In this document: positions 1-59,978 of the stretch, in pieces
How positions within the stretch are numbered: position 1 is the stretch's first letter
Layout: every line of letters begins with the position of its first letter
Virus record (IMG/VR): IMGVR_UViG_3300036781_000826
Coordinates: 1-59,978 of that record
Source: a virus
Direction: 5' to 3' (one strand)
DNA: 59,978 bases
Notes under the pieces: generated by a model
Databases searched by the model: none
Told to the model about the DNA's origin: nothing
Seen by the model: the letters and a program-made list of their open reading frames with translations, nothing else
Position numbers and translations under genes: made by a program

Positions 1-1179
1 TCAGCCTCGCCTTTTCCGATCCACCTTCCCAGCTTCGGGATTATTCTGGGACTGCTCGACATCTTCTAGCGCGGCCAGCACGTCGGCGTCCATGGCGTGA
101 ACGTAGCGGTTGGTCGACTTCGGATCGAGGTGGCCGAGCAGGCGCTGCGTCACCTTCATGTTGCCGGATCGGCGCTGGATCGTTGTCCCAGCGTGGTGGC
201 GGGCGCCATGGATCACGCGGCCCTGGCGGATACCGGCGCGCTTGGACGAGGTGCGCAGGCGCTGCTGCAGGCCATAGTAGGTCAGCGCCATGAGCTTGAT
301 CGCGTCTTCGCCGGTGGCCTCGTCCTTCACGATCTCCTCGACGTACCAGATGGTGTCCAGGTCCGCGGCGGAGGCCCGGCCGATCCTGGCCGCGATTTCG
401 CGCGCGTCGGCGGCGAGTAGCGGAACAGAATGCGGCACGTCGAACTTGCGGCCCTTGATCCACGACAGCCTGGCCGGGGCGCCATCGGCCTCAGGGGTGA
501 AGGCGTCCAGCGGGAAGAACAGCTCCCCGAACCGCAGGCCGTAGGTCAGCAGCAGGCGCAGGGCCAGCGCCGCGGTCGGCCCGTTCTCTCCGATCCATGC
601 CGCGCGCTCGTCGCTCGAATAGACCCGCACCGTCTCGCGCGGGGTGTCGAGCGTCAGGTCGGCCCATGCGATCGCCGGCAGGCCCTTGGCCTCCCAATGG
701 ATCGCCGCCCGCCGCAGGATCGGGCGCAGGGTCTGGATCACGTCGCGGTTCACCGTGGCGTTGGCGACGGCGTACTCTTTGGCCCGGACCATGGCGCCCC
801 GGCGGTCCTTGCGATCCTTGCCCTTCTTGAATGTCTGACCTCGGCGCTTCTGGATCGCCGTAGAGATGACCGCCGTCGTGATCTCGGCGAGCCGGATGTC
901 CTTCGGGAAGAGCTTCACCAGGCGCTTGACCCTGGTCAACTGTTGGTCGGCGTCGCCTCGGTGCTGGCCGTGCTCCTGCCAGTACTTGCCGGCCGCCAAG
1001 TCGAGCGTGAGCTGTGAGGCCTCGCCTAACTTCCCATCGGCCGCCGCGATGCGCTGCCGCTCTTCGAACCTCTCCGCTGCGCGTCGGGTCGTCTGTCCGG
1101 TAGAGCCAGTATGCCGGCGCCCCTGGATGACGAAGTCGAATTGAAAGAAGCGGCTCTTGGCCGGCTTGTAGACCGACAT
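1..1179 (-). CDS. int: Tyrosine site-specific integrase
   Basis: A 392-residue phage integrase that would recombine attP with the host attB. The N-terminus (residues 1-30) has the usual arm-binding start seen in phage integrases (FFQFDFVIQGRRHTGSTG). The C-terminal catalytic domain shows the expected residues: R216 in TYGLRFGEL, K245, H324-x-x-R327 in IHGARHH, H350 in LLGHLD and the nucleophile Y359 in NRYVH. It is the last gene of the leftward early unit. Its ATG lies inside the preceding HTH gene, which suggests coupled expression. The stop codon is at the window edge, so the attachment site expected beside it is outside the sequence. Confidence 0.96.
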   Translation of the reverse strand: MSVYKPAKSRFFQFDFVIQGRRHTGSTGQTTRRAAERFEERQRIAAADGKLGEASQLTLDLAAGKYWQEHGQHRGDADQQLTRVKRLVKLFPKDIRLAEITTAVISTAIQKRRGQTFKKGKDRKDRRGAMVRAKEYAVANATVNRDVIQTLRPILRRAAIHWEAKGLPAIAWADLTLDTPRETVRVYSSDERAAWIGENGPTAALALRLLLTYGLRFGELFFPLDAFTPEADGAPARLSWIKGRKFDVPHSVPLLAADAREIAARIGRASAADLDTIWYVEEIVKDEATGEDAIKLMALTYYGLQQRLRTSSKRAGIRQGRVIHGARHHAGTTIQRRSGNMKVTQRLLGHLDPKSTNRYVHAMDADVLAALEDVEQSQNNPEAGKVDRKRRG

Positions 1180-1433
1180 GGCTCGGCAGGCCCTTCGCTG
1201 AGATAGGCGCGGAGATCACGCTCTGTGTAGGCGTCGCGCCGGCCGCGCGGGACCGACCGGACGATCCCGTCGGCAGTCATCTCCCCAAGGGTCTTCACGT
1301 CAACCCCGATGAGCGCAGCGGCGTCTTTAGCTGTGGCTATCGCTGTGGACGAGAATACGGCATCGAACCGAGCTTCGGTGATCCGGCCCAGATCCGAGCT
1401 AACGGTGAAGTCGGTCGGCGCCTGGCGGGTCAT
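1026..1433 (-). CDS. Excisionase-like helix-turn-helix protein
   Basis: A 135-residue reading frame directly upstream of the integrase. Residues about 30-78 resemble the HTH_17/MerR-like fold of phage excisionases (TAKDAAALIGVDVKTLGE, then GRRDAYTERDLRAYLS). The ATG overlaps the upstream stop as ATGA. The last 154 bases run through the integrase N-terminal coding region in another frame and code for an Arg/Ser-rich tail, so the functional protein is probably the first 85 residues. The position and domain point to control of integration or excision; the excisionase role is inferred. Confidence 0.65.
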   Translation of the reverse strand: MTRQAPTDFTVSSDLGRITEARFDAVFSSTAIATAKDAAALIGVDVKTLGEMTADGIVRSVPRGRRDAYTERDLRAYLSEGPAEPCRSTSRPRAASFNSTSSSRGAGILALPDRRPDAQRRGSKSGSASRRPMGS

Positions 1434-2266
1434 GCAGCAGCGTCTTTCGCCTCTTGCGGCAGGCCGGTGGCGAGGAGGGCCGCGTCGAGGTCGTCGGCGA
1501 CCTTGCGAATGCGGCCGGCCGCTGCGCCTAGACCCTGGTAGGCATGGAGAAGCCCGACGCGCTCAACGGCCCCCACGAGCGCCCCGATGCGGGAGGCCCT
1601 TGCCATGCTACCTGCCCAGTCGTGCAGGGAAAGGCCGCTGGCCGCTTCAAAGGCCGCGACCTGGGCGAAGACTTCGGCCGACTTCTTGGTGCGGCGCTCG
1701 ACCTCGGCGGCAACCCGTTCCTCGATCTTCTCGCGCTCCTTTTCGAGCGCCTCGCGAGCGGCCCGCTGTCGGTCGTCAGCCTCGCGGCGTGCGATCTCTC
1801 GCTGAGCGTCGTCAGACCGGCGCAGAAGGGCCGCCAGGAAACCACGGTCGCAGGGCTTCGCGTCGGTCTTCTCGGCCTCGCGCAGGGTGCGCCACTTCTT
1901 GCCGTCGAACTCGCGAACCCCCCACGCGGGCGGGACCTCGCTAAGGTCGTGGATGACGCCGGGCGCGACATGGACCCACCAGCGCTCGCAATAGGCGGCG
2001 ATCCGCTCCGCCTTGGTCGGGTCCAGGGCTTCGCGTTTCCAGTCGCTGCGGCTGATCTTGATCTCGACGCCGTGCAATTCCAGCCCGCGCGACGGCCAGA
2101 GCGACATCATCACCGCATCGGCGTAGCGAACCTTGCCAACCATTGACCCTGTCGCCGGCGCCACCTCCCACATGATCGCCCACTCCTGGGCGGTCCAGCG
2201 GGCTAGCATCGCCTTGCGGATGTCTGAGGCCGTCACCGGCGCTGGCTTGACGAGTCGTTCGCTCAC
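1430..2266 (-). CDS. Phage protein with nuclease-like E-x-K motif and coiled coil
   Basis: A 278-residue protein starting at a GTG that overlaps the upstream stop (GTGA). The N-terminal half contains LELHGVEIKISRSDWKRE, an acidic-x-Lys strand motif like that of PD-(D/E)XK nucleases of the MmcB type, followed by WWVHVAPG. The middle (about 150-200) is a charged, Arg/Glu-rich helix likely to form a coiled coil. It lies between a 47-residue Cys protein and the excisionase-like gene. Nuclease activity is inferred from the motif only; I do not recognise a characterised homologue. Confidence 0.7.
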   Translation of the reverse strand: MSERLVKPAPVTASDIRKAMLARWTAQEWAIMWEVAPATGSMVGKVRYADAVMMSLWPSRGLELHGVEIKISRSDWKREALDPTKAERIAAYCERWWVHVAPGVIHDLSEVPPAWGVREFDGKKWRTLREAEKTDAKPCDRGFLAALLRRSDDAQREIARREADDRQRAAREALEKEREKIEERVAAEVERRTKKSAEVFAQVAAFEAASGLSLHDWAGSMARASRIGALVGAVERVGLLHAYQGLGAAAGRIRKVADDLDAALLATGLPQEAKDAAA

Positions 2267-2406
2267 AGCCCCGCCCCCCGTCGATCCCCGTCGATCCAGA
2301 AATCACAGCCCGGAAGCCCACGGCCACGCGCGTTATCCAGCACAGGGCATGTACAGCCTTGATCGAGAGCGGAGTCGCTTCCGGGGGTTGGGGTGGGAGG
2401 GGTCAC
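2263..2406 (-). CDS. Small Cys-containing phage protein
   Basis: A 47-residue product starting at GTG 2406, which overlaps the stop of the upstream DUF4326 gene as GTGA; its own stop overlaps the next GTG in the same way. It contains QGCTCPVLDNARGRG followed by GCDFWIDGD, a pattern I associate with short conserved phage proteins. The usual final Cys-Pro-Leu-His segment of that pattern is absent here. Function unknown; the cysteines may bind a metal. Confidence 0.6.
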   Translation of the reverse strand: MTPPTPTPGSDSALDQGCTCPVLDNARGRGLPGCDFWIDGDRRGAGL

Positions 2407-2732
2407 GGGCGGTTGGCCAGTTCGAGCAGCACGTCGGCGTGGCAGCACCCGTCCGACGCGTAGTGCGAGATAGGGCACCAGCAGGCGAGGTTCTTGCCAC
2501 GAAGCTCGGCGCGCGCCGCAGCGACGAGCGCCTCATTGTCGGGGGCCACGGCGCGGTAAAGGACGAAGGCGTGACGCTTGTCCTGAACAGGACGGCCGCC
2601 GCTGTAGGCGGACGGCTTGCCGGGGATGAATGGGTTGCCCCACTTTCTGGTCCTGTCCACCTTTACGGTGTTGGGCGGCATCCTCCAACCCTTGGCCCGC
2701 GAGAGTTGAACACGGATCGGGTGCTCACCCAT
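2403..2732 (-). CDS. DUF4326 domain protein
   Basis: A 109-residue protein. The features of DUF4326 are clear: VKVDRTRKWGNPF near the N-terminus and ELRGKNLACWCP followed by CHADVLLELAN near the C-terminus. The family is common in phages and of unknown function; the conserved Cys/His suggest metal binding. I chose the ATG at 2732 because it overlaps the upstream stop at 2725, as nearly all junctions here do; a start nine codons upstream is possible. Confidence 0.85.
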   Translation of the reverse strand: MGEHPIRVQLSRAKGWRMPPNTVKVDRTRKWGNPFIPGKPSAYSGGRPVQDKRHAFVLYRAVAPDNEALVAAARAELRGKNLACWCPISHYASDGCCHADVLLELANRP

Positions 2733-2988
2733 TCCCGCCTCCCTGTCCGAGAGCGGCACGGCCTAGGTTGGTGACCGAATATCCGAGCACGCCGGGCTGA
2801 CCTCCCCACTTGCCGGAATACTGGATCAGCCCCTTGAGAATGCAGGCTCGCGCTGTGCCGCCGTGAACTCCAGCGCCCCCTTCGATCCACCACGTCGGCG
2901 AGCCTTCATCGCCGTTGCGTAGGGCGTTCGGGGTGTCGCCCATACGCTCCAGCAGCGCGCGTTGCGCCTTGGTCAGCTTCTCACTCAT
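2725..2988 (-). CDS. Small winged-helix-like phage protein
   Basis: An 87-residue protein with an N-terminal KLTKAQRALLERM helix and a C-terminal GVLGYSVTNLGRAAL segment, a layout seen in small winged-helix proteins where the last motif is the wing and final helix. GGGAGAG lies just upstream of the ATG and is a good ribosome site. It overlaps both neighbours by 8 bases. Function unknown. Confidence 0.7.
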   Translation of the reverse strand: MSEKLTKAQRALLERMGDTPNALRNGDEGSPTWWIEGGAGVHGGTARACILKGLIQYSGKWGGQPGVLGYSVTNLGRAALGQGGGNG

Positions 2989-3268
2989 CGCGCTCTCCCT
3001 TCAGCATGGCGTGGACGCGGGCGGCTTCGCGGAAGTGGTTGGTGAAAATGCCCTCGATGCGCGGCGACGGGTTGTCTGGGTTGGGGATGCCACACTCAAT
3101 GACCGGACCCGTGAAGCCTTCGATCCTGAACTTCGCAAACGGCTCTAGCGCCTTCTCGGCTGCGGCGAGTTTGGTCTCGGCAGAGGAGAGGGCCTCGGCG
3201 GCTTCATTGAAGATGTCAGCGTGATGCTGGCGACGCGCCTTGAGCCTCTCGATCAGTTTACTGTTCAT
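2981..3268 (-). CDS. Hypothetical phage protein
   Basis: A 95-residue protein. The first 45 residues form one amphipathic helix (RRQHHADIFNEAAEAL, then LAAAEKALEPFAKF), and the C-terminus is another helix. The ATG is preceded by AGGAGCC. It overlaps the upstream zinc-ribbon gene by 11 bases. No family recognised. Confidence 0.7.
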   Translation of the reverse strand: MNSKLIERLKARRQHHADIFNEAAEALSSAETKLAAAEKALEPFAKFRIEGFTGPVIECGIPNPDNPSPRIEGIFTNHFREAARVHAMLKGERDE

Positions 3269-3446
3269 CGGTCGGCTCCTTGGTGAGTGTAGAACGCTTT
3301 GCCCAGACGGCAGCGATGTACGCGGGTGTGTTTTGGGGAGTCGCCGTCAGGTGAAAGTCATGAACGCACGTCTCAACTTCACCCTCGAATTGCACCGCAG
3401 GATGGAGATGAGGATGGCTAGAGCCGCACTTGGGACAGCGTTTCAT
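3258..3446 (-). CDS. Lar-like zinc-ribbon protein
   Basis: A 62-residue protein with the N-terminal knuckle MKRCPKCGSSHPHLH followed by a conserved-looking VETCVHDFHLT and a C-terminal AAVWAKR. The CPxCG start, later Cys and final W-x-K/R match the Lar restriction-alleviation family layout of short phage proteins. Whether it protects against restriction is inference. Confidence 0.6.
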   Translation of the reverse strand: MKRCPKCGSSHPHLHPAVQFEGEVETCVHDFHLTATPQNTPAYIAAVWAKRSTLTKEPTDEQ

Positions 3447-4114
3447 GTCGGCTCCTTAGTGAGGGCGGCTCGGAGTTCGGAAATGACGCCTTCGAGGTCC
3501 CAGTTCATTCCGATAGCAATCAACAGGTTCTCGGAGAGGTTCTCCAGCACCTTCGCCCTGGCTTCGGCGGATCGCTTATCATCGTCCAAGGCCTCAATGA
3601 GCCCACGCCATGGCTGCGGAATGGCGGCCAGAATATAAGCGATGCGCTTCGGCCTTTCCTCCACCTCGGGCTTGGCGGGAGGGAGAAGGGCGATGAAGAA
3701 GTCCGCGTCCTGAAGTTCTTGCTCAGTCGCAGCCATCTGCGGGTCAAAAGCGGCGCCTCGGCCGGTGCGCTCGAAACGATGGCGACGAAGTTCCCGCGCA
3801 ATCGCCTCCCGATCCACCTCTACGGGTGGGCGTTGGGCGAGGGCGAGGAGGGTGTCGAATTGTTCCCAATTCAAGATGCACCCGTTGCGCGTGAAACCGA
3901 GGCCTACAAGCCGATTGACTTGTAGGAACTCCTCGAAAGCCTCCACAGCGGCTTTCAGTTCAGCGTCTTGGGTCATCTGGAATGTGCGTTTGCAGTGGAC
4001 ACACCGCCTCGTCGTGCCGGGCGCGTAAGAGCCGTCGGCCTGTTTCTCGTCGCAACGTGCGTGGCCGTGAGAGCCGCACGCGGGGCACTTCCATAGGGGG
4101 TCATACTGGGTCAT
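3443..4114 (-). CDS. Zinc-ribbon protein of unknown function
   Basis: A 223-residue protein. Residues 8-45 form a four-Cys zinc ribbon (WKCPACGSHGHARC and RRCVHCKRTF). The rest is helical and acidic and looks like several fused short phage modules. It starts at an ATGA overlap with the upstream gene and ends in one with the next. No function can be assigned. Confidence 0.7.
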   Translation of the reverse strand: MTQYDPLWKCPACGSHGHARCDEKQADGSYAPGTTRRCVHCKRTFQMTQDAELKAAVEAFEEFLQVNRLVGLGFTRNGCILNWEQFDTLLALAQRPPVEVDREAIARELRRHRFERTGRGAAFDPQMAATEQELQDADFFIALLPPAKPEVEERPKRIAYILAAIPQPWRGLIEALDDDKRSAEARAKVLENLSENLLIAIGMNWDLEGVISELRAALTKEPT

Positions 4115-4539
4115 GGGGCGGTCCCCTCAAGGGCTTGGCGGCAAGCGTCCCGTGCGCGGCAAAGCGTCCCGTGAACGTCTTTATCCACGACTTGATTGCT
4201 TTCGATGTGTCGCCTCGCGAGGTCGAAAGATTTCTGAGCTTGAATTAGCGCCGCCCTCAGCCGCTCCAACTCCCCCGCGATCTCCAGCATGGCGGGAGGG
4301 TCGAAGGTGGCGATGTGGAGGGCGTTTTCGTGAGACTGTCGGTCTCGGTCGGTCGAATGCTGCGGACACATCGTCCGGCAAATCCGATGCGGAAAGGGTC
4401 CGAAACGTGCCAAATCCCCCGCGGCAGAAACCCCTCCGTCGTATGCGCTTTCATATCGCCATTCCGCCTGCGTCGCCTTCCCAGCGACAGCGCGGATTTG
4501 TTCGGGGGTGAGGGTCATGGAATCTCCTGAGGTGTTCAT
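4111..4539 (-). CDS. Ead/Ea22-like phage protein
   Basis: A 142-residue protein starting at the ATG that overlaps the upstream stop (ATGA, 4536-4539). It begins MNTSGDSMTLTPEQIRAVAG and then has the EWRYES...FGPFPHRI segment and a HIATFDPPAMLEIAGELERL helix. This arrangement is typical of the variable Ead/Ea22-like early proteins of lambdoid and alphaproteobacterial phages. Function unknown; the family assignment is tentative. Confidence 0.65.
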   Translation of the reverse strand: MNTSGDSMTLTPEQIRAVAGKATQAEWRYESAYDGGVSAAGDLARFGPFPHRICRTMCPQHSTDRDRQSHENALHIATFDPPAMLEIAGELERLRAALIQAQKSFDLARRHIESNQVVDKDVHGTLCRARDACRQALEGTAP

Positions 4540-5129
4540 GCCGCGCGCTCCTCGGACGGCCCCGGCAGCCTCGCGAGGTAGTCCCGGTAGGCCGCCGCCG
4601 CGTCGAGATCGGCCACGCGGGTGGCGGCAGCATCGACGCCCAGGACCTCCCACCAGCGCTTAGGGGCGGGCAGGGCCGCGAAGCCCTCGTAGGCGCGCTC
4701 CATCATCGTCCCGCCGCCGTGGCGCTCCAGTTGACGCAAGGCCTCAAGGGCCAGCGTCAGGCTCCTGAAGTTGCCCTCGGCGTCGTGATACCGGTCGCAC
4801 GCCATCACGTAGGGCTTGCCGCCACGCTGAAAGTAGATGGCGACGCCTTCATCTTCTGGGCGCCGCTTGCCCTCGACTGGCGCCAGGCCCTTGACGGACG
4901 GAGCGCTGCCCTGCGGGAAGTTGGAGGAGATGACGCAGGTCTTGGCGCCGTGGCGCCAGATCTCCGAAAATAGCTCGTCTCGTGCAGCCGCGAAGGTCCA
5001 AGCCTGGGCCGACTTATAGCCGCGCCCTGTGTCGCGCTGGCGCTTAAAGGAGGAGTCGCCGTCTTTGCGCTGGCTGGGGGGCGTGCGCGGCCAGCCCTCG
5101 GGCCACGCCAGGGGATAGGCGACAGTCAC
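4536..5129 (-). CDS. Phage protein with truncated J-domain
   Basis: A 197-residue product starting at GTG 5129 (GTGA overlap with the upstream stop). It opens with VAYPLAWPEGWPRT and contains CVISSNFP, GVAIYFQRGGKPYVMACDRY and a long helix, a combination found in phage DnaJ-type proteins. It ends in WWEVLGV followed by AAYRDYLARLPG. In full-length relatives WWEVLGV begins a J-domain with an HPD motif; here the HPD loop is missing and the protein stops after a shortened helix II. It probably cannot stimulate DnaK in the normal way. Confidence 0.7.
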   Translation of the reverse strand: MTVAYPLAWPEGWPRTPPSQRKDGDSSFKRQRDTGRGYKSAQAWTFAAARDELFSEIWRHGAKTCVISSNFPQGSAPSVKGLAPVEGKRRPEDEGVAIYFQRGGKPYVMACDRYHDAEGNFRSLTLALEALRQLERHGGGTMMERAYEGFAALPAPKRWWEVLGVDAAATRVADLDAAAAYRDYLARLPGPSEERAA

Positions 5130-5851
5130 GGCTGGATCCTTTCGAAAGACACGGCCCAAACCCAGGGGTTCGCGGCCCAAGAGCCGAGGCCGTTGATGTC
5201 TTCCCAGATGGCGCGGTAGGCGGTCTGGGCGGTGGCGCAGACCTGGCTTCGCTCGTTCATCCACGTGAGGATGCCCTCCGCACGCGCGTCAGCCTCGCTG
5301 ATGTCCTGAAGCCGCTCGATCCGCACGTCGGTGATGCGCAGGCTGATCCGGCTGGCCCAGCGGGGCATGTGGATGCCGGGGCGCTTCTTGAGCGACGAGT
5401 TCAGCGCGAAGATTTCGGCGGTGTAGGTGTCTGGGTGTCCCGGTCCATGGCCGGTCGCTCCCGACGCGAAGTGCACGAGGCCGCCCTCGAAGAAGCACCG
5501 CATGCCGAGGCCGGCGATCTCGCTCCGGTCGTACCAGGCGCTCTCCCTCACCCACAGCACGTCGCCGGGGACGCCGTAGGTCGAGTGCCCTTGCCACCGC
5601 GTCAGGATGGAGGGCGCTTGGTGCTCGAACGCCTTGGCCTGCCAAATCTGCACGCCGTCGAAGCGGCGGAAATCCTGGGCCCACTCGAACGCGGCTTCCA
5701 GCAGCTCCTGAGACGGCTTCTTCGAGCCGATGTGGTCGCCCATGAAGAGGCGGATGTTGTCGGACGTCACCACTCGCCGCGTCTGGGTCTTAGTCCCGGC
5801 GAGCAGGGCGCGGACCATCGGCCCGCTGAACAGGATCGGGCGGTCGGTCAT
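5126..5851 (-). CDS. ASCH-like phage protein
   Basis: A 241-residue protein starting MTDRPILFSGPMVRALL followed by GTKTQTRRVV. It also has YGVPGDVLWVRESA, IHMPRWASRISLRITDVRIE and a terminal NPWVWAVSFE. These are the landmarks of a widespread phage family with an ASCH/PUA-like beta-barrel fold, suggesting binding of RNA or modified nucleotides. The role in phage biology is not established. It is coupled by ATGA to its upstream neighbour. Confidence 0.8.
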   Translation of the reverse strand: MTDRPILFSGPMVRALLAGTKTQTRRVVTSDNIRLFMGDHIGSKKPSQELLEAAFEWAQDFRRFDGVQIWQAKAFEHQAPSILTRWQGHSTYGVPGDVLWVRESAWYDRSEIAGLGMRCFFEGGLVHFASGATGHGPGHPDTYTAEIFALNSSLKKRPGIHMPRWASRISLRITDVRIERLQDISEADARAEGILTWMNERSQVCATAQTAYRAIWEDINGLGSWAANPWVWAVSFERIQP

Positions 5852-6171
5852 TTTGCGCTCCAGTCAGGGCAAATCGCGTCGAGCTGCGTGATCTGGTAGC
5901 CGTGGAAATCCGAGCCGAGGTCGCAGGCCCAGCGGCGCGCCTGGTCTTTCGGCCAGGGCGTCGAGGTGCGGTTGGAGCAGTTCGCGCACGAGGCACCAGT
6001 GGCGCGCAGTTCGTCGATCTTGACCTTCGCCACCGCTCGATGTCGGAGGCCGGCGCGCATCTTGCCGCCGCGCTTGCCGGTGATGGTGAGGGCGCGCGCC
6101 CATTCGGAGGGAAATAGCTGTGCGGCGAGGGCGCGTTGCGCCTCAAGCTCGGCGGTCGTTGGCTCGGTCAT
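5848..6171 (-). CDS. Small four-Cys phage protein
   Basis: A 107-residue protein starting at ATG 6171, overlapping the DUF5131 stop (ATGA). The N-terminal third is a basic helix-rich segment (LTITGKRGGKMRAGLRHRAVAK). The C-terminal third has GASCANCSNR, then WACDLGSDFHGY and AICPDWSAK: four Cys that probably form one zinc site. Function unknown. Confidence 0.7.
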   Translation of the reverse strand: MTEPTTAELEAQRALAAQLFPSEWARALTITGKRGGKMRAGLRHRAVAKVKIDELRATGASCANCSNRTSTPWPKDQARRWACDLGSDFHGYQITQLDAICPDWSAK

Positions 6172-7220
6172 GCCCGCACCTCGGGCATCGCGTCGTGGAG
6201 CACGCCGTCCAGCAGGCGCCCGGCGGCCTTCTTGCCGACCAACTGCATCGGCCAGCCGTCGTCGCGGCGCTCGCCGTCTATCGCGAGCCGGAGGTGGCCG
6301 GGCGCGTTCGTCGGCCAGTGACCGCCGTCGTTGGACGGGCAGGCCGCCCAAGCACCCCACTGCTTGAAGAAGAACGCGACATCGGTCGCGGCGCAGGCGT
6401 CGCGGGTCCACGACACCCAGCGCGGGTGCATCGGGCGGGCACCTGGGCCACTTTCCCCGCCCATGATGATCTGGTTCAGGTGGGCGTGCGGTGCGGTGGC
6501 CGAGTGAACGCCTTCGGGCGCGTCGTGGTATTTCAGCCCGGCCAGAGCGTCGACGAAGTAGTGGCCGTTGCAGATCGACCGGAAGTCGACCCACTCAAGC
6601 GCGGGCTCGTAGCTGACGAAGCGGATCACCGTCGGACTGTCGAGCAGGTCCAGAACGCGCAGGGCGGTGCGCTCGTCCTCGACGGAGACGCCCAGCCAGA
6701 CGTTCGGCAGGGGCCACGCGCTGATGCTCGTTCCCTTGCCTGGCTGCAGGATGATGGGATTGGTCAACAGGCGACCTATGGGTGCCGCCTGCATCATCTC
6801 GGTGGCAATGCGCGACTGGACGTCCGGCGCGGTGAGGTAGGCCCGCATCCTAGCGGAGCGCTTCGTCAGCACCTGGTAGGTGTGCTGCCCGGCGATGGCC
6901 ATCCGAGCGAATACCTTGTCGATCCAGGCGTCCGGCACGCTCTCGTGGAACAGGTCGCCATGCGCGCAGACGAAGATCCTGCGCCGGCGGCGCCAGCTCA
7001 GCGGCTGGTCAATCCATCCTTCGTTCAGCCGGACCTGGCCGTTCCACGCGGGGCCGGCCTTGGTGTCGATCGTCAGGCCCTGCCGCGACGCCGTGTACTT
7101 CAGCCGCGTGCCGGCGAGCTTCATGGCGTAGCAGTTGGTGCAGCCGGGCGAGACGACGGAGCACCCGGTGATCGGGTTCCACGTCGCGTCGGTCCATTCG
7201 ATGTGCGAGCCGTCAGCCAT
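6168..7220 (-). CDS. DUF5131 (phage Gp37/Gp68) family protein
   Basis: A 350-residue protein. It begins HIEWTDATWNPITGCSVVSPGCTNCYAMKLA, shown here as the Cys-x6-Cys-x2-Cys cluster of the family, and contains RIFVCAHGDLFHESVP, TKRSARM, NVWLGVSVEDE and GGESGPGARPMHP. All match the Gp37/Gp68 family (DUF5131), a TIM-barrel-like group with a cysteine cluster resembling radical-SAM sites. Substrate unknown. It sits in the leftward early operon between two short proteins. Confidence 0.85.
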   Translation of the reverse strand: MADGSHIEWTDATWNPITGCSVVSPGCTNCYAMKLAGTRLKYTASRQGLTIDTKAGPAWNGQVRLNEGWIDQPLSWRRRRRIFVCAHGDLFHESVPDAWIDKVFARMAIAGQHTYQVLTKRSARMRAYLTAPDVQSRIATEMMQAAPIGRLLTNPIILQPGKGTSISAWPLPNVWLGVSVEDERTALRVLDLLDSPTVIRFVSYEPALEWVDFRSICNGHYFVDALAGLKYHDAPEGVHSATAPHAHLNQIIMGGESGPGARPMHPRWVSWTRDACAATDVAFFFKQWGAWAACPSNDGGHWPTNAPGHLRLAIDGERRDDGWPMQLVGKKAAGRLLDGVLHDAMPEVRA

Positions 7221-7362
7221 AGACCTCGTCCATGGGCGCGGCGTCGAGGCTGTGCACGGCGAGGTACATCGTCGCCGCGTCGGTGAGCTCGAAGCACGGC
7301 TCGACCTCGATCAGGTCGCCCGGCTCGGCCACGCGCTCGGTGAGGGTCAGGACGTCATCCAT
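7213..7362 (-). CDS. 49-residue acidic protein
   Basis: A short gene starting at ATG 7362 and ending at TGA 7213-7215. It overlaps the previous stop (7355) and the start of the DUF5131 gene (7220) by 8 bases each, so it fills the only gap in the overlapping gene chain. The product starts MDDVLTLTERVAEPGDLIEV and is acidic. No family recognised; the tight packing is the main evidence. Confidence 0.55.
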   Translation of the reverse strand: MDDVLTLTERVAEPGDLIEVEPCFELTDAATMYLAVHSLDAAPMDEVYG

Positions 7363-7663
7363 TAACGGCCTCCGGTTGAATGAAGATGCGGACGGTGGGC
7401 GAGCCGCCGGCTTTCACTGGCTGGCCGGCGTCGAGTAGCCGCAACGCTTCACGGCCGGCGGCCAAGATCCGGTAGACACGCGTCTCGGTGTCGATCAGGC
7501 CGTCCGCGGCCATCGCCCGAGTGATGAACCTGAGCTTTTTGCGCTTCAGGTCCGAGAGGTGCGCGCACGTCACGGACTGCAGGTGCTCGAACGAGGCGGT
7601 GCCCTGGGCCAGGCGCCGCAGCACCGCGTGACAGCGCCCGTTCGGGGAGTAGTGGCCGTTCAT
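7355..7663 (-). CDS. Winged-helix-like phage protein
   Basis: A 102-residue protein starting MNGHYSPNGRCHAVLRRL at the ATG that overlaps the upstream stop. The pattern is a helix, then SVTCAHLSDLKRKKLRFITRAMAADGLI and VYRILAAGREAL, which reads as a winged helix with recognition helix and wing. It lies next to the SciP-like gene, so it may be a further early regulator; this is inference. Confidence 0.65.
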   Translation of the reverse strand: MNGHYSPNGRCHAVLRRLAQGTASFEHLQSVTCAHLSDLKRKKLRFITRAMAADGLIDTETRVYRILAAGREALRLLDAGQPVKAGGSPTVRIFIQPEAVNG

Positions 7664-7908
7664 AGGAGATGCCCCTGCTCGACCAGGCTCTGCACCCTCA
7701 GGCCACAGCGCCCCTTCTTGCGGTAGGCCACCAGCCAGAGGTCCAATTCCTCGACGGAGATCGTCCACCGCTTCAGCGCATCACCCATGGTGATCTCGCC
7801 GGCATGGATGCGGCGCAGGACCTCCTCCTTGCGGGCAGGCGTCCACCTATCTACCGGGCCTTCGCCTGGAAGCTGGTCGCTAGGGGTGCGGAGGTGAGAC
7901 GGCATCAC
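7660..7908 (-). CDS. SciP-like (DUF1153) transcription regulator
   Basis: An 82-residue protein starting at GTG 7908 (GTGA overlap) or ATG 7905. The segment RWTPARKEEVLRRIHAG, then ITMGDALKRWTISVEELDLW and a basic C-terminus, follows the DUF1153 pattern (RW..RRKAEVV..VR.G, then EEA..RY.LTVEEF..W). In Caulobacter, SciP (about 93 residues) is a DUF1153 protein that binds CtrA-controlled promoters and blocks CtrA activation. This copy is diverged but keeps the tri-helical HTH. It may modulate host cell-cycle promoters or a phage promoter; neither is proven. Confidence 0.75.
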   Translation of the reverse strand: MMPSHLRTPSDQLPGEGPVDRWTPARKEEVLRRIHAGEITMGDALKRWTISVEELDLWLVAYRKKGRCGLRVQSLVEQGHLL

Positions 7909-8972
7909 TCGCCGCGCGCCTCCGCTTCCGCGAGTTCGGCGCGGCGGTCGTCGAAGATCTGATCGAGCTCGACCTTCCGTTCGGGGTAGCCGGCGTCCAG
8001 GTCCTTCAGGAGTTGCTCGGCGGCGCGGCCGAAAGCATCGATCTTGATAGTGCTGGGCGCCTCGCGCAGGCGCTTCTCGTAGGCGTCGGCGCGCTGAGCA
8101 AGGGTGAGCTCGGCAGTGCGCGGCGCAGCCCCGCGATCACCAGGGAAGTCGCTGCCCGGCCCACTGGTCGGGGCATGGCTGCCCTTTGCCCAGGTGGCCA
8201 GCGCCGAGCCCATCTGCTCGTCTAGCGGGCGCGGGTTCTCCATGAGGCCACGAAACTGCTCCGGCAGCTTCATCATCATCCGCTCGCCGCGGTTCTCGGA
8301 TTTCCAGGTCGGCAGGCCGCCGGCGCCCGGCAACAGCAGGGCGTTCATGGTCATCTCGTAGACGAACTCATCGCCGGCGATCGGCATGAAGCCCATCGGC
8401 TCGATAACGGTCTTGTCGCGCCCATTGTCCTGCTGCTTCTTGACCGGCTTCGACGTCTCCTTGGCGCGGAAGCAGAAGATGAAGTTGGCGTTGAGCTGAA
8501 GCAGGCCGTTGATCAGCCGCCGGCGGGCCGCCTTGGGCTTTTGCCAAGCCAGCATGTTGAAGCGGTCGGCCTTCCAGGTGCCATAGTCATCTCCGGCGAG
8601 CCGCCGCATCTCCTGGTCCTGGAGGTCGATCAGGCCGCCGGGCCCCTCGTGCTCGTGGCTCATGCTGTCGACGATCACCACGCCGGCGCCCTGCTTCACG
8701 CAGAAGCGTAGAGCTTCGAGGTAATCGTCGGAGCCGAAGGGCGCCTCGAAGGGCACGTGCTTGAACTTGAAGCGGTCGGCGTAGTGCAGGCCGCGTCGCG
8801 CCTCGGTGTCGATCATGTAGATGTCGCCCCCGGCCACCTGCTGGATCCCGGTGGCCAGGCGCAGGGCGGAGAAGGTCTTGCCGCCGCCGGAGGGGCCCAT
8901 GAGGCCGACAAGCAGCGGGACTTGCTCCCGAACAGCCAGGGCGGCGGTGAAGTTGCGGGCTGGCGCGTTCAT
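7905..8972 (-). CDS. Sak4/RecA-like recombination ATPase
   Basis: A 355-residue P-loop ATPase. Walker A GPSGGGKT is at residues 26-33, a Walker B-like VVIVDSMSHE at about 112-121, and IYMIDTEARRG between them. The fold and size fit the AAA_24/Sak4 group of phage single-strand annealing or recombination-mediator proteins. The next gene upstream codes for a PD-(D/E)XK exonuclease, giving a two-part recombination module like RecE/RecT. The start is ATG 8972, in an ATGA overlap. Confidence 0.82.
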   Translation of the reverse strand: MNAPARNFTAALAVREQVPLLVGLMGPSGGGKTFSALRLATGIQQVAGGDIYMIDTEARRGLHYADRFKFKHVPFEAPFGSDDYLEALRFCVKQGAGVVIVDSMSHEHEGPGGLIDLQDQEMRRLAGDDYGTWKADRFNMLAWQKPKAARRRLINGLLQLNANFIFCFRAKETSKPVKKQQDNGRDKTVIEPMGFMPIAGDEFVYEMTMNALLLPGAGGLPTWKSENRGERMMMKLPEQFRGLMENPRPLDEQMGSALATWAKGSHAPTSGPGSDFPGDRGAAPRTAELTLAQRADAYEKRLREAPSTIKIDAFGRAAEQLLKDLDAGYPERKVELDQIFDDRRAELAEAEARGE

Positions 8973-9901
8973 GCCATCTCCATTGCGTTGAGGGTTTCGT
9001 CGACCTCGGCGCGGCGCGCCCACTGGTCGAGCAGCCAGGTCGGCGGTGTGGCGAGGTGCGGTCCGAGCGGATAGCCGGGCCACTCGCCAGTCGTCAGCGC
9101 GCGGTCCCACAGGTTGCAGGCCGCATCGACCTGCTCTTCGCCCCAACTGCGCCCGGCCTCGTCGGTCTCGACCAAGCAAAGCGTGAAGGGCGGATGCTGC
9201 TCCTGGTAGAGAAAGCAGAACCGCCGACGCCCGCGGCCGTCGGGGTCTAGGATGTCCAGGCCCCGGCGGTAGAACGCCTCTTGGAAATAGTGCTCGGCGC
9301 TGAAGACGCGGGCCTTGGCCATCGCAGGCGACACGTCGAGCTCGGTCGTCTTGTAGTCGATGATGACCTGCGCATCGGCACGCATGCGGTCGATTAGCGC
9401 GCGACGCCAGAAGCCCGTGCCCTCCTGCCAAGTGATCATCGCCTCGGCGACCGCGGAGCCGTCCAGCAAGCCGGTGATGACGGGACCCGCAACGGCGGCC
9501 ATGGCCTTGGCTCGGCGGTGTTCCTTCGGCAGCAGCGGGATCTCGCCGGCCTTGCGCGCCGCCTTCCGCGCTTCCTGCGCGTCTTTTTTCTTCCAGTCGG
9601 GTGCGTGGATCAGCGCGATCTCGGCGCCGACGCCAAACGAGAGCGCGTGTGCCGCCGAACCGATATCCATGGCGCGGGTAATCGTCTGCTCGCTAGCTTC
9701 CTCCTCGTCGCTGTCGTCCCAAGGCTCAGCGAGGCGCGGGTGGGCCGTCTTCGCGTGGGCCAGAGAGCGGAACAGCGCCAGGCGGGCAGTGCTGGAATTG
9801 AGCGAAGGCGCAGGGCACGGATCCGCGCGGTAGGTCTCCATGTCGACGCCGAGGTAGAGGCCTGGGCTGTCGATGGCGCCTGTCCAGAGCTGGGCCTTCA
9901 T
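8969..9901 (-). CDS. PD-(D/E)XK exonuclease (DUF3799/RecE-like)
   Basis: A 310-residue nuclease. It starts MKAQLWTGAIDSPGLYLGVD and carries SLNSSTARLAL, the GSAAHAL motif (H85), RRALIDRM (D171), VIIDYKTT (D182-x-K184) and the helix YFQEAFY (Q207, Y211). This is the catalytic order of phage RecE/lambda-exonuclease-type enzymes that resect double-stranded ends. It is coupled to the recombination ATPase downstream. The start is at ATG 9901, overlapping the upstream stop. Confidence 0.88.
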   Translation of the reverse strand: MKAQLWTGAIDSPGLYLGVDMETYRADPCPAPSLNSSTARLALFRSLAHAKTAHPRLAEPWDDSDEEEASEQTITRAMDIGSAAHALSFGVGAEIALIHAPDWKKKDAQEARKAARKAGEIPLLPKEHRRAKAMAAVAGPVITGLLDGSAVAEAMITWQEGTGFWRRALIDRMRADAQVIIDYKTTELDVSPAMAKARVFSAEHYFQEAFYRRGLDILDPDGRGRRRFCFLYQEQHPPFTLCLVETDEAGRSWGEEQVDAACNLWDRALTTGEWPGYPLGPHLATPPTWLLDQWARRAEVDETLNAMEMA

Positions 9902-10185
9902 GCCGACCTCGCGACGATGGCTTCGATCGTCTGGACGCGGGCCTCGCAGTCGTCGACGAACCGGCGCGCTAGGTCGCGGACGCCGGCCGGATAGGCGTCG
10001 CCGCCTTCGGCAATCTCGGCGGCCATGCGCTCGACGTCGGCGATGGCCGCCGTCAGGGCATGGACGTGGTCGCGGGCTGCGGCCTTCGCCTCGGCTTGGA
10101 GGCGCCGGACGCGCTCGGCGACGGTCTCTGGCTTGGCGGGCGCGCGCAGATCGGCGTCGGCCACGATGGATAGGTTCGGGCTCAT
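9898..10185 (-). CDS. Hypothetical coiled-coil protein
   Basis: A 95-residue helical protein (MSPNLSIVADADLRAPAKP, then long Ala/Arg/Glu-rich helices). The ATG overlaps the upstream stop (10182-10185). Position next to the exonuclease suggests an accessory recombination factor, but nothing in the sequence proves it. Confidence 0.65.
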   Translation of the reverse strand: MSPNLSIVADADLRAPAKPETVAERVRRLQAEAKAAARDHVHALTAAIADVERMAAEIAEGGDAYPAGVRDLARRFVDDCEARVQTIEAIVARSA

Positions 10186-10613
10186 CCGGGCACCCCCGCA
10201 GCCTTCGCCAGAGCGCGCACGAAGTCGCCCGCGTTGCCCCGCATGGTCTTGTCGGCGATCCGGTACTTGCTCCGGTGGGGCCACCAGTCTGCGACCAGAC
10301 GGCCGCCCTTGCGAACCTGCCAGTGGTAGAAGTCATTGGCCCGAAGGTTCCCGAACGCCTCGATCTTCTTTCTCACCGCTTTGGTGACCGAGCACGCCGT
10401 GGCACCATCATAGGCTGGGCGCGCCGCGTAGGGTTCGCGATGGTGCCGGGCACGATTGTGTCCGCGAGTGCCGCGCTTGTACGCGCGAGCCTCGGCCGCA
10501 GTCATGGGCCAGCCGGGACCGTCCTCGCCGTCGAAGTTGAACTCGCCGGTCTCAGGATCCATCGTGCCATCGAGCATCATCTCGGCGATCTCGCCCATGG
10601 TCAGATTCTCCAT
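10182..10613 (-). CDS. Hypothetical phage protein
   Basis: A 143-residue protein with an acidic N-terminus (EMMLDGTMDPETGEFNFDGE) and a basic, aromatic C-terminal half (FYHWQVRKGGRLVADWWPHRSKYRI), a sequence type known from phage proteins whose C-terminus resembles a small beta domain. No function assigned. The start codon lies inside the 29-residue peptide gene upstream. Confidence 0.65.
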   Translation of the reverse strand: MENLTMGEIAEMMLDGTMDPETGEFNFDGEDGPGWPMTAAEARAYKRGTRGHNRARHHREPYAARPAYDGATACSVTKAVRKKIEAFGNLRANDFYHWQVRKGGRLVADWWPHRSKYRIADKTMRGNAGDFVRALAKAAGVPG

Positions 10614-10690
10614 AGGAAGGCGCTGGCGAGCGCCAGGAGGCCAAAGAAGGCGAGGCCTTTCGGGGTGATGATGAGGAGGCGGAGGAGCAT
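10601..10690 (-). CDS. 29-residue hydrophobic peptide
   Basis: A very short gene: ATG 10690 directly abuts the TAG of the upstream gene (10691-10693), and its TGA lies inside the start of the next. The product MLLRLLIITPKGLAFFGLLA and nine further residues form a single membrane helix. Such peptides are easily missed. Its role is unknown. Confidence 0.5.
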   Translation of the reverse strand: MLLRLLIITPKGLAFFGLLALASAFLWRI

Positions 10691-11077
10691 CTAGCGGCCC
10701 TCCCGTTCATCGATCTCGGCCATGGCCTGGGCGATGGACCCTGCGTGGCCGGCGCGGTTGTCGTGGGCGTCCGGCGCGCCGTCGTAGTCGTCGTGCACGA
10801 ATTGCCAGTCGCATTTGCGGGTCGGGATCGGCGGAGGCGCGAAGCAAATCATCCAGCGGCCGTAGCGGACCTGGGTCACCGGTGAGGCGTTCAGGGCCGA
10901 GTCCACCAGCGCTAGCGCGCGGGTCATCTGAAAGTCGGCTTCGTGCTGCAGGCCCGATAGGATCGGTCGGACCGCGACCAGCGCCTCCATCATCTGAGCC
11001 ACGCGCTCCTGATGGCCAAAGGCCGAGGCGACCGCCTGCCCAGCGGTGAGAGCGGGTGCAGCGTTCTGAGCGGCCAT
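10691..11077 (-). CDS. Hypothetical phage protein
   Basis: A 128-residue protein starting MAAQNAAPALTAGQAVASA at ATG 11077, which shares one base with the upstream TAA (TAATG). The N-terminal half is helical; the C-terminal half contains YGRWMICFAPPPIPTRKCDWQF. No family recognised. Confidence 0.65.
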   Translation of the reverse strand: MAAQNAAPALTAGQAVASAFGHQERVAQMMEALVAVRPILSGLQHEADFQMTRALALVDSALNASPVTQVRYGRWMICFAPPPIPTRKCDWQFVHDDYDGAPDAHDNRAGHAGSIAQAMAEIDEREGR

Positions 11078-11273
11078 TACGCGGCCCCGCCGACGAGTTG
11101 GTAGAGGTGACGGACCGCTGCCCGCGCGCCATTCCGGGTTAGTGCTTGGCCAATCGCGCGGCCGCTCTCCTCCCGGACGCGCCAGAAGGCGCTGCGCCTG
11201 GCCGGCACGTAGTCGTACCGAAACGGCGGCCGGGCGAGCTCGGCGCCAGGCTCTAAGCTGAAGGTCGCGTTTC

Positions 11274-11277
<4 letters not shown>
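11077..11277 (-). CDS. Hypothetical phage protein
   Basis: A 66-residue basic protein starting at GTG 11277 in a GTGA overlap with the repeat protein upstream. It contains YDYVPARRSAFWRV and RNGARAAVRHLYQLV. Function unknown. Confidence 0.6.
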
Positions 11278-12130
<853 letters not shown>

Positions 12131-12131
<1 letters not shown>

Positions 12132-12226
12132 TATGCGGCTTCTTTCAGCGACAAGGGGTGGGAGACGATCTGATCGGCGATGGCCGGGAGCGGCTCGCCA
12201 GCGTTGCGCTCATGCTGGACAGGCAT
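12131..12226 (-). CDS. 31-residue small protein
   Basis: ATG 12226 is preceded by a strong ribosome site (AAGGAGAG), and the TAA overlaps the ATG of the next gene (TAATG). The product MPVQHERNAGEPLPAIADQI plus eleven residues is hydrophilic. The good ribosome site and stop/start coupling support it; it may serve mainly to couple translation. Confidence 0.5.
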
Positions 12227-12262
12227 CGGGTCTCTCCTTTGGGGGTGTGGTGGTGCGGCGCC

Positions 12263-12487
12263 CTAAGCGGCCCGCGCTTTGGCTTCCTCGTGCGCGGTGC
12301 GCGCGATCTTCAAGCTGTCGGCGATGCGGGCGCTCGCGGCTTCGGCGGCTGTCAGCAGCAGTTCGTGACTATCCGGCTGCGCCCAATCGAGCGCGGTCAT
12401 CAGTCGGGCCAACTCCTCGGCTTGGGCGCGCGCCGTGTAGACCGCCATGTTGGCGGCGACGAAGTGGGGGGAGGACGAGGCGACCAT
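12263..12487 (-). CDS. Hypothetical small helical protein
   Basis: A 74-residue protein starting MVASSSPHFVAANMAVYTAR at ATG 12487, overlapping the upstream stop (ATGA). It is almost entirely helical (LARLMTALDWAQPDSHELLL). It is the second gene of the leftward unit. Function unknown. Confidence 0.65.
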   Translation of the reverse strand: MVASSSPHFVAANMAVYTARAQAEELARLMTALDWAQPDSHELLLTAAEAASARIADSLKIARTAHEEAKARAA

Positions 12488-12777
12488 CACGCGGCCGCCT
12501 TCGTTTGAGCCGCCGCGCGGATGCGCTGCACCTTCGCGGTGATCACCTTCGCCGCCGCGCTCAGTTCGCCCTGGGACCGCATCAGGTCCCACACGGTCAG
12601 GCCGACCAGATGCTCTGGAGTGGCGAGGTCGCCGCGACCGAGCTTGGCGATCTGCTCATCGAACCACGCCACCCGCTTGGCCAGCGCCTCGGCGCCGTCC
12701 ATCCGGCCGTTGGCGGCTTCGATCCAGCCATCGACGGCGCGCTGCATCTTGCGAAGATTGGGGTGGGTCTTGGGCAT
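12487..12777 (-). CDS. First gene of the leftward operon
   Basis: A 96-residue protein starting MPKTHPNLRKMQRAVDGW at ATG 12777, with GGAGAGACGAG as ribosome site. It contains WFDEQIAKLGRGDLATPEHLVGL. It lies directly downstream of the left repressor-controlled promoter, where lambda would have its early antitermination or regulatory gene. No homologue recognised; a regulatory role is inferred from position. Confidence 0.65.
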   Translation of the reverse strand: MPKTHPNLRKMQRAVDGWIEAANGRMDGAEALAKRVAWFDEQIAKLGRGDLATPEHLVGLTVWDLMRSQGELSAAAKVITAKVQRIRAAAQTKAAA

Positions 12778-12780
12778 CTC

Positions 12781-12801
12781 GTCTCTCCGTGTTGGAGAGA
12801 C
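12781..12801. promoter_or_regulatory. Perfect dyad at the left promoter start region
   Basis: Inverted repeat gtctctcc-gtgtt-ggagagac with perfect 8-base arms. It lies immediately downstream of the predicted -10 of the left promoter and covers the expected transcription start and the leader. It may be a binding site for another regulator, or it may matter in read-through transcripts, where the hairpin would hide the GGAGAG ribosome site. Confidence 0.55.
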
Positions 12802-12828
12802 AATGGCGGGGGATGTGTCCCCCGTCAA
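12800..12828 (-). promoter_or_regulatory. Left early promoter
   Basis: On the minus strand: -35 TTGACG (12823-12828), a 17-base spacer (12806-12822) and -10 CATTGT (12800-12805). The spacer is filled by an operator. The same three elements in the same arrangement occur at 13886-13914 facing the other way, which strongly supports both. Confidence 0.7.
12808..12823. promoter_or_regulatory. Operator OL1
   Basis: 16-base dyad gggggatgtgtccccc, between -35 and -10 of the left promoter. It matches the operator consensus GGGGGA-N4-TCCCCC shared with three other sites here. Occupancy by the CI-like repressor would block the leftward operon. Confidence 0.72.
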
Positions 12829-12836
12829 CTCATATT

Positions 12837-12852
12837 TGGGGATATATCCCCC
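12837..12852. promoter_or_regulatory. Operator OL2
   Basis: tggggatatatccccc, a near-perfect dyad with the ATATAT centre also found at the distal right site. It lies upstream of the left -35, spaced 29 bases from OL1 (start to start), close to three helical turns. Confidence 0.7.
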
Positions 12853-12864
12853 ATTCGCTTCCGG

Positions 12865-13110
12865 CTATCTGAGTCCGGCGGCGCTGCGCGCGCGGTCTTC
12901 CCGCTCTTTCATGTCTCGATCCAGCATCTCGGTATCGAGTGCGATTTTGCAGCGCGTCACCGCCTCGGGGTCAGCGCCGTATTCGGACCTGCAGGCCTTG
13001 TCGATTTTGGCCACCGGATCGACGTCCCCGGAGGAACCCGATCCAGCGATGATGAGGAAAACCACTAGAGCCGCGGCTATGATCCCGGCCGCAAACAAGA
13101 AGCCCTTCAT
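12865..13110 (-). CDS. Small membrane-anchored protein of the immunity region
   Basis: An 81-residue protein: one N-terminal membrane helix (FLFAAGIIAAALVVFLIIAG), then a periplasmic-type soluble part with two Cys (ACRSEYGADPEAVTRC) that could form a disulfide, ending in a charged helix. It lies directly downstream of the repressor on the same strand and between the two operator regions, so it should be expressed with the repressor in the lysogen. A superinfection-exclusion or lysogenic-conversion role is plausible but inferred. Confidence 0.7.
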   Translation of the reverse strand: MKGFLFAAGIIAAALVVFLIIAGSGSSGDVDPVAKIDKACRSEYGADPEAVTRCKIALDTEMLDRDMKEREDRARSAAGLR

Positions 13111-13124
13111 CTCGCGGCTCCCGA

Positions 13125-13832
13125 TTAGAACTCAGGGTCGTATGCGCCGACGACCAGGCCCACGATCCGCGCCTCGACGCCCTCTTCGCCGGCGCGCGCG
13201 CCCTTGGTCATATCCACCGGCTCAGACCATCGCGGGTCGCTGGACCGCGGCCAAAGGCGCACCAGATCGACCGGAACGCCCGGGATGGTCTCAACCTGCT
13301 TAATTGTTCGCTCCCTGATAGCGCCCTGATCGCGAAGCCTTTCCACAACGACCCAGTCACCGCTCCTGGGCGAGTAGCCCATCTCCATGGCGTCTACGAC
13401 GTGCGCGTAGTGACCAGCTGGGATCTTCAAGTTGACCGAGTCGCCCTCGACGCGCTCGAGCCATTGGGGCCACTCGGCGTACTTCGGGTGCGGGAGCACG
13501 GGATAGGCGAAATCAGCGGGGGGCTCCTCAAACTCGACTTCGCGCCACAGGCCCGCCTGGACGCGATACCGGACCCGTAGAATGTCGGGGACGATTCGCG
13601 GGTCCAGGCGCTGCGCACCGATCGGCGTGTTGTGGGTGAAGTCCTGCACCGCGCATCCGATCTCCTCAGCGATGGCGAGCAGGGTGTTGAACTCTGGCCG
13701 CTTGCTCTTGCCGCTAAGGATGTCCTTCACGGCCGTCTCGCCCAGCCCTGCCTTGCGCGAAACGTCGCGCGCCGTGCGCTTCTTCTCGCTGAGAACTGTT
13801 CTCAGCCGCTCCTGATCGACCCCCACTGCCAT
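13125..13832 (-). CDS. CI-like phage repressor with S24 domain
   Basis: A 235-residue repressor starting at ATG 13832. The N-terminal HTH (residues about 18-60: TARDVSRKAGLGETAVKDIL) is of the XRE type. The C-terminal LexA/S24-like domain has S132 in VEGDSVN and K178 in ERTIKQV, fitting the self-cleavage pair, and an Ala93-Gly94 peptide bond (RVQAGLW) where the cleavage site is expected. This predicts RecA-dependent induction. An in-frame ATG farther upstream (13940) would include the operators as coding DNA and is rejected. Four GGGGGA-N4-TCCCCC operators flank the region. Confidence 0.9.
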   Translation of the reverse strand: MAVGVDQERLRTVLSEKKRTARDVSRKAGLGETAVKDILSGKSKRPEFNTLLAIAEEIGCAVQDFTHNTPIGAQRLDPRIVPDILRVRYRVQAGLWREVEFEEPPADFAYPVLPHPKYAEWPQWLERVEGDSVNLKIPAGHYAHVVDAMEMGYSPRSGDWVVVERLRDQGAIRERTIKQVETIPGVPVDLVRLWPRSSDPRWSEPVDMTKGARAGEEGVEARIVGLVVGAYDPEF

Positions 13833-13868
13833 GGTCTGAAATATCGCTCGAAGGCGCCGCTTTTCAGA

Positions 13869-13884
13869 GGTGGATATATCCCCC
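13869..13884. promoter_or_regulatory. Operator OR2
   Basis: ggtggatatatccccc, upstream of the right -35 and sharing the ATATAT centre with OL2. It lies in the region where the repressor promoter should be and may serve autoregulation. One arm is imperfect. Confidence 0.65.
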
Positions 13885-13885
13885 G

Positions 13886-13914
13886 TTGACGGCGGGGGAC
13901 TTGTCCCCCATTGT
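13886..13914 (+). promoter_or_regulatory. Right early promoter with operator OR1 (leaderless start)
   Basis: -35 TTGACG (13886-13891), a 17-base spacer and -10 CATTGT (13909-13914). The operator gggggacttgtccccc (13894-13909) fills the spacer. A start seven bases after the -10 falls at 13921, the A of the Cro-like ATG. There is no Shine-Dalgarno sequence between -10 and ATG, so a leaderless mRNA is predicted. Confidence 0.75.
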
Positions 13915-13920
13915 TGCGCC

Positions 13921-14145
13921 ATGCCCATCTCAGATTTCATCGGCGCCTGCGACGCCTACTGCGAAGCCTCCGGCTTCTCGCGCGTGTGGTTGTCCAAGCG
14001 CCTCTTCGCTGACACCTATCGCCTGGACGACTTGGCGGCCGGCAAGACGGACATTGGCGTCAAGCGACTTGAACGGGCTAGCAACGAGCTCGCCGCCCTC
14101 GACGCGGCCAGGACATCCGAAGGCGCTCAAGGCGCCGCCGCCTGA
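13921..14145 (+). CDS. Cro-like early regulator
   Basis: A 74-residue protein (MPISDFIGACDAYCEASGFS, then RVWLSKRLFADTYRLDDLAAGK and DIGVKRLERASNEL). It is the first gene rightward of the repressor-controlled promoter. The central SGFSRVWLSKRLFADTYRLDDL reads as a helix-turn-helix. The position matches Cro; DNA binding is inferred. Its TGA overlaps the next ATG (TGATG). Confidence 0.75.
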   Translation: MPISDFIGACDAYCEASGFSRVWLSKRLFADTYRLDDLAAGKTDIGVKRLERASNELAALDAARTSEGAQGAAA

Positions 14146-14534
14146 TGTCCGCCCCCTTCACCCCAGCCCAGGAAGCCGGGCTGCGCGAGATCGTGCGGGA
14201 GGAGGTTGGGCGCCGTGGCGTATATGTTCGCGGCGGGGCCATCCAGACCCAAGGCGTCGATGACGCTGCGCTTCAGACCGACGATTTTCACTCTGGCGAA
14301 AGCACCCGCACCGCCGGCGGCCTGATGCCGCCGCCCCAAGTCCCATCGCCGGACCTCATCGCTGCTACTTCGGCGCTGTCGCGGGAGGTCCAAGAGCTTC
14401 GTCGAGCATATCGAGCCGGAGCTGCAGGACCATCTGCGACAGTTCGGAAGCCCGAACCTTCTGAGCATGCTCAAGGGTGTTTCGTAGATCGTCCCGCAGG
14501 TGCTCAACCGCAGTGGGATCGAGCCGATGGATAA
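14145..14534 (+). CDS. Hypothetical early protein overlapping an antisense gene
   Basis: A 129-residue frame coupled to the Cro-like gene by TGATG. Residues 1-30 are helical (TPAQEAGLREIVREEVGRRG), as is SALSREVQELRRAY. From 14365 on it is antisense to the minus-strand gene 14365-14604, and this C-terminal part has poor protein character. Either the real product is the first 75-90 residues or the two genes overlap tail to tail. Confidence 0.45.
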   Translation: MSAPFTPAQEAGLREIVREEVGRRGVYVRGGAIQTQGVDDAALQTDDFHSGESTRTAGGLMPPPQVPSPDLIAATSALSREVQELRRAYRAGAAGPSATVRKPEPSEHAQGCFVDRPAGAQPQWDRADG

Positions 14535-14604
14535 GCTGCAGCACGTCCGTGAGCGCGCTTCCGTGCGCCGAGAGAACCGCAATCGTCTGATCTCGCTCAT
14601 CCAT
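14365..14604 (-). CDS. Minus-strand helical protein within the right arm
   Basis: A 79-residue protein starting MDERDQTIAVLSAHGSALTD at ATG 14604, with GGAGAGAACGGG as ribosome site. It is helical and well composed (LRDDLRNTLEHAQKV). It opposes the rightward early transcript. The good ribosome site supports it. Function unknown. Confidence 0.6.
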   Translation of the reverse strand: MDERDQTIAVLSAHGSALTDVLQLIHRLDPTAVEHLRDDLRNTLEHAQKVRASELSQMVLQLRLDMLDEALGPPATAPK

Positions 14605-14646
14605 CCCGTTCTCTCCGTGGTCCGTTTCGCGACTTCCACGGGAGCA

Positions 14647-14682
14647 CGCCCTGCCTGCCGCAGCAATCCGGCGGGCAGGGCG
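14647..14682. terminator. Strong hairpin, terminator-like without U tract
   Basis: Arms cgccctgcctgccg (14647-14660) and cggcgggcagggcg (14669-14682), 13 of 14 pairs, with an 8-base loop. No T run follows on either strand, so it may be a pause, a Rho-related element or a processing site rather than an intrinsic terminator. Confidence 0.5.
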
Positions 14683-14710
14683 GATGGGGGCGCCTGAGAT
14701 GTCGGCGCCA

Positions 14711-14977
14711 TCACGATCCCAACTCGCGCGCAGGGCTCTGACCAGCCCCCGGAGCCCGCACTTGCTGCGCGGGTCGGCTGGACGCTCCGTTCTCTCCTGG
14801 GGCGTCCAGCCGAGTACCACCCCGACCCTCTGCCCAAGCGCTCTCGACGTAGCGTCTCGCCATCCGCGTCAGGGCAAGCTGAACGCGCAGCTCCTTTCCC
14901 GCGCAGGCGTCCAGCGCCCGGCGCGCAGCTTCGAGTTTTCGGGCCGCCCCATCCATGGCGCGCATAAGCGCTGCCAT
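14711..14977 (-). CDS. Possible hypothetical protein
   Basis: An 88-residue minus-strand frame: MAALMRAMDGAARKLEAARR followed by LDACAGKELRVQLALTRMARRYVESAW reads like a real helical protein, but the C-terminal 35 residues are low-complexity and the hairpin 14775-14812 falls within it. It would belong to the same leftward transcript as 14365-14604. Weakly supported. Confidence 0.35.
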   Translation of the reverse strand: MAALMRAMDGAARKLEAARRALDACAGKELRVQLALTRMARRYVESAWAEGRGGTRLDAPGENGASSRPAQQVRAPGAGQSPARELGS

Positions 14978-15015
14978 AGGGGCGTGGTCACCTTGTCAGT
15001 CGGAGCGATCTCACA

Positions 15016-15417
15016 ATGAGCGAGGTCAGCCCCGCCTACATCAAGGGCCTGTTCTTCCACCTGGTGAAGGAGGTCGGTAGCTGCGACGCGGCCGCCGCCT
15101 TCCTGGGCATCAGCCAGCAGCGGGTCTCCCAGCTCCAGAACATCCAGATCGCCGACATGCCGACGATCATGCAGGTCGTCACGCTGGAGCGCGTCGTCGG
15201 CCAGGCCATCGTGACCGGCCCGCTGGCGAAGTCAGCGACCGGACAGCCGGACACTGCCGACGTGGCCAGGGAAACGCGAGAGGTGACCTACGCCGCGGTC
15301 GAACTGCAGCGAAGGGTCGATGAAGGCGCCGACAAGCGGACCATTCAGACGGGTCTCCTGCGCGTCCGCAAGGAAGCCGACGACGTCCAGCACGCCCTGG
15401 ATCGCCGCAACGACTAA
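15016..15417 (+). CDS. HTH-like early regulator
   Basis: A 133-residue protein. Residues 15-45 (VGSCDAAAAFLGISQQRVSQ) form a plausible helix-turn-helix and the rest is helical (ELQRRVDEGADKRTIQTGLL). It lies in the place of lambda CII/early regulators. Role inferred from position and the HTH. Confidence 0.65.
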   Translation: MSEVSPAYIKGLFFHLVKEVGSCDAAAAFLGISQQRVSQLQNIQIADMPTIMQVVTLERVVGQAIVTGPLAKSATGQPDTADVARETREVTYAAVELQRRVDEGADKRTIQTGLLRVRKEADDVQHALDRRND

Positions 15418-15424
15418 CCGGGTA

Positions 15425-15450
15425 GGCGCGCCCGGTTGGGAGAGCGCGCC
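15425..15450. terminator. Intergenic hairpin
   Basis: Perfect 7-base arms ggcgcgc (15425-15431) and gcgcgcc (15444-15450), just after the stop of the HTH gene. There is no T run. It could attenuate or stabilise the early transcript. Confidence 0.4.
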
Positions 15451-15512
15451 GCCCACACCGAGAACAGGGGAGGGGGCCGCCCCATGACAGGCCCGCCGAC
15501 AAGGAGCCCCTG

Positions 15513-16280
15513 ATGGGCGATCCGACGACTGCGCCTGGGCGCCCCATGGTGGGCAAGATCCAGAGCGACCAAGACCACGCCGACCTCCTGACCTACCACG
15601 TCACGGTCATCCGCCAGGAGATGGCCAAGGTCGAGAAGGCCAAGGGGCCGCTGGACGAGGTGAAGGCCGAAGTCTCCGACGCCCAGGAAGTGCTGACCAA
15701 GGCGTTCAACACGGCGAAAGGCGATCTCGGTCGAGGCTACAGCCGCAAGTACCTGGAAGGGCTGATCGCCGACGGCAGGCTGCGCACGACCGAGCTCGCG
15801 GACCTCGAAGTCCAGCGCGCCCGGGACAAGGGCGTCCTCAACCAGCCGGTCTACGGGATGCAGCCGGAACTGTTCCCAGGCCCTGAGACGCCGGCAGCGA
15901 CCAAGGACGACATGGCCTGGGAAGCGGAAGGTTATGCCCGCGGCCTGCGCGGCGATCTGAAGGAACTTCAGGACGGCGACCCGCCGGCCATGCACCAGGC
16001 GCTGATGCGCGGCTTCCGGGAAGGCCAGCGCGTCACCGGCGAGCGCTTCGTCCGGGCCCAGGCATTGCGCAAGGCTGCTGAGACGCCTGACGCCGGCGCG
16101 AAGATCGTCAACCTCAATAAGACCGAGCCGACGGAGAAGCAGAAGGCGGCTGCGATCAAGGCCTCCGAAAAGCTCGCCCGCGAAAGCCTCGGCGCGCCGG
16201 CGCCAGGACCCAAGGGCCCGGAGCTGAAGCCGGCCAAGGGCGGCAAGACGACCGTCGTCCACGCGGATCCGGTGCACTGA
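15513..16280 (+). CDS. Hypothetical early phage protein
   Basis: A 255-residue protein preceded by AAGGAG. The N-terminal helix LLTYHVTVIRQEMAKVEKAK followed by a long charged helix suggests a coiled-coil DNA-binding layout loosely recalling GapR-type proteins. The C-terminus is a Lys/Pro/Ala-rich tail. The middle (MAWEAEGYARGLRGDLKEL) resembles Rmf/CrpP-like segments of phage proteins. No firm family. Confidence 0.65.
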   Translation: MGDPTTAPGRPMVGKIQSDQDHADLLTYHVTVIRQEMAKVEKAKGPLDEVKAEVSDAQEVLTKAFNTAKGDLGRGYSRKYLEGLIADGRLRTTELADLEVQRARDKGVLNQPVYGMQPELFPGPETPAATKDDMAWEAEGYARGLRGDLKELQDGDPPAMHQALMRGFREGQRVTGERFVRAQALRKAAETPDAGAKIVNLNKTEPTEKQKAAAIKASEKLARESLGAPAPGPKGPELKPAKGGKTTVVHADPVH

Positions 16281-16795
16281 TGACGGGCGGCAGGCGTCAA
16301 GCTGATCCGGCGGCGGCCTTCTGGGCCCGCGTCGACATGTCGGGTGGCCCCGACGCCTGCTGGCCTTTCGATGCCTGCAAGGGCGAGAACATCTATGGCC
16401 AGCTGCACTGGCGGGATGAAGGCGGTGAGCGATACGAGAAAGCTCATCGCCGGGCCTTTGAGCTGGCGAACGGCCGGTTGCCGAAGGGTAGGGGACGCGG
16501 CTGCGACCTGATCCGGCACACCTGCGATTTCAAACCGTGCTGCAATCCCGCTCACCTGATCGACGGGAGCCAACTGCAGAACGTCCACGACGCGATGGAG
16601 CGTGGCCAGTACGCCCCGCCGCCGACCTTCCGCGGCGAGGATCATCCCCGCGCCAAGCTCTCCCGCGCCGCCGTTCGAACCGCGCGCGAAGCAGCCTTAG
16701 CGGGCGCGAGCTGTGCGGCGCTGGCACGCGGCGCGGGCGTCGGCTGGACCACCATGAGCCATGCACTCGCCGGGAGGACCTGGGCCGATGCATAG
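16280..16795 (+). CDS. HNH endonuclease (HNH_3 type)
   Basis: A 171-residue protein. CDLIRHTCDFKPCCNPAHL followed by GSQLQNVHDAMERGQ is the HNH_3 nuclease motif found in phage HNH and homing-type endonucleases. The C-terminal 45 residues (AKLSRAAVRTAREAALAG) form a DNA-binding HTH-like region. It starts at a TGATG junction and overlaps the next gene by 8 bases. Confidence 0.85.
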   Translation: MTGGRRQADPAAAFWARVDMSGGPDACWPFDACKGENIYGQLHWRDEGGERYEKAHRRAFELANGRLPKGRGRGCDLIRHTCDFKPCCNPAHLIDGSQLQNVHDAMERGQYAPPPTFRGEDHPRAKLSRAAVRTAREAALAGASCAALARGAGVGWTTMSHALAGRTWADA

Positions 16796-17189
16796 GCCTC
16801 ACCCTGTCAAACAATCCGAAGCGGCCCTGCACATGGCCGTCGCCCGCTTTCTGGCTATCGCGTGGCCGGCCGAGTTGCCGTGGACGCATTTCCCGGCCGG
16901 AGAGTTCCGGTCGAAGGCGACCGCGGGCAAGCTCAAGGCGATGGGACTGAAGCCCGGCTGGCCAGACTTCATCTTCGTGTTCCCCAACGGCCAATTCGCC
17001 GGTCTCGAATTGAAGGTCGGCGCCAACGGGCTGTCGCTGGTCCAAGTCGACCTGCGTCAGCGCCTGATGGCCTGCAACGCTGGCTACGCGGTCGCGACCT
17101 CTATGGAGGAGGTCGAAGAGGTTCTCATCCGCTGGAGCGCCGCCTTCAGCCTCACGCTGCGGGCCCGTCTCATGCGGAGCGCCGCATGA
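16788..17189 (+). CDS. VRR-NUC domain nuclease
   Basis: A 133-residue protein starting MHRPHPVKQSEAALHMAVAR. It carries GLKPGWPDFIFVFPNGQFAGLELK, shown here in two pieces as PGWPDFIFV (catalytic Asp) and GLELK (Glu-x-Lys), the VRR-NUC signature. Such phage proteins are thought to be structure-specific endonucleases, likely used in recombination or resolution of replication forks. Confidence 0.88.
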   Translation: MHRPHPVKQSEAALHMAVARFLAIAWPAELPWTHFPAGEFRSKATAGKLKAMGLKPGWPDFIFVFPNGQFAGLELKVGANGLSLVQVDLRQRLMACNAGYAVATSMEEVEEVLIRWSAAFSLTLRARLMRSAA

Positions 17190-17485
17190 TCGGCCTCACC
17201 CCGATGCAGGCTAAGGCGCTGAAGGCTGTGGCTCACCTGACGAGCGAGTTGGGCGTCGCGCCGAGCTATAGCGAACTCTGTCAGGAGCTCGGCCTGGTCA
17301 GCAAAGGCGGCGTGATGCGCCTGCTCTATGCTCTGCGCGAGCGCGGCGCCGTGGAGTTTATCCCGCAAAAGGCTCGTTCCGTCCGGATCATCGCCGACAT
17401 GCCGGGGCTGGAGACGCGAAGCACGACCGACCTTCAGGCCCTGCGCCGCGAGATTGATCGCATCCTCAGGTCGAGGGCGAGCTGA
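17186..17485 (+). CDS. LexA-type winged-helix regulator without protease domain
   Basis: A 99-residue protein. Residues 1-72 (LTPMQAKALKAVAHL, GVAPSYSELCQELGL, GGVMRLLYALRERGAVEFI) match the LexA DNA-binding domain, but the C-terminal peptidase domain is absent. It may compete for SOS boxes or control phage promoters. Coupled by ATGA to both neighbours; directly upstream of the GcrA-like gene. Confidence 0.8.
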   Translation: MIGLTPMQAKALKAVAHLTSELGVAPSYSELCQELGLVSKGGVMRLLYALRERGAVEFIPQKARSVRIIADMPGLETRSTTDLQALRREIDRILRSRAS

Positions 17486-18060
17486 TGGCCCGGGGCGACG
17501 TCGATTGGAACAAGGAAAACCTCGATCGCCTGAAGTCTGGCGTGGAGGCGGGCGACAGCTATTCGCAAATCGCCGACCGCATCCCGGGATGCACCAGATC
17601 CGGCGCCATCGGAAAGGCGAGGCGCATGGGCTATTCGCAGCCAGCCGCAGCCTCGAAGCCGTCTAGGATGCTTCGCGCACCTGCGGTCGCGCGGGCGCCC
17701 AGCCAGAACGCGGGCTTGGCGTTCAAGACACGCTCGTTCGGCGGTTCGGCGATCTACAAGGGTGAGCCCACTACGAGCCCGCTTAAAAAGCGGCTCGATG
17801 TGGCGATGGCCAATGCCGCCTGCGAGCCGCTCCCTACGCCCGATGGGGAACTTGCCCCGACCTGCACCCTCGTCCAGCTCGGCGCCCACATGTGCAAGTG
17901 GCCAATCGGCGATCCGATGGTCGAGGGCTTCGGCTTCTGCGGCCGGATCACTGGAGACCTTTACTGCGATACTCACCTGGAGCGCGCCTGGTCGCCGGTC
18001 CCGAAGAACCGCCCGAGGACGGGCAACGAACTCGCCAGGAGCTTGCGCCGGTATGTTTGA
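17485..18060 (+). CDS. GcrA-like cell-cycle regulator
   Basis: A 191-residue protein. The N-terminal helices (WNKENLDRLKSGVEAGDSYS, then IADRIPGCTRSGAIGKARRMGY) match the GcrA DNA-binding region. The C-terminal sigma-interacting region has CTLVQLGAHMCKWPIGDP, FGFCGR and LYCDTHLERAW, with C127, C137, C152, C161 and H164. In Caulobacter, GcrA binds sigma70-RNA polymerase and promoters methylated at GANTC. The phage copy may steer host or phage transcription in the same way. It lies two genes before the DNA methyltransferase. Confidence 0.9.
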   Translation: MARGDVDWNKENLDRLKSGVEAGDSYSQIADRIPGCTRSGAIGKARRMGYSQPAAASKPSRMLRAPAVARAPSQNAGLAFKTRSFGGSAIYKGEPTTSPLKKRLDVAMANAACEPLPTPDGELAPTCTLVQLGAHMCKWPIGDPMVEGFGFCGRITGDLYCDTHLERAWSPVPKNRPRTGNELARSLRRYV

Positions 18061-18451
18061 CTGGCCCTGCAAACCCCTGATGGCCGACGACCTCGTCGCC
18101 ATCGATGCGACGCGCTGGCGGGTTTTCCCGCGCGCTACCGTCGTGGCGATCGCCGAGGCGTGGAACGCCGGCCTCAACACAGCGACGATGGCCGCTGATC
18201 TGGAATGCCGTCCGGGCTCGATCCGGGTGCTCATCGGCAAGTTGACCCAGGTCGGCGTCGCCCTTCGAACCGCTGTGGACCCTTCGACTGTCGCGACCAG
18301 GGAAATCGCGCGGAAGAGGTCGCCCGCGGCGGAGGCGATGGCCCAGGAGCAGTTCGCGCGCCTGCGTCGTGTCGCCGCCTGGGATCCTGCCGCGCGGCGC
18401 GCCCTGGAACTCTACGAGCGTGGCCGCAAGGCGCCGGCGGTCACGCCATGA
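18053..18451 (+). CDS. GcrA-N-terminus-like HTH protein
   Basis: A 132-residue protein overlapping the GcrA-like gene by 8 bases. Residues 20-70 (VVAIAEAWNAGLNTATMAAD, then LECRPGSIRVLIGKLTQVGV) form an HTH of the same general kind as in GcrA and related Myb/SANT-like phage proteins. The C-terminus is basic. A second regulator is likely; targets unknown. Confidence 0.65.
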   Translation: MFDWPCKPLMADDLVAIDATRWRVFPRATVVAIAEAWNAGLNTATMAADLECRPGSIRVLIGKLTQVGVALRTAVDPSTVATREIARKRSPAAEAMAQEQFARLRRVAAWDPAARRALELYERGRKAPAVTP

Positions 18452-18744
18452 AGGCCGACTATTCCGTGAGCGTCCCGATGGCCAGCGCGCGCACTGCTCG
18501 CGCCGGGCTGATGGAGGCGCGGGCCAAGGTCGCCTTCTGGGACGTGCCGGTCGAGATGGCGCTCGCGTGCTCGTCGTCGGCGTTCAAGTCGGTGATCTGG
18601 GCGCGCTACGGCCAGGGCGAACATCCCGCGCCGAACGCGCGGGTGATCGTCAGCGGCAGCCGCTTCTTCGCGACGATCTCCTTTCCCGGTCATCACGACA
18701 TGCACCTGCCGCTCGACTGCTGGACGATGGAGAATGGGCGGTGA
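18448..18744 (+). CDS. Hypothetical phage protein
   Basis: A 98-residue protein starting MKADYSVSVPMASARTARAG in an ATGA overlap. It contains EMALACSSSAFKSVIWARYG and a beta-rich end (RVIVSGSRFFATISFPGH). Its stop overlaps the GTG of the helicase/methylase gene. Function unknown; possibly a partner of it. Confidence 0.65.
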   Translation: MKADYSVSVPMASARTARAGLMEARAKVAFWDVPVEMALACSSSAFKSVIWARYGQGEHPAPNARVIVSGSRFFATISFPGHHDMHLPLDCWTMENGR

Positions 18745-21257
18745 GCGGCGCCTATCAGTCCTTCCTTGAGCAGAAGGCGATCGCCGCGCCGTCGACGGGC
18801 TTTCACGTCGAGCAGGACGACCTGCATCCATGGCTCAAGCCGCACTGCCGGGCCATCGTGCAATGGGGCTTGGCCGGCGGCTCGCGCGCCTATTTCACGG
18901 CCTATGGACTGCACAAGACCTCGATGCAACTGGAGAGCCTGCGTCAGATCGTGAAGCGTGAGGGGGGCCCGGCGCTGCAGGTCGCGCCGCTCGGGGTTCG
19001 CCAGGAATTCATCGACGAAGCCGTCAACCTGCAGATGGACCTGCCGTTCATCCGTTCAGAGGCAGAAATCCGCGACAACCAGGTGAACCTGGTCAACTAC
19101 GAGACGATCCGCGACGGCAAGATCGACCCGGCGCTGTTCACTGCCGCCAGCCTGGATGAGGCGGACGTTCTTCGCTCCTACGGGTCGAAGACCTTCCAGG
19201 AGTTCCTGCCCGCCTTTGAGCCTGTCAGGTTCAAGTTTGTCGCGACGGCGACGCCTTCGCCGAACCGCTTCAAGGAACTGATCCACTACGCCGGATTCCT
19301 GGGGGTCTGCGACACTGGCCATGCCCTGACGAGGTTCTTCCAGCGCAACAGCGAAAAGGCCAACGACCTCACGCTCTACCCCCACAAGGAGGACGAGTTC
19401 TGGTTGTGGGTTTCGACCTGGGCCATCTTCCTTCAGAAGCCTAGCGACCTCGGCTTCAGCGACGTCGGCTACGAACTGCCTGAGCTCGAAGTCCGCTGGC
19501 ACGAAGTCCAGGCCAATATCGGCGACGCCGGCGCGGACAGTCGCGGCCAGATGAAGCTGATGCGCGACGCTGCAGTCGGCCTTCAGGATGCGGCCCGCGA
19601 GAAGCGCGACACGCTTCCGGTGCGGATCGCCAAGCTGAAGGAGCTGCGGGAAGCGGAGCCCGAGAACCACTTCATCCTCTGGCACGACCTGGAGGATGAG
19701 CGCCGTGCGATCGAGCAGGCGTTGCCGACCGTCCAGTCGGTCTATGGGACCCAGGACCTGAACGAACGTGAGGCCGTCGTCCGCGGCTTCAAGAACGGAA
19801 CGGTCACTGACCTAGCCGCCAAGCCCGTGATGCTGGGCGCCGGCGGCAACCTCCAGCGGCACTGCCACCGCGCGATCTTCGCCGGCATCGGCCACAAGTT
19901 CCGCGACATCGCCCAGGCTTGGCACCGCATCCAGCGGTTCGGCCAGACGGAGAAGGTGGTGATCGACATGATCTACGCCGAGACCGAGCGGGAGGTCCGG
20001 CGGAGCTTCGAAGCTAAATGGGCGCGCGACACCGAGTTGCGCGCCCGCATGACCGAGATCATCCGCAAATACGGCCTCGGCCGGCTGGCACCAGAAGAGG
20101 CGATGCGCCGAAGCATCGGCGTCAAGCGCCAGATCCAAAGCGGTGAGGCGTGGACCGCCGTCCTGAACGACAGCGTGGCCGAGTGCGCGAGCCTGCCGAG
20201 CGACCATTTCGGGCTCATCGTCACCTCCGTCCCTTTCGGAACGCAGTACGAGTACTGCGAGAGCTACAACGATTTCGGCCACAACGAGGACAACGCGGCC
20301 TTCTTCCTACAGATGGACTTCCTGACGCCGGAGCTGCTCAGGATCCTGCGGCCCGGCCGGGTCCTGGCCGTCCACGTCAAGGACCGCATTCTGTTCGGCA
20401 ACGTGACGGGGCTAGGCTTCCCGACCGTCGAGCCCTTCCACGCCGACTGCATCGCCCACTACCGGCGCCATGGCTTCCACCTCATGGCCGTCCGCCCGGT
20501 GGAGACGGACGTCGTCCGCGAGAACAACCAGACCTACCGCCTCGGCTATTCCGAGATGCGCAAGGACGCGACGAAGATGGGGTCCGGCTCGCCGGAATAC
20601 ATCCTGTTCTTCCGCAAAGCCCAGACCGATCTCTCGCGCGGCTACGCGGACGATCCGGTGACCAAGCGGCTGGACGATTACAGCCTCGCGCGCTGGCAGA
20701 TCGATGCGGCGGCCTACTGGCGCTCCGGCGGCGACCGATACATGACCGCCGACGAGCTGGCGGCCCTTCCGCCGAAGATGCTCCAGCGCGCGTTCCGAGA
20801 GCAGTCGGGGAGGGTCGTCTACGATCACGACGACCATGTCCGCCTGGCGGAGGCCCTGGCCAAGCGAGGCGCGCTTCCCAAGACCTTCGCCGCGCTGGCG
20901 CTGGAATCGCCCACCGGCGTGGTGTGGACTGACATCCTGCGCATGGCGACCCTGAACGCCGACCAGTCTATGGGCGGCCGGGAAAAGCACGTCTGCCCGC
21001 TGCAGATCGACATCGTCGACCGCATCATCCGCTTCTGTTCCGACCGCGGCGACCTCGTGTTCGACCCCTTCGCCGGCTTGGGAACGGTTCCCGTCCGGGC
21101 CGTGACCCTCGGGCGCCGCGGCTATGGATCTGAGCTCAACGAGCAGTACTTCCGCGACAGCCTACGCTACCTGATGGCGGCGGAGTTCGAAGCCCGTCAG
21201 CCGACGCTCTTCGACATCCTGGACGCCGGCCGCAACATCGACGCGGAGGCAGCATGA
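18741..21257 (+). CDS. Helicase-DNA methyltransferase fusion (beta-class)
   Basis: An 838-residue protein starting at GTG 18741 (GTGA). The N-terminal half is a superfamily II helicase: GLHKTSMQLE in the Walker A place, VAPLGVRQEF, LDEADVLRS, VATATPSPNR and a C-terminal HRIQRFGQT motif VI. The C-terminal half is a DNA methyltransferase with IVTSVPF (motif IV) before DPFAGLGT (motif I), the beta-class order also used by CcrM. It should methylate adenine N6 or cytosine N4. Walker A has His where GLGKT-type relatives have Gly. This fused architecture is known in phages; target sequence unknown. Confidence 0.88.
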   Translation: MSGAYQSFLEQKAIAAPSTGFHVEQDDLHPWLKPHCRAIVQWGLAGGSRAYFTAYGLHKTSMQLESLRQIVKREGGPALQVAPLGVRQEFIDEAVNLQMDLPFIRSEAEIRDNQVNLVNYETIRDGKIDPALFTAASLDEADVLRSYGSKTFQEFLPAFEPVRFKFVATATPSPNRFKELIHYAGFLGVCDTGHALTRFFQRNSEKANDLTLYPHKEDEFWLWVSTWAIFLQKPSDLGFSDVGYELPELEVRWHEVQANIGDAGADSRGQMKLMRDAAVGLQDAAREKRDTLPVRIAKLKELREAEPENHFILWHDLEDERRAIEQALPTVQSVYGTQDLNEREAVVRGFKNGTVTDLAAKPVMLGAGGNLQRHCHRAIFAGIGHKFRDIAQAWHRIQRFGQTEKVVIDMIYAETEREVRRSFEAKWARDTELRARMTEIIRKYGLGRLAPEEAMRRSIGVKRQIQSGEAWTAVLNDSVAECASLPSDHFGLIVTSVPFGTQYEYCESYNDFGHNEDNAAFFLQMDFLTPELLRILRPGRVLAVHVKDRILFGNVTGLGFPTVEPFHADCIAHYRRHGFHLMAVRPVETDVVRENNQTYRLGYSEMRKDATKMGSGSPEYILFFRKAQTDLSRGYADDPVTKRLDDYSLARWQIDAAAYWRSGGDRYMTADELAALPPKMLQRAFREQSGRVVYDHDDHVRLAEALAKRGALPKTFAALALESPTGVVWTDILRMATLNADQSMGGREKHVCPLQIDIVDRIIRFCSDRGDLVFDPFAGLGTVPVRAVTLGRRGYGSELNEQYFRDSLRYLMAAEFEARQPTLFDILDAGRNIDAEAA

Positions 21258-23836
21258 ACCTCGCGCTGCACCCTAACCACCCCGATGCCCAGGTAGAGCA
21301 CCTGCCGGCAAATATTGATGCCGAGCAGGCGCTGCTGGGCGCGCTGCTCTACGACAACGCGGCCTACGAGCGTATCGGCGACCACCTGCGGCCGACCCAC
21401 TTCTACGATCCGTTCCACCAGCGCCTGTTCGCAGCAATCGAGACCGACCTGCGGAAGGGCCAACTCGCCGAGCCAATCCTCATCAGCGAGCGCTTCCATG
21501 CCGACGAAGGCTTCGAGCAACTCGGGGGCGTGCGCTACCTCGCCGACCTGGTCGATCGCGCCCCGCCGGCCGCCAATGCAGCGCAATATGCCCGCGCGGT
21601 GTACGACCTGGCCATTCGGCGGGATCTGATCAGGCTCTCCGGCGAGATCGCACTCCGTGCCCGCGCCGGCGGCGATGACGAGCTCGACGGACGCGCCCAG
21701 GTCGAAGCCGCGGAGGCTGACCTCTTCCGCATGGTGCAGACCGAAGGCGCCGGCCAGGGCTTCCAGACCTTCGAGCATTACCTCACCGGCGCCGTGCAGA
21801 TGGCTGCGGAGGCCTATAGCCGCGACGGCGGCCTTTCCGGGCTCTCCACCGGCCTGCTCGACCTCGATCAGAAGCTCGGGGGCTTGCACGCCTCGGACCT
21901 GATCATCATCGCCGCCAGGCCCTCCATGGGGAAAGCCCAGCCGCTCGACGCTGGCGTCTTGCTCGCCGATGGCCGGTTCATGGCGATGGGCAGCCTGCGC
22001 ATGGGCGACCAACTGGCGTCCGTGGATGGGGAACCTTCGACCGTCACAGGCGTGCACCCCCAGGGCGAGAAGGAAATCTTCCGGGTCACGCTCTCCGATG
22101 GCCGCTCGGCGGAAGCCTGCGCCGATCACCTGTGGCGCGTCTGCTACCGCGGCTGGCCGGAGCCCCGCATCCTGAAGACGTCCGAGATCGCCGACATGCT
22201 GGAGCGCTCGCGGTATCGCGACCGGCTCTGGATCGACAGCCACAGCGGGGACTTCGGTGACCGCGCAGGCTTGCGTCTGGACCCCTACGTGCTTGGCGCA
22301 CTGATCGGAGACGGCAAGCTCAGCGATAGGACTCCGGTCATCACCTCGATCGATCCCGAAGTGATCACCGAGATGAACCGCAGGCTGGCACCCGACATGG
22401 AGGCCGGCCGAGCCTGGAACGACATCACCTTCCGCGTCCGTACCATCGGCGGCGGCAACCGCGTCGGCGTGCAGGGAATGGTCCCCAACCGGGTCACGGC
22501 GGCACTTGAGGCCATGGGCCTGCACGGCTGCCGCAGCGAGGACAAGTTCATCCCGCCCGAATACCTGAGCGCCTGCCGCGCCGCACGCCTGGCGCTTCTG
22601 CGCGGGCTTCTCGACACTGACGGCTGGGTTGAGACCTTCGGCGCCGTGCGGTTCTGCACGACGAGCCCTCGCCTCGCGCGAGATGTCGTTGACCTCGTCC
22701 GGTCGCTCGGCGGCCGGGCCGGTGTCGGCAAGAGGGCACCGTTCTACCGAAAGGACGGCGAGTGCCGCGAAGGGCTGCCAGCGTTCACCCTGAACATCCA
22801 AGGTCTCGCCGGCGATGACCTCTTCATGATCCGTCGCAAGGCCATCCGCGTCGCGCCCCCGAAGCGGGTCAAGCGCCTCACGATCGCCGCGGTGACCTAC
22901 GGCCGCAAGGCCCAGGCTCAGTGCATCACTGTCAGCCACCCGAGCCGCCTCTACATCACCGACGACTACGTCGTGACCCACAACTCCGCGCTGGCCTGCA
23001 ACATCGCCTTCGACGTCGCCAAGCACTACGTCTGGGAACCCCAGCCAGACGGATCGAGGAAGACGGTACGGGGTGGGGTGGTGGCCTTCTTCAGCCTGGA
23101 GATGGGCGGCGAGCAGTTGGCGATGCGCCTGCTGGCCGAGGTCTCCGGCGTGTCGAGCGATCGCCTCCGCAAAGGCGACATCAATCCCCAAGAATTCGGC
23201 CGGATCCGCGACGCGGCAACGGAGATCCAGAACGCGCCGCTGCACATCGACGCCACCGGCGGACTGGCGCTCTCCAAGCTGTGCACCCGGGCCCGCCGGC
23301 TGAAGCGAACGGTTGGCCTCGACCTTGTCGTGGTGGACTACCTGCAGCTCATCGACAGCGGCATCGGCGGCAGGGACAACCGGGTCCAGCAAGTCAGCCT
23401 CATCACCTCCACGCTCAAAGCGCTCGCCAAGGAGTTGGCGATCCCGGTGATTGCGCTGGCCCAGCTCTCCCGCAACGTCGAAAGCCGCGACGACAAGAAG
23501 CCCCAGCTCTCCGACCTGCGGGAATCCGGCTCCATCGAGCAGGATGCCGACGTGGTGATGTTCATCTACCGCGAGGCCTACTACCTGAGCCGCACCGAAC
23601 CGCGCGAGGGCACCGACGAGCACCTGAAGTGGCGCGAGGAGATGGACCAAGTCAGCGGGCTCGCCGACATCATCATCGGCAAGCAGCGGCACGGCCCGAT
23701 CGGGAACATCAAGGTCTCGTACAACGAGGACCTGACGAAGTTCGGCAACCTGGTGCGCGACGCCGGGCGCTACGAGGCGCACCGGCAACGCCTCGACTTC
23801 GACCAGCCTCGATATGCGCCGGGGGTGGAAGACTGA
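21254..23836 (+). CDS. dnaB: Replicative DNA helicase DnaB containing an intein
   Basis: An 860-residue precursor. The N-terminal domain (NIDAEQALLGALLYDNAAYE) and RecA-like core (GLSTGLLDLDQKLGGLHASD, LIIIAARPSMGK, VVAFFSLEM, LDLVVVDYLQLI, IALAQLSR, DLRESGSIEQDADV) define DnaB. The Walker A loop is split after GK by residues 228-577; on removal the mature 510-residue helicase reads PSMGK-SALACN. Until splicing occurs the ATPase site is broken, so splicing gates helicase activity. The helicase would unwind phage DNA at the fork. Confidence 0.96.
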   Translation: MNLALHPNHPDAQVEHLPANIDAEQALLGALLYDNAAYERIGDHLRPTHFYDPFHQRLFAAIETDLRKGQLAEPILISERFHADEGFEQLGGVRYLADLVDRAPPAANAAQYARAVYDLAIRRDLIRLSGEIALRARAGGDDELDGRAQVEAAEADLFRMVQTEGAGQGFQTFEHYLTGAVQMAAEAYSRDGGLSGLSTGLLDLDQKLGGLHASDLIIIAARPSMGKAQPLDAGVLLADGRFMAMGSLRMGDQLASVDGEPSTVTGVHPQGEKEIFRVTLSDGRSAEACADHLWRVCYRGWPEPRILKTSEIADMLERSRYRDRLWIDSHSGDFGDRAGLRLDPYVLGALIGDGKLSDRTPVITSIDPEVITEMNRRLAPDMEAGRAWNDITFRVRTIGGGNRVGVQGMVPNRVTAALEAMGLHGCRSEDKFIPPEYLSACRAARLALLRGLLDTDGWVETFGAVRFCTTSPRLARDVVDLVRSLGGRAGVGKRAPFYRKDGECREGLPAFTLNIQGLAGDDLFMIRRKAIRVAPPKRVKRLTIAAVTYGRKAQAQCITVSHPSRLYITDDYVVTHNSALACNIAFDVAKHYVWEPQPDGSRKTVRGGVVAFFSLEMGGEQLAMRLLAEVSGVSSDRLRKGDINPQEFGRIRDAATEIQNAPLHIDATGGLALSKLCTRARRLKRTVGLDLVVVDYLQLIDSGIGGRDNRVQQVSLITSTLKALAKELAIPVIALAQLSRNVESRDDKKPQLSDLRESGSIEQDADVVMFIYREAYYLSRTEPREGTDEHLKWREEMDQVSGLADIIIGKQRHGPIGNIKVSYNEDLTKFGNLVRDAGRYEAHRQRLDFDQPRYAPGVED
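21935..22984 (+). other. DnaB intein, class 3 type, with LAGLIDADG endonuclease
   Basis: 350 residues (228-577 of the precursor) starting Ala-Gln-Pro-Leu-Asp and ending VVTHN before Ser+1. Residue 1 is Ala, so it lacks the usual Cys/Ser nucleophile. It shows the class 3 triplet: Trp in block B (ACADHLWRV), Cys in block F (AQCITVSHPSRLYI) and Thr before the terminal HN. LAGLIDADG motifs are LGALIGDGKL and LLRGLLDTDGWV, so the homing endonuclease looks intact. Confidence 0.93.
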
Positions 23837-24300
23837 TGGCCCGCCCTACGCCCTATCTGCTGATCAACAGGAACGTCTTTGCGCAGCTGTCCGTCGACTT
23901 CACCGCTGAGGAAATCGGCCACGCGATGAAGCTGCTGGCGTGGCTCGCGAGGGGCCGGGAACGGGCCACGGAGCGGCAGCGGGCCAACGTCTGCGGCCTA
24001 GGCTTGACGGCGTGGAGCAACCGCCGCGCGGGCATCATGGGCGCGCTGAAGGTCTTGATCGAAAACAGCGAGCCCCGGGTGCGCGCTGGCCGGCCGCCGA
24101 TCTCCAAGGCGCGGCGCCAAGCGATCCTGGCGCGAGATGGCGCGGTATGCCGCTATTGCGGCGACACCGAAGGGCCGTTCCACGTCGACCACATCAAGCC
24201 GCTCGCGCGCGGTGGATCGAACCGCGACCAGAATCTTGGCGTCGCGTGCGCTGCCTGCAATTTCGCCAAGGCCGCAAAGCTCGTGGCGGAGTGGCTCTGA
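23836..24300 (+). CDS. HNH endonuclease with replication-protein-like N-terminus
   Basis: A 154-residue protein joined to dnaB by TGATG. Residues 1-75 (LLINRNVFAQLSVDFTAEEI, AMKLLAWLARGRERATERQR) resemble the N-terminal part of DUF1376-type phage replication proteins. Residues 90-150 form a classical HNH domain with CxxC zinc pairs: VCRYCGDTEG, FHVDHIKPLARGG, NLGVACAACN. It may be a homing-type nuclease that captured a replication-protein domain, or a replication-linked nickase. Confidence 0.82.
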   Translation: MARPTPYLLINRNVFAQLSVDFTAEEIGHAMKLLAWLARGRERATERQRANVCGLGLTAWSNRRAGIMGALKVLIENSEPRVRAGRPPISKARRQAILARDGAVCRYCGDTEGPFHVDHIKPLARGGSNRDQNLGVACAACNFAKAAKLVAEWL

Positions 24301-25247
24301 TGGCGGGCAAGCCCTGGGGCAAGTTCTATTGGGCCGACTGGCTGTCCGACCCGAAGCTCAAGCTCTGCTCCTTGGAGGCCCAGGGGCTCTGGATGCGCAT
24401 GCTCTGCATCGCGGCCGAAGCGAAGCCGCTGGGCTACGTCGTCCTGGAAGGGAATGCCCTCGGGCCGGTCGATCTGGCCTCGGAATGCGGAAAGCCCCTC
24501 CGCGTCGTGCAAGGGGCGATGGCAGAACTTCAGAAGTGGGGCGTCTTCAGCATCGACCGCCATGGCCGCATCTACAGCCGGCGCATGGTGCAGGACGTCA
24601 AGAAAGCGAAAATCGCGCAGAAAAACGGGAAATCAGGGGGTAACCCAAGCCTCAGTAAAAGCGGCGGAATTTCGCCGTCGGATAACCCCCGCCTTAAAGC
24701 CCAGAAGCCAGAGACCAGAGACCAGAGGAATAGACCCCCAAAGCCCCCTGGGGGGGCCTCTCCAGATTTTGTCGACAAGGCTTTCGATGAAGCCTGGTCA
24801 GCCTTTCCGGCGGAGGGCAGGGCGACCTCGAACCTGGTCAAGTCAAAGGCGGCCTGGATGGCGGCGTTGCCCGCGGCCGGCGGCGTCGAACCTCTGCTTC
24901 GGGCGATCTACGCCTACATCGCCCTGCAGGAGGCTGCGGGCCCGAAGGCGAAATCAGCGCCGGCCTTCCACCGGTGGCTCGCGGACCGCCGGTTCGAAGC
25001 GTTCCCCGGGGCGCTGCGCGGCAAGCAGGATCCGGAGTGGAACGGTCCCGCCGAAATCTGGGAGCTCGTCTCGGCGCCTCCTCGCGGAGAGGCCTTCGCG
25101 AGGTCATGGCTGGCCGCTGTCCGGTGGCAGGAATCACCGGTCAAGGCGCTCCTCAGCGCCAGCCAGACGACCATCAAGAAGCTGCGAGACGAGATCGGTC
25201 CTGAACTTGATCGGCGCGGAATCCAACTCCTGGAACGCGTGGCATGA
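24300..25247 (+). CDS. Replication initiator-like protein (DUF1376 N-terminus)
   Basis: A 315-residue protein. The N-terminal 90 residues (WGKFYWADWLSDPKLKLCSL, EAQGLWMRMLCIAAEAKPLG) match DUF1376-type replication proteins that act like lambda O or DnaD. A low-complexity linker (about 100-155) follows, then a C-terminal domain (DEAWSAFPAEGR, SAPAFHRWLADRRFEAFPG). It is next to dnaB. Four tandem 7-base repeats in the linker-coding DNA suggest the origin lies inside this gene, as in lambda O. Confidence 0.75.
   Translation: MAGKPWGKFYWADWLSDPKLKLCSLEAQGLWMRMLCIAAEAKPLGYVVLEGNALGPVDLASECGKPLRVVQGAMAELQKWGVFSIDRHGRIYSRRMVQDVKKAKIAQKNGKSGGNPSLSKSGGISPSDNPRLKAQKPETRDQRNRPPKPPGGASPDFVDKAFDEAWSAFPAEGRATSNLVKSKAAWMAALPAAGGVEPLLRAIYAYIALQEAAGPKAKSAPAFHRWLADRRFEAFPGALRGKQDPEWNGPAEIWELVSAPPRGEAFARSWLAAVRWQESPVKALLSASQTTIKKLRDEIGPELDRRGIQLLERVA
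24701..24728. repeat. Four tandem 7-base repeats, candidate origin iterons
   Basis: ccagaag, ccagaga, ccagaga, ccagagg in direct succession within the linker-coding part of the initiator-like gene. The surrounding 24630-24770 has lower complexity, A-rich runs and G/C runs. Iterons inside the initiator gene are the lambdoid arrangement; function here is inferred. Confidence 0.55.
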
Positions 25248-25465
25248 GCGAGCGCGCATTCGTCACTCGAGCCGAGGCCGCTGCGCCAGACCGACACCTG
25301 GTCAGGATCATGGCCAGCGCCCACCACGAGGCAGATCGGTTCGCCGGCTGCCAGCGGCCGGAGTTCGAGAAGACCTTCCCCGAATGGCAAGACAGCGCCT
25401 GCCGCGCCATGGCAGCCGCGCTTCTCGCCGCAGAAGCCGCCGGATACAGGATCACCAGGGCATGA
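25244..25465 (+). CDS. Hypothetical small protein
   Basis: A 73-residue protein in ATGA overlaps on both sides. It contains HLVRIMASAHHEADRFAGCQ and a C-terminal Ala-rich helix ending EAAGYRITRA. Function unknown. Confidence 0.65.
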   Translation: MSERAFVTRAEAAAPDRHLVRIMASAHHEADRFAGCQRPEFEKTFPEWQDSACRAMAAALLAAEAAGYRITRA

Positions 25466-25728
25466 GTACCGCGTCCACGGCCGGACGGCCGACCACCATC
25501 GACGATGCGGGGCCGACGGTCGCGGCGACCACGCTCTCCGGCGCCGAGCAACGGGTGTTCGCGGCCTGCAAAGCCTTCAGCGCCGCGGCGGATGCGGTCG
25601 AGCGCCACAGCGGTCCCAGGGCCGGCGAAGGCTACGATGAGAAGATGAAAACCTGGCGCGAAGCCTACGCGAGCTGGCGTCAAGCGATGCTGGCCTTTGC
25701 GAGGGCCTCGAAGGGAGAAGCGGCGTGA
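25462..25728 (+). CDS. Hypothetical small helical protein
   Basis: An 88-residue protein starting MSTASTAGRPTTIDDAGPTV at ATG 25462 (ATGA). It is mainly helical (AEQRVFAACKAFSAAADAVE, WREAYASWRQAMLAFARAS). Function unknown. Confidence 0.6.
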   Translation: MSTASTAGRPTTIDDAGPTVAATTLSGAEQRVFAACKAFSAAADAVERHSGPRAGEGYDEKMKTWREAYASWRQAMLAFARASKGEAA

Positions 25729-26843
25729 AGCACCAGCAGCCCGAGATCATGCGCCTGGGCGCCGAGGTGGTGATCAACCCCGCCGGAAACCGCGTCCCCG
25801 CCGACGTCTGGGCGGACCTGGCCACCCTCATCCTCCTCGAGCCGGAGCCTTCGCTCTGCCGCGTCTGGGTCGGCCGCATCGAAGACAAGCTCGGTGTCAA
25901 CGATCAGCACCGCCAGGCGGTCGCCATGCGCGAGGAGCGCGCGGTCGAAAGCTCGGCCGACAAGCGCCGCCGGCTACTGGACGAAAGCCGGCGCGCCTCG
26001 ATGCTCGGCCAGCCGATGCCGGACCACACCCTGGCCGGCGCCATCGAGCAGCGGGTCACCAAGGCCGCAGCCAAGCGCGCGCGGGCCGCGGCGCTGCGGG
26101 AGGAGCACCCTAAGAAAAACCGCACGACCGCGAAGAAGCTGGAGCGCGAGGCGGACAAGCTGGACGAGGAGGTGCTGAAGCTCCGGGCCCAGGAAGCGCG
26201 CCACGCCAATTGGGGCGAGGCCAGGGAGCCGATCCTGATGGCGGACCTGCGCGGCGACGCCCTGGAGGTCAAGGAATCGGTGACCGCCGACTTCGCGCTC
26301 GATCGCTACGGCGCCAGGATCATCGAGGATGGCCTGCCGGCGCTGGTCTATTCGACCGGCACCCGGGCAAAGCGCCTGACCGGGATCGAGCACGCCTACG
26401 CAGCAGAGTACTTGGTTGGCGGCCGGCTGCGGTCCGACACCTTGCTGCGGATCGGCCAGGACTACCGCGAGGCCTATATCATCGCGGAAGGGCAAAGCTC
26501 CGCCGGCGGGGGCGAAGGTGGCGGCGGGTTCGGCCCAAAGGCGCCGCAGCCGCGCCTCGTGGAAGCCGGCCAGGAGCTCGACGACATGCGGTCGATGTTG
26601 ACCGGCCGGCAGCGCTCAGTCCTGGACCAGATCTGCGGCAGGGACGCCCGGGCCCGCGAGATCCCCGAGGCGGCCAGCGGTGGAAACTCCCTCCTCGCGG
26701 TCTGCCGAGCACTGCGCGAAGGCTTGTTCGCCGCTGCCGAAGGTCGGAAGGTGGCGGCCGCCAGGCGCAAAGAGCTTGGCGGGGAGAGCGTCGGCGCGAG
26801 GGTGCGCGCAGCCTCCAGGGTGCTTGGGCGCATGAGGACCTGA
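25725..26843 (+). CDS. Hypothetical phage protein with basic coiled-coil region
   Basis: A 372-residue protein. The N-terminal part (RLGAEVVINPAGNRVPADVW) is short and compact; residues about 60-165 are Arg/Lys/Ala-rich helices; the C-terminal part resembles phage helical DNA-binding proteins (MRSMLTGRQRSVLDQICGRD, ARVRAASRVLGR). A Gly-rich linker (SAGGGEGGGGFG) separates the two. It is in the replication operon. Function unknown; DNA binding is likely from composition. Confidence 0.7.
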   Translation: MKHQQPEIMRLGAEVVINPAGNRVPADVWADLATLILLEPEPSLCRVWVGRIEDKLGVNDQHRQAVAMREERAVESSADKRRRLLDESRRASMLGQPMPDHTLAGAIEQRVTKAAAKRARAAALREEHPKKNRTTAKKLEREADKLDEEVLKLRAQEARHANWGEAREPILMADLRGDALEVKESVTADFALDRYGARIIEDGLPALVYSTGTRAKRLTGIEHAYAAEYLVGGRLRSDTLLRIGQDYREAYIIAEGQSSAGGGEGGGGFGPKAPQPRLVEAGQELDDMRSMLTGRQRSVLDQICGRDARAREIPEAASGGNSLLAVCRALREGLFAAAEGRKVAAARRKELGGESVGARVRAASRVLGRMRT

Positions 26844-27085
26844 TGACGACTGACGACCTACCGATGATCAATCCGAGCGCCGAGGACTTATGGCATCGCC
26901 TCGAAGGTCATCGGGCAGCGCGCCGTGAACCGCGGACGATCAGTATGTCGCCTGAGACCTGGGAGCGTCTATCGGACCATGCGTTGGCCCTGAGGGTCAG
27001 CGAAACGGAGCTGCTGTTCGACAAAGTTCCCGTCCGGCTTTACCAGGGCCAGCTCGGCGTGGCGATCGCCTACACACAGCGTTAG
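26843..27085 (+). CDS. Hypothetical protein, end of the early right operon
   Basis: An 80-residue protein joined by TGATG. It has REPRTISMSPETWERLSDHA, which could be a ribbon-helix-helix start (strand then helix), so a small DNA-binding protein is possible. Its TAG overlaps the stop codon of the convergent gene 27082-27315. Confidence 0.6.
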   Translation: MTTDDLPMINPSAEDLWHRLEGHRAARREPRTISMSPETWERLSDHALALRVSETELLFDKVPVRLYQGQLGVAIAYTQR

Positions 27086-27315
27086 CGCGGAATGCCGCTG
27101 GGGGGCAGCGCGCCCCTGACCATCATCTGAACGGCCGTGGCGATCGCCCAGGGGATCGGCTGGGTGCGCGCCCGCTCATAGTCGCGGATTAGCTCACCAG
27201 GATCACGCGCCCGGTTGCCCAGCGCCCGTCCAAGCTCGGTCGCGAACACCGCCCGCTCCAAGCCCCAGAGCTCGCCCAGAGCGATGCGAGCCTTCCTGAG
27301 ATCGTTCCCGGTCAT
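27082..27315 (-). CDS. XRE-like regulator at the early/late boundary
   Basis: A 77-residue protein starting MTGNDLRKARIALGELWGLE at ATG 27315. The layout (DLRKARIALG, VFATELGRALG, PGELIRDYERAR, IPWAIATAVQMMV) is a diverged XRE helix-turn-helix. It faces left, against the early operon, and its stop overlaps that of the convergent gene. A dyad lies just upstream of its start. It may control itself or the late region. Confidence 0.7.
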   Translation of the reverse strand: MTGNDLRKARIALGELWGLERAVFATELGRALGNRARDPGELIRDYERARTQPIPWAIATAVQMMVRGALPPSGIPR

Positions 27316-27327
27316 CGCCAACCCCGT

Positions 27328-27356
27328 GTCGAATTAGGTCTCTAACCGTATTCGAC
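27328..27356. promoter_or_regulatory. Dyad operator candidate
   Basis: gtcgaat (27328-27334) and attcgac (27350-27356), perfect arms with a 15-base centre that itself has TTAG...CTAA symmetry. It lies 12 bases upstream of the XRE-like start, a normal place for autoregulation. Confidence 0.55.
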
Positions 27357-27549
27357 TTAGTGAGGAATTACGGTCCAAGACCCGATCCTCGCGCGCGCAT
27401 GAGGCGGCGAAATTCTAGTTGCCGACTGTCCGGAAATCGCAGACCACCTAGGCACGGTTGAGCTGGTGCGCCTGGGGCGTCCGCCGGCCCCTCCCTCGCC
27501 ATAGCGACCAGACCGGACTCCCGCGGCTGAGAAGCCATCCCGGCGACCG
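27357..27549. other. Intergenic region before packaging genes
   Basis: About 190 bases without a gene between the divergent XRE-like gene and the late genes. It should contain the late promoter and perhaps the cos or pac site, but I could not identify either. One GANTC site (gactc, 27516-27520), the CcrM methylation sequence, is present. Confidence 0.4.
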
Positions 27550-27663
27550 ATGATCCTGCTCATGGATCGCCGCACCGTCGCCACCCAATTCGTCATCGCC
27601 GTTCTGAAGGGCGCGATCAGCCTCGGCTTTGCCGGACTGCGCCACTGGCTCGGCCTGACGTGA
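27550..27663 (+). CDS. 37-residue hydrophobic peptide
   Basis: ATG 27550 to TGA 27661-27663. The product (MDRRTVATQFVIAVLKGAIS near the start, then LGFAGLRHWLGLT) is amphipathic to hydrophobic. It is the first possible gene of the late region. Supported only by composition and position; no clear ribosome site. Confidence 0.35.
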   Translation: MILLMDRRTVATQFVIAVLKGAISLGFAGLRHWLGLT

Positions 27664-27797
27664 CCCCTTCGCCCGCCGGAGCGCTGCCCAAGCCCGCCAC
27701 CGAGGCCATGCCGTTCCCCATAGAGGGATCGGCCCCGCCATTGCGAAAACCTGCAGCAGACGACCGCGCGGGCGATCCCATCGAACCTGAGGGACAT

Positions 27798-28265
27798 ATG
27801 AGCGACCAGCCTGACGCCCAAGCCGGCCAGCGGCGTCCGACTGACCAAGACCTCCAGCCGCTGTTGGAGCGCATCTGGAACGGCGCCAGCCTGCGGGCTG
27901 CCTGCCGAGAACTCGGACTTCATGCGCCGGCGACGAGCGACTGGCTCTACGCCGACGACGGCCGGAGCGAACAATACGCCCGCGCGCGCGAGGGTCGCGC
28001 TGAGTGCCAACAGGAAGAAGCTTTGGAGGTGTCGCGCGCGGCTGCGACGGGCTCCACCATCGAGGTCGACGGCGAATACCGCAAGGTCGACGCCGCCGGC
28101 GCGCGGGTGCTGCTCGACGCGATCAAGTGGGCGTCGGCCCGCATGGCGCCCAAGACCGCGCCTGTTCAGCGTATCGACCTCACCAGCCGCACCCGGCAGA
28201 TGAGCGACGCCGAAATCGAGGACGAGATCGCGGCGCGCGAGGCGCGTGCGACAGACGAAGCCTGA
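27798..28265 (+). CDS. terS: Terminase small subunit
   Basis: A 155-residue protein starting MSDQPDAQAGQRRPTDQDLQ, with GAGGG before the ATG (a GTG at 27660 would add 46 Pro/Ala-rich residues and is less likely). It contains an HTH (RIWNGASLRAACRELGLHAP) followed by SDWLYADDGRSEQYARARE and AIKWASARMAPKT, as in small terminases that bind the packaging site and load the large subunit. Directly upstream of the large subunit. Confidence 0.85.
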   Translation: MSDQPDAQAGQRRPTDQDLQPLLERIWNGASLRAACRELGLHAPATSDWLYADDGRSEQYARAREGRAECQQEEALEVSRAAATGSTIEVDGEYRKVDAAGARVLLDAIKWASARMAPKTAPVQRIDLTSRTRQMSDAEIEDEIAAREARATDEA

Positions 28266-28268
28266 TCC

Positions 28269-29861
28269 ATGTCCGCGATGCTGCGCCTGCCCGATGGCCG
28301 GCGCCTGCCGCGTGAAGAGGCTGAAGATTACCTCGAACTGCTTCGGGAGCGTGATCGCCGCCGCGAGGCCAAGCGGTTGGAGACCGAACGTGAGACGATC
28401 ATCGCCAACTGCGCCACGCTCCACGGCTTCATCGAAGAGTTCTGGCACGTGCTGGAGCCTGTCGCGGTCTTTCGCACCGGCTGGGCGCTCCGGGCGATGT
28501 GCGACCACCTCGAGGCGGTCACCCGCGGCGACATCAAGCGCCTGCTGATGACCGTGCCGCCCGGCATGATGAAGTCCCTGGTCATGGTCTTCTGGACCGC
28601 CTGGGAATGGGGTCCGAAGGGGCTGCCGCACATTCAGGTCCTGGCGACCAGCTTCAGCCAGAAGAACGCCTTCCGCGACAACCAGAAGCTCCGCGACCTG
28701 GTGTCGAGCGACAAGTACCAGGCGCTCTGGCCCGTCGAGCTGCGCACCGACACGAACGCCATCTCGAAGTTCGCCAACACGAAGACCGGTTGGTCGGAGG
28801 CGCGCCCGTTCTCGAAGATGACCGGCGGCCGGGGCAATCGGGTGAAGATCGACGACCCCCACGACACCGAGGGCGCCGAAAGCCCGGTGCAGCGCAAGAA
28901 GACCGTCAAGATCATGCGCGAGGCGATCTCAGACCGCGTGAACGACATCACCAAGGACGCCATCGTCTTGATCATGCAGCGGCTGCACCAGAGCGATTGC
29001 GCCAATGCCGCCAAGGCGATGGGCTACGTCCACCTGAACCTGCCGATGGAATTCGAGGTCAGGCAGCGGTGCGTCACCGTCCTCAGGCCAGCGAACGACG
29101 GCAATCCTGCGCTGCTGTTCGAGGATCCGCGCACCGTCGAGGGCGAACTGCTCTTTCCGGAGCGTTTTCCGGCCGCCGAGGTCGCCCAGCTCAAGCGGGA
29201 CAAGGGCGCCTACGCCTGGGCCGGCCAGTACCAGCAGCGGCCAGCGCCGCGCGAGGGCGGCCTATTCCAGCGCGCCTGGTTCAAGCGCGTCGGCGCGTTG
29301 CCGACGGGCTGCCGGCGCTACGTCCGCGGCTGGGACTTCGCAGCCAGCGAGAGCGAGACCTCGGACTACACCGCCGGGGTCAAGATCACGCGCGATGGCC
29401 CGGAAGGCGCTTTCTACATCGTCCACGCGACCCGCGGCCGCTGGTCGTCAGGCCGGGTCGAGACCGAGGTCAAGTCGGTGGCGGAAAGCGATCGGGCCGC
29501 GCACCCCAACAATGTCACCCAGCGGATTCCGCAGGATCCGGGGAGCGCCGGTAAGGCCTACGTCAAGACGCTGGTGAAGCAGCTCGCAGGCCACTCGGTG
29601 AAGTTCGAGCCCGTCACCGGATCCAAGGAAGTCCGCGCCAAGGCCCTGGCCGTGCAGGCTGAAGTCGGCAACGTCTACATTCTGGAGACCGGCGATCCGG
29701 AGCGCGACGCCTGGATCGAACCATTCCTGGACGAGGCCGAGGTATTCCCCAACGGCGCGCACGACGATCAGATCGACGGCGCTTCGGACGCCTTTAACGA
29801 AGTGGCCATCGAGGTCGAATTCGAGTGGTACGTCGGAGAGGCAGGAGGCGTCGCAGCATGA
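28269..29861 (+). CDS. terL: Terminase large subunit
   Basis: A 530-residue DNA packaging motor. The ATPase part has the Walker A-like TVPPGMMKS (residues 95-103), an adenine-region VLATSFSQKN, KIDDPHD (Walker B) and VLIMQRLHQSD. The nuclease part has YVRGWDFAAS (first catalytic Asp), IPQDPGSAGKAY and NGAHDDQIDGASDAF. The family is the Terminase_6/phage uncharacterised protein group common in alphaproteobacterial siphoviruses. Confidence 0.95.
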   Translation: MSAMLRLPDGRRLPREEAEDYLELLRERDRRREAKRLETERETIIANCATLHGFIEEFWHVLEPVAVFRTGWALRAMCDHLEAVTRGDIKRLLMTVPPGMMKSLVMVFWTAWEWGPKGLPHIQVLATSFSQKNAFRDNQKLRDLVSSDKYQALWPVELRTDTNAISKFANTKTGWSEARPFSKMTGGRGNRVKIDDPHDTEGAESPVQRKKTVKIMREAISDRVNDITKDAIVLIMQRLHQSDCANAAKAMGYVHLNLPMEFEVRQRCVTVLRPANDGNPALLFEDPRTVEGELLFPERFPAAEVAQLKRDKGAYAWAGQYQQRPAPREGGLFQRAWFKRVGALPTGCRRYVRGWDFAASESETSDYTAGVKITRDGPEGAFYIVHATRGRWSSGRVETEVKSVAESDRAAHPNNVTQRIPQDPGSAGKAYVKTLVKQLAGHSVKFEPVTGSKEVRAKALAVQAEVGNVYILETGDPERDAWIEPFLDEAEVFPNGAHDDQIDGASDAFNEVAIEVEFEWYVGEAGGVAA

Positions 29862-31177
29862 GCCTCTGGCAACGCCTGACCGGCCGCGGTTCCGGCTTCA
29901 ACAACGCCTCGAAGGCCGGTCCCGGCATTGCCGCCTGGTCTGTCGGCCAGCCGGTCTGGACTCCGCGAAACTATCGAGAGCTCGCCGACGAAGGCTTCAT
30001 CAAGAACGCCATCGGCTATCGCTGCACGAAGATGATCGCCGAGGCTGCGGCGGGTATGTGCTTCAAGCTAATGAAGAAGACTGCGGAGATCGAGCAGCAT
30101 CCCTCGCTCGACCTGTTGGCGGCGCCGGCGCCGATGATCGGCGGCAAGGCGCTGTTCGAGGCCTTCTACGCCTACCTGCTCTTGGAGGGCGACACCTACC
30201 TCGAAGGCGTCACCCCGTTCGACAATAGGCCGCCGGCGGAGCTCTGGGCGCTGCGCCCTGACCGCATGAGGGTGATCCCTGGTGACCGCGGGATGCCGCG
30301 GAGCTACCGCTATCAGGTCAACGGCATCGACATCTTGTGGGATGTCGACCAGATCACTGGCCGCGGGCCGATCATGCACCTGCGGGAATTCCACCCGCTC
30401 AACGATTGGTACGGCCTCAGCCGAATCGAGCCCGCCGCCTACGGGATCGACCAGCACAACGAGGCCGGCAAGCACAACAAGGCCCTGCTGCAGAATGGCG
30501 CTCGCCCGTCTGGCGCCCTGATCTTCAAGCCGGTCGTCATCAACGGCCAGGCCCAGAGTGCGCCGCCCGACATCATCAAGGCGGCTGAGAAGCGGCTCGA
30601 GGACGAGCATTCCGGGCCGCGCAACGCCGGCCGGCCCATGGCGCTGGGCGGCAACATCGACTGGCAGGAAATGGGCCTGTCGCCGAAAGACATGGATTTC
30701 GGCGCCGGCAAGATGGACGCGGCTCGCGACATCTGCACGTCCCTGGGTGTCCCGCACATCCTGGTCGTTCCCGGCTCCAGCACGTTCAACAACGTCGCCC
30801 TGGCGCGCCTGCAGCTCTACGAAGACACTGTCCTGCCGCTGGCCGGGCGGGCGCTGGACCTGCTGAATAGCTGGCTGATGCCGCGCTACGGCGACGGCCT
30901 TCGGCTCGTCCATGACCTCGACAGCGTCTCAGCGCTGGAACCGCGCCGCGAATCCAAGCGCGCCGCAGCTATCAACCTCTTCAAGGGCCAGATCCTCAAG
31001 CGCGACGAGGCGCGGGCGATGCTGGGCTACGATGCTGTTGGCGGCGAACTTGGCGAGGCGTTCTGGACCGGGCCGCCGACATTGGCCGACCCCGAGGCGC
31101 CGTTGCCGGCGAAGAATCCCGCAGAAGGCCAGCCCGACCAAGGCACGGCCACACCCGACACGGCGAACGCCGCATAG
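29858..31177 (+). CDS. Portal protein (HK97 type)
   Basis: A 439-residue protein starting MSLWQRLTGRGSGFNNASKA at an ATGA overlap. It has the HK97 portal landmarks WTPRNYRELADEGFIKNAIG, AAPAPMIGGKALFEAFYAYL, LEGDTYLEG, DQITGRGPIMHL, GLSRIEPA and VPHILVVPGSSTFNNVALAR. It forms the dodecameric DNA gate at the capsid vertex. The C-terminus is a Pro/Ala-rich tail. Confidence 0.95.
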   Translation: MSLWQRLTGRGSGFNNASKAGPGIAAWSVGQPVWTPRNYRELADEGFIKNAIGYRCTKMIAEAAAGMCFKLMKKTAEIEQHPSLDLLAAPAPMIGGKALFEAFYAYLLLEGDTYLEGVTPFDNRPPAELWALRPDRMRVIPGDRGMPRSYRYQVNGIDILWDVDQITGRGPIMHLREFHPLNDWYGLSRIEPAAYGIDQHNEAGKHNKALLQNGARPSGALIFKPVVINGQAQSAPPDIIKAAEKRLEDEHSGPRNAGRPMALGGNIDWQEMGLSPKDMDFGAGKMDAARDICTSLGVPHILVVPGSSTFNNVALARLQLYEDTVLPLAGRALDLLNSWLMPRYGDGLRLVHDLDSVSALEPRRESKRAAAINLFKGQILKRDEARAMLGYDAVGGELGEAFWTGPPTLADPEAPLPAKNPAEGQPDQGTATPDTANAA

Positions 31178-31194
31178 GCCCACCAGGAGTGACG

Positions 31195-31608
31195 ATGCTG
31201 TTTGCCCTTAAGCCTGGTGACTACGAAGGCCTCTCGAAGGACGGCGCGGCGCGGCGCATGCTGGAAGTATGCCGGATCGCGGCGGCAAACGGCCAAACGA
31301 TGCTCGCGGCTGATCACCTAGATGCCCTGGCTAAGGTCGTTCGCTCGCATGGTCGACAGGCGCTCTGTTCTGATCCGCGAGCGCTGCCGTGGCCGAAAAC
31401 GAAGGGCCATGAGGCCCTCCATGAATTCTGGCCTGATCCAGCATCACCTTTCCGTCTGCTTTCGGTTCGGGCGGCCCACGCGCTCTACCACAGTAACCTG
31501 ACGACAGCGGATGCCGTCGCGGCAATGCCCGACGCCGTACTGCAGGCCATCCCAAACTGCGGCAAGGGCACCTTCGCGGAAATCCGCAGCGTCTTCCCCG
31601 CAACTTAG
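31195..31608 (+). CDS. Protein with RNA-polymerase alpha-CTD-like helix-hairpin-helix
   Basis: A 137-residue protein, ATG preceded by AGGAG. The last 50 residues (LSVRAAHALYHSNLTTADAV, AAMPDAVLQAIPNCGKGTFA, EIRSVFP) match the alpha-CTD pattern (RA.N.L...I.T..DL....E..L..IPN.GK....EI). Residues 1-85 include RRMLEVCRIAAANGQTML. It sits between portal and protease, an unusual place. It may bind DNA or mimic the alpha subunit; not proven. Confidence 0.7.
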   Translation: MLFALKPGDYEGLSKDGAARRMLEVCRIAAANGQTMLAADHLDALAKVVRSHGRQALCSDPRALPWPKTKGHEALHEFWPDPASPFRLLSVRAAHALYHSNLTTADAVAAMPDAVLQAIPNCGKGTFAEIRSVFPAT

Positions 31609-31615
31609 CCCCGCC

Positions 31616-31774
31616 ATGATCGAAGTCCCCAAGCTTCGGTTCGATACAGACAACTCGCGGCCCATCGAGGTCGCGGCTTCGCTCAACCGGCTTGAGGCCG
31701 CCTGCGAACGCCTGGACTTGGCGGCCAAGCGCATCCGACGCTTCACCGGACCGCCATCCTCACGACCCGCCTAG
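31616..31774 (+). CDS. 52-residue small protein
   Basis: ATG 31616 to TAG 31772-31774, filling the gap before the protease gene. The product MIEVPKLRFDTDNSRPIEVA is followed by an amphipathic helix (NRLEAACERLDLAAKRIRR). Function unknown. Confidence 0.5.
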   Translation: MIEVPKLRFDTDNSRPIEVAASLNRLEAACERLDLAAKRIRRFTGPPSSRPA

Positions 31775-31782
31775 GAGACCCC

Positions 31783-32667
31783 ATGGACCGCATCGACGTC
31801 AGCGGGCCGCTTCCTGGCGGCCCGCGCGGGAAGTTCTTTGCCCGGGCAACCGGCACGCACTTCACCGCGCTTGCGCCCGCCGACGGCGCCCAGGTTGTCG
31901 AGCTCTACGACGAGATCGGCTTCTGGGGCGTCACGGCCAAGGACTTCCGCGATCAGTTGAAGGACGTCACCGGCGACTTCACCCTGCGGATCAACAGCCC
32001 CGGCGGCGACGTCTTCGACGGCATCGCGATCTTCAACGACCTCGTCGCCCACAAGGGCAAGGTCAACGTCCAAGTCAGCGGGATTGCCGCGTCGATCGCC
32101 TCGGTGATCGCCATGGCGGGCGACAGCATCGAGATCGCGCCCAACGCCTTCTTCATGATCCACGACGCCTGGACTTTCGCGCTTGGCAACCGCCACGACA
32201 TGGAGGCCGCCGCTGGCGTGCTTGGCCAGATCGATGAGGCCATCGCCAGGACCTACGTCAGCCGCGCACAGGTCGGCATCCGCGCAGTGCGCGACATGAT
32301 GGACGCCGAAACCTGGCTGAGCGCCAGCGATGCGGTCGACAAGGGCTTTGCCGACAAGCTGATCGACGCCACCGACGTCCAGCCCGCAGCCGCCAGCGCG
32401 AAGTTCGACCTGACCGGCGTATTCGCCAAGGTGCCGGCCGCGCTTCGCTGGACCGGCGACGAGGGCGCCGAAGCCCAGACCATTCGAGACATCGAGAAGG
32501 AACTCATGCGCGACGCTGGGCCCCGCACTCGGTCGCAGGCGCGCGCTCTGATCGCCGCCTGCAAGAAAGGCCCGGAAGACGCCAAGCGGGACGCTGGCGG
32601 TGAGGGGCTGAAGAGGGTGCTCGCCGCCCTCGAAGCAACCAGCACTCAACTCCAATCCCGAGAATAG
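31783..32667 (+). CDS. Head maturation protease (ClpP-like)
   Basis: A 294-residue serine protease, ribosome site TAGGAGA. The ClpP-type order is visible: LRINSPGGDVFDGIAI, SGIAASIASVIAMAGD (nucleophile S104) and NAFFMIHDAW (H127), then TWLSASDAVDKGFAD. It would remove the scaffolding domain of the capsid protein during head maturation. It lies directly upstream of the capsid gene. Confidence 0.94.
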   Translation: MDRIDVSGPLPGGPRGKFFARATGTHFTALAPADGAQVVELYDEIGFWGVTAKDFRDQLKDVTGDFTLRINSPGGDVFDGIAIFNDLVAHKGKVNVQVSGIAASIASVIAMAGDSIEIAPNAFFMIHDAWTFALGNRHDMEAAAGVLGQIDEAIARTYVSRAQVGIRAVRDMMDAETWLSASDAVDKGFADKLIDATDVQPAAASAKFDLTGVFAKVPAALRWTGDEGAEAQTIRDIEKELMRDAGPRTRSQARALIAACKKGPEDAKRDAGGEGLKRVLAALEATSTQLQSRE

Positions 32668-32676
32668 GAGGCCGAA

Positions 32677-34059
32677 ATGGCCGACGGAAACACCCACATC
32701 GACAATGCGACCGCCGAGGCGATCGAGAAGCAGATCAAGGGCTTCGGCGACAGCGTGAAGGCGCTGTCGAGCGACACCCAGAACAGCCTGGCCGAGATGC
32801 GCGCCCTGATCGATGGCATGCCCAAGGGCGATGATGTCGTCACCAAGGAGCGGATCGACAAGTTCGCCGCCGAGGTCGAGACGAAGCAGAACGCCATCGA
32901 GACCAACTTCAAGGACATCTCGGCGAACCTCGACAAGGTCGCGGCGGCCGTGAACCGCGGCGACCGCGCGTCCTGGAGGGGCGAGAAGGACGATGACGGC
33001 CAGAATGCCGCCTATCAGTTCACGCTCGCTCGCATGGCGCGGAGCGACACCCTGTCCATCGGCGCCAAGGTCGAGCCTGACGAGGCCTCGATCAAGGCTT
33101 GGAGCGATGCCTTCCCGATGTACATGCGTCGCGACGACAACAAGGGCAGCCACGTCAACGACAAATTCCGCGCGTCCTTGCAGACCGGCTCTGACCCGGA
33201 CGGCGGCTACCTCGTCCCGACCGAGACGAGCCAGCGCATCATCACCCACGCCTTCGAGTCCTCGCCCATGCGCGGCCTGGCGTTCGTCGAAACCATCGCC
33301 GGCAAGGAACTTGAAGTCCCCCGGGATGAGGGCGAGGTTGGCTTCGGCTGGGTCGGCGAAACCGCTGATCGTCCCGAGACCACCACCTCGCAACTCGGCA
33401 TGTCGAAGATCGTCGCCCACGAGATGTACGCCTCGCCCCGCGCGACGCAGAACATGCTCGAAGACGCCGGCATCGATATCGAGGGCTGGCTGGCTCGCAA
33501 GGTCGGCGACAAGTTCGGCCGCGCGGAGGCCTCCGCCTTCATCGTCGGCGATGGCGTCGGCAAGCCGAGAGGCCTGCTGACCTACCCCGCCGGCACGAGC
33601 AACGGCCAGATCCAGCAACTCAACTCGGGCGCCGCCGCCGACTTCACCTTCGACGGCCTGATGGACACCGTGTTCTCGCTCAAGGACCCCTACGAGGCGA
33701 ACGCCAACTGGATGTTCAATCGCCTGGGTGTGCGGAACATCTCCAAGCTGAAGGACGGCGAGGGGCGCTACATCTGGGACATGAACAACGTCAACGAAAA
33801 GCGCGGGAAGTCGATGCTGCTCGGCTATCCCGTGAACCGCGCGACGGACATCGCCGCTCCCGGCGCCGGCGCGCTGATGGGCGCTTTCGGTGACTTCAAC
33901 CAGGGCTATACCATCGCCGACCGCTTGGGCATCACCACCCTGCGCGACCCCTTCACCGCCAAGCCCTACGTGCTGTTCTACTCGCGTCGGCGCGTTGGCG
34001 GCGATGTGGTGAACTTCGAGGCGGTGAAGTTGATCGTCGGCAGCGCGTCCTCGAATTAA
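32677..34059 (+). CDS. Major capsid protein (HK97 fold)
   Basis: A 460-residue protein, ribosome site TAGGAGG. Residues 1-110 are a coiled-coil scaffolding (delta) domain. The shell domain starts near LQTGSDPDGGYLVPTETSQR and has SPMRGLAFVETIAG, EVPRDEGEVGFGWVGE, KIVAHEMYASPRATQNMLED, FIVGDGVGKPRGLLTYPAG and FGDFNQGYTIADRLG. Cleavage by the upstream protease is expected near residue 120-160. Confidence 0.95.
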   Translation: MADGNTHIDNATAEAIEKQIKGFGDSVKALSSDTQNSLAEMRALIDGMPKGDDVVTKERIDKFAAEVETKQNAIETNFKDISANLDKVAAAVNRGDRASWRGEKDDDGQNAAYQFTLARMARSDTLSIGAKVEPDEASIKAWSDAFPMYMRRDDNKGSHVNDKFRASLQTGSDPDGGYLVPTETSQRIITHAFESSPMRGLAFVETIAGKELEVPRDEGEVGFGWVGETADRPETTTSQLGMSKIVAHEMYASPRATQNMLEDAGIDIEGWLARKVGDKFGRAEASAFIVGDGVGKPRGLLTYPAGTSNGQIQQLNSGAAADFTFDGLMDTVFSLKDPYEANANWMFNRLGVRNISKLKDGEGRYIWDMNNVNEKRGKSMLLGYPVNRATDIAAPGAGALMGAFGDFNQGYTIADRLGITTLRDPFTAKPYVLFYSRRRVGGDVVNFEAVKLIVGSASSN

Positions 34060-34093
34060 GCGCTCGGCCGGGCCAAGCCCGGAACCGTAGAGG

Positions 34094-34123
34094 CCGCGGC
34101 GGCGTCAAGGCCCGCCGCCGCGG
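34094..34123. terminator. Hairpin after the capsid gene
   Basis: Perfect 10-base arms ccgcggcggc (34094-34103) and gccgccgcgg (34114-34123) with a 10-base loop, no T run. It may limit read-through or protect the capsid mRNA. Confidence 0.55.
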
Positions 34124-34189
34124 TTCGCCAACCCTTCACCGCCTCGGCGGACGGCCTCGTTCCCACCACTCGCAGAAGGAGGGCCGCCA

Positions 34190-34615
34190 GTGCGCGACCT
34201 GTTCAACCACATCAACCTGAAGCCGGTGATCAACCCGGCGGCCGGTCCGACCGACAACACCGCGCAGGTCGGCGCGATCATCGACAAGCAGGGCTTCAAC
34301 AGCGTCACCTACGTGATCTCGACCGGCACGCTGGCCGACGCCGACGCCACGTTCGCCGTCACCCTGACGGAGAGCAACGACAGCGGCATGGCGGGCGCCA
34401 CGGCAGTTGCGGCGAAGGACTTGCTGGGCACGCTCGCCCTGGCCGGCTTCATCTTCTCGGACGACGGCAAGTGCCGCAAGGTCGGCTACATCGGCAGCAT
34501 GCGCTACACGCAGTTGACGATCACGCCCACCAACAACACCGGCGCCGCGCCGATGTCCGCCGTGGCGATCCTGGGGCACCCGTCGCTCCAGCCGACTGCC
34601 AACCCGCCGGCCTAG
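34190..34615 (+). CDS. Head decoration or fibre-type structural protein
   Basis: A 141-residue protein starting at GTG 34190 behind AGAAGGAGGG. It is beta-rich (SVTYVISTGTLADADATFAV, CRKVGYIGSMRYTQLTITPT), as in small head decoration proteins downstream of capsid genes. The exact role is not shown by the sequence. Confidence 0.65.
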   Translation: MRDLFNHINLKPVINPAAGPTDNTAQVGAIIDKQGFNSVTYVISTGTLADADATFAVTLTESNDSGMAGATAVAAKDLLGTLALAGFIFSDDGKCRKVGYIGSMRYTQLTITPTNNTGAAPMSAVAILGHPSLQPTANPPA

Positions 34616-34632
34616 GCCGTCTCAGACCCGCC

Positions 34633-34653
34633 GGGCGGCCGGGTAAGCCGCCC
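34633..34653. terminator. Intergenic hairpin
   Basis: Arms gggcggc (34633-34639) and gccgccc (34647-34653), 7 perfect pairs and a 7-base loop, no T run. It is in the gap between two structural genes. Confidence 0.4.
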
Positions 34654-34703
34654 ACCCCATTCCTGACGGGCCGACAGCGCCCCTGCGAACCCATGGAGCG
34701 CAC

Positions 34704-35291
34704 ATGCTCGTCAAAGTCATCAAGCCGTTCCCCTACAGCCCGGACGGCATGAACATCGTCCACCACGCTCCGTCCGAAGATCCGGACGCCCGCGTGGAGA
34801 TTGATGCCCGCCACGCCGTCGGCTTGGCCGGAGAGGGCTACATCGACGGGGAACCCCACGGCCTGACCGCGATCTCGCCGCTGCGCCGCGCCGAATTGAT
34901 CACGCGCCTGGTCAAGGCAGTGAGGGCTCGGCTTGAGGACACGTCCGACGAGAGCATCCTTGAGGCCATCGCGCGGTTGGACCGCGACGAGAAGGCGCGC
35001 GCCGAAGCCGACGCCCAGGAGGAAGGCTATGCTGAACCCGCCGCCGCCGACCAAGCCGCCGCCGCTGGCGATCCCGCCGCATCTGCTGAAGGGCAATCGC
35101 AAGGCGAGGCGCCCGATCAGTCCGAGGTAGCGGCCCAAGTAGCCGCAGCCGTCGACATCCCGCCGACCTGGCAGGCGCTGCACCACACCAAGCAGGTCGC
35201 CCTCGCCAAGAATTTCGACGCCAGCGTTAAGACCAAGGCCGAGGCTGTCGGCGCCATCGAGGCCGAAGTCGCCAAGCGCGCCGCAGCCTGA
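34704..35291 (+). CDS. Structural-module protein of unknown function
   Basis: A 195-residue protein. The N-terminus (MLVKVIKPFPYSPDGMNIVH) is a short beta segment as in small phage head proteins. The middle is acidic and Ala-rich (low complexity). The C-terminal 45 residues (DIPPTWQALHHTKQVALAKN, EAVGAIEAEVAKR) are helical. The head-tail junction location suggests a connector or assembly role. Confidence 0.65.
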   Translation: MLVKVIKPFPYSPDGMNIVHHAPSEDPDARVEIDARHAVGLAGEGYIDGEPHGLTAISPLRRAELITRLVKAVRARLEDTSDESILEAIARLDRDEKARAEADAQEEGYAEPAAADQAAAAGDPAASAEGQSQGEAPDQSEVAAQVAAAVDIPPTWQALHHTKQVALAKNFDASVKTKAEAVGAIEAEVAKRAAA

Positions 35292-35306
35292 GCGAGGGCT
35301 TAACCG

Positions 35307-35579
35307 ATGACAACCCCGGTCGATCCCTACGAGAGCTACGGCAAGACGCTGGAATCGTATGGTCGCACCAGCCGGGCAGTTACGCCTGGCGCCGCCGACA
35401 TTGACCCGGTGCCGAAGGCGGTCGTGTGCCTGACGACCGGCAACATCACCGTTGTTCCGCTCGGCAATTCCGACGATGCCACCGTGGCCTTCGTCGGCGT
35501 CCCGGCCGGCTTCATGCCGCCGTTCCGCGTCCGGCAGGTGACGGCCGCCACCGCAACGGTCGCGACGGTCGAGGATTGA
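35307..35579 (+). CDS. Spike-base-like protein (RCAP_rcc01079-like)
   Basis: A 90-residue protein. RAVTPGAADIDPVPKAVVCL followed by VAFVGVPAGFMPPFRVRQVT and a Thr/Ala-rich end matches the small beta proteins of the RCAP_rcc01079 group found in alphaproteobacterial phages and gene transfer agents, where they form the head spike base. The assignment comes from pattern only. Confidence 0.6.
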   Translation: MTTPVDPYESYGKTLESYGRTSRAVTPGAADIDPVPKAVVCLTTGNITVVPLGNSDDATVAFVGVPAGFMPPFRVRQVTAATATVATVED

Positions 35580-35581
35580 GC

Positions 35582-36172
35582 GTGCCGCTGGTTGTCGAGG
35601 ACGGGACCGGGGTCGCGGGGGCGGAAAGCTATGCCTCCGTCGACGCGGCCACGGCCTATTGGGTCTCGCGACCGCAGGACGCCAATGCGGCGGCATGGAC
35701 AGCGGCGGCCGGCGTCGACGGCAAGCAGGAGGGCGCGCTGCGCGAGGGCGCGGCGTTCCTCGACGCAACCTGGGGCCTGCTCTACCGCGGCAGCCGCAAG
35801 ACTGCCGCCCAGGGCCGCCCTTGGCCCCGCGTGACCCGCGTCGATCTCGATCCGGCCAGGTTCTGCTCCATCGACGACTTTACCGCGGCGCAGGCACTGA
35901 CCGATCAGCCGCTGTTCGGGGCCGATGGCCTGCAACTGGCCGACCTGCCGGCGGAGATCATCGCGGCGAACATCGAGCTCGCCGCGCGCGCCACGATTGC
36001 CCGCCTGGCCGCCGACAAGGACGAGACCGGCTGGTTGAAGAGCCGGACGGTCGGGCCTATCGCGCGAGAGTGGGGCGGTCCAGGCATTCCAGGCGGCTCC
36101 TACGGGTTCGTCGACGGCCTGCTGGCGCCGGTGCTGATCGGCATTCGCAACGCCCAATGGACCTGGGCCTGA
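35582..36172 (+). CDS. Head-tail adaptor (DnaT-like domain)
   Basis: A 196-residue protein starting at GTG 35582. VVEDGTGVAGAESYASVDAA is the hallmark start of the DnaT-like phage family placed at the head-tail connector. It also has FLDATWGLLYRGSRK, GRPWPRV and PAEIIAANIELAARATIARL, as in HK97 gp6-type adaptors. It probably builds the ring below the portal. Confidence 0.8.
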   Translation: MPLVVEDGTGVAGAESYASVDAATAYWVSRPQDANAAAWTAAAGVDGKQEGALREGAAFLDATWGLLYRGSRKTAAQGRPWPRVTRVDLDPARFCSIDDFTAAQALTDQPLFGADGLQLADLPAEIIAANIELAARATIARLAADKDETGWLKSRTVGPIAREWGGPGIPGGSYGFVDGLLAPVLIGIRNAQWTWA

Positions 36173-36591
36173 TGGACTACGACCTTCAGGCCAGGCTCGA
36201 CGCAGCCGAGGAGTTGAAGCTGAAGGCGCAAGGTGGATCGGGCCAGCAGATCACCATCACCACGCCCTTCGTCGGCCAGTTCGACCCCGCCACCGACACG
36301 ACGACGACCGGCGACCCGACCGTCCGCACCGGCTCCGGCATCGTCATCGAGTACACGACATTCATCCGCTCGGGCCTGCGTAATGAGGCCGGCTCTCTGG
36401 TCCAGGCAGGCGACAAGCAGATGCTGCTGTCGGCGCTGGCGCTGGACGGCTCGATACTGACGCCGCCGCCGGCCGTGAACGACAAGGTCACGCTGGAGAA
36501 CGGCGACAGCTTCACGATCACCAGCCTCGCACCGCTCTCGCCGGCGGGTGTGGCGATCTACTTCGACTGCAATATCCGAGGCGCGAAGTGA
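36172..36591 (+). CDS. Head-tail connector protein
   Basis: A 139-residue protein joined by TGATG. It has an N-terminal helix followed by a beta-rich domain with IVIEYTTFIRSGLRNEAGSL and DKVTLENGDSFTITSLAPLS, the size and order of a stopper (SPP1 gp16-like). Assigned by position and fold type. Confidence 0.7.
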   Translation: MDYDLQARLDAAEELKLKAQGGSGQQITITTPFVGQFDPATDTTTTGDPTVRTGSGIVIEYTTFIRSGLRNEAGSLVQAGDKQMLLSALALDGSILTPPPAVNDKVTLENGDSFTITSLAPLSPAGVAIYFDCNIRGAK

Positions 36592-37016
36592 CCCTCGGCG
36601 CCCAACTTCGCGCCTTCAAGGCGAAGTCGATGGATCGCGTCGACACCATCGTGCGCGAGACGACGCGGACCTTCGCCGGGAGCCTAGTGACGGAATGGAC
36701 GCCACTTGGCGACCCGCTGCTGTGGAAGAACCCGCCGCCGGCCGACTACAAGCCCGGCAACCTGCGGTCCAGTTGGTTCCTGTCGTTCGACCAGGCCTCG
36801 ACCGAAACCACGCTTCGGACCGACATCCAGGCCTTGAACCACGCCGAACTGCTGGAGGGCACGGTCGCGGGGCGCAAGCTCTACATCACCAACAACGCCG
36901 ACCACGCCGGCGCCATCGAGAACGCCCATTCGACGCAGGCGCCGATCGGAATCATGTGGGCGGCCGGGGAATTTCCCAACATCGCCGAGCGCATCGCCAA
37001 GCAGGTCGCCGGATGA
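36588..37016 (+). CDS. HK97 gp10-like tail-completion protein
   Basis: A 142-residue protein starting at GTG 36588. It shows TFAGSLVTEWTPLGDP, NLRSSWFLS and a C-terminal ENAHSTQAPIGIMWAAGEFP. Proteins of this size and place (gp10 of HK97) complete the tail top. Good positional support. Confidence 0.7.
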   Translation: MTLGAQLRAFKAKSMDRVDTIVRETTRTFAGSLVTEWTPLGDPLLWKNPPPADYKPGNLRSSWFLSFDQASTETTLRTDIQALNHAELLEGTVAGRKLYITNNADHAGAIENAHSTQAPIGIMWAAGEFPNIAERIAKQVAG

Positions 37017-37414
37017 GTCAGCAGGCGATCCGAGGTGCGCTGCAAACCCAGCTCACGACGCTCGGTTGGGCAGATCAGACGGCGTTCGAGGGCATGGCTT
37101 TCACGCCGACGACCGGCACGCCCTATCAAGAGGTGACGACCGCCTTCAGCGAGCCGAACAGCTACAGCGTCGGCGCCACCTTCCAGGAGCTCGGCGTCTT
37201 CCAGGTCCGGCTACTCTACCCGCTCGACAACTCCGGCATCGGCGCACAGACGACGCGGGCCGAGGCAATCCGGGCGGCCTTTCCGAAGAACCTGGCCCTG
37301 CCGGCAGGCGGACCGACCGTGGTCAAGATCATGCGGGCGGGCGCGATCACGCGTGGCGGCCCCGATGGCGACCGCGACGTGACCATCATCCGATTTCGCT
37401 TCTCCAATCGCTGA
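37013..37414 (+). CDS. Tail terminator (DUF4128-like)
   Basis: A 133-residue protein in an ATGA overlap. MSQQAIRGALQTQLTTLGWA, then PNSYSVGATFQELGVFQVRL and DVTIIRFRFSNR fit the tail terminator family that caps the tail tube. It is next to the gp10-like gene, in the expected order. Confidence 0.75.
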   Translation: MSQQAIRGALQTQLTTLGWADQTAFEGMAFTPTTGTPYQEVTTAFSEPNSYSVGATFQELGVFQVRLLYPLDNSGIGAQTTRAEAIRAAFPKNLALPAGGPTVVKIMRAGAITRGGPDGDRDVTIIRFRFSNR

Positions 37415-37417
37415 ACC

Positions 37418-38257
37418 GTGCCGATTGCCCTGGTGCTCGGCGGCGCGGCGTGCGTCTGGGATGACCTGCGCGCGGCAAGGGCGCTGATTGGTAGCCGCCA
37501 CCACATCATCGTGGCCTGCAACTACGCCGGCCGGGACTACCCAGACGACATCGCCGCGCTCTGCACCGAGCACGCCGAGCTGCTGGCGGGCTGGATCGCG
37601 GATCGCCGCGGCAACGCCAACTACCGCAAGTTCGTCGCCGGGCCGCACTGGACCTGCCGCAACGCCGAGGTGATCGCCGAGCGCTGGCCAGGATCCTCCG
37701 GGCTCTACGCGGTGCAGATCGGGCTCACCGAAATGCAGTGCGCCGCCGCGATCCTCTGCGGAATGCCGCTCGATCACCAGGCCGGCCACTTCATCCGGCC
37801 CGGCGCCTGGACCGACACCGCCCACTTCCGCCACGGCTTCGGCCTTGCCCTACCCACCATCGGCGCCAGGGCCCGCAGCATGGGCGGCTGGACCGCCGAA
37901 CTCCTTGGATCACCCACCGACGCCTGGCTCAACGCCATCTCCGACATCCGCCCGATGGCAGGCCCCACCCGCAAGCTCGCGAGGCCCCCGATGCACCACG
38001 TCAAGAACGTCTCCGACGAGACGCAGCGCTTCCACGCCACCGACGAGAGCGGCCTGCCCACCAAGGTCAGTCTCGCGCCGGGCAGGAGCGGCCATTTCGA
38101 GATCAACCCTCACCAGGCGGCCTTCCAGACTGGCGCGCTGAAGGTGACCGAGCCCAGGCCCGCTGAAGACGCGCCGGCGCCGAAGCCGCGCGCTCGCAAG
38201 GCCGTCGCCAAGAAGCCTGCCGCAAAGCCGGCGAAGAAAGCGGGCCAGCCCGCCTAA
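37418..38257 (+). CDS. Rossmann-like protein with H1-like basic tail
   Basis: A 279-residue protein starting at GTG 37418. The N-terminal 110 residues (IALVLGGAACVWDDLRAARA, HHIIVACNYAGRDYP, GLTEMQCAAAILCGMPLDHQ) look like a nucleotide-sugar or DUF115-type Rossmann domain found in some phage tail modules. A small beta domain follows, and the last 45 residues are Lys/Ala/Pro repeats like histone H1. Function unknown. Confidence 0.65.
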   Translation: MPIALVLGGAACVWDDLRAARALIGSRHHIIVACNYAGRDYPDDIAALCTEHAELLAGWIADRRGNANYRKFVAGPHWTCRNAEVIAERWPGSSGLYAVQIGLTEMQCAAAILCGMPLDHQAGHFIRPGAWTDTAHFRHGFGLALPTIGARARSMGGWTAELLGSPTDAWLNAISDIRPMAGPTRKLARPPMHHVKNVSDETQRFHATDESGLPTKVSLAPGRSGHFEINPHQAAFQTGALKVTEPRPAEDAPAPKPRARKAVAKKPAAKPAKKAGQPA

Positions 38258-38299
38258 CCCGGCGCCTCGGCGTCACCTCAACCCTGAAGGACGAAGCCC

Positions 38300-38761
38300 A
38301 TGACTGCTTCCTCGCTGGCCACCACCACGGCTGGTTCCACTATCGCGATCTCCGCCGCCGCGCCCGCCGCGAACACCAAGACCGGCTATTCGGCCCTGAC
38401 CTTTACCGAGATCGGCGAGGTCTCCGACCTCGGCACGCTCGGCCGGACCTACAACACCGTGACCTTCTCCCCGGTGGCGAGCCGCGGTGTCCGCAAGATC
38501 AAGGGTTCCTTCGACGACGGCCAGATGCCGTTGAAGATCGCCCACGCACCCGGCGACCCCGGCCAGGTCATCCTCGCCGCCGCGCTGGACGACGATGCCT
38601 TCTACAGCTTCGAGCTTACCCTGCAGGACGGGACGATCAAATACTTCCGCGCCCAGGTCTCCAGCTACCCGGTCGAACTCGGCGGCGTGGACTCGATCAC
38701 CATGAGCACGGTGAATTTGGAAGTCATGAGCGGCACGATCATCACCGTCCTGCCGGCGTAA
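38300..38761 (+). CDS. Major tail tube protein
   Basis: A 153-residue protein with a clear tube pattern: FTEIGEVSDLGTLGRTYNTV, VRKIKGSFDDGQMPLKIAHA, FSFELTL-type strands and a C-terminal VDSITMSTVNLEVMSGTIIT. Such tube proteins polymerise around the tape measure. It precedes the chaperone pair and is followed by a hairpin terminator, as is common after abundant structural genes. Confidence 0.85.
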   Translation: MTASSLATTTAGSTIAISAAAPAANTKTGYSALTFTEIGEVSDLGTLGRTYNTVTFSPVASRGVRKIKGSFDDGQMPLKIAHAPGDPGQVILAAALDDDAFYSFELTLQDGTIKYFRAQVSSYPVELGGVDSITMSTVNLEVMSGTIITVLPA

Positions 38762-38806
38762 GCCGCCCGCGGACGCAGAGCAGAACACCTACCCCCCCAA
38801 ACTTTA

Positions 38807-38833
38807 AGGACTGGTCGCGCCAGTCCTCCTTTT
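38807..38833 (+). terminator. Intrinsic terminator after the tail tube gene
   Basis: Arms aggactgg (38807-38814) and ccagtcct (38820-38827), loop tcgcg, followed by cctttt. This lowers downstream expression relative to the tube protein. It ends just before the ribosome site of the chaperone gene. Confidence 0.7.
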
Positions 38834-38843
38834 GGAGACCACC

Positions 38844-39248
38844 ATGTTCGATATCGCCTCCATCGAAGTCAGCGACACGACCGACATCGCGATCATGAAC
38901 CCCAGCACCGGTGAGCCGCTGATCGGGGAGGACGACAAGGCCTGCACGGTCACCGTCTACGGGCCTGGCTCGAAGCCATTCAAGGCCGCGCAATCGGTCG
39001 CCTCCAACCGCGCCATGAAGCGCGTCCGCGCCAAGGGCCGGAACGCCGAGACGACGCCGGACGAAGAGGCCGCCGCAACCGCGAGCTTCCTGTCGGCCAT
39101 CACCGTGAGCTTCAACAACTTCAACTACGGCGGCAGCGGCGAGCCGGAAGCGATCCGCAGGGCCTATGCCGACCCCAAGATGGGCTGGCTGACCGAGCAG
39201 GTGAACGCCGGCGCCGGTGACTGGGCGGCTTTTACGAAGGCTGCCTAG
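38844..39248 (+). CDS. Tail assembly chaperone, first part (G-like)
   Basis: A 134-residue protein starting MFDIASIEVSDTTDIAIMNP at ATG 38844, with TTTTGGAG as ribosome site. It contains DDKACTVTVYGPGSKPFKAA and SFLSAITVSFNNFNYGG, as in tail chaperones of long-tailed phages. The zero frame stops at 39248, but the -1 frame is open from 39221 onward, giving a probable frameshifted longer product. Confidence 0.82.
   Translation: MFDIASIEVSDTTDIAIMNPSTGEPLIGEDDKACTVTVYGPGSKPFKAAQSVASNRAMKRVRAKGRNAETTPDEEAAATASFLSAITVSFNNFNYGGSGEPEAIRRAYADPKMGWLTEQVNAGAGDWAAFTKAA
39221..39248 (+). other. Probable programmed -1 frameshift window
   Basis: The -1 frame has a stop at 39218-39220 and is then open to 39715, while the zero frame ends at 39248, so a shift must take place in this window. 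It contains the run cttttac (39229-39235); a tRNA on TTT at 39231 can re-pair with TTT at 39230. This is not a canonical X-XXY-YYZ heptamer. Confidence 0.65.
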
Positions 39249-39334
39249 CAGCCCTCACACTTCACGCCCGCCATGCCGCCTGGCTCCACGCCAGGCCCGG
39301 AAAGAAAGGCAAGCAGGCCGATAAGCTCTCCAGG

Positions 39335-39715
39335 ATGGAGCGTTTCAAGGCCGACGAGGAAAAGGGCCTCCAGCGCCCGGAATTGGACTTCCCTCCACTG
39401 GAAGGCGCGGACCACCTCATCGACTACCTGTTCAGTTGCGGGCCCACCTCCGGCGGCGAGGCGCTCACCTTCCAGGAAATCCGGGCCTGGATGGACCTCA
39501 CTGGGCGCATCTTGACCGCCTGGGAGGCCGAGACGTTGCGGGTGATCTCGGCGGCCTATGCGTCAGAGGCCTTTTCGGCGTCGGATGTGGACCGGCAACC
39601 GCCCTACAGGGCAACGCCATTCGCCAGGGAAGCGCCAAGCCGTGAGGACGTCAGCGACCGGCTCAAGGCGGCCTTCGAGCTGCTGGAGCGGCAGGATAAG
39701 GGCAGGAGGGACTAG
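39335..39715 (+). CDS. Tail assembly chaperone, second part (T-like)
   Basis: The frame from 39335 gives 126 residues (MERFKADEEKGLQRPELDFP). Upstream in the same frame the reading continues without stop to 39221 and codes protein-like sequence (LAALTLHARHAAWLHARPGK), so this part is probably made as an extension of the first chaperone by -1 frameshift. It contains LIDYLFSCGPTSGGEALTFQ and RILTAWEAETLRVISAAYAS. Located before the tape measure, as expected for the GT product. Confidence 0.78.
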   Translation: MERFKADEEKGLQRPELDFPPLEGADHLIDYLFSCGPTSGGEALTFQEIRAWMDLTGRILTAWEAETLRVISAAYASEAFSASDVDRQPPYRATPFAREAPSREDVSDRLKAAFELLERQDKGRRD

Positions 39716-39728
39716 GCGAGGGCGTGCG

Positions 39729-40172
39729 TTAGAATTTCGTATCGACGTGTGGGAAGCCGGTGAAGGCAGACTTTTCGCAATGGCCGCGCCAAAAGAGGGC
39801 TATCCGCCTGGGGCCAATCCCGCTCTCGAAGTGCATGAAGTGATCGCCGGTCTCGCGGGAGATCGAGTTTAGGGTGTCCTCATGCTCGCGCGGCGTATCT
39901 ACCGTCCGCTTTTCAAGGACTAGGTCGACAGGCGTCACCTCGACAAAATCGCTTTGGGCGTGGCAGTCGGCCTCACACCACTTCTTTGCGTCGAGGTCGA
40001 TGCGATAGACGGTCGTGTACGGCTTGGTCTCGTCCTTGACGAGCGCCGGAACGAGTGTGCGGAGCGAGCCAGTGCATGTGAGATCGAACGCAGCCGTCTG
40101 AGCCTCCGCCGTGCAGGACAACAGCGACCACGTGACCGCGACCAGGCCAAGGTTGATCGTAAGCCGTGCCAT
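39729..40172 (-). CDS. Exported or lipoprotein cargo gene
   Basis: A 147-residue protein facing against the late operon. It has an N-terminal signal (MARLTINLGLVAVTWSLLSC) ending in LLSC, a possible lipobox, then a secreted domain with conserved-looking Cys pairs (DLTCTGSLRTLVPALVK, KWCEADCHAQ). This reversed position between chaperone and tape measure is typical of morons expressed from the prophage. It might alter the host surface; unproven. Confidence 0.7.
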   Translation of the reverse strand: MARLTINLGLVAVTWSLLSCTAEAQTAAFDLTCTGSLRTLVPALVKDETKPYTTVYRIDLDAKKWCEADCHAQSDFVEVTPVDLVLEKRTVDTPREHEDTLNSISRETGDHFMHFESGIGPRRIALFWRGHCEKSAFTGFPHVDTKF

Positions 40173-40222
40173 CGTTTGGATTCTCCGCTTTTGGCGAAGG
40201 TGGCGCCGAATAGTTTGGCCGC

Positions 40223-40453
40223 CTAGTCGATTTTGCCCGGCCGAAGGGCCGTCTCGATCATGGCGCGAATGGCCTCAGGTCTCGTTGGTTTCGGATCAGG
40301 CTGGCGGCCTATCCAGGCGTCAAGATCCGCAAGAGTTCGCGGCTGAAGGCGCACCTGAACCGGCGTCCCTTTTCCGGTAGGGGCAGGCCCTCGCCTCAGT
40401 CTCGCAGGTGGTGGACGACTTGAAGGTAATCGGCGTGCACTCCAGGCCAGCAA
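40223..40453 (-). CDS. Ribbon-helix-helix DNA-binding protein
   Basis: The last 45 residues (TPVQVRLQPRTLADLDAWIG, then TRPEAIRAMIETAL) are a clear Arc/MetJ-type ribbon-helix-helix. The first 28 residues are Arg/Pro-rich and overlap the gene 40320-40541, so the true start may be the in-frame GTG at the strand (VRLQPRTL) behind AAAAGGGA. It probably regulates the cargo block. Confidence 0.6.
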   Translation of the reverse strand: MLAWSARRLPSSRPPPARLRRGPAPTGKGTPVQVRLQPRTLADLDAWIGRQPDPKPTRPEAIRAMIETALRPGKID

Positions 40454-40541
40454 GGCGCGCCTCGATTATCCTGAAATGAAGCATCATAAGCGCCTTGTGA
40501 ACTTCATCTGCGAGAAGGCGATCTTCAGCGTAGTCAGCCAT
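40320..40541 (-). CDS. Hypothetical cargo protein
   Basis: A 73-residue frame starting MADYAEDRLLADEVHKALMM at ATG 40541. The first 42 residues are protein-like; the rest, overlapping the ribbon-helix-helix gene, is less so. It is divergent from the exported-protein gene at 40630. Function unknown. Confidence 0.5.
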   Translation of the reverse strand: MADYAEDRLLADEVHKALMMLHFRIIEARLAGLECTPITFKSSTTCETEARACPYRKRDAGSGAPSAANSCGS

Positions 40542-40629
40542 CTTGGTTCCCCCATCGACAAGCTGAGCCACCAACTCGACGGATGCAACCACGCGGGGTA
40601 GCATCGCTCGATCTTGGGGAGGAACGACG

Positions 40630-41088
40630 ATGCGGACGTTGGCGGTGATCCTGATGGCCAGCTTGGCGCTTGCCCACGCGTCGACCGCAGCTCCGCCGAA
40701 AGCAAAGCCCCATTCTCCGTCGAGTAACCCCCGCTGTGCGACGCTGAGGCAGGCCATCGAGGACTCCGTCAAGCAGATGGGCGCGATCGAGGCTGACGGC
40801 GCTGCCGACAACAGCGCTCCTCGCGCCACGATGAGGGCCGGCCAAATCTCCAACCAGCAGGCGGAGATTCAGAACAACATCCTGCTGATGAGGTCGAATA
40901 GTTGCCCGGCATACGAGGGGTCGTTGTCGTCAACGACCTACCTCTTGCCGGCCCTGGATTGCGCCACGTCAATGCTGCAGGACAGCACGAAGAGGATATT
41001 GGCCCAGCCTGCGGCCGGATCGGCGCAGGACTCCGATACCTCGAAAGTCTGTGACCGGGCGTCCTGGAAACCCGGGAAAGCGGGTTAG
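40630..41088 (+). CDS. Secreted cargo protein
   Basis: A 152-residue protein with a signal peptide (MRTLAVILMASLALAHASTA, cleavage about residue 20-22) and a mature part with four Cys (NPRCATLRQAIEDSVKQMGA, NSCPAYEGS, LDCATSML, VCDRASW), likely two disulfides. The ribosome site GGGGAGGAACG is strong. It belongs to the cargo block. Function unknown. Confidence 0.7.
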   Translation: MRTLAVILMASLALAHASTAAPPKAKPHSPSSNPRCATLRQAIEDSVKQMGAIEADGAADNSAPRATMRAGQISNQQAEIQNNILLMRSNSCPAYEGSLSSTTYLLPALDCATSMLQDSTKRILAQPAAGSAQDSDTSKVCDRASWKPGKAG

Positions 41089-41130
41089 CCAGCGTCGGGT
41101 CTCGTTCGATGGGCCAAGGAAGAAGCGCCG

Positions 41131-41382
41131 CTAGCGCTTCAGGGGGCCGCCCATGGTGCGCGATAGTTCCTCAAGAACCTGACGAGCTCGCCCGAACGTA
41201 GCGGGGCGCAGTTCCGATGCCGCTTCCAGCCCCACCAAGGCCAGGTCGATCATCTCATTGACCGTCGCCTGGTCTATGAGTCCGCGGCTCTTCAATACGC
41301 CCAGCACCGAAGTCATGAGCGCGGAGTGCGCCAGGACGATGCCGGCCGTCTCTTCGAAATCCGAGATCTGTTGTTCGGTCAT
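41131..41382 (-). CDS. Hypothetical helical cargo protein
   Basis: An 83-residue, fully helical protein (MTEQQISDFEETAGIVLAHS, LIDQATVNEMIDLALVGLEA). It faces left, opposite to the tape measure gene 54 bases away. Function unknown. Confidence 0.6.
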   Translation of the reverse strand: MTEQQISDFEETAGIVLAHSALMTSVLGVLKSRGLIDQATVNEMIDLALVGLEAASELRPATFGRARQVLEELSRTMGGPLKR

Positions 41383-41435
41383 CCGCGCCTCGTGTGCGGC
41401 CGAAATCTATCACGCTAAGCCCAGGAGGCGAACCG

Positions 41436-44400
41436 ATGACGATTGACGTCGCCAGCCTGGTCTTCGAGTTCGATTCCACGCAGGCCAAGCAGGCGGCGGC
41501 GGACCTGGACATGGTCACGGCGGCCGGCGACCGCCTCGATGCGTCGGCCCGCCGTGTCCAGACCGCCACGCAGCTTGCCGGCATCGGCATGCAGAGCGCC
41601 AACGGCGCGTCGACGACCGCGACGAAGAACGCCACAGACCTGGCGAACGCGCAGGGCGCGGTCGGAAAGGCGACGCGAGCCTCCACGGCAGCGTCCGCCG
41701 CCGCCGCCGCCCAGCGCGCCCTCGACGCCGCCGCCATGCGGGAGTTGGTCCTTGCCTCGAAGCAGTACGAGGCGTCCCTGGCCGCTCAAGCCCGTGAAGA
41801 GGCCGCCGCCGCCGCGTCCAAAGCGCGCCTCGCCACGCAGGTCGACAACATCCTCGGCCGCATGGACCCCCTGACGAAAATCCAGAACACGGCGGCGGCC
41901 AGCACGGCGAAACTCGACCAGGCGCTCGCCGCCGGCGTGATCACGGCTGAACAGCACGCCAGCGCGACTGCGAAAGTCGCCACCGCGGCTGAGGCTGGCG
42001 TGGCCGGTCTCACGCACCTTGGGTCTGGCGCGAAGGTATCAGGCGCCGCGATGCAAGAACTGACCGGTATCGTCAGGCACTCCATCGACGCGCTCGCGGC
42101 CGGCGCGAACCCGGCGATCGTGCTCGCTCAGCACACCGCGAGCCTCGCGCAGGTGTTTGGCGGCGGGCAGGGCGGTCTAGGAGCTGTGCTCAAGGCCGTA
42201 ACCAGCCCGCTCGGGCTCATGATCACAGGTATCGTTGCAGTTGGCGCTGCCATCGTGGGCACGATCAGCCTGGTGGGCAGCTACAACAGCCACATCAAGG
42301 AGTTGTCCGACCTGAGCGCAGGCGTTGGCGCTGCGGCGGGGGCGAATGCCGACCAGATCTCAGCGGCGGCCGACCGCATCTCGAAGGACACCGGAAAGTC
42401 GTTCGGCAGCGCCGAGCAATCGGTCCTGACCCTCGTCCAGACCGGAAAGATCGGTGCCGGCGCCTTCGTCGCCTTTGGCGACAGCGTCGACAAATATGCC
42501 GACGAAACGGGCCTCAAGGCTGTCGACGCCAACAAGGAACTTGCGGCGGCCTTGGCCGACCCCGCCAAGGGCCTTGCGACAGTCAACGACCGGCTGAACT
42601 TCCTCAACGCGACCCAGGTCGACAACATCCTGAACCTGCAGAAGCAGGGCGACCTCTCGAAGGCCGATGACGCGATCCTGGCTGCGCTCTCCATCCGCCT
42701 GGACGATGTGACCCATCGTACCGGCCTCTGGTCGTCGGCCATGGGCGGCGTCGCGAACGCGTTCCATGCGGTCCACAGCGCGGTCGGCCAGTTCTTCTCG
42801 TCGGACCCAGTGAAGACCGCTCAGGATTACTCCGGCTTTGGCGCCAATCCGGTGATCGACGCCCAAGCCGCGCAGGCCGCCGCGAACCAGCGGAAGGCCG
42901 CCGGCATTCAGACAATCCAGCAGGCGTCCGGCCTGGTCGACAAGGACGATCTCGACGGCACCCAGAAGCTTACCGCGCTCCAGAGCAACCTGACGCTCGT
43001 CACCAAGGCTCTCGCGGACGCCCAACTCTACGACAAGGATGCGGTTTCCGGCCTGGCGACCGAGCAGAATGCGCTTCAGCACGCCGTCACCACCTACGTC
43101 CCGGCGGCCCAGAAGGCGCACGATGTCTCGGTCGCGCAACTGGCGGTTACGAACGCCCATACGCCGGCTCAAAAGGCCGCTGCTGCGGCCAGTTTGGTGC
43201 GCGCCCAAGCCGAGGGCGACGTGGTGACTGCCACGCAATTGGGCGTGAAGGCCTCCGATGCCGCGACCGAGGCGTCGGCCAAGCAGGTGGTTAAGGGCGA
43301 GAGCCACGCGCAGACCTTGGCGCGAGAGGCGGCGGCGACGACCGCGACGACAGCAGCAAACCTCAATCTCGCTCAGGCCTATGGCGTGTCTTCCGCGGCC
43401 GCTTTCCAGGCCCAGGCTCGCGCCGAGGCGGTCGGAAAGGCGACCAAGGACAAGGGCGACATAGACGCCTTCGTCCAGCGCCAAGCCGACCTGAACGCAT
43501 CGAAGTCCGCAGTCGACGGCGCCAAGAGCGCGGCCGCCCTCGACCAGCAGACGGCCGCCCAGAAATTCGCGACGCAGGCGGTTCTCGACGGCACGAAATC
43601 CGCCACCGAGGCCAACCAGTCGATGCAAGAAGGCCTGACCATTTCAGCGCTGACGGCCATCGCTGACCAATCCAGCGCGAAGGCCAAGGCCGTGCTGCTC
43701 GATGTGGTCCAGCGGCTCAAGGTCGCCCAGATCGAGCACAACGATGCGGTGCGAGACGGTGTTCTCGCCGCCCAGCAGGCAACCCAGAGCAACAACATTG
43801 CGATGCTTCAACTGGAGTTGTCCCTGGTCGGCGCCACGAACAAGGAGCGCGCGGTCGCCCTCGCTCAACTGGCCGAACAGCAGCGCCTTGAGCAGATCCA
43901 GAAGGGTCTATCCGCCACGCCGCAGGGCGCGGCTCAGGTGGGCGCCGCGAGCGCCGCTGCTGCCCTGGGCGTAGACGTGAAACAAGCGAACGACGCATAC
44001 AACCTGAGCCTGTCGCGCACATCTGATCTCCTTCAGGAGATCGCCACGCACACCGCTGCCGTAACTAGCGGCCTGGTCGATGGCTTCGGCAAGGCCGGGA
44101 CGGCCTTGGGCGGCCTCCTCAACGCGCAAACGGCCTACGCCGCGACGCAGGCGAAGCTCGCCCAGGATGAAGCGGCACAAATCCTCAAGGTGGGCGCGGG
44201 AACGAAAGCTGCCGCCGACACCGAGGTCGAATACGCGAAGAAGCGCCAGGACGCCGAGGTCGAGGCCAACCTGGCGTCGCTGGACAGCTTCAAATCGCTC
44301 TTCGGCACGAAGACGGCGGCCTACAAGGCCCTGAACGACATCGAGACGGCCTATCGCGTCGTCCAGCTCGCCGGCATGGCCGAGGCTGCGGTTGTGGATG

Positions 44401-46844
44401 CGGTCCACACTGCGGAATCCATCGGCAACTCCCTGGCGCGGGGCGCGGCCAGCGCTGCGGCCGGCGCCGCGAAGATGTTCGAGGAGTTGGGTCCATTCGC
44501 GTTCCCGGTCGTGGCGGCGATGGTCGGCACCCTTGTGGCGCTGGGCCTGAGCCTGAGTGGTGGTGGCGGCGCGACCGGCGCGACGGACGCCGCCGATCGC
44601 CAGAAGGCGCAAGGGACCGGCAGCGTCCTCGGTGATCCGACGGCTACCTCGCAATCGATCGCCAACGCGCTGTCGATCGCCACGGCAAATCAAAACCAAG
44701 ACCTGCAGTACTCATCGCAGATGGTGACGTCGCTGCGCAGCATCGACTCCAACATCTCGACGCTCACCGCGGCCCTGGCCCAGGAATTGGGCGTTGGCGG
44801 CGCCTTCGATACGTCGAAGCTCGACCTCGGCACATCGACCAGCGGGCCAGGCCTGTTGACCAGGATCCTGGCGCCGATCTCGAACCTGCTGCCCGGCCTG
44901 TTTGGATCGAAGACCACCAACACCCTGCAGGACCAGGGCATCACGTTCACGCCCCAGACGGTGTCGCAGATCGTCGCCGCAGGCATCCAGGCGGCCAGCT
45001 ACAACGAGGTCTCCAGCGAGACGAAATCGTCGTTCCTGGGGATCACCTACAGCGACAAGACCAAGCTCAATACAACCAACACGCCGCTGGACGCCGACGT
45101 CTCGGGCGACATCACCCGCATCATCGGATCGCTGGAAAATGGCGTCCTGGCCGCGGCGAACACGCTGGGCATCCAAGGCGCCAAGGCGACCATCGACGCG
45201 ATGACCTTGAGCCTAGGCACGGTGAGTCTGAAGGGCCTGACCGGGTCGGCGCTGACCGACGCTGTGAACGCGGTCTTCAGCAAGGCCGGCGACGACATGG
45301 CCGCGGCGATCATGCCGATGATCAGCCAGTTCCAGAAAGCGGGCGAGGGCGCTTTCGAGACGCTGACGCGGCTGGCGACCGACTACCAGGATGTCGACGT
45401 CTCTCTCGAAAGCATCGGCAAGACCTTCAACGGTGTCGGTGTCGCCTCGATCGCCGCCCGCGAGAACCTGATCACGTTGGTTGGTGGCGTCGACAACCTG
45501 ACGAGCGAGACCTCGGCGTTCGCGACCGAGTTCCTGACCAGCGCCCAGCAACTCGCGCCGGTGCAGGCCGCGGTCACCGCCGAGATGGCCTCGCTGGGCT
45601 ACTCGGCGGTCACCACCAAGACCCAGTTCGCCGCCCTTGTGCAGGGGATCGACGTCAGCACCGATGCCGGCGCCGAGCTCTATGCCGCGCTACTGGCCGT
45701 GGCGCCAGCCTTTGGCAAGGTCGCTGACGCCGCGATGGCCGCTGCCCAAGCGACTGCCGATCAGGCCGTGACCGATGCGCAGAGCGCCGTCGACGCGGCC
45801 CGCCAGACGCTCACCGACCAGTACAATGCCGAGCAGACCGCTCTCCAGGGCGCCATCGACGCGAACCAGGCGTTCGTGACCTCGCTCCAGGCCTATCGAA
45901 CCAGCCTCGACACCAGCGACGCGGCGTCGAACAGTCCGACGCAACAGCTTGCGGTGACGCGGGCGCAGTTCGAGCAGCTTGAGGCGCTCCCGGCCGGCGA
46001 CGCGACCCGGCTTGCGGGCTTGCAAGCCGCCGGCGAGGCCTTCCTGGCCGCCTCGAAGGCCGCCGCGCCCACGCAGGCCGCCTACAACAAGGACCTGGCC
46101 GAGGTGAAGCGCGCGACGGATGCCTCGGCCACTGCCGCGCAGAGCAACGTCGACCTGGCGCAATCCCAGCTCGATGCCCTGAACGCCTCGGTCACCGGCC
46201 TGATCACGCTAAACACCACGGCCACGCAAGGCGCCATCGACATCGTCGCGGCCATCGGTGGCCTGAACGCGGCCCTGAGCGCGCTCGCTGCGGCGCAGAC
46301 CACCGATGCGGCGATTGCCGCTGGCGGAGCGACGACGCCAGCCACGACCCTGGCCACGGACACCACCACGACCACGGCGACAACCACGCCCACCAACGAC
46401 AACCTCGCCTCTGCCAACACCAACACGCCGGCCCCGACCGCCACGAGCCTCCCGCTCGACCAAGCCGCCCAACTGGCGGCTCTGGCCGCCCAGCAAGCGG
46501 CCGGCTATGTCGGCGCCGGCGCGTCCAGCGACCTCCACGAGCAAAAGTTCGCGACCGGCGGCGCCTTCACCGTCGCGGGTCCTTCAGCCGGAGACCATGT
46601 CCCGGTCGACTTCATGGCCAACGGCGGCGAGCGCGTGAGCATCGACCGCGCCGATAGCACGGCAGCCCTGGCCGACCAGGTAAGGGCGCTGATCGTCGAG
46701 GTCACCGCCCTGCGCGCGGCGGCCGAGAGCACCGCGCGGACGAACGCCTCGATGGAAGCCCGCGAGGGCAAGCGCGACATCCGAGGCCTCTACGTCCGCG
46801 GCGAGCAGCCCGACGATCCGGTTTCGACCAAGGAGGCGGCTTAG
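41436..46844 (+). CDS. Tail tape measure protein
   Basis: A 1802-residue protein starting MTIDVASLVFEFDSTQAKQA at ATG 41436, ribosome site AGGAGG. The N-terminal 300 residues match the prophage tail-length domain, with a membrane helix (GLMITGIVAVGAAIVGTISL, about 260-283). A second hydrophobic segment lies near 1015-1042. Long Ala/Gln-rich helices fill the middle and the C-terminal third, and a Thr/Ala-rich linker precedes the final 110 residues. It sets tail length and may help DNA cross the inner membrane. At about 1.5 angstrom per residue the tail would be near 270 nm. Confidence 0.95.
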   Translation: MTIDVASLVFEFDSTQAKQAAADLDMVTAAGDRLDASARRVQTATQLAGIGMQSANGASTTATKNATDLANAQGAVGKATRASTAASAAAAAQRALDAAAMRELVLASKQYEASLAAQAREEAAAAASKARLATQVDNILGRMDPLTKIQNTAAASTAKLDQALAAGVITAEQHASATAKVATAAEAGVAGLTHLGSGAKVSGAAMQELTGIVRHSIDALAAGANPAIVLAQHTASLAQVFGGGQGGLGAVLKAVTSPLGLMITGIVAVGAAIVGTISLVGSYNSHIKELSDLSAGVGAAAGANADQISAAADRISKDTGKSFGSAEQSVLTLVQTGKIGAGAFVAFGDSVDKYADETGLKAVDANKELAAALADPAKGLATVNDRLNFLNATQVDNILNLQKQGDLSKADDAILAALSIRLDDVTHRTGLWSSAMGGVANAFHAVHSAVGQFFSSDPVKTAQDYSGFGANPVIDAQAAQAAANQRKAAGIQTIQQASGLVDKDDLDGTQKLTALQSNLTLVTKALADAQLYDKDAVSGLATEQNALQHAVTTYVPAAQKAHDVSVAQLAVTNAHTPAQKAAAAASLVRAQAEGDVVTATQLGVKASDAATEASAKQVVKGESHAQTLAREAAATTATTAANLNLAQAYGVSSAAAFQAQARAEAVGKATKDKGDIDAFVQRQADLNASKSAVDGAKSAAALDQQTAAQKFATQAVLDGTKSATEANQSMQEGLTISALTAIADQSSAKAKAVLLDVVQRLKVAQIEHNDAVRDGVLAAQQATQSNNIAMLQLELSLVGATNKERAVALAQLAEQQRLEQIQKGLSATPQGAAQVGAASAAAALGVDVKQANDAYNLSLSRTSDLLQEIATHTAAVTSGLVDGFGKAGTALGGLLNAQTAYAATQAKLAQDEAAQILKVGAGTKAAADTEVEYAKKRQDAEVEANLASLDSFKSLFGTKTAAYKALNDIETAYRVVQLAGMAEAAVVDAVHTAESIGNSLARGAASAAAGAAKMFEELGPFAFPVVAAMVGTLVALGLSLSGGGGATGATDAADRQKAQGTGSVLGDPTATSQSIANALSIATANQNQDLQYSSQMVTSLRSIDSNISTLTAALAQELGVGGAFDTSKLDLGTSTSGPGLLTRILAPISNLLPGLFGSKTTNTLQDQGITFTPQTVSQIVAAGIQAASYNEVSSETKSSFLGITYSDKTKLNTTNTPLDADVSGDITRIIGSLENGVLAAANTLGIQGAKATIDAMTLSLGTVSLKGLTGSALTDAVNAVFSKAGDDMAAAIMPMISQFQKAGEGAFETLTRLATDYQDVDVSLESIGKTFNGVGVASIAARENLITLVGGVDNLTSETSAFATEFLTSAQQLAPVQAAVTAEMASLGYSAVTTKTQFAALVQGIDVSTDAGAELYAALLAVAPAFGKVADAAMAAAQATADQAVTDAQSAVDAARQTLTDQYNAEQTALQGAIDANQAFVTSLQAYRTSLDTSDAASNSPTQQLAVTRAQFEQLEALPAGDATRLAGLQAAGEAFLAASKAAAPTQAAYNKDLAEVKRATDASATAAQSNVDLAQSQLDALNASVTGLITLNTTATQGAIDIVAAIGGLNAALSALAAAQTTDAAIAAGGATTPATTLATDTTTTTATTTPTNDNLASANTNTPAPTATSLPLDQAAQLAALAAQQAAGYVGAGASSDLHEQKFATGGAFTVAGPSAGDHVPVDFMANGGERVSIDRADSTAALADQVRALIVEVTALRAAAESTARTNASMEAREGKRDIRGLYVRGEQPDDPVSTKEAA

Positions 46845-47923
46845 TGGATGTAATTCCGCCGAATTCCGATGGCCTGACTACCATCACCGAGGCCATGCTG
46901 ACGGTGACGACCGTCCCTGAGACCGCGCCGGCTGCCTACAGCTCCGGAACGACCTACGCCCTGGGCGCCCAGGCCAGCGACCTCTCCGCCAACCTGATCC
47001 TGGTCTATGTCAGCCTGCAGGCCGCCAACACGGGCAACACGCCGGCCACCTCGCCGCTCTGGTGGCGCCTGATCGGCCGCACCTACCCGGTCTACAGCTC
47101 CGGCCACACCTACGCCCTGGGCGATCGGGCTATCGATGCGGTCAACCACCTCGAATATTCGAGCCTGACCGCCAGCAACACCGGCAACCCGCTCACCGAC
47201 GACACCCATTGGGTCCAGAACGGTCCTACGAACCGCTGGGCGTCGCTGGACCTCAACCGCAGCACCGGGACGACCTCGCCGTCGCCGATGACCTACGCCA
47301 TCGCGCCAGGCAAGCGGGTGGACTCGGTCGGCCTCGCCGGCATGGTGGCGGACAGCTACACGATCTCGATCACCAAGGACGGCGCCCCGATCACGACCGA
47401 CGTCTATCCGTACACCGAGAACCTGAGCACTCGGGTTGTGCTCGGCTGGCGGGATTGGCTTACCAAGCCGTTCACATTTCGCGCGGCTTCGGCGCGGTTC
47501 GACCTGCCGCTGATCTCCGGCGCGGTGATCACCATCACGCTCACGCGGGCGTCGGGCGACGTGACCCTGGGCGCCTTGTTCGTCAACCGCGGCGTCGATC
47601 TTGGCGACACCGAAACTGACCCGCAGGACGACGCCGAGAACTTCTCCACCTTCGACCGCGACATCGAGGGCACGGCGACGGACTTCATCCCGCGCCGCCT
47701 GCTGCCGCTGGTCACCCTGGGGAGCTTGGCCGACGCCGAGCGGACGCCGGAGATCCGCGACACCCGCGACGCTCTCCGGGCCACGCCGGCCTTCTGGTGC
47801 GGCATCCGCGACGTCACCGACCCCTATTTCGAAAGCATGGTCACCGTGGGTGTCTGGAAGAGCTTCAAGATCACCCCCGGCTATGGCGGCGCGCGCTGCG
47901 ACATCACCCTCGAGGAGGCCTAA
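46844..47923 (+). CDS. Tail-tip protein with CBM-like repeats
   Basis: A 359-residue protein starting at GTG 46844. Two repeats, YSSGTTYALGAQASDL...SPLWWRL and YSSGHTYALGDRAIDA...DTHWVQ, resemble the short chitin-binding (CBM5/12-type) modules found in phage tail proteins. The rest is beta-rich (SYTISITKDGAPITTDVYPY, FDLPLISGAVITITLTRASG). Its place after the tape measure fits a distal tail protein with glycan-binding modules. Confidence 0.75.
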   Translation: MDVIPPNSDGLTTITEAMLTVTTVPETAPAAYSSGTTYALGAQASDLSANLILVYVSLQAANTGNTPATSPLWWRLIGRTYPVYSSGHTYALGDRAIDAVNHLEYSSLTASNTGNPLTDDTHWVQNGPTNRWASLDLNRSTGTTSPSPMTYAIAPGKRVDSVGLAGMVADSYTISITKDGAPITTDVYPYTENLSTRVVLGWRDWLTKPFTFRAASARFDLPLISGAVITITLTRASGDVTLGALFVNRGVDLGDTETDPQDDAENFSTFDRDIEGTATDFIPRRLLPLVTLGSLADAERTPEIRDTRDALRATPAFWCGIRDVTDPYFESMVTVGVWKSFKITPGYGGARCDITLEEA

Positions 47924-47926
47924 CAG

Positions 47927-48811
47927 ATGCCCACGCCTCCTACCCCGATCACGCCGCTTCCCACGCCGATCCCGATCACCTCCGACCCGGCCGACTTCGA
48001 TGCTCGCGCCGATGCGACTTGGACCGCTCTGCCGGACACCATCACCGGCATTGGTGATGCCGCCGAGGTGACCTACGCGAACGCTGTCGAGGCCGCTGCG
48101 TCAGCTTCCGCCGCTGCCTCCTCGGAGATCGTCGCGGCCGCCGCTATCGCCTCCACGAACTACGCCGCTTCGAGCGCGTCCAGCCTATCGCTCACTGCTG
48201 GGGCGAAGACCATCGTCCTCGACCAAGCCGGCAAGAGCTTCGCGGCCGGCGACATCGCCGCCGCCATCCGCCGGAGCAACCCGAACCAGCGGATGTTCAT
48301 GACGATCACCGCCTGGGATTCCAACCGCACGATGACGGCCAGCGTCGCGTCGGACAACATCCTGGGAAGCGGCGGCCCCTTCACCGACTGGATCATCGTG
48401 CTGGCCATCTGGGCGACGCCTGGGGCTGTGGCGGCCGACGTCTGGGCGGGCGACTCGACCTATCTGGCGGTCACGACGGCGGCGCTCACCTCCTCGGCCG
48501 CCTTCGGCACGCTCACCGACGCCTCGACAGTCGCCTGGGATATCGCCACCCAAGGCTTCAACGCGCGCGTCACCATCACCGCCAATCGGCTGATCGGCGC
48601 CCCGACCGGTTTGCAGGACGGGCTCACCTATTCCCTGGTCGTCGTGGAGAACGGCGCCGGCGGCTGGACGCCGACCTGGGCGTCTATCTGGGATTTCGGC
48701 GCGGTGGGCGCGCCCGCCTTCAACACTGGGGCCGGCAAGGCCAATCGGGTGTGGGCGCAGTACGACGCCACCAGCGCCAAGCTGATTGTCAGCGCCTGGA
48801 AGCCGGCATGA
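47927..48811 (+). CDS. Tail fibre protein
   Basis: A 294-residue protein. It has a Pro/Thr-rich start (MPTPPTPITPLPTPIPITSD), a segment of Ala/Ser helices (NAVEAAASASAAASSEIVAA) typical of phage fibre shafts, and a beta domain (KTIVLDQAGKSFAAGDIAAA, RMFMTITAWDSNRTM, DGLTYSLVVVENGAGGWTPT). Trimeric fibre structure is inferred. Confidence 0.75.
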   Translation: MPTPPTPITPLPTPIPITSDPADFDARADATWTALPDTITGIGDAAEVTYANAVEAAASASAAASSEIVAAAAIASTNYAASSASSLSLTAGAKTIVLDQAGKSFAAGDIAAAIRRSNPNQRMFMTITAWDSNRTMTASVASDNILGSGGPFTDWIIVLAIWATPGAVAADVWAGDSTYLAVTTAALTSSAAFGTLTDASTVAWDIATQGFNARVTITANRLIGAPTGLQDGLTYSLVVVENGAGGWTPTWASIWDFGAVGAPAFNTGAGKANRVWAQYDATSAKLIVSAWKPA

Positions 48812-49563
48812 CCTTTCCCTTCGCCTCGATGCTGGTGGCGCCGCGCGCCCTGTTAATCGAATGGTTTATGATCGGCTCAGGCGGCGGCGGCGGCGGCGTG
48901 GTTGGCGGATCGACGGGCGCGGCCGGCGGCGGCGGGGCTGGTGAGCCCAAGTCCGGCACAGCGGCGCTGCCGACAGGCTCGGTCATCCATTGGGATCCGG
49001 GCTTGGTCGGCTCATCCACGCCAGACGGGACCCCCATACCAGGAACCGCCGCGACCTTTGGGTCGCTCGCCGCCTGCGCCAGCGGTGGCTACGGAGGGGC
49101 CCCGACAGACGACGGCGGCCCAGGCGGCGCCGCGGCGGGCGGCGGCGGCGGTGACGGCGGCGGTGGCTTCGGAGCAGGCGCTGGTGGAACTGGCGCGCAC
49201 GTTGGCGGGGCCGGAGGCTTGGGGAGCGCCGGTGCGGGCGGTGGCGCGGGCGCGGACGCGTCTGGCTCGACGCCTGGTGCGGGCGTCGTCTCATCCATCA
49301 ACGGCACGCCAACTGAATATGGGCGTGGCGGGGGTCCGACCGGCGCGGCCGGCATTCCATCCACGCCCGGCGGCGGCGGCCAGGGCGCGAACATCTCGGG
49401 CGTGCCATCTGGCGATATCAATACTGGCTTCGACGGCTTTCCTGCGCGACTGGTCGTTCGCTACGTCGGTCCGCAGAGCGCGACTGGCGGCACGATCACC
49501 ACGGACGGAACCCACACCATCCACACCTTCGGCGCCACGGCTGACGATTTCACGGTGAACTGA
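48808..49563 (+). CDS. Polyglycine-rich tail adhesin
   Basis: A 251-residue protein coupled by ATGA. About 150 residues are Gly-rich (for example GGGGGGVVGGSTGAAGGGGA), with motifs repeated in a way that recalls the packed polyglycine II helices of phage S16 gp38. The C-terminus GGTITTDGTHTIHTFGATAD is a conserved beta cap. It is a probable receptor-binding protein. Confidence 0.75.
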   Translation: MTFPFASMLVAPRALLIEWFMIGSGGGGGGVVGGSTGAAGGGGAGEPKSGTAALPTGSVIHWDPGLVGSSTPDGTPIPGTAATFGSLAACASGGYGGAPTDDGGPGGAAAGGGGGDGGGGFGAGAGGTGAHVGGAGGLGSAGAGGGAGADASGSTPGAGVVSSINGTPTEYGRGGGPTGAAGIPSTPGGGGQGANISGVPSGDINTGFDGFPARLVVRYVGPQSATGGTITTDGTHTIHTFGATADDFTVN

Positions 49564-49566
49564 CGC

Positions 49567-50133
49567 ATGTCCTCCTACGCCATCCGCAGCGGCGGCCAGC
49601 TCGTGCGCGTCTCGGCCACCAGCGGCTTTGCCACCACCCAACTGAAGATCGTCACCCAGGAAGAGGCCGCATGGTCCTTCGCGGCCATCGGCACGGTGAT
49701 CGCCTTCGAGGCCACGGTGTTGCCGGGCGCGGTCAACGGCTGGTCGCCGGCCGACTTCGAGCGCTGGCAGGTGCTCAGCTTCGATGACCCGACACCGCCG
49801 GACGGCGAGCAGCTCGTCTCGACCGACCTGGCGGAGGTCGATGGCGCCGTCGTGCCGACCGGCCACTTCGCGGCCATTCCGCCGCCGGCCGAGGTCACCC
49901 GCGCTCAAGGCCGACTGCAACTGACCTCGGAGGGGCTTCTCGACACGGTCGACGCCTACGTGGCCGCCCTTGATGCCTCCGTGGCGCAGAACGTGCAGGC
50001 CAAGGAATATTGGGCCTCCACAGGCGTGTTCCGCCGAGACAACGCGCTGCTGAATGCCATGTGGGCCGCGTTGGGCCGCACCAGCGACCAGTTGGACGCC
50101 ACCTTCCGCGGCGCCGCAGCCTTCCCGCTCTAG
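49567..50133 (+). CDS. Tail fibre-associated protein
   Basis: A 188-residue protein with two beta-rich halves (QLVRVSATSGFATTQLKIVT, TVIAFEATVLPGAVNGWSPA) and a helical C-terminus (LQLTSEGLLDTVDAYVAALD, RRDNALLNAMWAALG). The last part resembles fibre assembly proteins. Function inferred from position. Confidence 0.6.
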   Translation: MSSYAIRSGGQLVRVSATSGFATTQLKIVTQEEAAWSFAAIGTVIAFEATVLPGAVNGWSPADFERWQVLSFDDPTPPDGEQLVSTDLAEVDGAVVPTGHFAAIPPPAEVTRAQGRLQLTSEGLLDTVDAYVAALDASVAQNVQAKEYWASTGVFRRDNALLNAMWAALGRTSDQLDATFRGAAAFPL

Positions 50134-50158
50134 CCGACGTCCGCCGGAGAACCGCACC

Positions 50159-50533
50159 ATGTCCAGGCTGGGTCTCGGTATCGGCCTCTATGTTCCGGTC
50201 ACCGCGCTGGTGCTGGTCGATCTTGCGCTGGATGGCGCGCCGGCGGCCGGCGTCGCTGGCTCAGCGAATGTCGTAGGCCTCACGGCGGGATCGACCCTCA
50301 CCCTGACCAACACCGTGGGCGGCGTTTACAGCCTCGCCGGCACGGTGCTGAGTTGGACCAGCGCCGTCGCCAGCGGGACCGATCACCCGGTGCTGCGCGA
50401 AACGCTCGGCAGCGCCTCGAATTCACCTCACGACACGACGCTCAGCGTCGTCATCCCGGGCGGCTCGGGCGGCGCCCTGGACTTCACTGATCCCGCCGGA
50501 ACCGGCGACGGCCTCGCTACCGGCGTCATCTAA
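50159..50533 (+). CDS. Small fibre-module protein
   Basis: A 124-residue beta-rich protein starting MSRLGLGIGLYVPVTALVLV at ATG 50159. It contains AGSTLTLTNTVGGVYSLAGT and LSVVIPGGSGGALDFTDPAG. The N-terminus is hydrophobic but not a typical signal. Likely a structural element of the tail tip. Confidence 0.6.
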   Translation: MSRLGLGIGLYVPVTALVLVDLALDGAPAAGVAGSANVVGLTAGSTLTLTNTVGGVYSLAGTVLSWTSAVASGTDHPVLRETLGSASNSPHDTTLSVVIPGGSGGALDFTDPAGTGDGLATGVI

Positions 50534-50539
50534 GGAACC

Positions 50540-51226
50540 ATGCACATGCGCTTGATGAAGATCGGCCTTTTGGCCGCGATGGTGTTCGCCTGGTCGTCGG
50601 CGGCGATCGCCAGCGACGACAGCGTCACCGCGAAGAACGCCTCGCTCACGTCGGTGACCTTCTGTTCGAAGGATATCGGCTCCGGCGTAATGGCCTCCTG
50701 CCAGGTGCCTGTTGACCCTGCCACCGGCGCCAAGATCAGCCCCATGCCCAAGAAGGGCGGCCAGGTTGGCGGCCTGAGCTTCTTCGTGGCCAACACGCCC
50801 ACGATTCAGGCCGCAGCCTACGCGGCGGGCAACTGCATGGGCGGCTTCCAGGCCATCACCGTGACAGGCACGGCCGGCGCGACCGGCACGCTGCACTCGT
50901 TCCAGATCCAGTCCAAGGCCGGCCTGGCGACGGCGAAGCAGATCTACGTCTTCACCTCGAACCCGTCGTCGTCGACCTGCACCGACAAGGGCACATTCAC
51001 GATCGCCTCGGCGGATCGGGCGAAGCTGCTCTCCACCTTCTCGGTTACGCCGGCGATTCCGTCCGGCGACACCGGGTCATATGGCGAAGCGACCGGCATG
51101 GGGCGTGCTTTCGCCACCTCCGGCAACGGAAACCTCTACATCGCGGTAGTCGAGACGGCAGCGGAAACGCCGGCCTCCACGTCGGACCTGATTGTTTCGA
51201 TCGGAGGCTACATTGATCAGCCGTAA
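50540..51226 (+). CDS. Signal-peptide protein in the fibre module
   Basis: A 228-residue protein with a Sec signal (MRLMKIGLLAAMVFAWSSAA, cleavage after AIA near residue 24) and a beta-rich mature part with Cys (VTFCSKDIGSGVMASCQVPV, GNCMGGFQAITV, SSTCTDKGTF). A phage structural gene does not normally need export, so this may be a periplasmic or surface protein made during infection. The start is ATG 50540 or 50546, ribosome site AAGGA. Confidence 0.75.
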   Translation: MHMRLMKIGLLAAMVFAWSSAAIASDDSVTAKNASLTSVTFCSKDIGSGVMASCQVPVDPATGAKISPMPKKGGQVGGLSFFVANTPTIQAAAYAAGNCMGGFQAITVTGTAGATGTLHSFQIQSKAGLATAKQIYVFTSNPSSSTCTDKGTFTIASADRAKLLSTFSVTPAIPSGDTGSYGEATGMGRAFATSGNGNLYIAVVETAAETPASTSDLIVSIGGYIDQP

Positions 51227-52859
51227 GCTCGTCGCCGTAGCCGCGCCGGTCGCTGTGATCTGCTGCTTCTCAAGCGCCGCGAACGCCATCCCGCCAGTCC
51301 AGACCGTGTCGGTGCTTGCCAGCCACAGGCATTTGTCGATCGCCACTTACAATCCGCTGGGCTACTTCCCCAACGTCGATGGGGCCCTCATGTCGACTGC
51401 CGCGTCCATCGGCGTCACCAATGCCCAGACCTACACCGTGAGCTGGTGGCAGTGGGGGCAGCACGTCAACCCGTCCAGCACGAACGATACCAAGTTCGCG
51501 AACACCGGCGGCTATTCCACCAACGGCGCCAATTGCGAAAGCCCTCATGACGGGTTCTGCGCCGCGTTCGACAATTCCGGTGCGTTCATGCAGAACAGCT
51601 TCCTCGACGCCTCCGGCGCGGGCCCGAATATCTCTGGGACCGGCTCTGGCGTCATGGCCAACCAAGTCTGGACCCACTACCTCTTCTCGATCAACCTCGC
51701 GACCGGCAACGCCGCCGTCTATGTGAACAACACCAATGCCCGCGCCTCGGGGCTCTTCACCGTGCCGACGATCGCGAGCGTGACGCCCGATCTGAACGCG
51801 GTCGGCGGCTTCGGGCTGCTGAACGGCCACAAGCTCACCGACCAGGGCTGGGGCTACCAGGCCGACTTCTTCCTCTCAACTGATGACACGGTCTGCAAGG
51901 GTACGTCGCCGATCACCGTCGGCGGCATCAGCTATGCCTGCGCCGCGGCGAATACCGTCCCCGCGGCCCTGCTGGCGAAGTTCATTTCTCCGGCCGGGGC
52001 GCCCGTCGATCCTGGTTCCACCTGCGCTAACCCGACCAATCGCCAGCCGGAACTGTGCTTCGCCGGAAGTGGCTCTGACTATCTGGTGAACAAGGGCTTC
52101 GCGACCAATATCTCTGGCGCGAACGCCGCCAATTGGGCCTATGTGCCCTGGAGCGCCGGGGCCTTCATCTCGCCCGCGCCGTACGGGCCACTGGGCATTC
52201 CTGCCGGGCAACCCACCATGCGCTGGCATCAGGGACGCACCGGTGCTGGCGCCGGCCTAACCACCATCACCACAGACGCCGCCAGTTCGCCCATCGTCAC
52301 CGGCGAGCTGCTGGTGATCACGCTGGTTGGCCAGGATAGCTCGGGAACCGGCAACCACTCCCTGTCGTGCCCGACTGGCGGAACGACGACCTTCACCGCC
52401 CTGGGCCCGGAGATTCCCGCCGGCCAGAACACCAATTCCATCATCTGCTATGGCGTCATCGGCGCCGGCGAGACGGGCGCCTATGCCTTCAGCTGGACCG
52501 GCGCCTTCACGAAGACGGTGGGCTGGCAGATGAGCGAATATGCCAACGTGTCCGCCGTCGACACCGCCGCCAGCGGGGCACAGATCAACGCCTCCAGCAC
52601 GACCTGTCAGAACCCGAATCTTACGACCAGCGTCGCCAACGAGACGGTGGTCAGCTGGTGCATCGACAGCAATGCCGTCACCAAGACATTCGGCCCGCCG
52701 CCGAACGGCTTCAATCAACAGCGCATCAAGTCGGTATCCGGGCCCGAGGTGATGATCAACACCATGTATAAGGTCGGCCTCGGCGGCTCGACCTCCAACC
52801 CCATCACCATGAGCGCCGCCGACGCCTCTGCGGGATACACCCTCGGCCTCAAGCCCTAA
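51213..52859 (+). CDS. Signal-peptide LamG/concanavalin-like protein, TTG start
   Basis: A 548-residue protein starting at TTG 51213, 5 bases after GGAGG, and overlapping the previous gene by 14 bases. A signal peptide (LISRKLVAVAAPVAVICCFS, cleavage after ANA) precedes a beta-sandwich domain (TYTVSWWQWGQHVNPSSTND, NQVWTHYLFSINLATGNAAV) of LamG/concanavalin type and a second immunoglobulin-like region (GELLVITLVGQDSSGTGNHS). It carries several Cys. It may bind glycans on the cell surface. Confidence 0.75.
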   Translation: MISRKLVAVAAPVAVICCFSSAANAIPPVQTVSVLASHRHLSIATYNPLGYFPNVDGALMSTAASIGVTNAQTYTVSWWQWGQHVNPSSTNDTKFANTGGYSTNGANCESPHDGFCAAFDNSGAFMQNSFLDASGAGPNISGTGSGVMANQVWTHYLFSINLATGNAAVYVNNTNARASGLFTVPTIASVTPDLNAVGGFGLLNGHKLTDQGWGYQADFFLSTDDTVCKGTSPITVGGISYACAAANTVPAALLAKFISPAGAPVDPGSTCANPTNRQPELCFAGSGSDYLVNKGFATNISGANAANWAYVPWSAGAFISPAPYGPLGIPAGQPTMRWHQGRTGAGAGLTTITTDAASSPIVTGELLVITLVGQDSSGTGNHSLSCPTGGTTTFTALGPEIPAGQNTNSIICYGVIGAGETGAYAFSWTGAFTKTVGWQMSEYANVSAVDTAASGAQINASSTTCQNPNLTTSVANETVVSWCIDSNAVTKTFGPPPNGFNQQRIKSVSGPEVMINTMYKVGLGGSTSNPITMSAADASAGYTLGLKP

Positions 52860-52914
52860 GCCGTTCGCTCGCTGGCGCGCTTTCCAGGCATCCGGCCACA
52901 AGAAGGGTCGAGCC

Positions 52915-53409
52915 ATGAACTTGACCCGCGCGCTGGCCCGCGCCCGCGAGGACGGCCTGGAAGATGAGTTCCGGGCCTTCCTGCACCGTTTTTTCGGGAT
53001 CACGGCCGCGGTGCTGGTCGTTGATATGGCGAACTTCACGCGCGACACCGAGCGCTCCGGCATCGTCCACGAGATGCTGGCGATCCACGACTTCGAGCGG
53101 GTCGCCGCGCCGATCATTGGCCAGCATGGCGGCCGACGCGTGAAGACGGACGCGGATGCGATATTCGCGCTCTTCGCGGAAGTCGCGCAGGCCGGCGCCG
53201 CTGGTCATGAAATCCTCGCCGCAACCATCGGCAGCGCTGCGGTCGGCTTCGGCGCCATCCTCGATTTCGGTGACGAGATCATGGGCTCCGAGGTGAACAA
53301 GGCGGCGAAAGCCCAGCAGCGCCACGCGCAACACGGCGTGGTCGAACTCACCGAAGCCGCGGCGAAAGCCGCCGGCCGATCCTTCCAGGCCCCCAGGAGC
53401 GCGTCATGA
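52915..53409 (+). CDS. Class III nucleotidyl cyclase-like protein
   Basis: A 164-residue single-domain protein. Residues 30-140 follow the class III adenylate/guanylate cyclase fold: VLVVDMANFTRD (metal D37), IGQHGGRRVKTDADAIFALF (K77 and metal D81), then GFGAILDFGDEIMGSEVNKA (E121, N128, and K132 in place of the usual Arg). Catalysis is plausible but the Arg-to-Lys change and altered base-selecting position make specificity uncertain. It stands between fibre genes and overlaps the spike gene by 4 bases. Confidence 0.72.
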   Translation: MNLTRALARAREDGLEDEFRAFLHRFFGITAAVLVVDMANFTRDTERSGIVHEMLAIHDFERVAAPIIGQHGGRRVKTDADAIFALFAEVAQAGAAGHEILAATIGSAAVGFGAILDFGDEIMGSEVNKAAKAQQRHAQHGVVELTEAAAKAAGRSFQAPRSAS

Positions 53410-54491
53410 CCACCACGACCGTCACGCCGGCAACCCTTGCCGCAGCGCTTGCCGCAGCGAAGCCTGGCGACACCCTGTCCCTCGGCGGCGGCGCCTATGG
53501 CGATGTCGTCTTTCGCCGGCCGGGCGTGACGCTCAGCGGGCCGAAGAATGCCGTCCTGAACTCGCTGACGATCATGTCGCCGGCCGCCAACGTAGTTGTC
53601 GAGGGCTTTACCGTCGATCTGACCCCGACCGCCGCCACGATCACGAGCACCGGCGTCGTGCGCGCTGTGAACATGAGTGGCGTGACCATCCGCGACCTGA
53701 CCATCACCGGCGGCCCGGCGGTCAAGGGCTGTGCGCAGACGGCCCTGGCCGGCGCTCAAAGCGCCTTCGGCGGCAATGTGCTTGGTCTTCCGACGGCCAC
53801 TGGCATCGTGATGGACGGCGTATCGAACTGGTCGGTGGACGGCTGCAGCATTTCCAAACTATTTGCTGGTATCACCACCTGCGGCGAAAACTTCCAGATC
53901 ACCAACAACGAGATCTTCGATCTTCGAACGAGCCCGATCCACGGCACCGTCTGGGGCGACGCCACGATCATCGGCAACTACCTCCACGATTCCACGCCCT
54001 GGAACTTCGGTGGCTCGGGCGATCATGGCGACTACATCCACCTCTGGACCGACCCGGCGAAGTCGTCCGCGCCCATCGCCAATGTCGTCATCACCGGCAA
54101 CCATATAGAGCAGGGCGCTGGCGGCCAGATGCTCGGGATCAACCTCCAGGCCACGCCGCAGGCCGCCACCGGCCTGGGCTTCGCTGCGCCAGTCATCGAT
54201 GGCAACCTGATCCTTAGCGGCCATGCCGAGGGCATCCGCACCGAGGCGGCGGCCGGCGTCGCCATCACCGACAATATCCTGCTCCAGACGTCCGGCGGCC
54301 CGAAGGATGCACCCAGCATCCTGCCGACCTACGGCTCGACGCCGATCCTTCAGCGCAACCTGGCCGTCGACCTCTATGGCTACATGGCCTCCGATCGGAG
54401 CAACATCATCATCCCGACGGGCACGGTGATCGCGCCATGGATGCTGGCGGTGGCACGCGCTCAGTTCGCCGCGAACAGCGCGGCGGCCTAA
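53406..54491 (+). CDS. Right-handed beta-helix tail spike
   Basis: A 361-residue protein. LAAAKPGDTLSLGGGAYGDV is the usual cap of pectate-lyase-like helices, followed by many short turns such as NVVVEGFTVDLTP, VTIRDLTITGGP, FQITNNEIFDLRTSPIHG and VVITGNHIEQGAG. It likely forms a receptor-binding or polysaccharide-degrading spike. No catalytic residues can be assigned safely. Confidence 0.85.
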   Translation: MTTTTVTPATLAAALAAAKPGDTLSLGGGAYGDVVFRRPGVTLSGPKNAVLNSLTIMSPAANVVVEGFTVDLTPTAATITSTGVVRAVNMSGVTIRDLTITGGPAVKGCAQTALAGAQSAFGGNVLGLPTATGIVMDGVSNWSVDGCSISKLFAGITTCGENFQITNNEIFDLRTSPIHGTVWGDATIIGNYLHDSTPWNFGGSGDHGDYIHLWTDPAKSSAPIANVVITGNHIEQGAGGQMLGINLQATPQAATGLGFAAPVIDGNLILSGHAEGIRTEAAAGVAITDNILLQTSGGPKDAPSILPTYGSTPILQRNLAVDLYGYMASDRSNIIIPTGTVIAPWMLAVARAQFAANSAAA

Positions 54492-54518
54492 TCCTCCAAC
54501 AGTTCGAAAGGAGCGGTC

Positions 54519-54917
54519 ATGGCCGCCACCAAGCCCGCGCCTGCGTCCGACGCCGCGCCCGCGTCGCCGAAGATCGCCACGGCCGACGTGGCCAAGATGA
54601 TCGCCGACGCCGTCGCCAAGACCGCCGCGCCGCCGCCGGCCGAACAGGTAATCCCGTGGTTCATCCCGACCTGGCCCGTGGTGCTGGGGGTCGGTCTCTA
54701 CGCGATGAGCTTCTGGGTGCTCTACATCCTGGCGCCGGCCAAGCACGAAGGGCCGAGCGAGCTGTTCAAGACCTTGGCCAGCGCGGTGATCATCACCGCC
54801 TTCATCAACGGCGTGGTGGCGGCGGTCTACACGGCGGCCCGCGACAGCCAGAAGAAGAACGACACCATCGCCGCCCAGGCCCGCGCGATCGCCGCGCAAT
54901 CCCCAACCGCCCCGTAA
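54519..54917 (+). CDS. Holin candidate
   Basis: A 132-residue protein with a Pro/Ala-rich start and two membrane helices (VIPWFIPTWPVVLGVGLYAM and continuing LYILA; then TLASAVIITAFINGVVAAVY), ending in a charged tail. Position at the start of the lysis region and this layout fit a holin. Ribosome site AAAGGAG. Confidence 0.7.
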   Translation: MAATKPAPASDAAPASPKIATADVAKMIADAVAKTAAPPPAEQVIPWFIPTWPVVLGVGLYAMSFWVLYILAPAKHEGPSELFKTLASAVIITAFINGVVAAVYTAARDSQKKNDTIAAQARAIAAQSPTAP

Positions 54918-54956
54918 GCCGCCTCCCCAGTCACCCCGTACTCCAGAGGACCGCCC

Positions 54957-55427
54957 GTGGCCGACGACACCGACCGCGCGCCGCATCGCGCCCGCAGCCG
55001 CTTGCCGGGCGACGACGCCCTGCACGAAGGCCATTACCGGGAAATCCTCGCCAGGCTTGGCGGCCTCGAGGATCGGGTGAGCGAGATCCGCGAGGATTCC
55101 CGTGAAGCCCGCGACGCCACCACGAGGCTTGCCGCCGCGGCCGAGGCCCAGGACCTGCCCACGCGAATCGCCGAGGCTTTCGCGGCCGTCCGAGGTGAGG
55201 AGGTGCGCGCCCGCGCGGACCTGCAGAACACCTCGAACAAGATCACCGACGAGATGCGCCGAGGCCACGACGACCACGAGGAGCGCCTGAAGCGCCTGGA
55301 GACCTTCAAGGACAAGGTCCAGGGCGCCGGCGGCTTCCTCAGCTTCATCGCCAAGAACATGCCCTGGCTGGTGGCGATCGCCATGGCCGGCCTGGCCGGC
55401 CTGGGCTTCAAGGCGCACAATCCGTGA
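54957..55427 (+). CDS. Coiled-coil protein with C-terminal membrane helix
   Basis: A 156-residue protein starting at GTG 54957. Residues 20-125 form a long coiled coil (DRVSEIREDSREARDATTRL), followed by one C-terminal membrane helix (NMPWLVAIAMAGLAGLGF). It could be a second holin or antiholin or a tail-anchored spacer. It overlaps the endolysin gene by 4 bases. Confidence 0.65.
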   Translation: MADDTDRAPHRARSRLPGDDALHEGHYREILARLGGLEDRVSEIREDSREARDATTRLAAAAEAQDLPTRIAEAFAAVRGEEVRARADLQNTSNKITDEMRRGHDDHEERLKRLETFKDKVQGAGGFLSFIAKNMPWLVAIAMAGLAGLGFKAHNP

Positions 55428-56014
55428 CCCTGGCCAGCATCCGTTCCGCGAACCCGCTGGCGGCGTTCTGCATCACCAAGACCATCGGCCTCGAGGGCGG
55501 CCTGGTCGACAGCGCGGCCGACCCGGGCGGCCTCACCGACTACGGGATCTCGTTGCGAGCGGCGCTCGCGCAGGTCGCCCTGCACCCCGACGAGCTGGCG
55601 CTCTACGACGTAGACCACGACGGCCACCTCGACCGCCGCGACATCGCTGGCCTGACCCAGGACGAGGCGGCCGACATCTACCTGGCCGACTGGTGGACGC
55701 CGGGTTGGTACGCCCGGATGGCGCCCCAGGCGATCGCCTGGAAGTGCTTCGACATCGCGGTCAACACCGGCCCCAACCGCGCGGCGCGCATCCTCCAGCA
55801 GGCGCTGTGCGACGTGGGCGCTGCCGTCCCGGTGGATGGCGTCGTCGGGCCGGTGACGGGGCTCACCGTGCGCGGGCAGGCCAGCAAGGACCGGGGTGTC
55901 CGGCTGCTGGCCGCCATCCGGGCCGAGCAGGCCAAGTTCTACCGCGGTCTCGTAGCCGCGCAACCCAAGCTCAAGACCTTCCTGGCCGGCTGGCTCAACC
56001 GCGCCACCGCCTGA
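55424..56014 (+). CDS. Endolysin, GH108 N-acetylmuramidase
   Basis: A 196-residue lysozyme starting at GTG 55424. TIGLEGGLVDSAADPGGLTD is the GH108 motif with catalytic Glu24 (EGG). The rest shows DEAADIYLADWWTPGWYARM and a C-terminal peptidoglycan-binding-like helix (WKCFDIAVNTGPNRAARILQ, DGVVGPVTGL). No signal peptide, so release depends on the holin. Confidence 0.92.
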   Translation: MTLASIRSANPLAAFCITKTIGLEGGLVDSAADPGGLTDYGISLRAALAQVALHPDELALYDVDHDGHLDRRDIAGLTQDEAADIYLADWWTPGWYARMAPQAIAWKCFDIAVNTGPNRAARILQQALCDVGAAVPVDGVVGPVTGLTVRGQASKDRGVRLLAAIRAEQAKFYRGLVAAQPKLKTFLAGWLNRATA

Positions 56015-56187
56015 TGCCTCGAGACCGCGACGGCCTGTTCTTGCTCGTGGCCACCGTCGTCGCTCTCCTCATCCTTTTCCTTTTGGCCAAGCTGGTCCTG
56101 AACAGGGGTTCCCATGCGTCTCTTCTTCGCCGTCGCCGCTCTGCTGATCGCAGCTACGTCCGCGAGCGCCGCGCCGGCCGCGCTTGA
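56014..56187 (+). CDS. Small membrane protein of the lysis region
   Basis: A 57-residue protein joined by TGATG, with one membrane helix (LFLLVATVVALLILFLLAKL) and a basic C-terminus that overlaps the signal peptide region of the next gene. It could be an inner-membrane spanin remnant or accessory holin. Too short for a normal spanin. Confidence 0.5.
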   Translation: MPRDRDGLFLLVATVVALLILFLLAKLVLNRGSHASLLRRRRSADRSYVRERRAGRA

Positions 56188-56719
56188 TTGCAACCAGTTC
56201 CACATCGACCCGGCGGCTAACCAGCAACTCGCGCCCACGGCGGCGACCCATCCGCCGGGCTCCTGCCACATGCGCCACGCTGCCAACGGGATGCAGCTCC
56301 CCGACCCTCTGTGCACGCCCGGAGCCGTCAATCCGACGGTCACCGGAGACGTGCTGCGCAATCCGAAGTTCCGCACCACCTGCGTCCGTGACAAGGGCAC
56401 CTCGGCCGATGCCAAGCGCCAGACCTACGTCTGGTATGGGATCACACCGCCGGCCAACAACGCCACCGGCGCGACCCAGATTTGCGAACTCGACCACCTG
56501 GTCAGCATCGGTCTGGGTGGCTCCGACGACCTGGCGAACATCTGGCCGCAGTGCGGCCCTGCGAACGTCCAGGTCGGCCAGCGCGAGTTCAAGGTGAAGG
56601 ACGCCCACGCCGAGCTTGGCCTGATGCGCGACATCAAAGCTGGCGCGGACCTGCCGACGATCCAGCGGAATGTCGCGCAGGACTGGACGCAGTTCATCGT
56701 GGCGCCCGGCGCCCACTGA
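56114..56719 (+). CDS. Exported HNH-like nuclease
   Basis: A 201-residue protein with a signal peptide (MRLFFAVAALLIAATSASAA) and a C-terminal nuclease-like region: ICELDHLVSIGLGGSDDLAN followed by IWPQCG and KDAHAELGLMRDIKAG. This is an HNH pattern of secreted nucleases (DH-LGG-N-W). It would be exported to the periplasm, perhaps to degrade DNA at lysis or to block incoming DNA. Its location after the endolysin suits late expression. Confidence 0.75.
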   Translation: MRLFFAVAALLIAATSASAAPAALDCNQFHIDPAANQQLAPTAATHPPGSCHMRHAANGMQLPDPLCTPGAVNPTVTGDVLRNPKFRTTCVRDKGTSADAKRQTYVWYGITPPANNATGATQICELDHLVSIGLGGSDDLANIWPQCGPANVQVGQREFKVKDAHAELGLMRDIKAGADLPTIQRNVAQDWTQFIVAPGAH

Positions 56720-56773
56720 AATCCCGAGTTCTCCCGCGCTCAGCGGGCCTTCCTGACATCGTTGGAGAGAAAA

Positions 56774-57112
56774 ATGGAACACCCACAGTTCGCCTACACC
56801 GGCGCGACTCCGCCGAAGGGCTACGTCGGGTTCGTCAACATCCAAGAGACCGAAGGCGGCGTGCGCTTCAGCATTCGAAGCGAGGGTGAGGCACCGACGC
56901 AAGCCGAGTTCACGCTTCCTCGCGACGAGGCGGTGGCCCTTCTCGGGAAGGCCTTGGTCGGCCTGGGCGGTCCGCTGAAGCACGACTATTGGATGCCTGG
57001 CGAGGCCGACTGCCCGAAGGACATCAAGGCCGGGAACGGCGAACTTCGCACGCTCCGGTGCAAGCGCTGCTGCCTCGACAATCCGCGCAGCCAAATCTGC
57101 ACGCCAGGCTGA
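56774..57112 (+). CDS. Hypothetical Cys-containing protein
   Basis: A 112-residue protein starting MEHPQFAYTGATPPKGYVGF at ATG 56774, ribosome site GGAGAG. The C-terminus has ADCPKDIKAG and LRCKRCCLDNPRSQIC, possibly a zinc site. No family recognised. Confidence 0.65.
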   Translation: MEHPQFAYTGATPPKGYVGFVNIQETEGGVRFSIRSEGEAPTQAEFTLPRDEAVALLGKALVGLGGPLKHDYWMPGEADCPKDIKAGNGELRTLRCKRCCLDNPRSQICTPG

Positions 57113-57124
57113 CCAACAGGCGAA

Positions 57125-57140
57125 GGCGGCTTCGGCCGCC
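57125..57140. other. UUCG tetraloop hairpin
   Basis: ggcggc-ttcg-gccgcc, a perfect 6-base stem with a very stable UUCG loop, in the gap before the lipoprotein gene. No T run; probably an RNA stability or pause element. Confidence 0.5.
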
Positions 57141-57186
57141 CCGCCACCCCATTCGCCCGATCACGGGCATCCCCTGGAGACCCACC

Positions 57187-57597
57187 ATGAAACTCCCCAC
57201 CTTCGCGGGGCTCGCCCTCGCATGTCTGAGCCTGGGCGCCTGCTCGACGCTCGCACCCTTGACCGGCAACCCCGTCGCTGACGCCAAGACGGTCGCCGCC
57301 AATGCTGCTGTGGCCAACAGCGCCCAACTGGATTCGCTGGGCACGCTGATCGACAAAATCAACACCGCCCTGCTCGATCACTGCAGCGGCTCGGTGAACC
57401 TGAACTTCGCCCCGCCGGCCCCTCCCGGTTTCACCGGCAACCTGCAATGCACCTCGACCGCGAGCCAAGGCGGCATGGTGCCCCTGGCCTCGATCCAGGC
57501 GCTGGCCAACGGCACCGCGACGCTCAGCACGACCGGCAAGAACTCGGCGTCGGGCTCGCTCACGGTGAGCACGCCCAACTCTCCCCTGAAGCAATAG
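57187..57597 (+). CDS. Lipoprotein of the lysis region
   Basis: A 136-residue protein with a lipoprotein signal (FAGLALACLSLGAC, lipid at Cys20). The mature part has a helical start (ADAKTVAANAAVANSAQLDS) and Ser/Thr-rich end. It may be an outer-membrane spanin or an anchored late protein; the length exceeds most outer spanins. Confidence 0.65.
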   Translation: MKLPTFAGLALACLSLGACSTLAPLTGNPVADAKTVAANAAVANSAQLDSLGTLIDKINTALLDHCSGSVNLNFAPPAPPGFTGNLQCTSTASQGGMVPLASIQALANGTATLSTTGKNSASGSLTVSTPNSPLKQ

Positions 57598-57605
57598 GCC
57601 GCCCC

Positions 57606-57839
57606 ATGGACACTCCCGAATCCACACTCACCGCCATGCTTGTCGATGGCGAAGCCCACACCGAACTCTTGCGGAAGATCGCCCTTGTCGGCGGTGATCT
57701 TCGGCGCAGCGTGGAGGCCCTGCTGGAGTCGCCAGAGGGTCGGGCGCTCCCGGCCGATGTAGCCGGTGATCTCGGCGCCAAGGCCATCGCCTTCCATGCG
57801 GCAGTGGCCGACCTGGCGCGGGACAAGGCTCAGCCGTGA
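57606..57839 (+). CDS. Small acidic helical protein
   Basis: A 77-residue protein starting MDTPESTLTAMLVDGEAHTE at ATG 57606. It is helical with a GGDLRRSVEALLESPEGRAL segment. Its TGA overlaps the GTG of the next peptide. Function unknown. Confidence 0.6.
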   Translation: MDTPESTLTAMLVDGEAHTELLRKIALVGGDLRRSVEALLESPEGRALPADVAGDLGAKAIAFHAAVADLARDKAQP

Positions 57840-57937
57840 AGCCTCTCTTCGAAAGCACCGTCATCGTCCTGCTGGTGGTGGCCGCCATGGGCCTGGCGGT
57901 GACCATCGGCGCCGCTATCGCGAGGGCGTGGCCATGA
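57836..57937 (+). CDS. 33-residue membrane peptide
   Basis: GTG 57836 to TGA 57935-57937, linked by GTGA and ATGA overlaps to both neighbours. The product (ESTVIVLLVVAAMGLAVTIG in the middle) is one membrane helix. The exact overlap pattern supports it; it may be a small holin-like peptide for the lipase. Confidence 0.55.
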   Translation: MKPLFESTVIVLLVVAAMGLAVTIGAAIARAWP

Positions 57938-58782
57938 GCCTGTCCAACGCCGACCTGGCGGTGCTGGTGTTGATCGCAGGCGACGCCGATGTGATCGATG
58001 GCCAGCCTGGCGTCAGCTCCGGCGGCAACCCCGTGATGCCGCCGACCGGCGATCCAGCGATCAGCTACCTGACGGCCGCCCACTTCGAACCCCTGGCCCA
58101 GATCCGGGCCAACGACCTGTTCGCGGTGGACGCCGACAACCAGTACTACGGCCTGGTCTGCCGGTGCACGGCCGCGGTCGGGGCCCTGATGCCCGGAGAC
58201 ACCCTGATCGCCATCAGGGGCACGCTGAGCGCCATGGAGTGGCTGAACAACCTGGGGGCCATCTTTCCCGTGGCAAATCCCGAGGGCTTCGGCGGCAGCG
58301 TCGGCGGCGGCTTCCTGGGCGTGTTCGACAGCATGACGCTCTCGGACATGAGCGGCAAGCACATCGCAGGGAACTTCTGGGCGAACCTCGTCGGGCTCGC
58401 CAAGGGGTCAACGCGGCTGTTCCTGGTGGGCCACAGCCTCGGAGCGGCCTTGGCTGGGCTCATGGCCCCTCGGCTGCAACAGGCGCTCCTGGGCGTCCCC
58501 TGCGAGCTGATCCCGGCGTTCTTCGCACAGCCCAATATCGGGGCGTTCGGTTTTGGCGAAGGATTTCTGAAGTCGGTCCCGGCGTTCCATGCTGTGGCCT
58601 TCGAGGCAGACGTAGTGCCCCAAGTCCCCGGCTTCCCGTTCGAGCGCCTGAAGGCCGGCGGCCCGACCCAGAACGTGATCGCGCTGCCGAGGGGAGGGCC
58701 GGGCGCTCCGCCGGCGCCGGAGTTGGACTTCGTGACCAACCACGACCCCCACACCTATAGCGCGATGCTCCTCGCAACCTGA
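57934..58782 (+). CDS. Class 3 lipase (alpha/beta hydrolase)
   Basis: A 282-residue enzyme. GDTLIAIRGTLSAMEWLNNL (oxyanion region), GGGFLGVFDSM, the nucleophile elbow FLVGHSLGAALAG (S168), D226 in VAFEADVVPQVPG and H273 in NHDPHTYSAML match the lipase_3 fold with a full Ser-Asp-His triad. No signal peptide is present, so it would act inside or be released by a holin. It is the last late gene, followed by a terminator. Likely substrates are membrane lipids. Confidence 0.88.
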   Translation: MSLSNADLAVLVLIAGDADVIDGQPGVSSGGNPVMPPTGDPAISYLTAAHFEPLAQIRANDLFAVDADNQYYGLVCRCTAAVGALMPGDTLIAIRGTLSAMEWLNNLGAIFPVANPEGFGGSVGGGFLGVFDSMTLSDMSGKHIAGNFWANLVGLAKGSTRLFLVGHSLGAALAGLMAPRLQQALLGVPCELIPAFFAQPNIGAFGFGEGFLKSVPAFHAVAFEADVVPQVPGFPFERLKAGGPTQNVIALPRGGPGAPPAPELDFVTNHDPHTYSAMLLAT

Positions 58783-58812
58783 ACGCCGCCGTCTCTCTCC
58801 AGCGGTGCGTAG

Positions 58813-58851
58813 AGCCCGGTCTGTCCCTTCGCGGGGATGGCCGGGCTTTTC
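58813..58851 (+). terminator. Late operon terminator
   Basis: Arms agcccgg (58813-58819) and ccgggct (58841-58847), with the complementary-looking interior gtccc/ggggat extending the stem, followed by tttt. It closes the late operon and faces the convergent NYN gene. Confidence 0.75.
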
Positions 58852-58857
58852 TGCGTT

Positions 58858-59550
58858 TCAGGTCTTCGTCTTTTCCTTGGCTGCCTCTAGCGCCGCACTC
58901 ATAGCGGTTTGCGCATGGACAGCCGGAGTCGCCTTGGCTGCCGGCTTGCCCCGCGTGGATTTCGCCAGGCCAGGGGGCCATTGGACCTCGGTGACGTAAT
59001 CGGCGTGCCACTTCAGTTCGGCGGGAGGCTGGCTCTTCTCGCAGTGGATCAGCCGCACCTGCAGGCCCGCGATGCGCGCGTGCTTCATCGCTGGCACGCA
59101 GTCGGTGTCAGCGGTGATCAGCGTCACGCGATCGACAGAGCGCCGCTCCGAGAAGGTTGCCATGTCGAGGCCGATCCGCATGTCGACGCCCTTCTGTTCG
59201 AAGTCTGGCTCGAAGTCGGCGTCTGTGAGAGCCTTGGTCGCCACTGGTATCCGGCGGGGCTTGTAGCCGCGGAACTTGAGAACGCCACGCCGGATCGCAA
59301 ACAGTTCTCGCGTGGCCAGCTCTTTCAGCCATCCATCGTTGGGCAGGAAGACCTTCGCAGCGCCGCTCACGGGCAACTGAACTGTTCCGGAATAGGGTGC
59401 GCAGTCGTAGTAGAGGATCCTGAACAGGTCTTCGTCCCCATGGACGCAGGCGTGGGCCACGGCCTCGATCAGATCATTGGAATAGTGGAGTCCCGCAGCC
59501 ATGGACCTGGCTCGCAGGTGACCTCCGTCGATGAGCACTGCGGTTTTCAT
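58858..59550 (-). CDS. NYN-domain ribonuclease-like protein
   Basis: A 230-residue protein. TAVLIDGGHLRARS (first Asp), KGVDMRIGLDMATFSERRSV (second Asp) and VTLITADTDCVPAMKHARIA (third Asp pair) form the acidic site of the NYN/PIN (LabA-like) family; the C-terminus is Ala/Lys-rich. It probably degrades RNA. It is transcribed against the late genes, as is usual for prophage-expressed cargo, and a strong hairpin plus T run lies right before its ATG. Confidence 0.88.
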   Translation of the reverse strand: MKTAVLIDGGHLRARSMAAGLHYSNDLIEAVAHACVHGDEDLFRILYYDCAPYSGTVQLPVSGAAKVFLPNDGWLKELATRELFAIRRGVLKFRGYKPRRIPVATKALTDADFEPDFEQKGVDMRIGLDMATFSERRSVDRVTLITADTDCVPAMKHARIAGLQVRLIHCEKSQPPAELKWHADYVTEVQWPPGLAKSTRGKPAAKATPAVHAQTAMSAALEAAKEKTKT

Positions 59551-59555
59551 AGAAA

Positions 59556-59580
59556 ACCCCCCGGTGTTGCCACCGGGGGG
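59556..59580 (-). terminator. Intrinsic terminator abutting the NYN start codon
   Basis: On the minus strand, perfect 10-base arms (plus-strand 59557-59566 and 59571-59580) with a 4-base loop are followed by TTTTCT and then the ATG at 59550. It ends upstream transcription, yet leaves no room for a promoter before the gene. It may act as an attenuator; the G6 run in the 3' arm is also the only ribosome-site-like sequence. Confidence 0.8.
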
Positions 59581-59678
59581 CTTCAGAAAGGTGCCCGCCT
59601 ACGGGCGTAGCGGATATGAGCCGCAGATGTCGTGACCCGCGGCTCGAAGTCAATACGATTCGCCTGGTGAGGGTTCCG

Positions 59679-59978
59679 TTAATTCGTCGCAGAGCCCAGC
59701 CACGGCCCCTTGCTCGCATCCCATCCCGCAGCCTCGGCCGCTTCGATCTGACGGCGCTCTTCCTCCAGGTCCTCGCGCGATGGCGGCCACCGCTTCGACG
59801 GCTTGTACCTCCAGTCCTTCCAAGGGTGCTCACCGAAGACGGCTTTGCTCTCCTCTGGGGTGAACATGCGGTTTGAGGTCTGGGGCTCGGCGAGGGGTCG
59901 GACTTCGCCGTCGCCTACGATCTTGCCGACGATGGGGACGTGGCCGCCGGGGAAGCCGGGGATTTTGGGGTCGCTCAT
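59679..59978 (-). CDS. Hypothetical protein at the right edge
   Basis: A 99-residue protein starting at the last base of the window (MSDPKIPGFPGGHVPIVGKI). It has RMFTPEESKAVFGEHPWKDW and a charged helix (REDLEEERRQIEAAEAAGWD). Its transcript would run toward the NYN gene through the terminator. Function unknown; its promoter is outside the window. Confidence 0.65.
   Translation of the reverse strand: MSDPKIPGFPGGHVPIVGKIVGDGEVRPLAEPQTSNRMFTPEESKAVFGEHPWKDWRYKPSKRWPPSREDLEEERRQIEAAEAAGWDASKGPWLGSATN

Follow-up and report, generated by a model that had tools for sequence, protein, structure and literature searches.

A compact class III nucleotidyl cyclase-like protein encoded in the tail–lysis region of a temperate-type phage genome

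We describe P0001, a stand-alone protein of 164 residues that resembles a compact class III nucleotidyl cyclase, recognized from its translation, coding score, profile comparison and AF2 model, and encoded on the plus strand at 52915..53409 of an IMG/VR virus record that has no terminal repeats. The whole 59,978-base record was analysed and is referred to here as the window. That P0001 has the class III cyclase fold is close to certain. To the fuller reading, in which it is the product of a temperate-phage accessory gene and acts as a slow, probably homodimeric cyclase that prefers ATP to GTP, we give about an even chance. As judged from sequence, what appears to be new is the compact, phage-borne, stand-alone form itself, which we find on three phage contigs, together with its parent family, the inheritance of a lysine at position 132, the loss of a loop and of the C-terminal region common to the phage proteins, and the loss of the LGED motif in P0001.

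P0001 is a real gene product with a class III fold

Codon usage and translation signals both support 52915-53409 as a real gene. Its coding score under the window's own codon usage is 87 bits (log-odds) with a GC3 of 0.84, an AAGG Shine–Dalgarno-like sequence lies 9–12 nt 5′ of the ATG (52903..52906, plus strand), and the stop codon overlaps the start of the next gene (ATGA). As a single sequence, P0001 has no match in Pfam, PHROGs or PADLOC, and the curated Pfam threshold for PF00211 is reached neither by P0001, which gives no match, nor by the phage relative P0003 described below.

For the class assignment, 11 canonical class III domains from bacteria were combined into a profile. P0001 scores 41.0 bits against it (E 4e-11), and the highest score among 5,000 shuffled sequences is 11.0 bits; P0001 itself was left out of this profile, but the 11 domains came from searches with P0001 as the query and represent the host cyclases that match it better. 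With the single sequence as query, phmmer ranks five class III cyclase sequences first in the PDB (E 0.02–0.4), and its top hits in Rhizobium genomes can be assigned by motif to class III cyclase domains. A family profile that contained P0001 recovers class III cyclase structures from the PDB (E 4e-23).

The AF2 model of P0001 aligned with its two phage relatives has a pLDDT of 77 and a pTM of 0.71, with the strands and helices in the expected order. Class III cyclases account for all 50 of the best 50 Foldseek matches listed for this model in the PDB, the top match being Ma1120 with a bound ATP analogue (TM 0.67). Because the alignment held three sequences and two of the five models were good (the other three were poor), we take the predicted fold as support and not as proof. 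AF2 run on P0001 alone gave a meaningless model (pLDDT 48), which was discarded. An initial annotation, made from the letters of the window, had proposed a stand-alone class III cyclase-like protein at this site; its stand-alone character is supported, and the class III likeness is upheld by the score relative to shuffled sequences and by the AF2 and Foldseek results.

Active-site residues

The catalytic positions were read from a joint alignment of 22 domains, comprising 11 canonical domains, eight cellular relatives and three phage proteins. Both metal-binding aspartates, D37 (codon at 53023..53025, this and the following codons being on the plus strand) and D81 (53155..53157), are invariant in all 22, as is the ribose-contact asparagine N128 (53296..53298), and the base-contact lysine K77 (53143..53145) is kept in most. 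At the second base-contact position, 20 of the 22 domains have aspartate and one has asparagine; P0001 alone has glutamate, E121 (53275..53277), giving a K77–E121 pair in which the lysine is kept and the aspartate replaced. K132 (53308..53310) occupies the position of the transition-state arginine, which leaves the Asn–Arg transition-state pair incomplete, with N128 in place and lysine for arginine. Four of the six catalytic positions are kept in P0001 and two are changed conservatively. Among the phage proteins and cellular relatives, P0001 is also the only one with Ala82 in place of Asn82 and the only one to have lost the LGED motif.

The initial annotation quoted D37, K77, D81, E121 and K132 correctly and treated the last two as departures. 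For Lys132 this does not hold up as a peculiarity of the protein: arginine is present in 11 of 11 canonical domains, whereas lysine is found in six of the eight cellular relatives and two of the three phage proteins (Lys, Arg and Lys in P0001, P0002 and P0003, respectively). Since lysine is common at this position in the parent family, K132 would most simply be inherited from it. Glu121 is indeed peculiar to P0001 among the 22 domains, although a Lys–Glu pair has a precedent in mycobacterial DUF2652 proteins, for which it was reported without an assay (PMC4886424).

In the mammalian enzymes, Arg1029 acts in phosphoryl transfer and Asn1025 holds the ribose, while Lys1065 contacts the β- and γ-phosphates (PMC9223806). 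By spacing, an equivalent of Lys1065 is expected about 36 residues past position 132. In P0001 only 32 residues follow that position, and it is without the strands that in canonical enzymes bear this type of triphosphate contact near the C terminus. In the closest cellular relatives (the L108 type, below), these strands are present without a lysine at the Lys1065-type position. Departures in the active site need not abolish class III activity, as Ma1120 is active despite an alanine in place of the asparagine (PMC4215837).

Phage relatives share the trimmed form

P0001 alone as the query gave no match in IMG/VR, GTDB contigs or deposited phages, and relatives surfaced only after the search was widened through host genomes and family alignments. 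Contig L124 was found by scanning IMG/VR with the cellular family and contig L125 with an alignment that included phage sequences. P0002 (L124:4959-5447) can be aligned gap-free with P0001 along 118 residues (E 2e-17) and carries the full canonical set of D38, K78, D82, D122, N129 and R133; in P0003 (L125:9923-10387), the corresponding residues are D, K, D, D, N and K. All three proteins lack ~13 residues between helix 3 and strand 4 as well as the C-terminal 20–25 residues of the cellular forms. These shared deletions agree with a maximum-likelihood tree in which P0001, P0002 and P0003 are grouped with weak support (37%) and the branch of P0001 is longer than that of any phage or cellular relative. 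A sequencing frameshift as the source of the short C terminus was rejected, because the two other phages share the same end point and the stop codon runs into the start of the following gene. With the same trimmed form on two other phage contigs, the trimmed stand-alone cyclase looks like a recurring viral gene.

Its distribution is sparse in the collections searched, which may omit records near the window and in which the genome samples were small. Searches of 50,697 deposited phages found no relative, whether the query was P0001, P0002, P0003, one of two cellular relatives or a canonical domain. There was no detectable cyclase copy in 50 phage records related by terminase or capsid, so the cyclase is not core to this phage lineage. 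Neither did we recognize the compact form in 398 Caulobacterales or 385 Alphaproteobacteria genomes, where the best matches are the chromosomal forms described below.

Genome context

The window is organized like a temperate tailed phage genome. An integrase gene opens it on the minus strand (1-1179), and genes for DnaB, terminase, capsid, tape measure protein (41436-46844), tail-region proteins and endolysin are present. Its terminase shares 81% identity with a terminase from a Caulobacterales genome from groundwater, and its capsid protein 48% with that of Azospirillum phage Cd, matches that point to a host that is probably an alphaproteobacterium near Caulobacterales.

The genes around P0001 all lie on the plus strand. 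Upstream is a gene for a 548-residue protein with a signal-peptide-like N terminus and no family match (51213..52859); downstream, its start overlapping the cyclase stop codon, is one for a right-handed β-helix, tail-spike-like protein (53406..54491). We found no viral relatives of the latter or of the neighbour at 46844-47923. The β-helix gene separates the cyclase from the gene for a small, hydrophobic, holin-like protein without a family match (54519..54917), and the cassette further encodes an endolysin with GH108 and peptidoglycan-binding domains (55424..56014) and a small conserved protein (56774..57112).

An equivalent lysis cassette with a cyclase is present in a second phage, on L125, which marks the cyclase as an accessory gene. 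The order there is holin-like gene, cyclase, small gene, endolysin, nuclease gene and small protein. The endolysin is 56% identical to that of the window and the small protein 75%, and the holin-like product of L125:9521-9910 resembles that of the window in its similar position and Ala/Pro-rich N terminus. Searches for the 75%-conserved gene in 358 Caulobacterales genomes and in the deposited phages gave no match. On L124, P0002 is adjoined by a PAPS-reductase/DUF3440 gene and a ParB-like gene directly upstream of the terminase genes. P0001 was initially annotated as part of a tail module. As the gene has tail-region genes to one side and lysis genes to the other, and the L125 copy sits inside a holin/endolysin cassette, accessory gene of the tail–lysis region is the better description.

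Two features of these neighbourhoods are recorded in their own right. Consecutive proteins with signal-peptide-like N termini are encoded in the tail region of the window (50540-51226 and 51213-52859) and also on L125 (4290-9168), where a subtilase (Peptidase_S8) is among them; a tail–lysis region is an unusual place for exported proteins. On L124 (3796-6115), the cyclase-like gene sits within the pair of PAPS-reductase/DUF3440 and ParB-like genes, which we take to be an IbrA/IbrB-like pair, with overlapping starts and stops.

A rare cellular parent family

By sequence comparison, P0001 is a descendant of a rare, stand-alone, alphaproteobacterial cyclase-like family. Its closest members, from three Caulobacterales loci (L108, L109 and L110), are stand-alone proteins of ~205 residues with 45, 43 and 39% identity to P0001 and E-values down to 1e-19 (the BLAST value for L108). 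Their loci have chromosomal genes in common and nothing phage-like. L116, L117, L119, L123 and L114 are more distant members. All eight cellular relatives match PF00211, three above the threshold and five somewhat below it. A closest host-type gene was detected in only 3 of the 398 Caulobacterales genomes, and for no member of the stand-alone family did we find an enzymatic activity on record.

Like P0001, members of this family consist of a single domain without a sensor or membrane part. The likeness extends to the DMSGFS and KxEADN motifs, the base-contact Asp and the Asn (with Ala82 and Glu121 the departures in P0001), and to lysine at the arginine position in most members, at identities of no more than 45%. 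The cellular forms differ in their length of ~200 residues, in having the ~13-residue loop before strand 4 and in retaining the LGED motif and the C-terminal strands; they are also chromosomal, those of L108–L110 in one conserved neighbourhood, whereas P0001 is phage-borne. In that neighbourhood, a gene for a membrane protein whose HEFAH motif is metalloprotease-like adjoins the cyclase-like gene at all three loci, with a cupin gene alongside in L108 and L110.

Proposed activity and competing explanations

Class III cyclases are head-to-tail dimers in which one chain supplies the pair of metal aspartates and the other the contacts to base, ribose and phosphate. P0001 would probably form such a homodimer with two interface sites, each combining D37 and D81 of one subunit with K77, E121, N128 and K132 of the other. 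It would convert a nucleoside triphosphate to the 3′,5′-cyclic nucleotide, and ATP is the likelier substrate and GTP the less likely one, as position 77 has lysine in place of the glutamate of the guanylyl type. Turnover would probably be slow, given the Arg-to-Lys and Asp-to-Glu replacements and the missing C-terminal strands. Made alongside the tail and lysis proteins, the enzyme could alter host cyclic-nucleotide signalling through its product late in infection or at induction. Any benefit to the phage we infer only from the tail/lysis position and from the recurrence of the gene in distantly related contigs; among the window proteins scanned, no Pfam match to a cyclic-nucleotide receptor, phosphodiesterase or effector was found. 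The chances that P0001 is catalytic in this particular phage seem to us evenly balanced. We count in favour the full canonical set of P0002, the lysine variant P0003 and the equivalent endolysin cassette on L125, and against it the longest branch, E121, Ala82, the missing LGED motif and the absent C-terminal strands. A broader scheme, in which several phage lineages carry a purpose-trimmed cyclase that is produced along with the tail and lysis proteins and whose second messenger times lysis or induction or blocks a signalling defence, strikes us as rather unlikely.

The same departures could mean that P0001 is a pseudo-cyclase that has kept the fold and most ligand contacts and lost turnover, binding instead a nucleoside triphosphate, a cyclic nucleotide or a partner, for instance in mixed dimers with a host stand-alone cyclase. 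We consider this a real possibility, if a doubtful one: the Arg-to-Lys, Asp-to-Glu and Asn82-to-Ala changes, the lost LGED motif, the missing C-terminal strands and the long branch all fit it, but lysine at the arginine position is common in the family, and both metal aspartates, Lys77 and Asn128 are retained at 32–45% overall identity. A dead cyclase would be expected to shed its metal aspartate pair sooner. Poisoning through mixed dimers would also be partial, as one site would still have the base- and phosphate-contact residues of the host protein, and the nearest host-type gene is confined to the three Caulobacterales genomes noted above. On balance, we lean somewhat towards a slow cyclase, and the dead-fold reading follows closely. 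It is highly improbable that P0001 is a structural component or a neutral passenger, whether as a host domain taken up into the virion or as one in decay without function; the position among tail-region genes and the long branch would suit it, but the relatives' genes are placed elsewhere, in the holin–endolysin cassette of L125 and upstream of the terminases of L124, and the open frame, codon bias and ligand residues of P0001 are retained.

P0001 might also serve in defence or counter-defence, making or soaking up a cyclic nucleotide of the Pycsar or CBASS type, whether as an inhibitor or in superinfection exclusion. PycC enzymes belong to the class III cyclases (PMC11224242), Pycsar signalling is a known target of phages (PMC9117128), and the cellular cousins L116, L117 and L123 weakly match the PADLOC PycC model (E 1e-5 to 1e-7). 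Shared class III ancestry alone would yield such matches, however, and P0001 and its closest relatives L108–L110 match no PADLOC model; no PycTM or PycTIR partner was recognized among the window proteins scanned, and what phages are known to deploy against Pycsar is a nuclease and not a cyclase (PMC9117128). We regard this role as quite unlikely, and anti-CBASS or anti-Pycsar action by P0001 as a hypothesis for which we found no positive support. Flooding or quenching of host or anti-phage cyclic-nucleotide signalling, as raised in the initial annotation, likewise stays a hypothesis. Membership of P0001 in a Pycsar system was rejected, as there is no PADLOC match at E up to 1.

Comparison with known systems

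P0001 shares its fold, metal aspartate pair and base-contact lysine with the canonical class III adenylyl cyclases Ma1120, Silicibacter 3mr7, Rv1900c and CyaC, and its ribose asparagine with all of these but Ma1120, which has alanine. The canonical enzymes have arginine, aspartate and C-terminal strands, where P0001 has lysine, glutamate and no such strands. Pycsar PycC proteins are alike in the class III fold and, in clades B–E, in their single cyclase domain, but P0001 is shorter and without a PADLOC match. There is no PycTM or PycTIR gene beside it, the neighbours being the unassigned protein and the β-helix protein, followed by lysis genes. DUF2652 proteins are likewise stand-alone, with a mycobacterial Lys–Glu pair resembling K77–E121; they differ in their length of ~250 residues, and the mycobacterial members keep the arginine and lack the asparagine (PMC4886424). 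P0001 has no DUF2652 match in Pfam. In BFVD, two proteins of uncultured caudoviruses that are annotated with cyclase-type domains (A0A6J5RWB7 and A0A6J5KRX6), one of them as guanylate cyclase domain-containing, match the P0001 model structurally, but these matches are weak (E 4e-3 and 3e-2) and the proteins, at 671 and 287 residues, do not have the compact stand-alone form.

Degradation and sequestration of cyclic-nucleotide signals are known from phages. If P0001 is active, its phage would differ in tactic by producing a signal of its own through a stand-alone class III cyclase. The three phage proteins can be arranged in a natural series, from the canonical set of P0002 through lysine for arginine in P0003 to lysine plus glutamate in P0001, on which an active enzyme could be told directly from a dead fold that has been retained. 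Lacking the C-terminal strands, the trimmed class III domain would also be a useful test of the minimal cyclase.

Other features of the window

Elsewhere in the tail region, 48808-49563 encodes a very glycine-rich protein of 251 residues with no family match. The early region encodes a DUF4326 protein (2403-2681) and a DUF5131 protein (6168-7220, 276 bits). A protein of 838 residues (18741-21257) has a C-terminal N6/N4 DNA methylase preceded by ~490 N-terminal residues without an assignment. The DnaB-like helicase (21254-23836) is 860 residues long, with its N- and C-terminal DnaB parts several hundred residues apart, and the insert, which has a LAGLIDADG match at residues 445-486, is probably an intein with a homing endonuclease.
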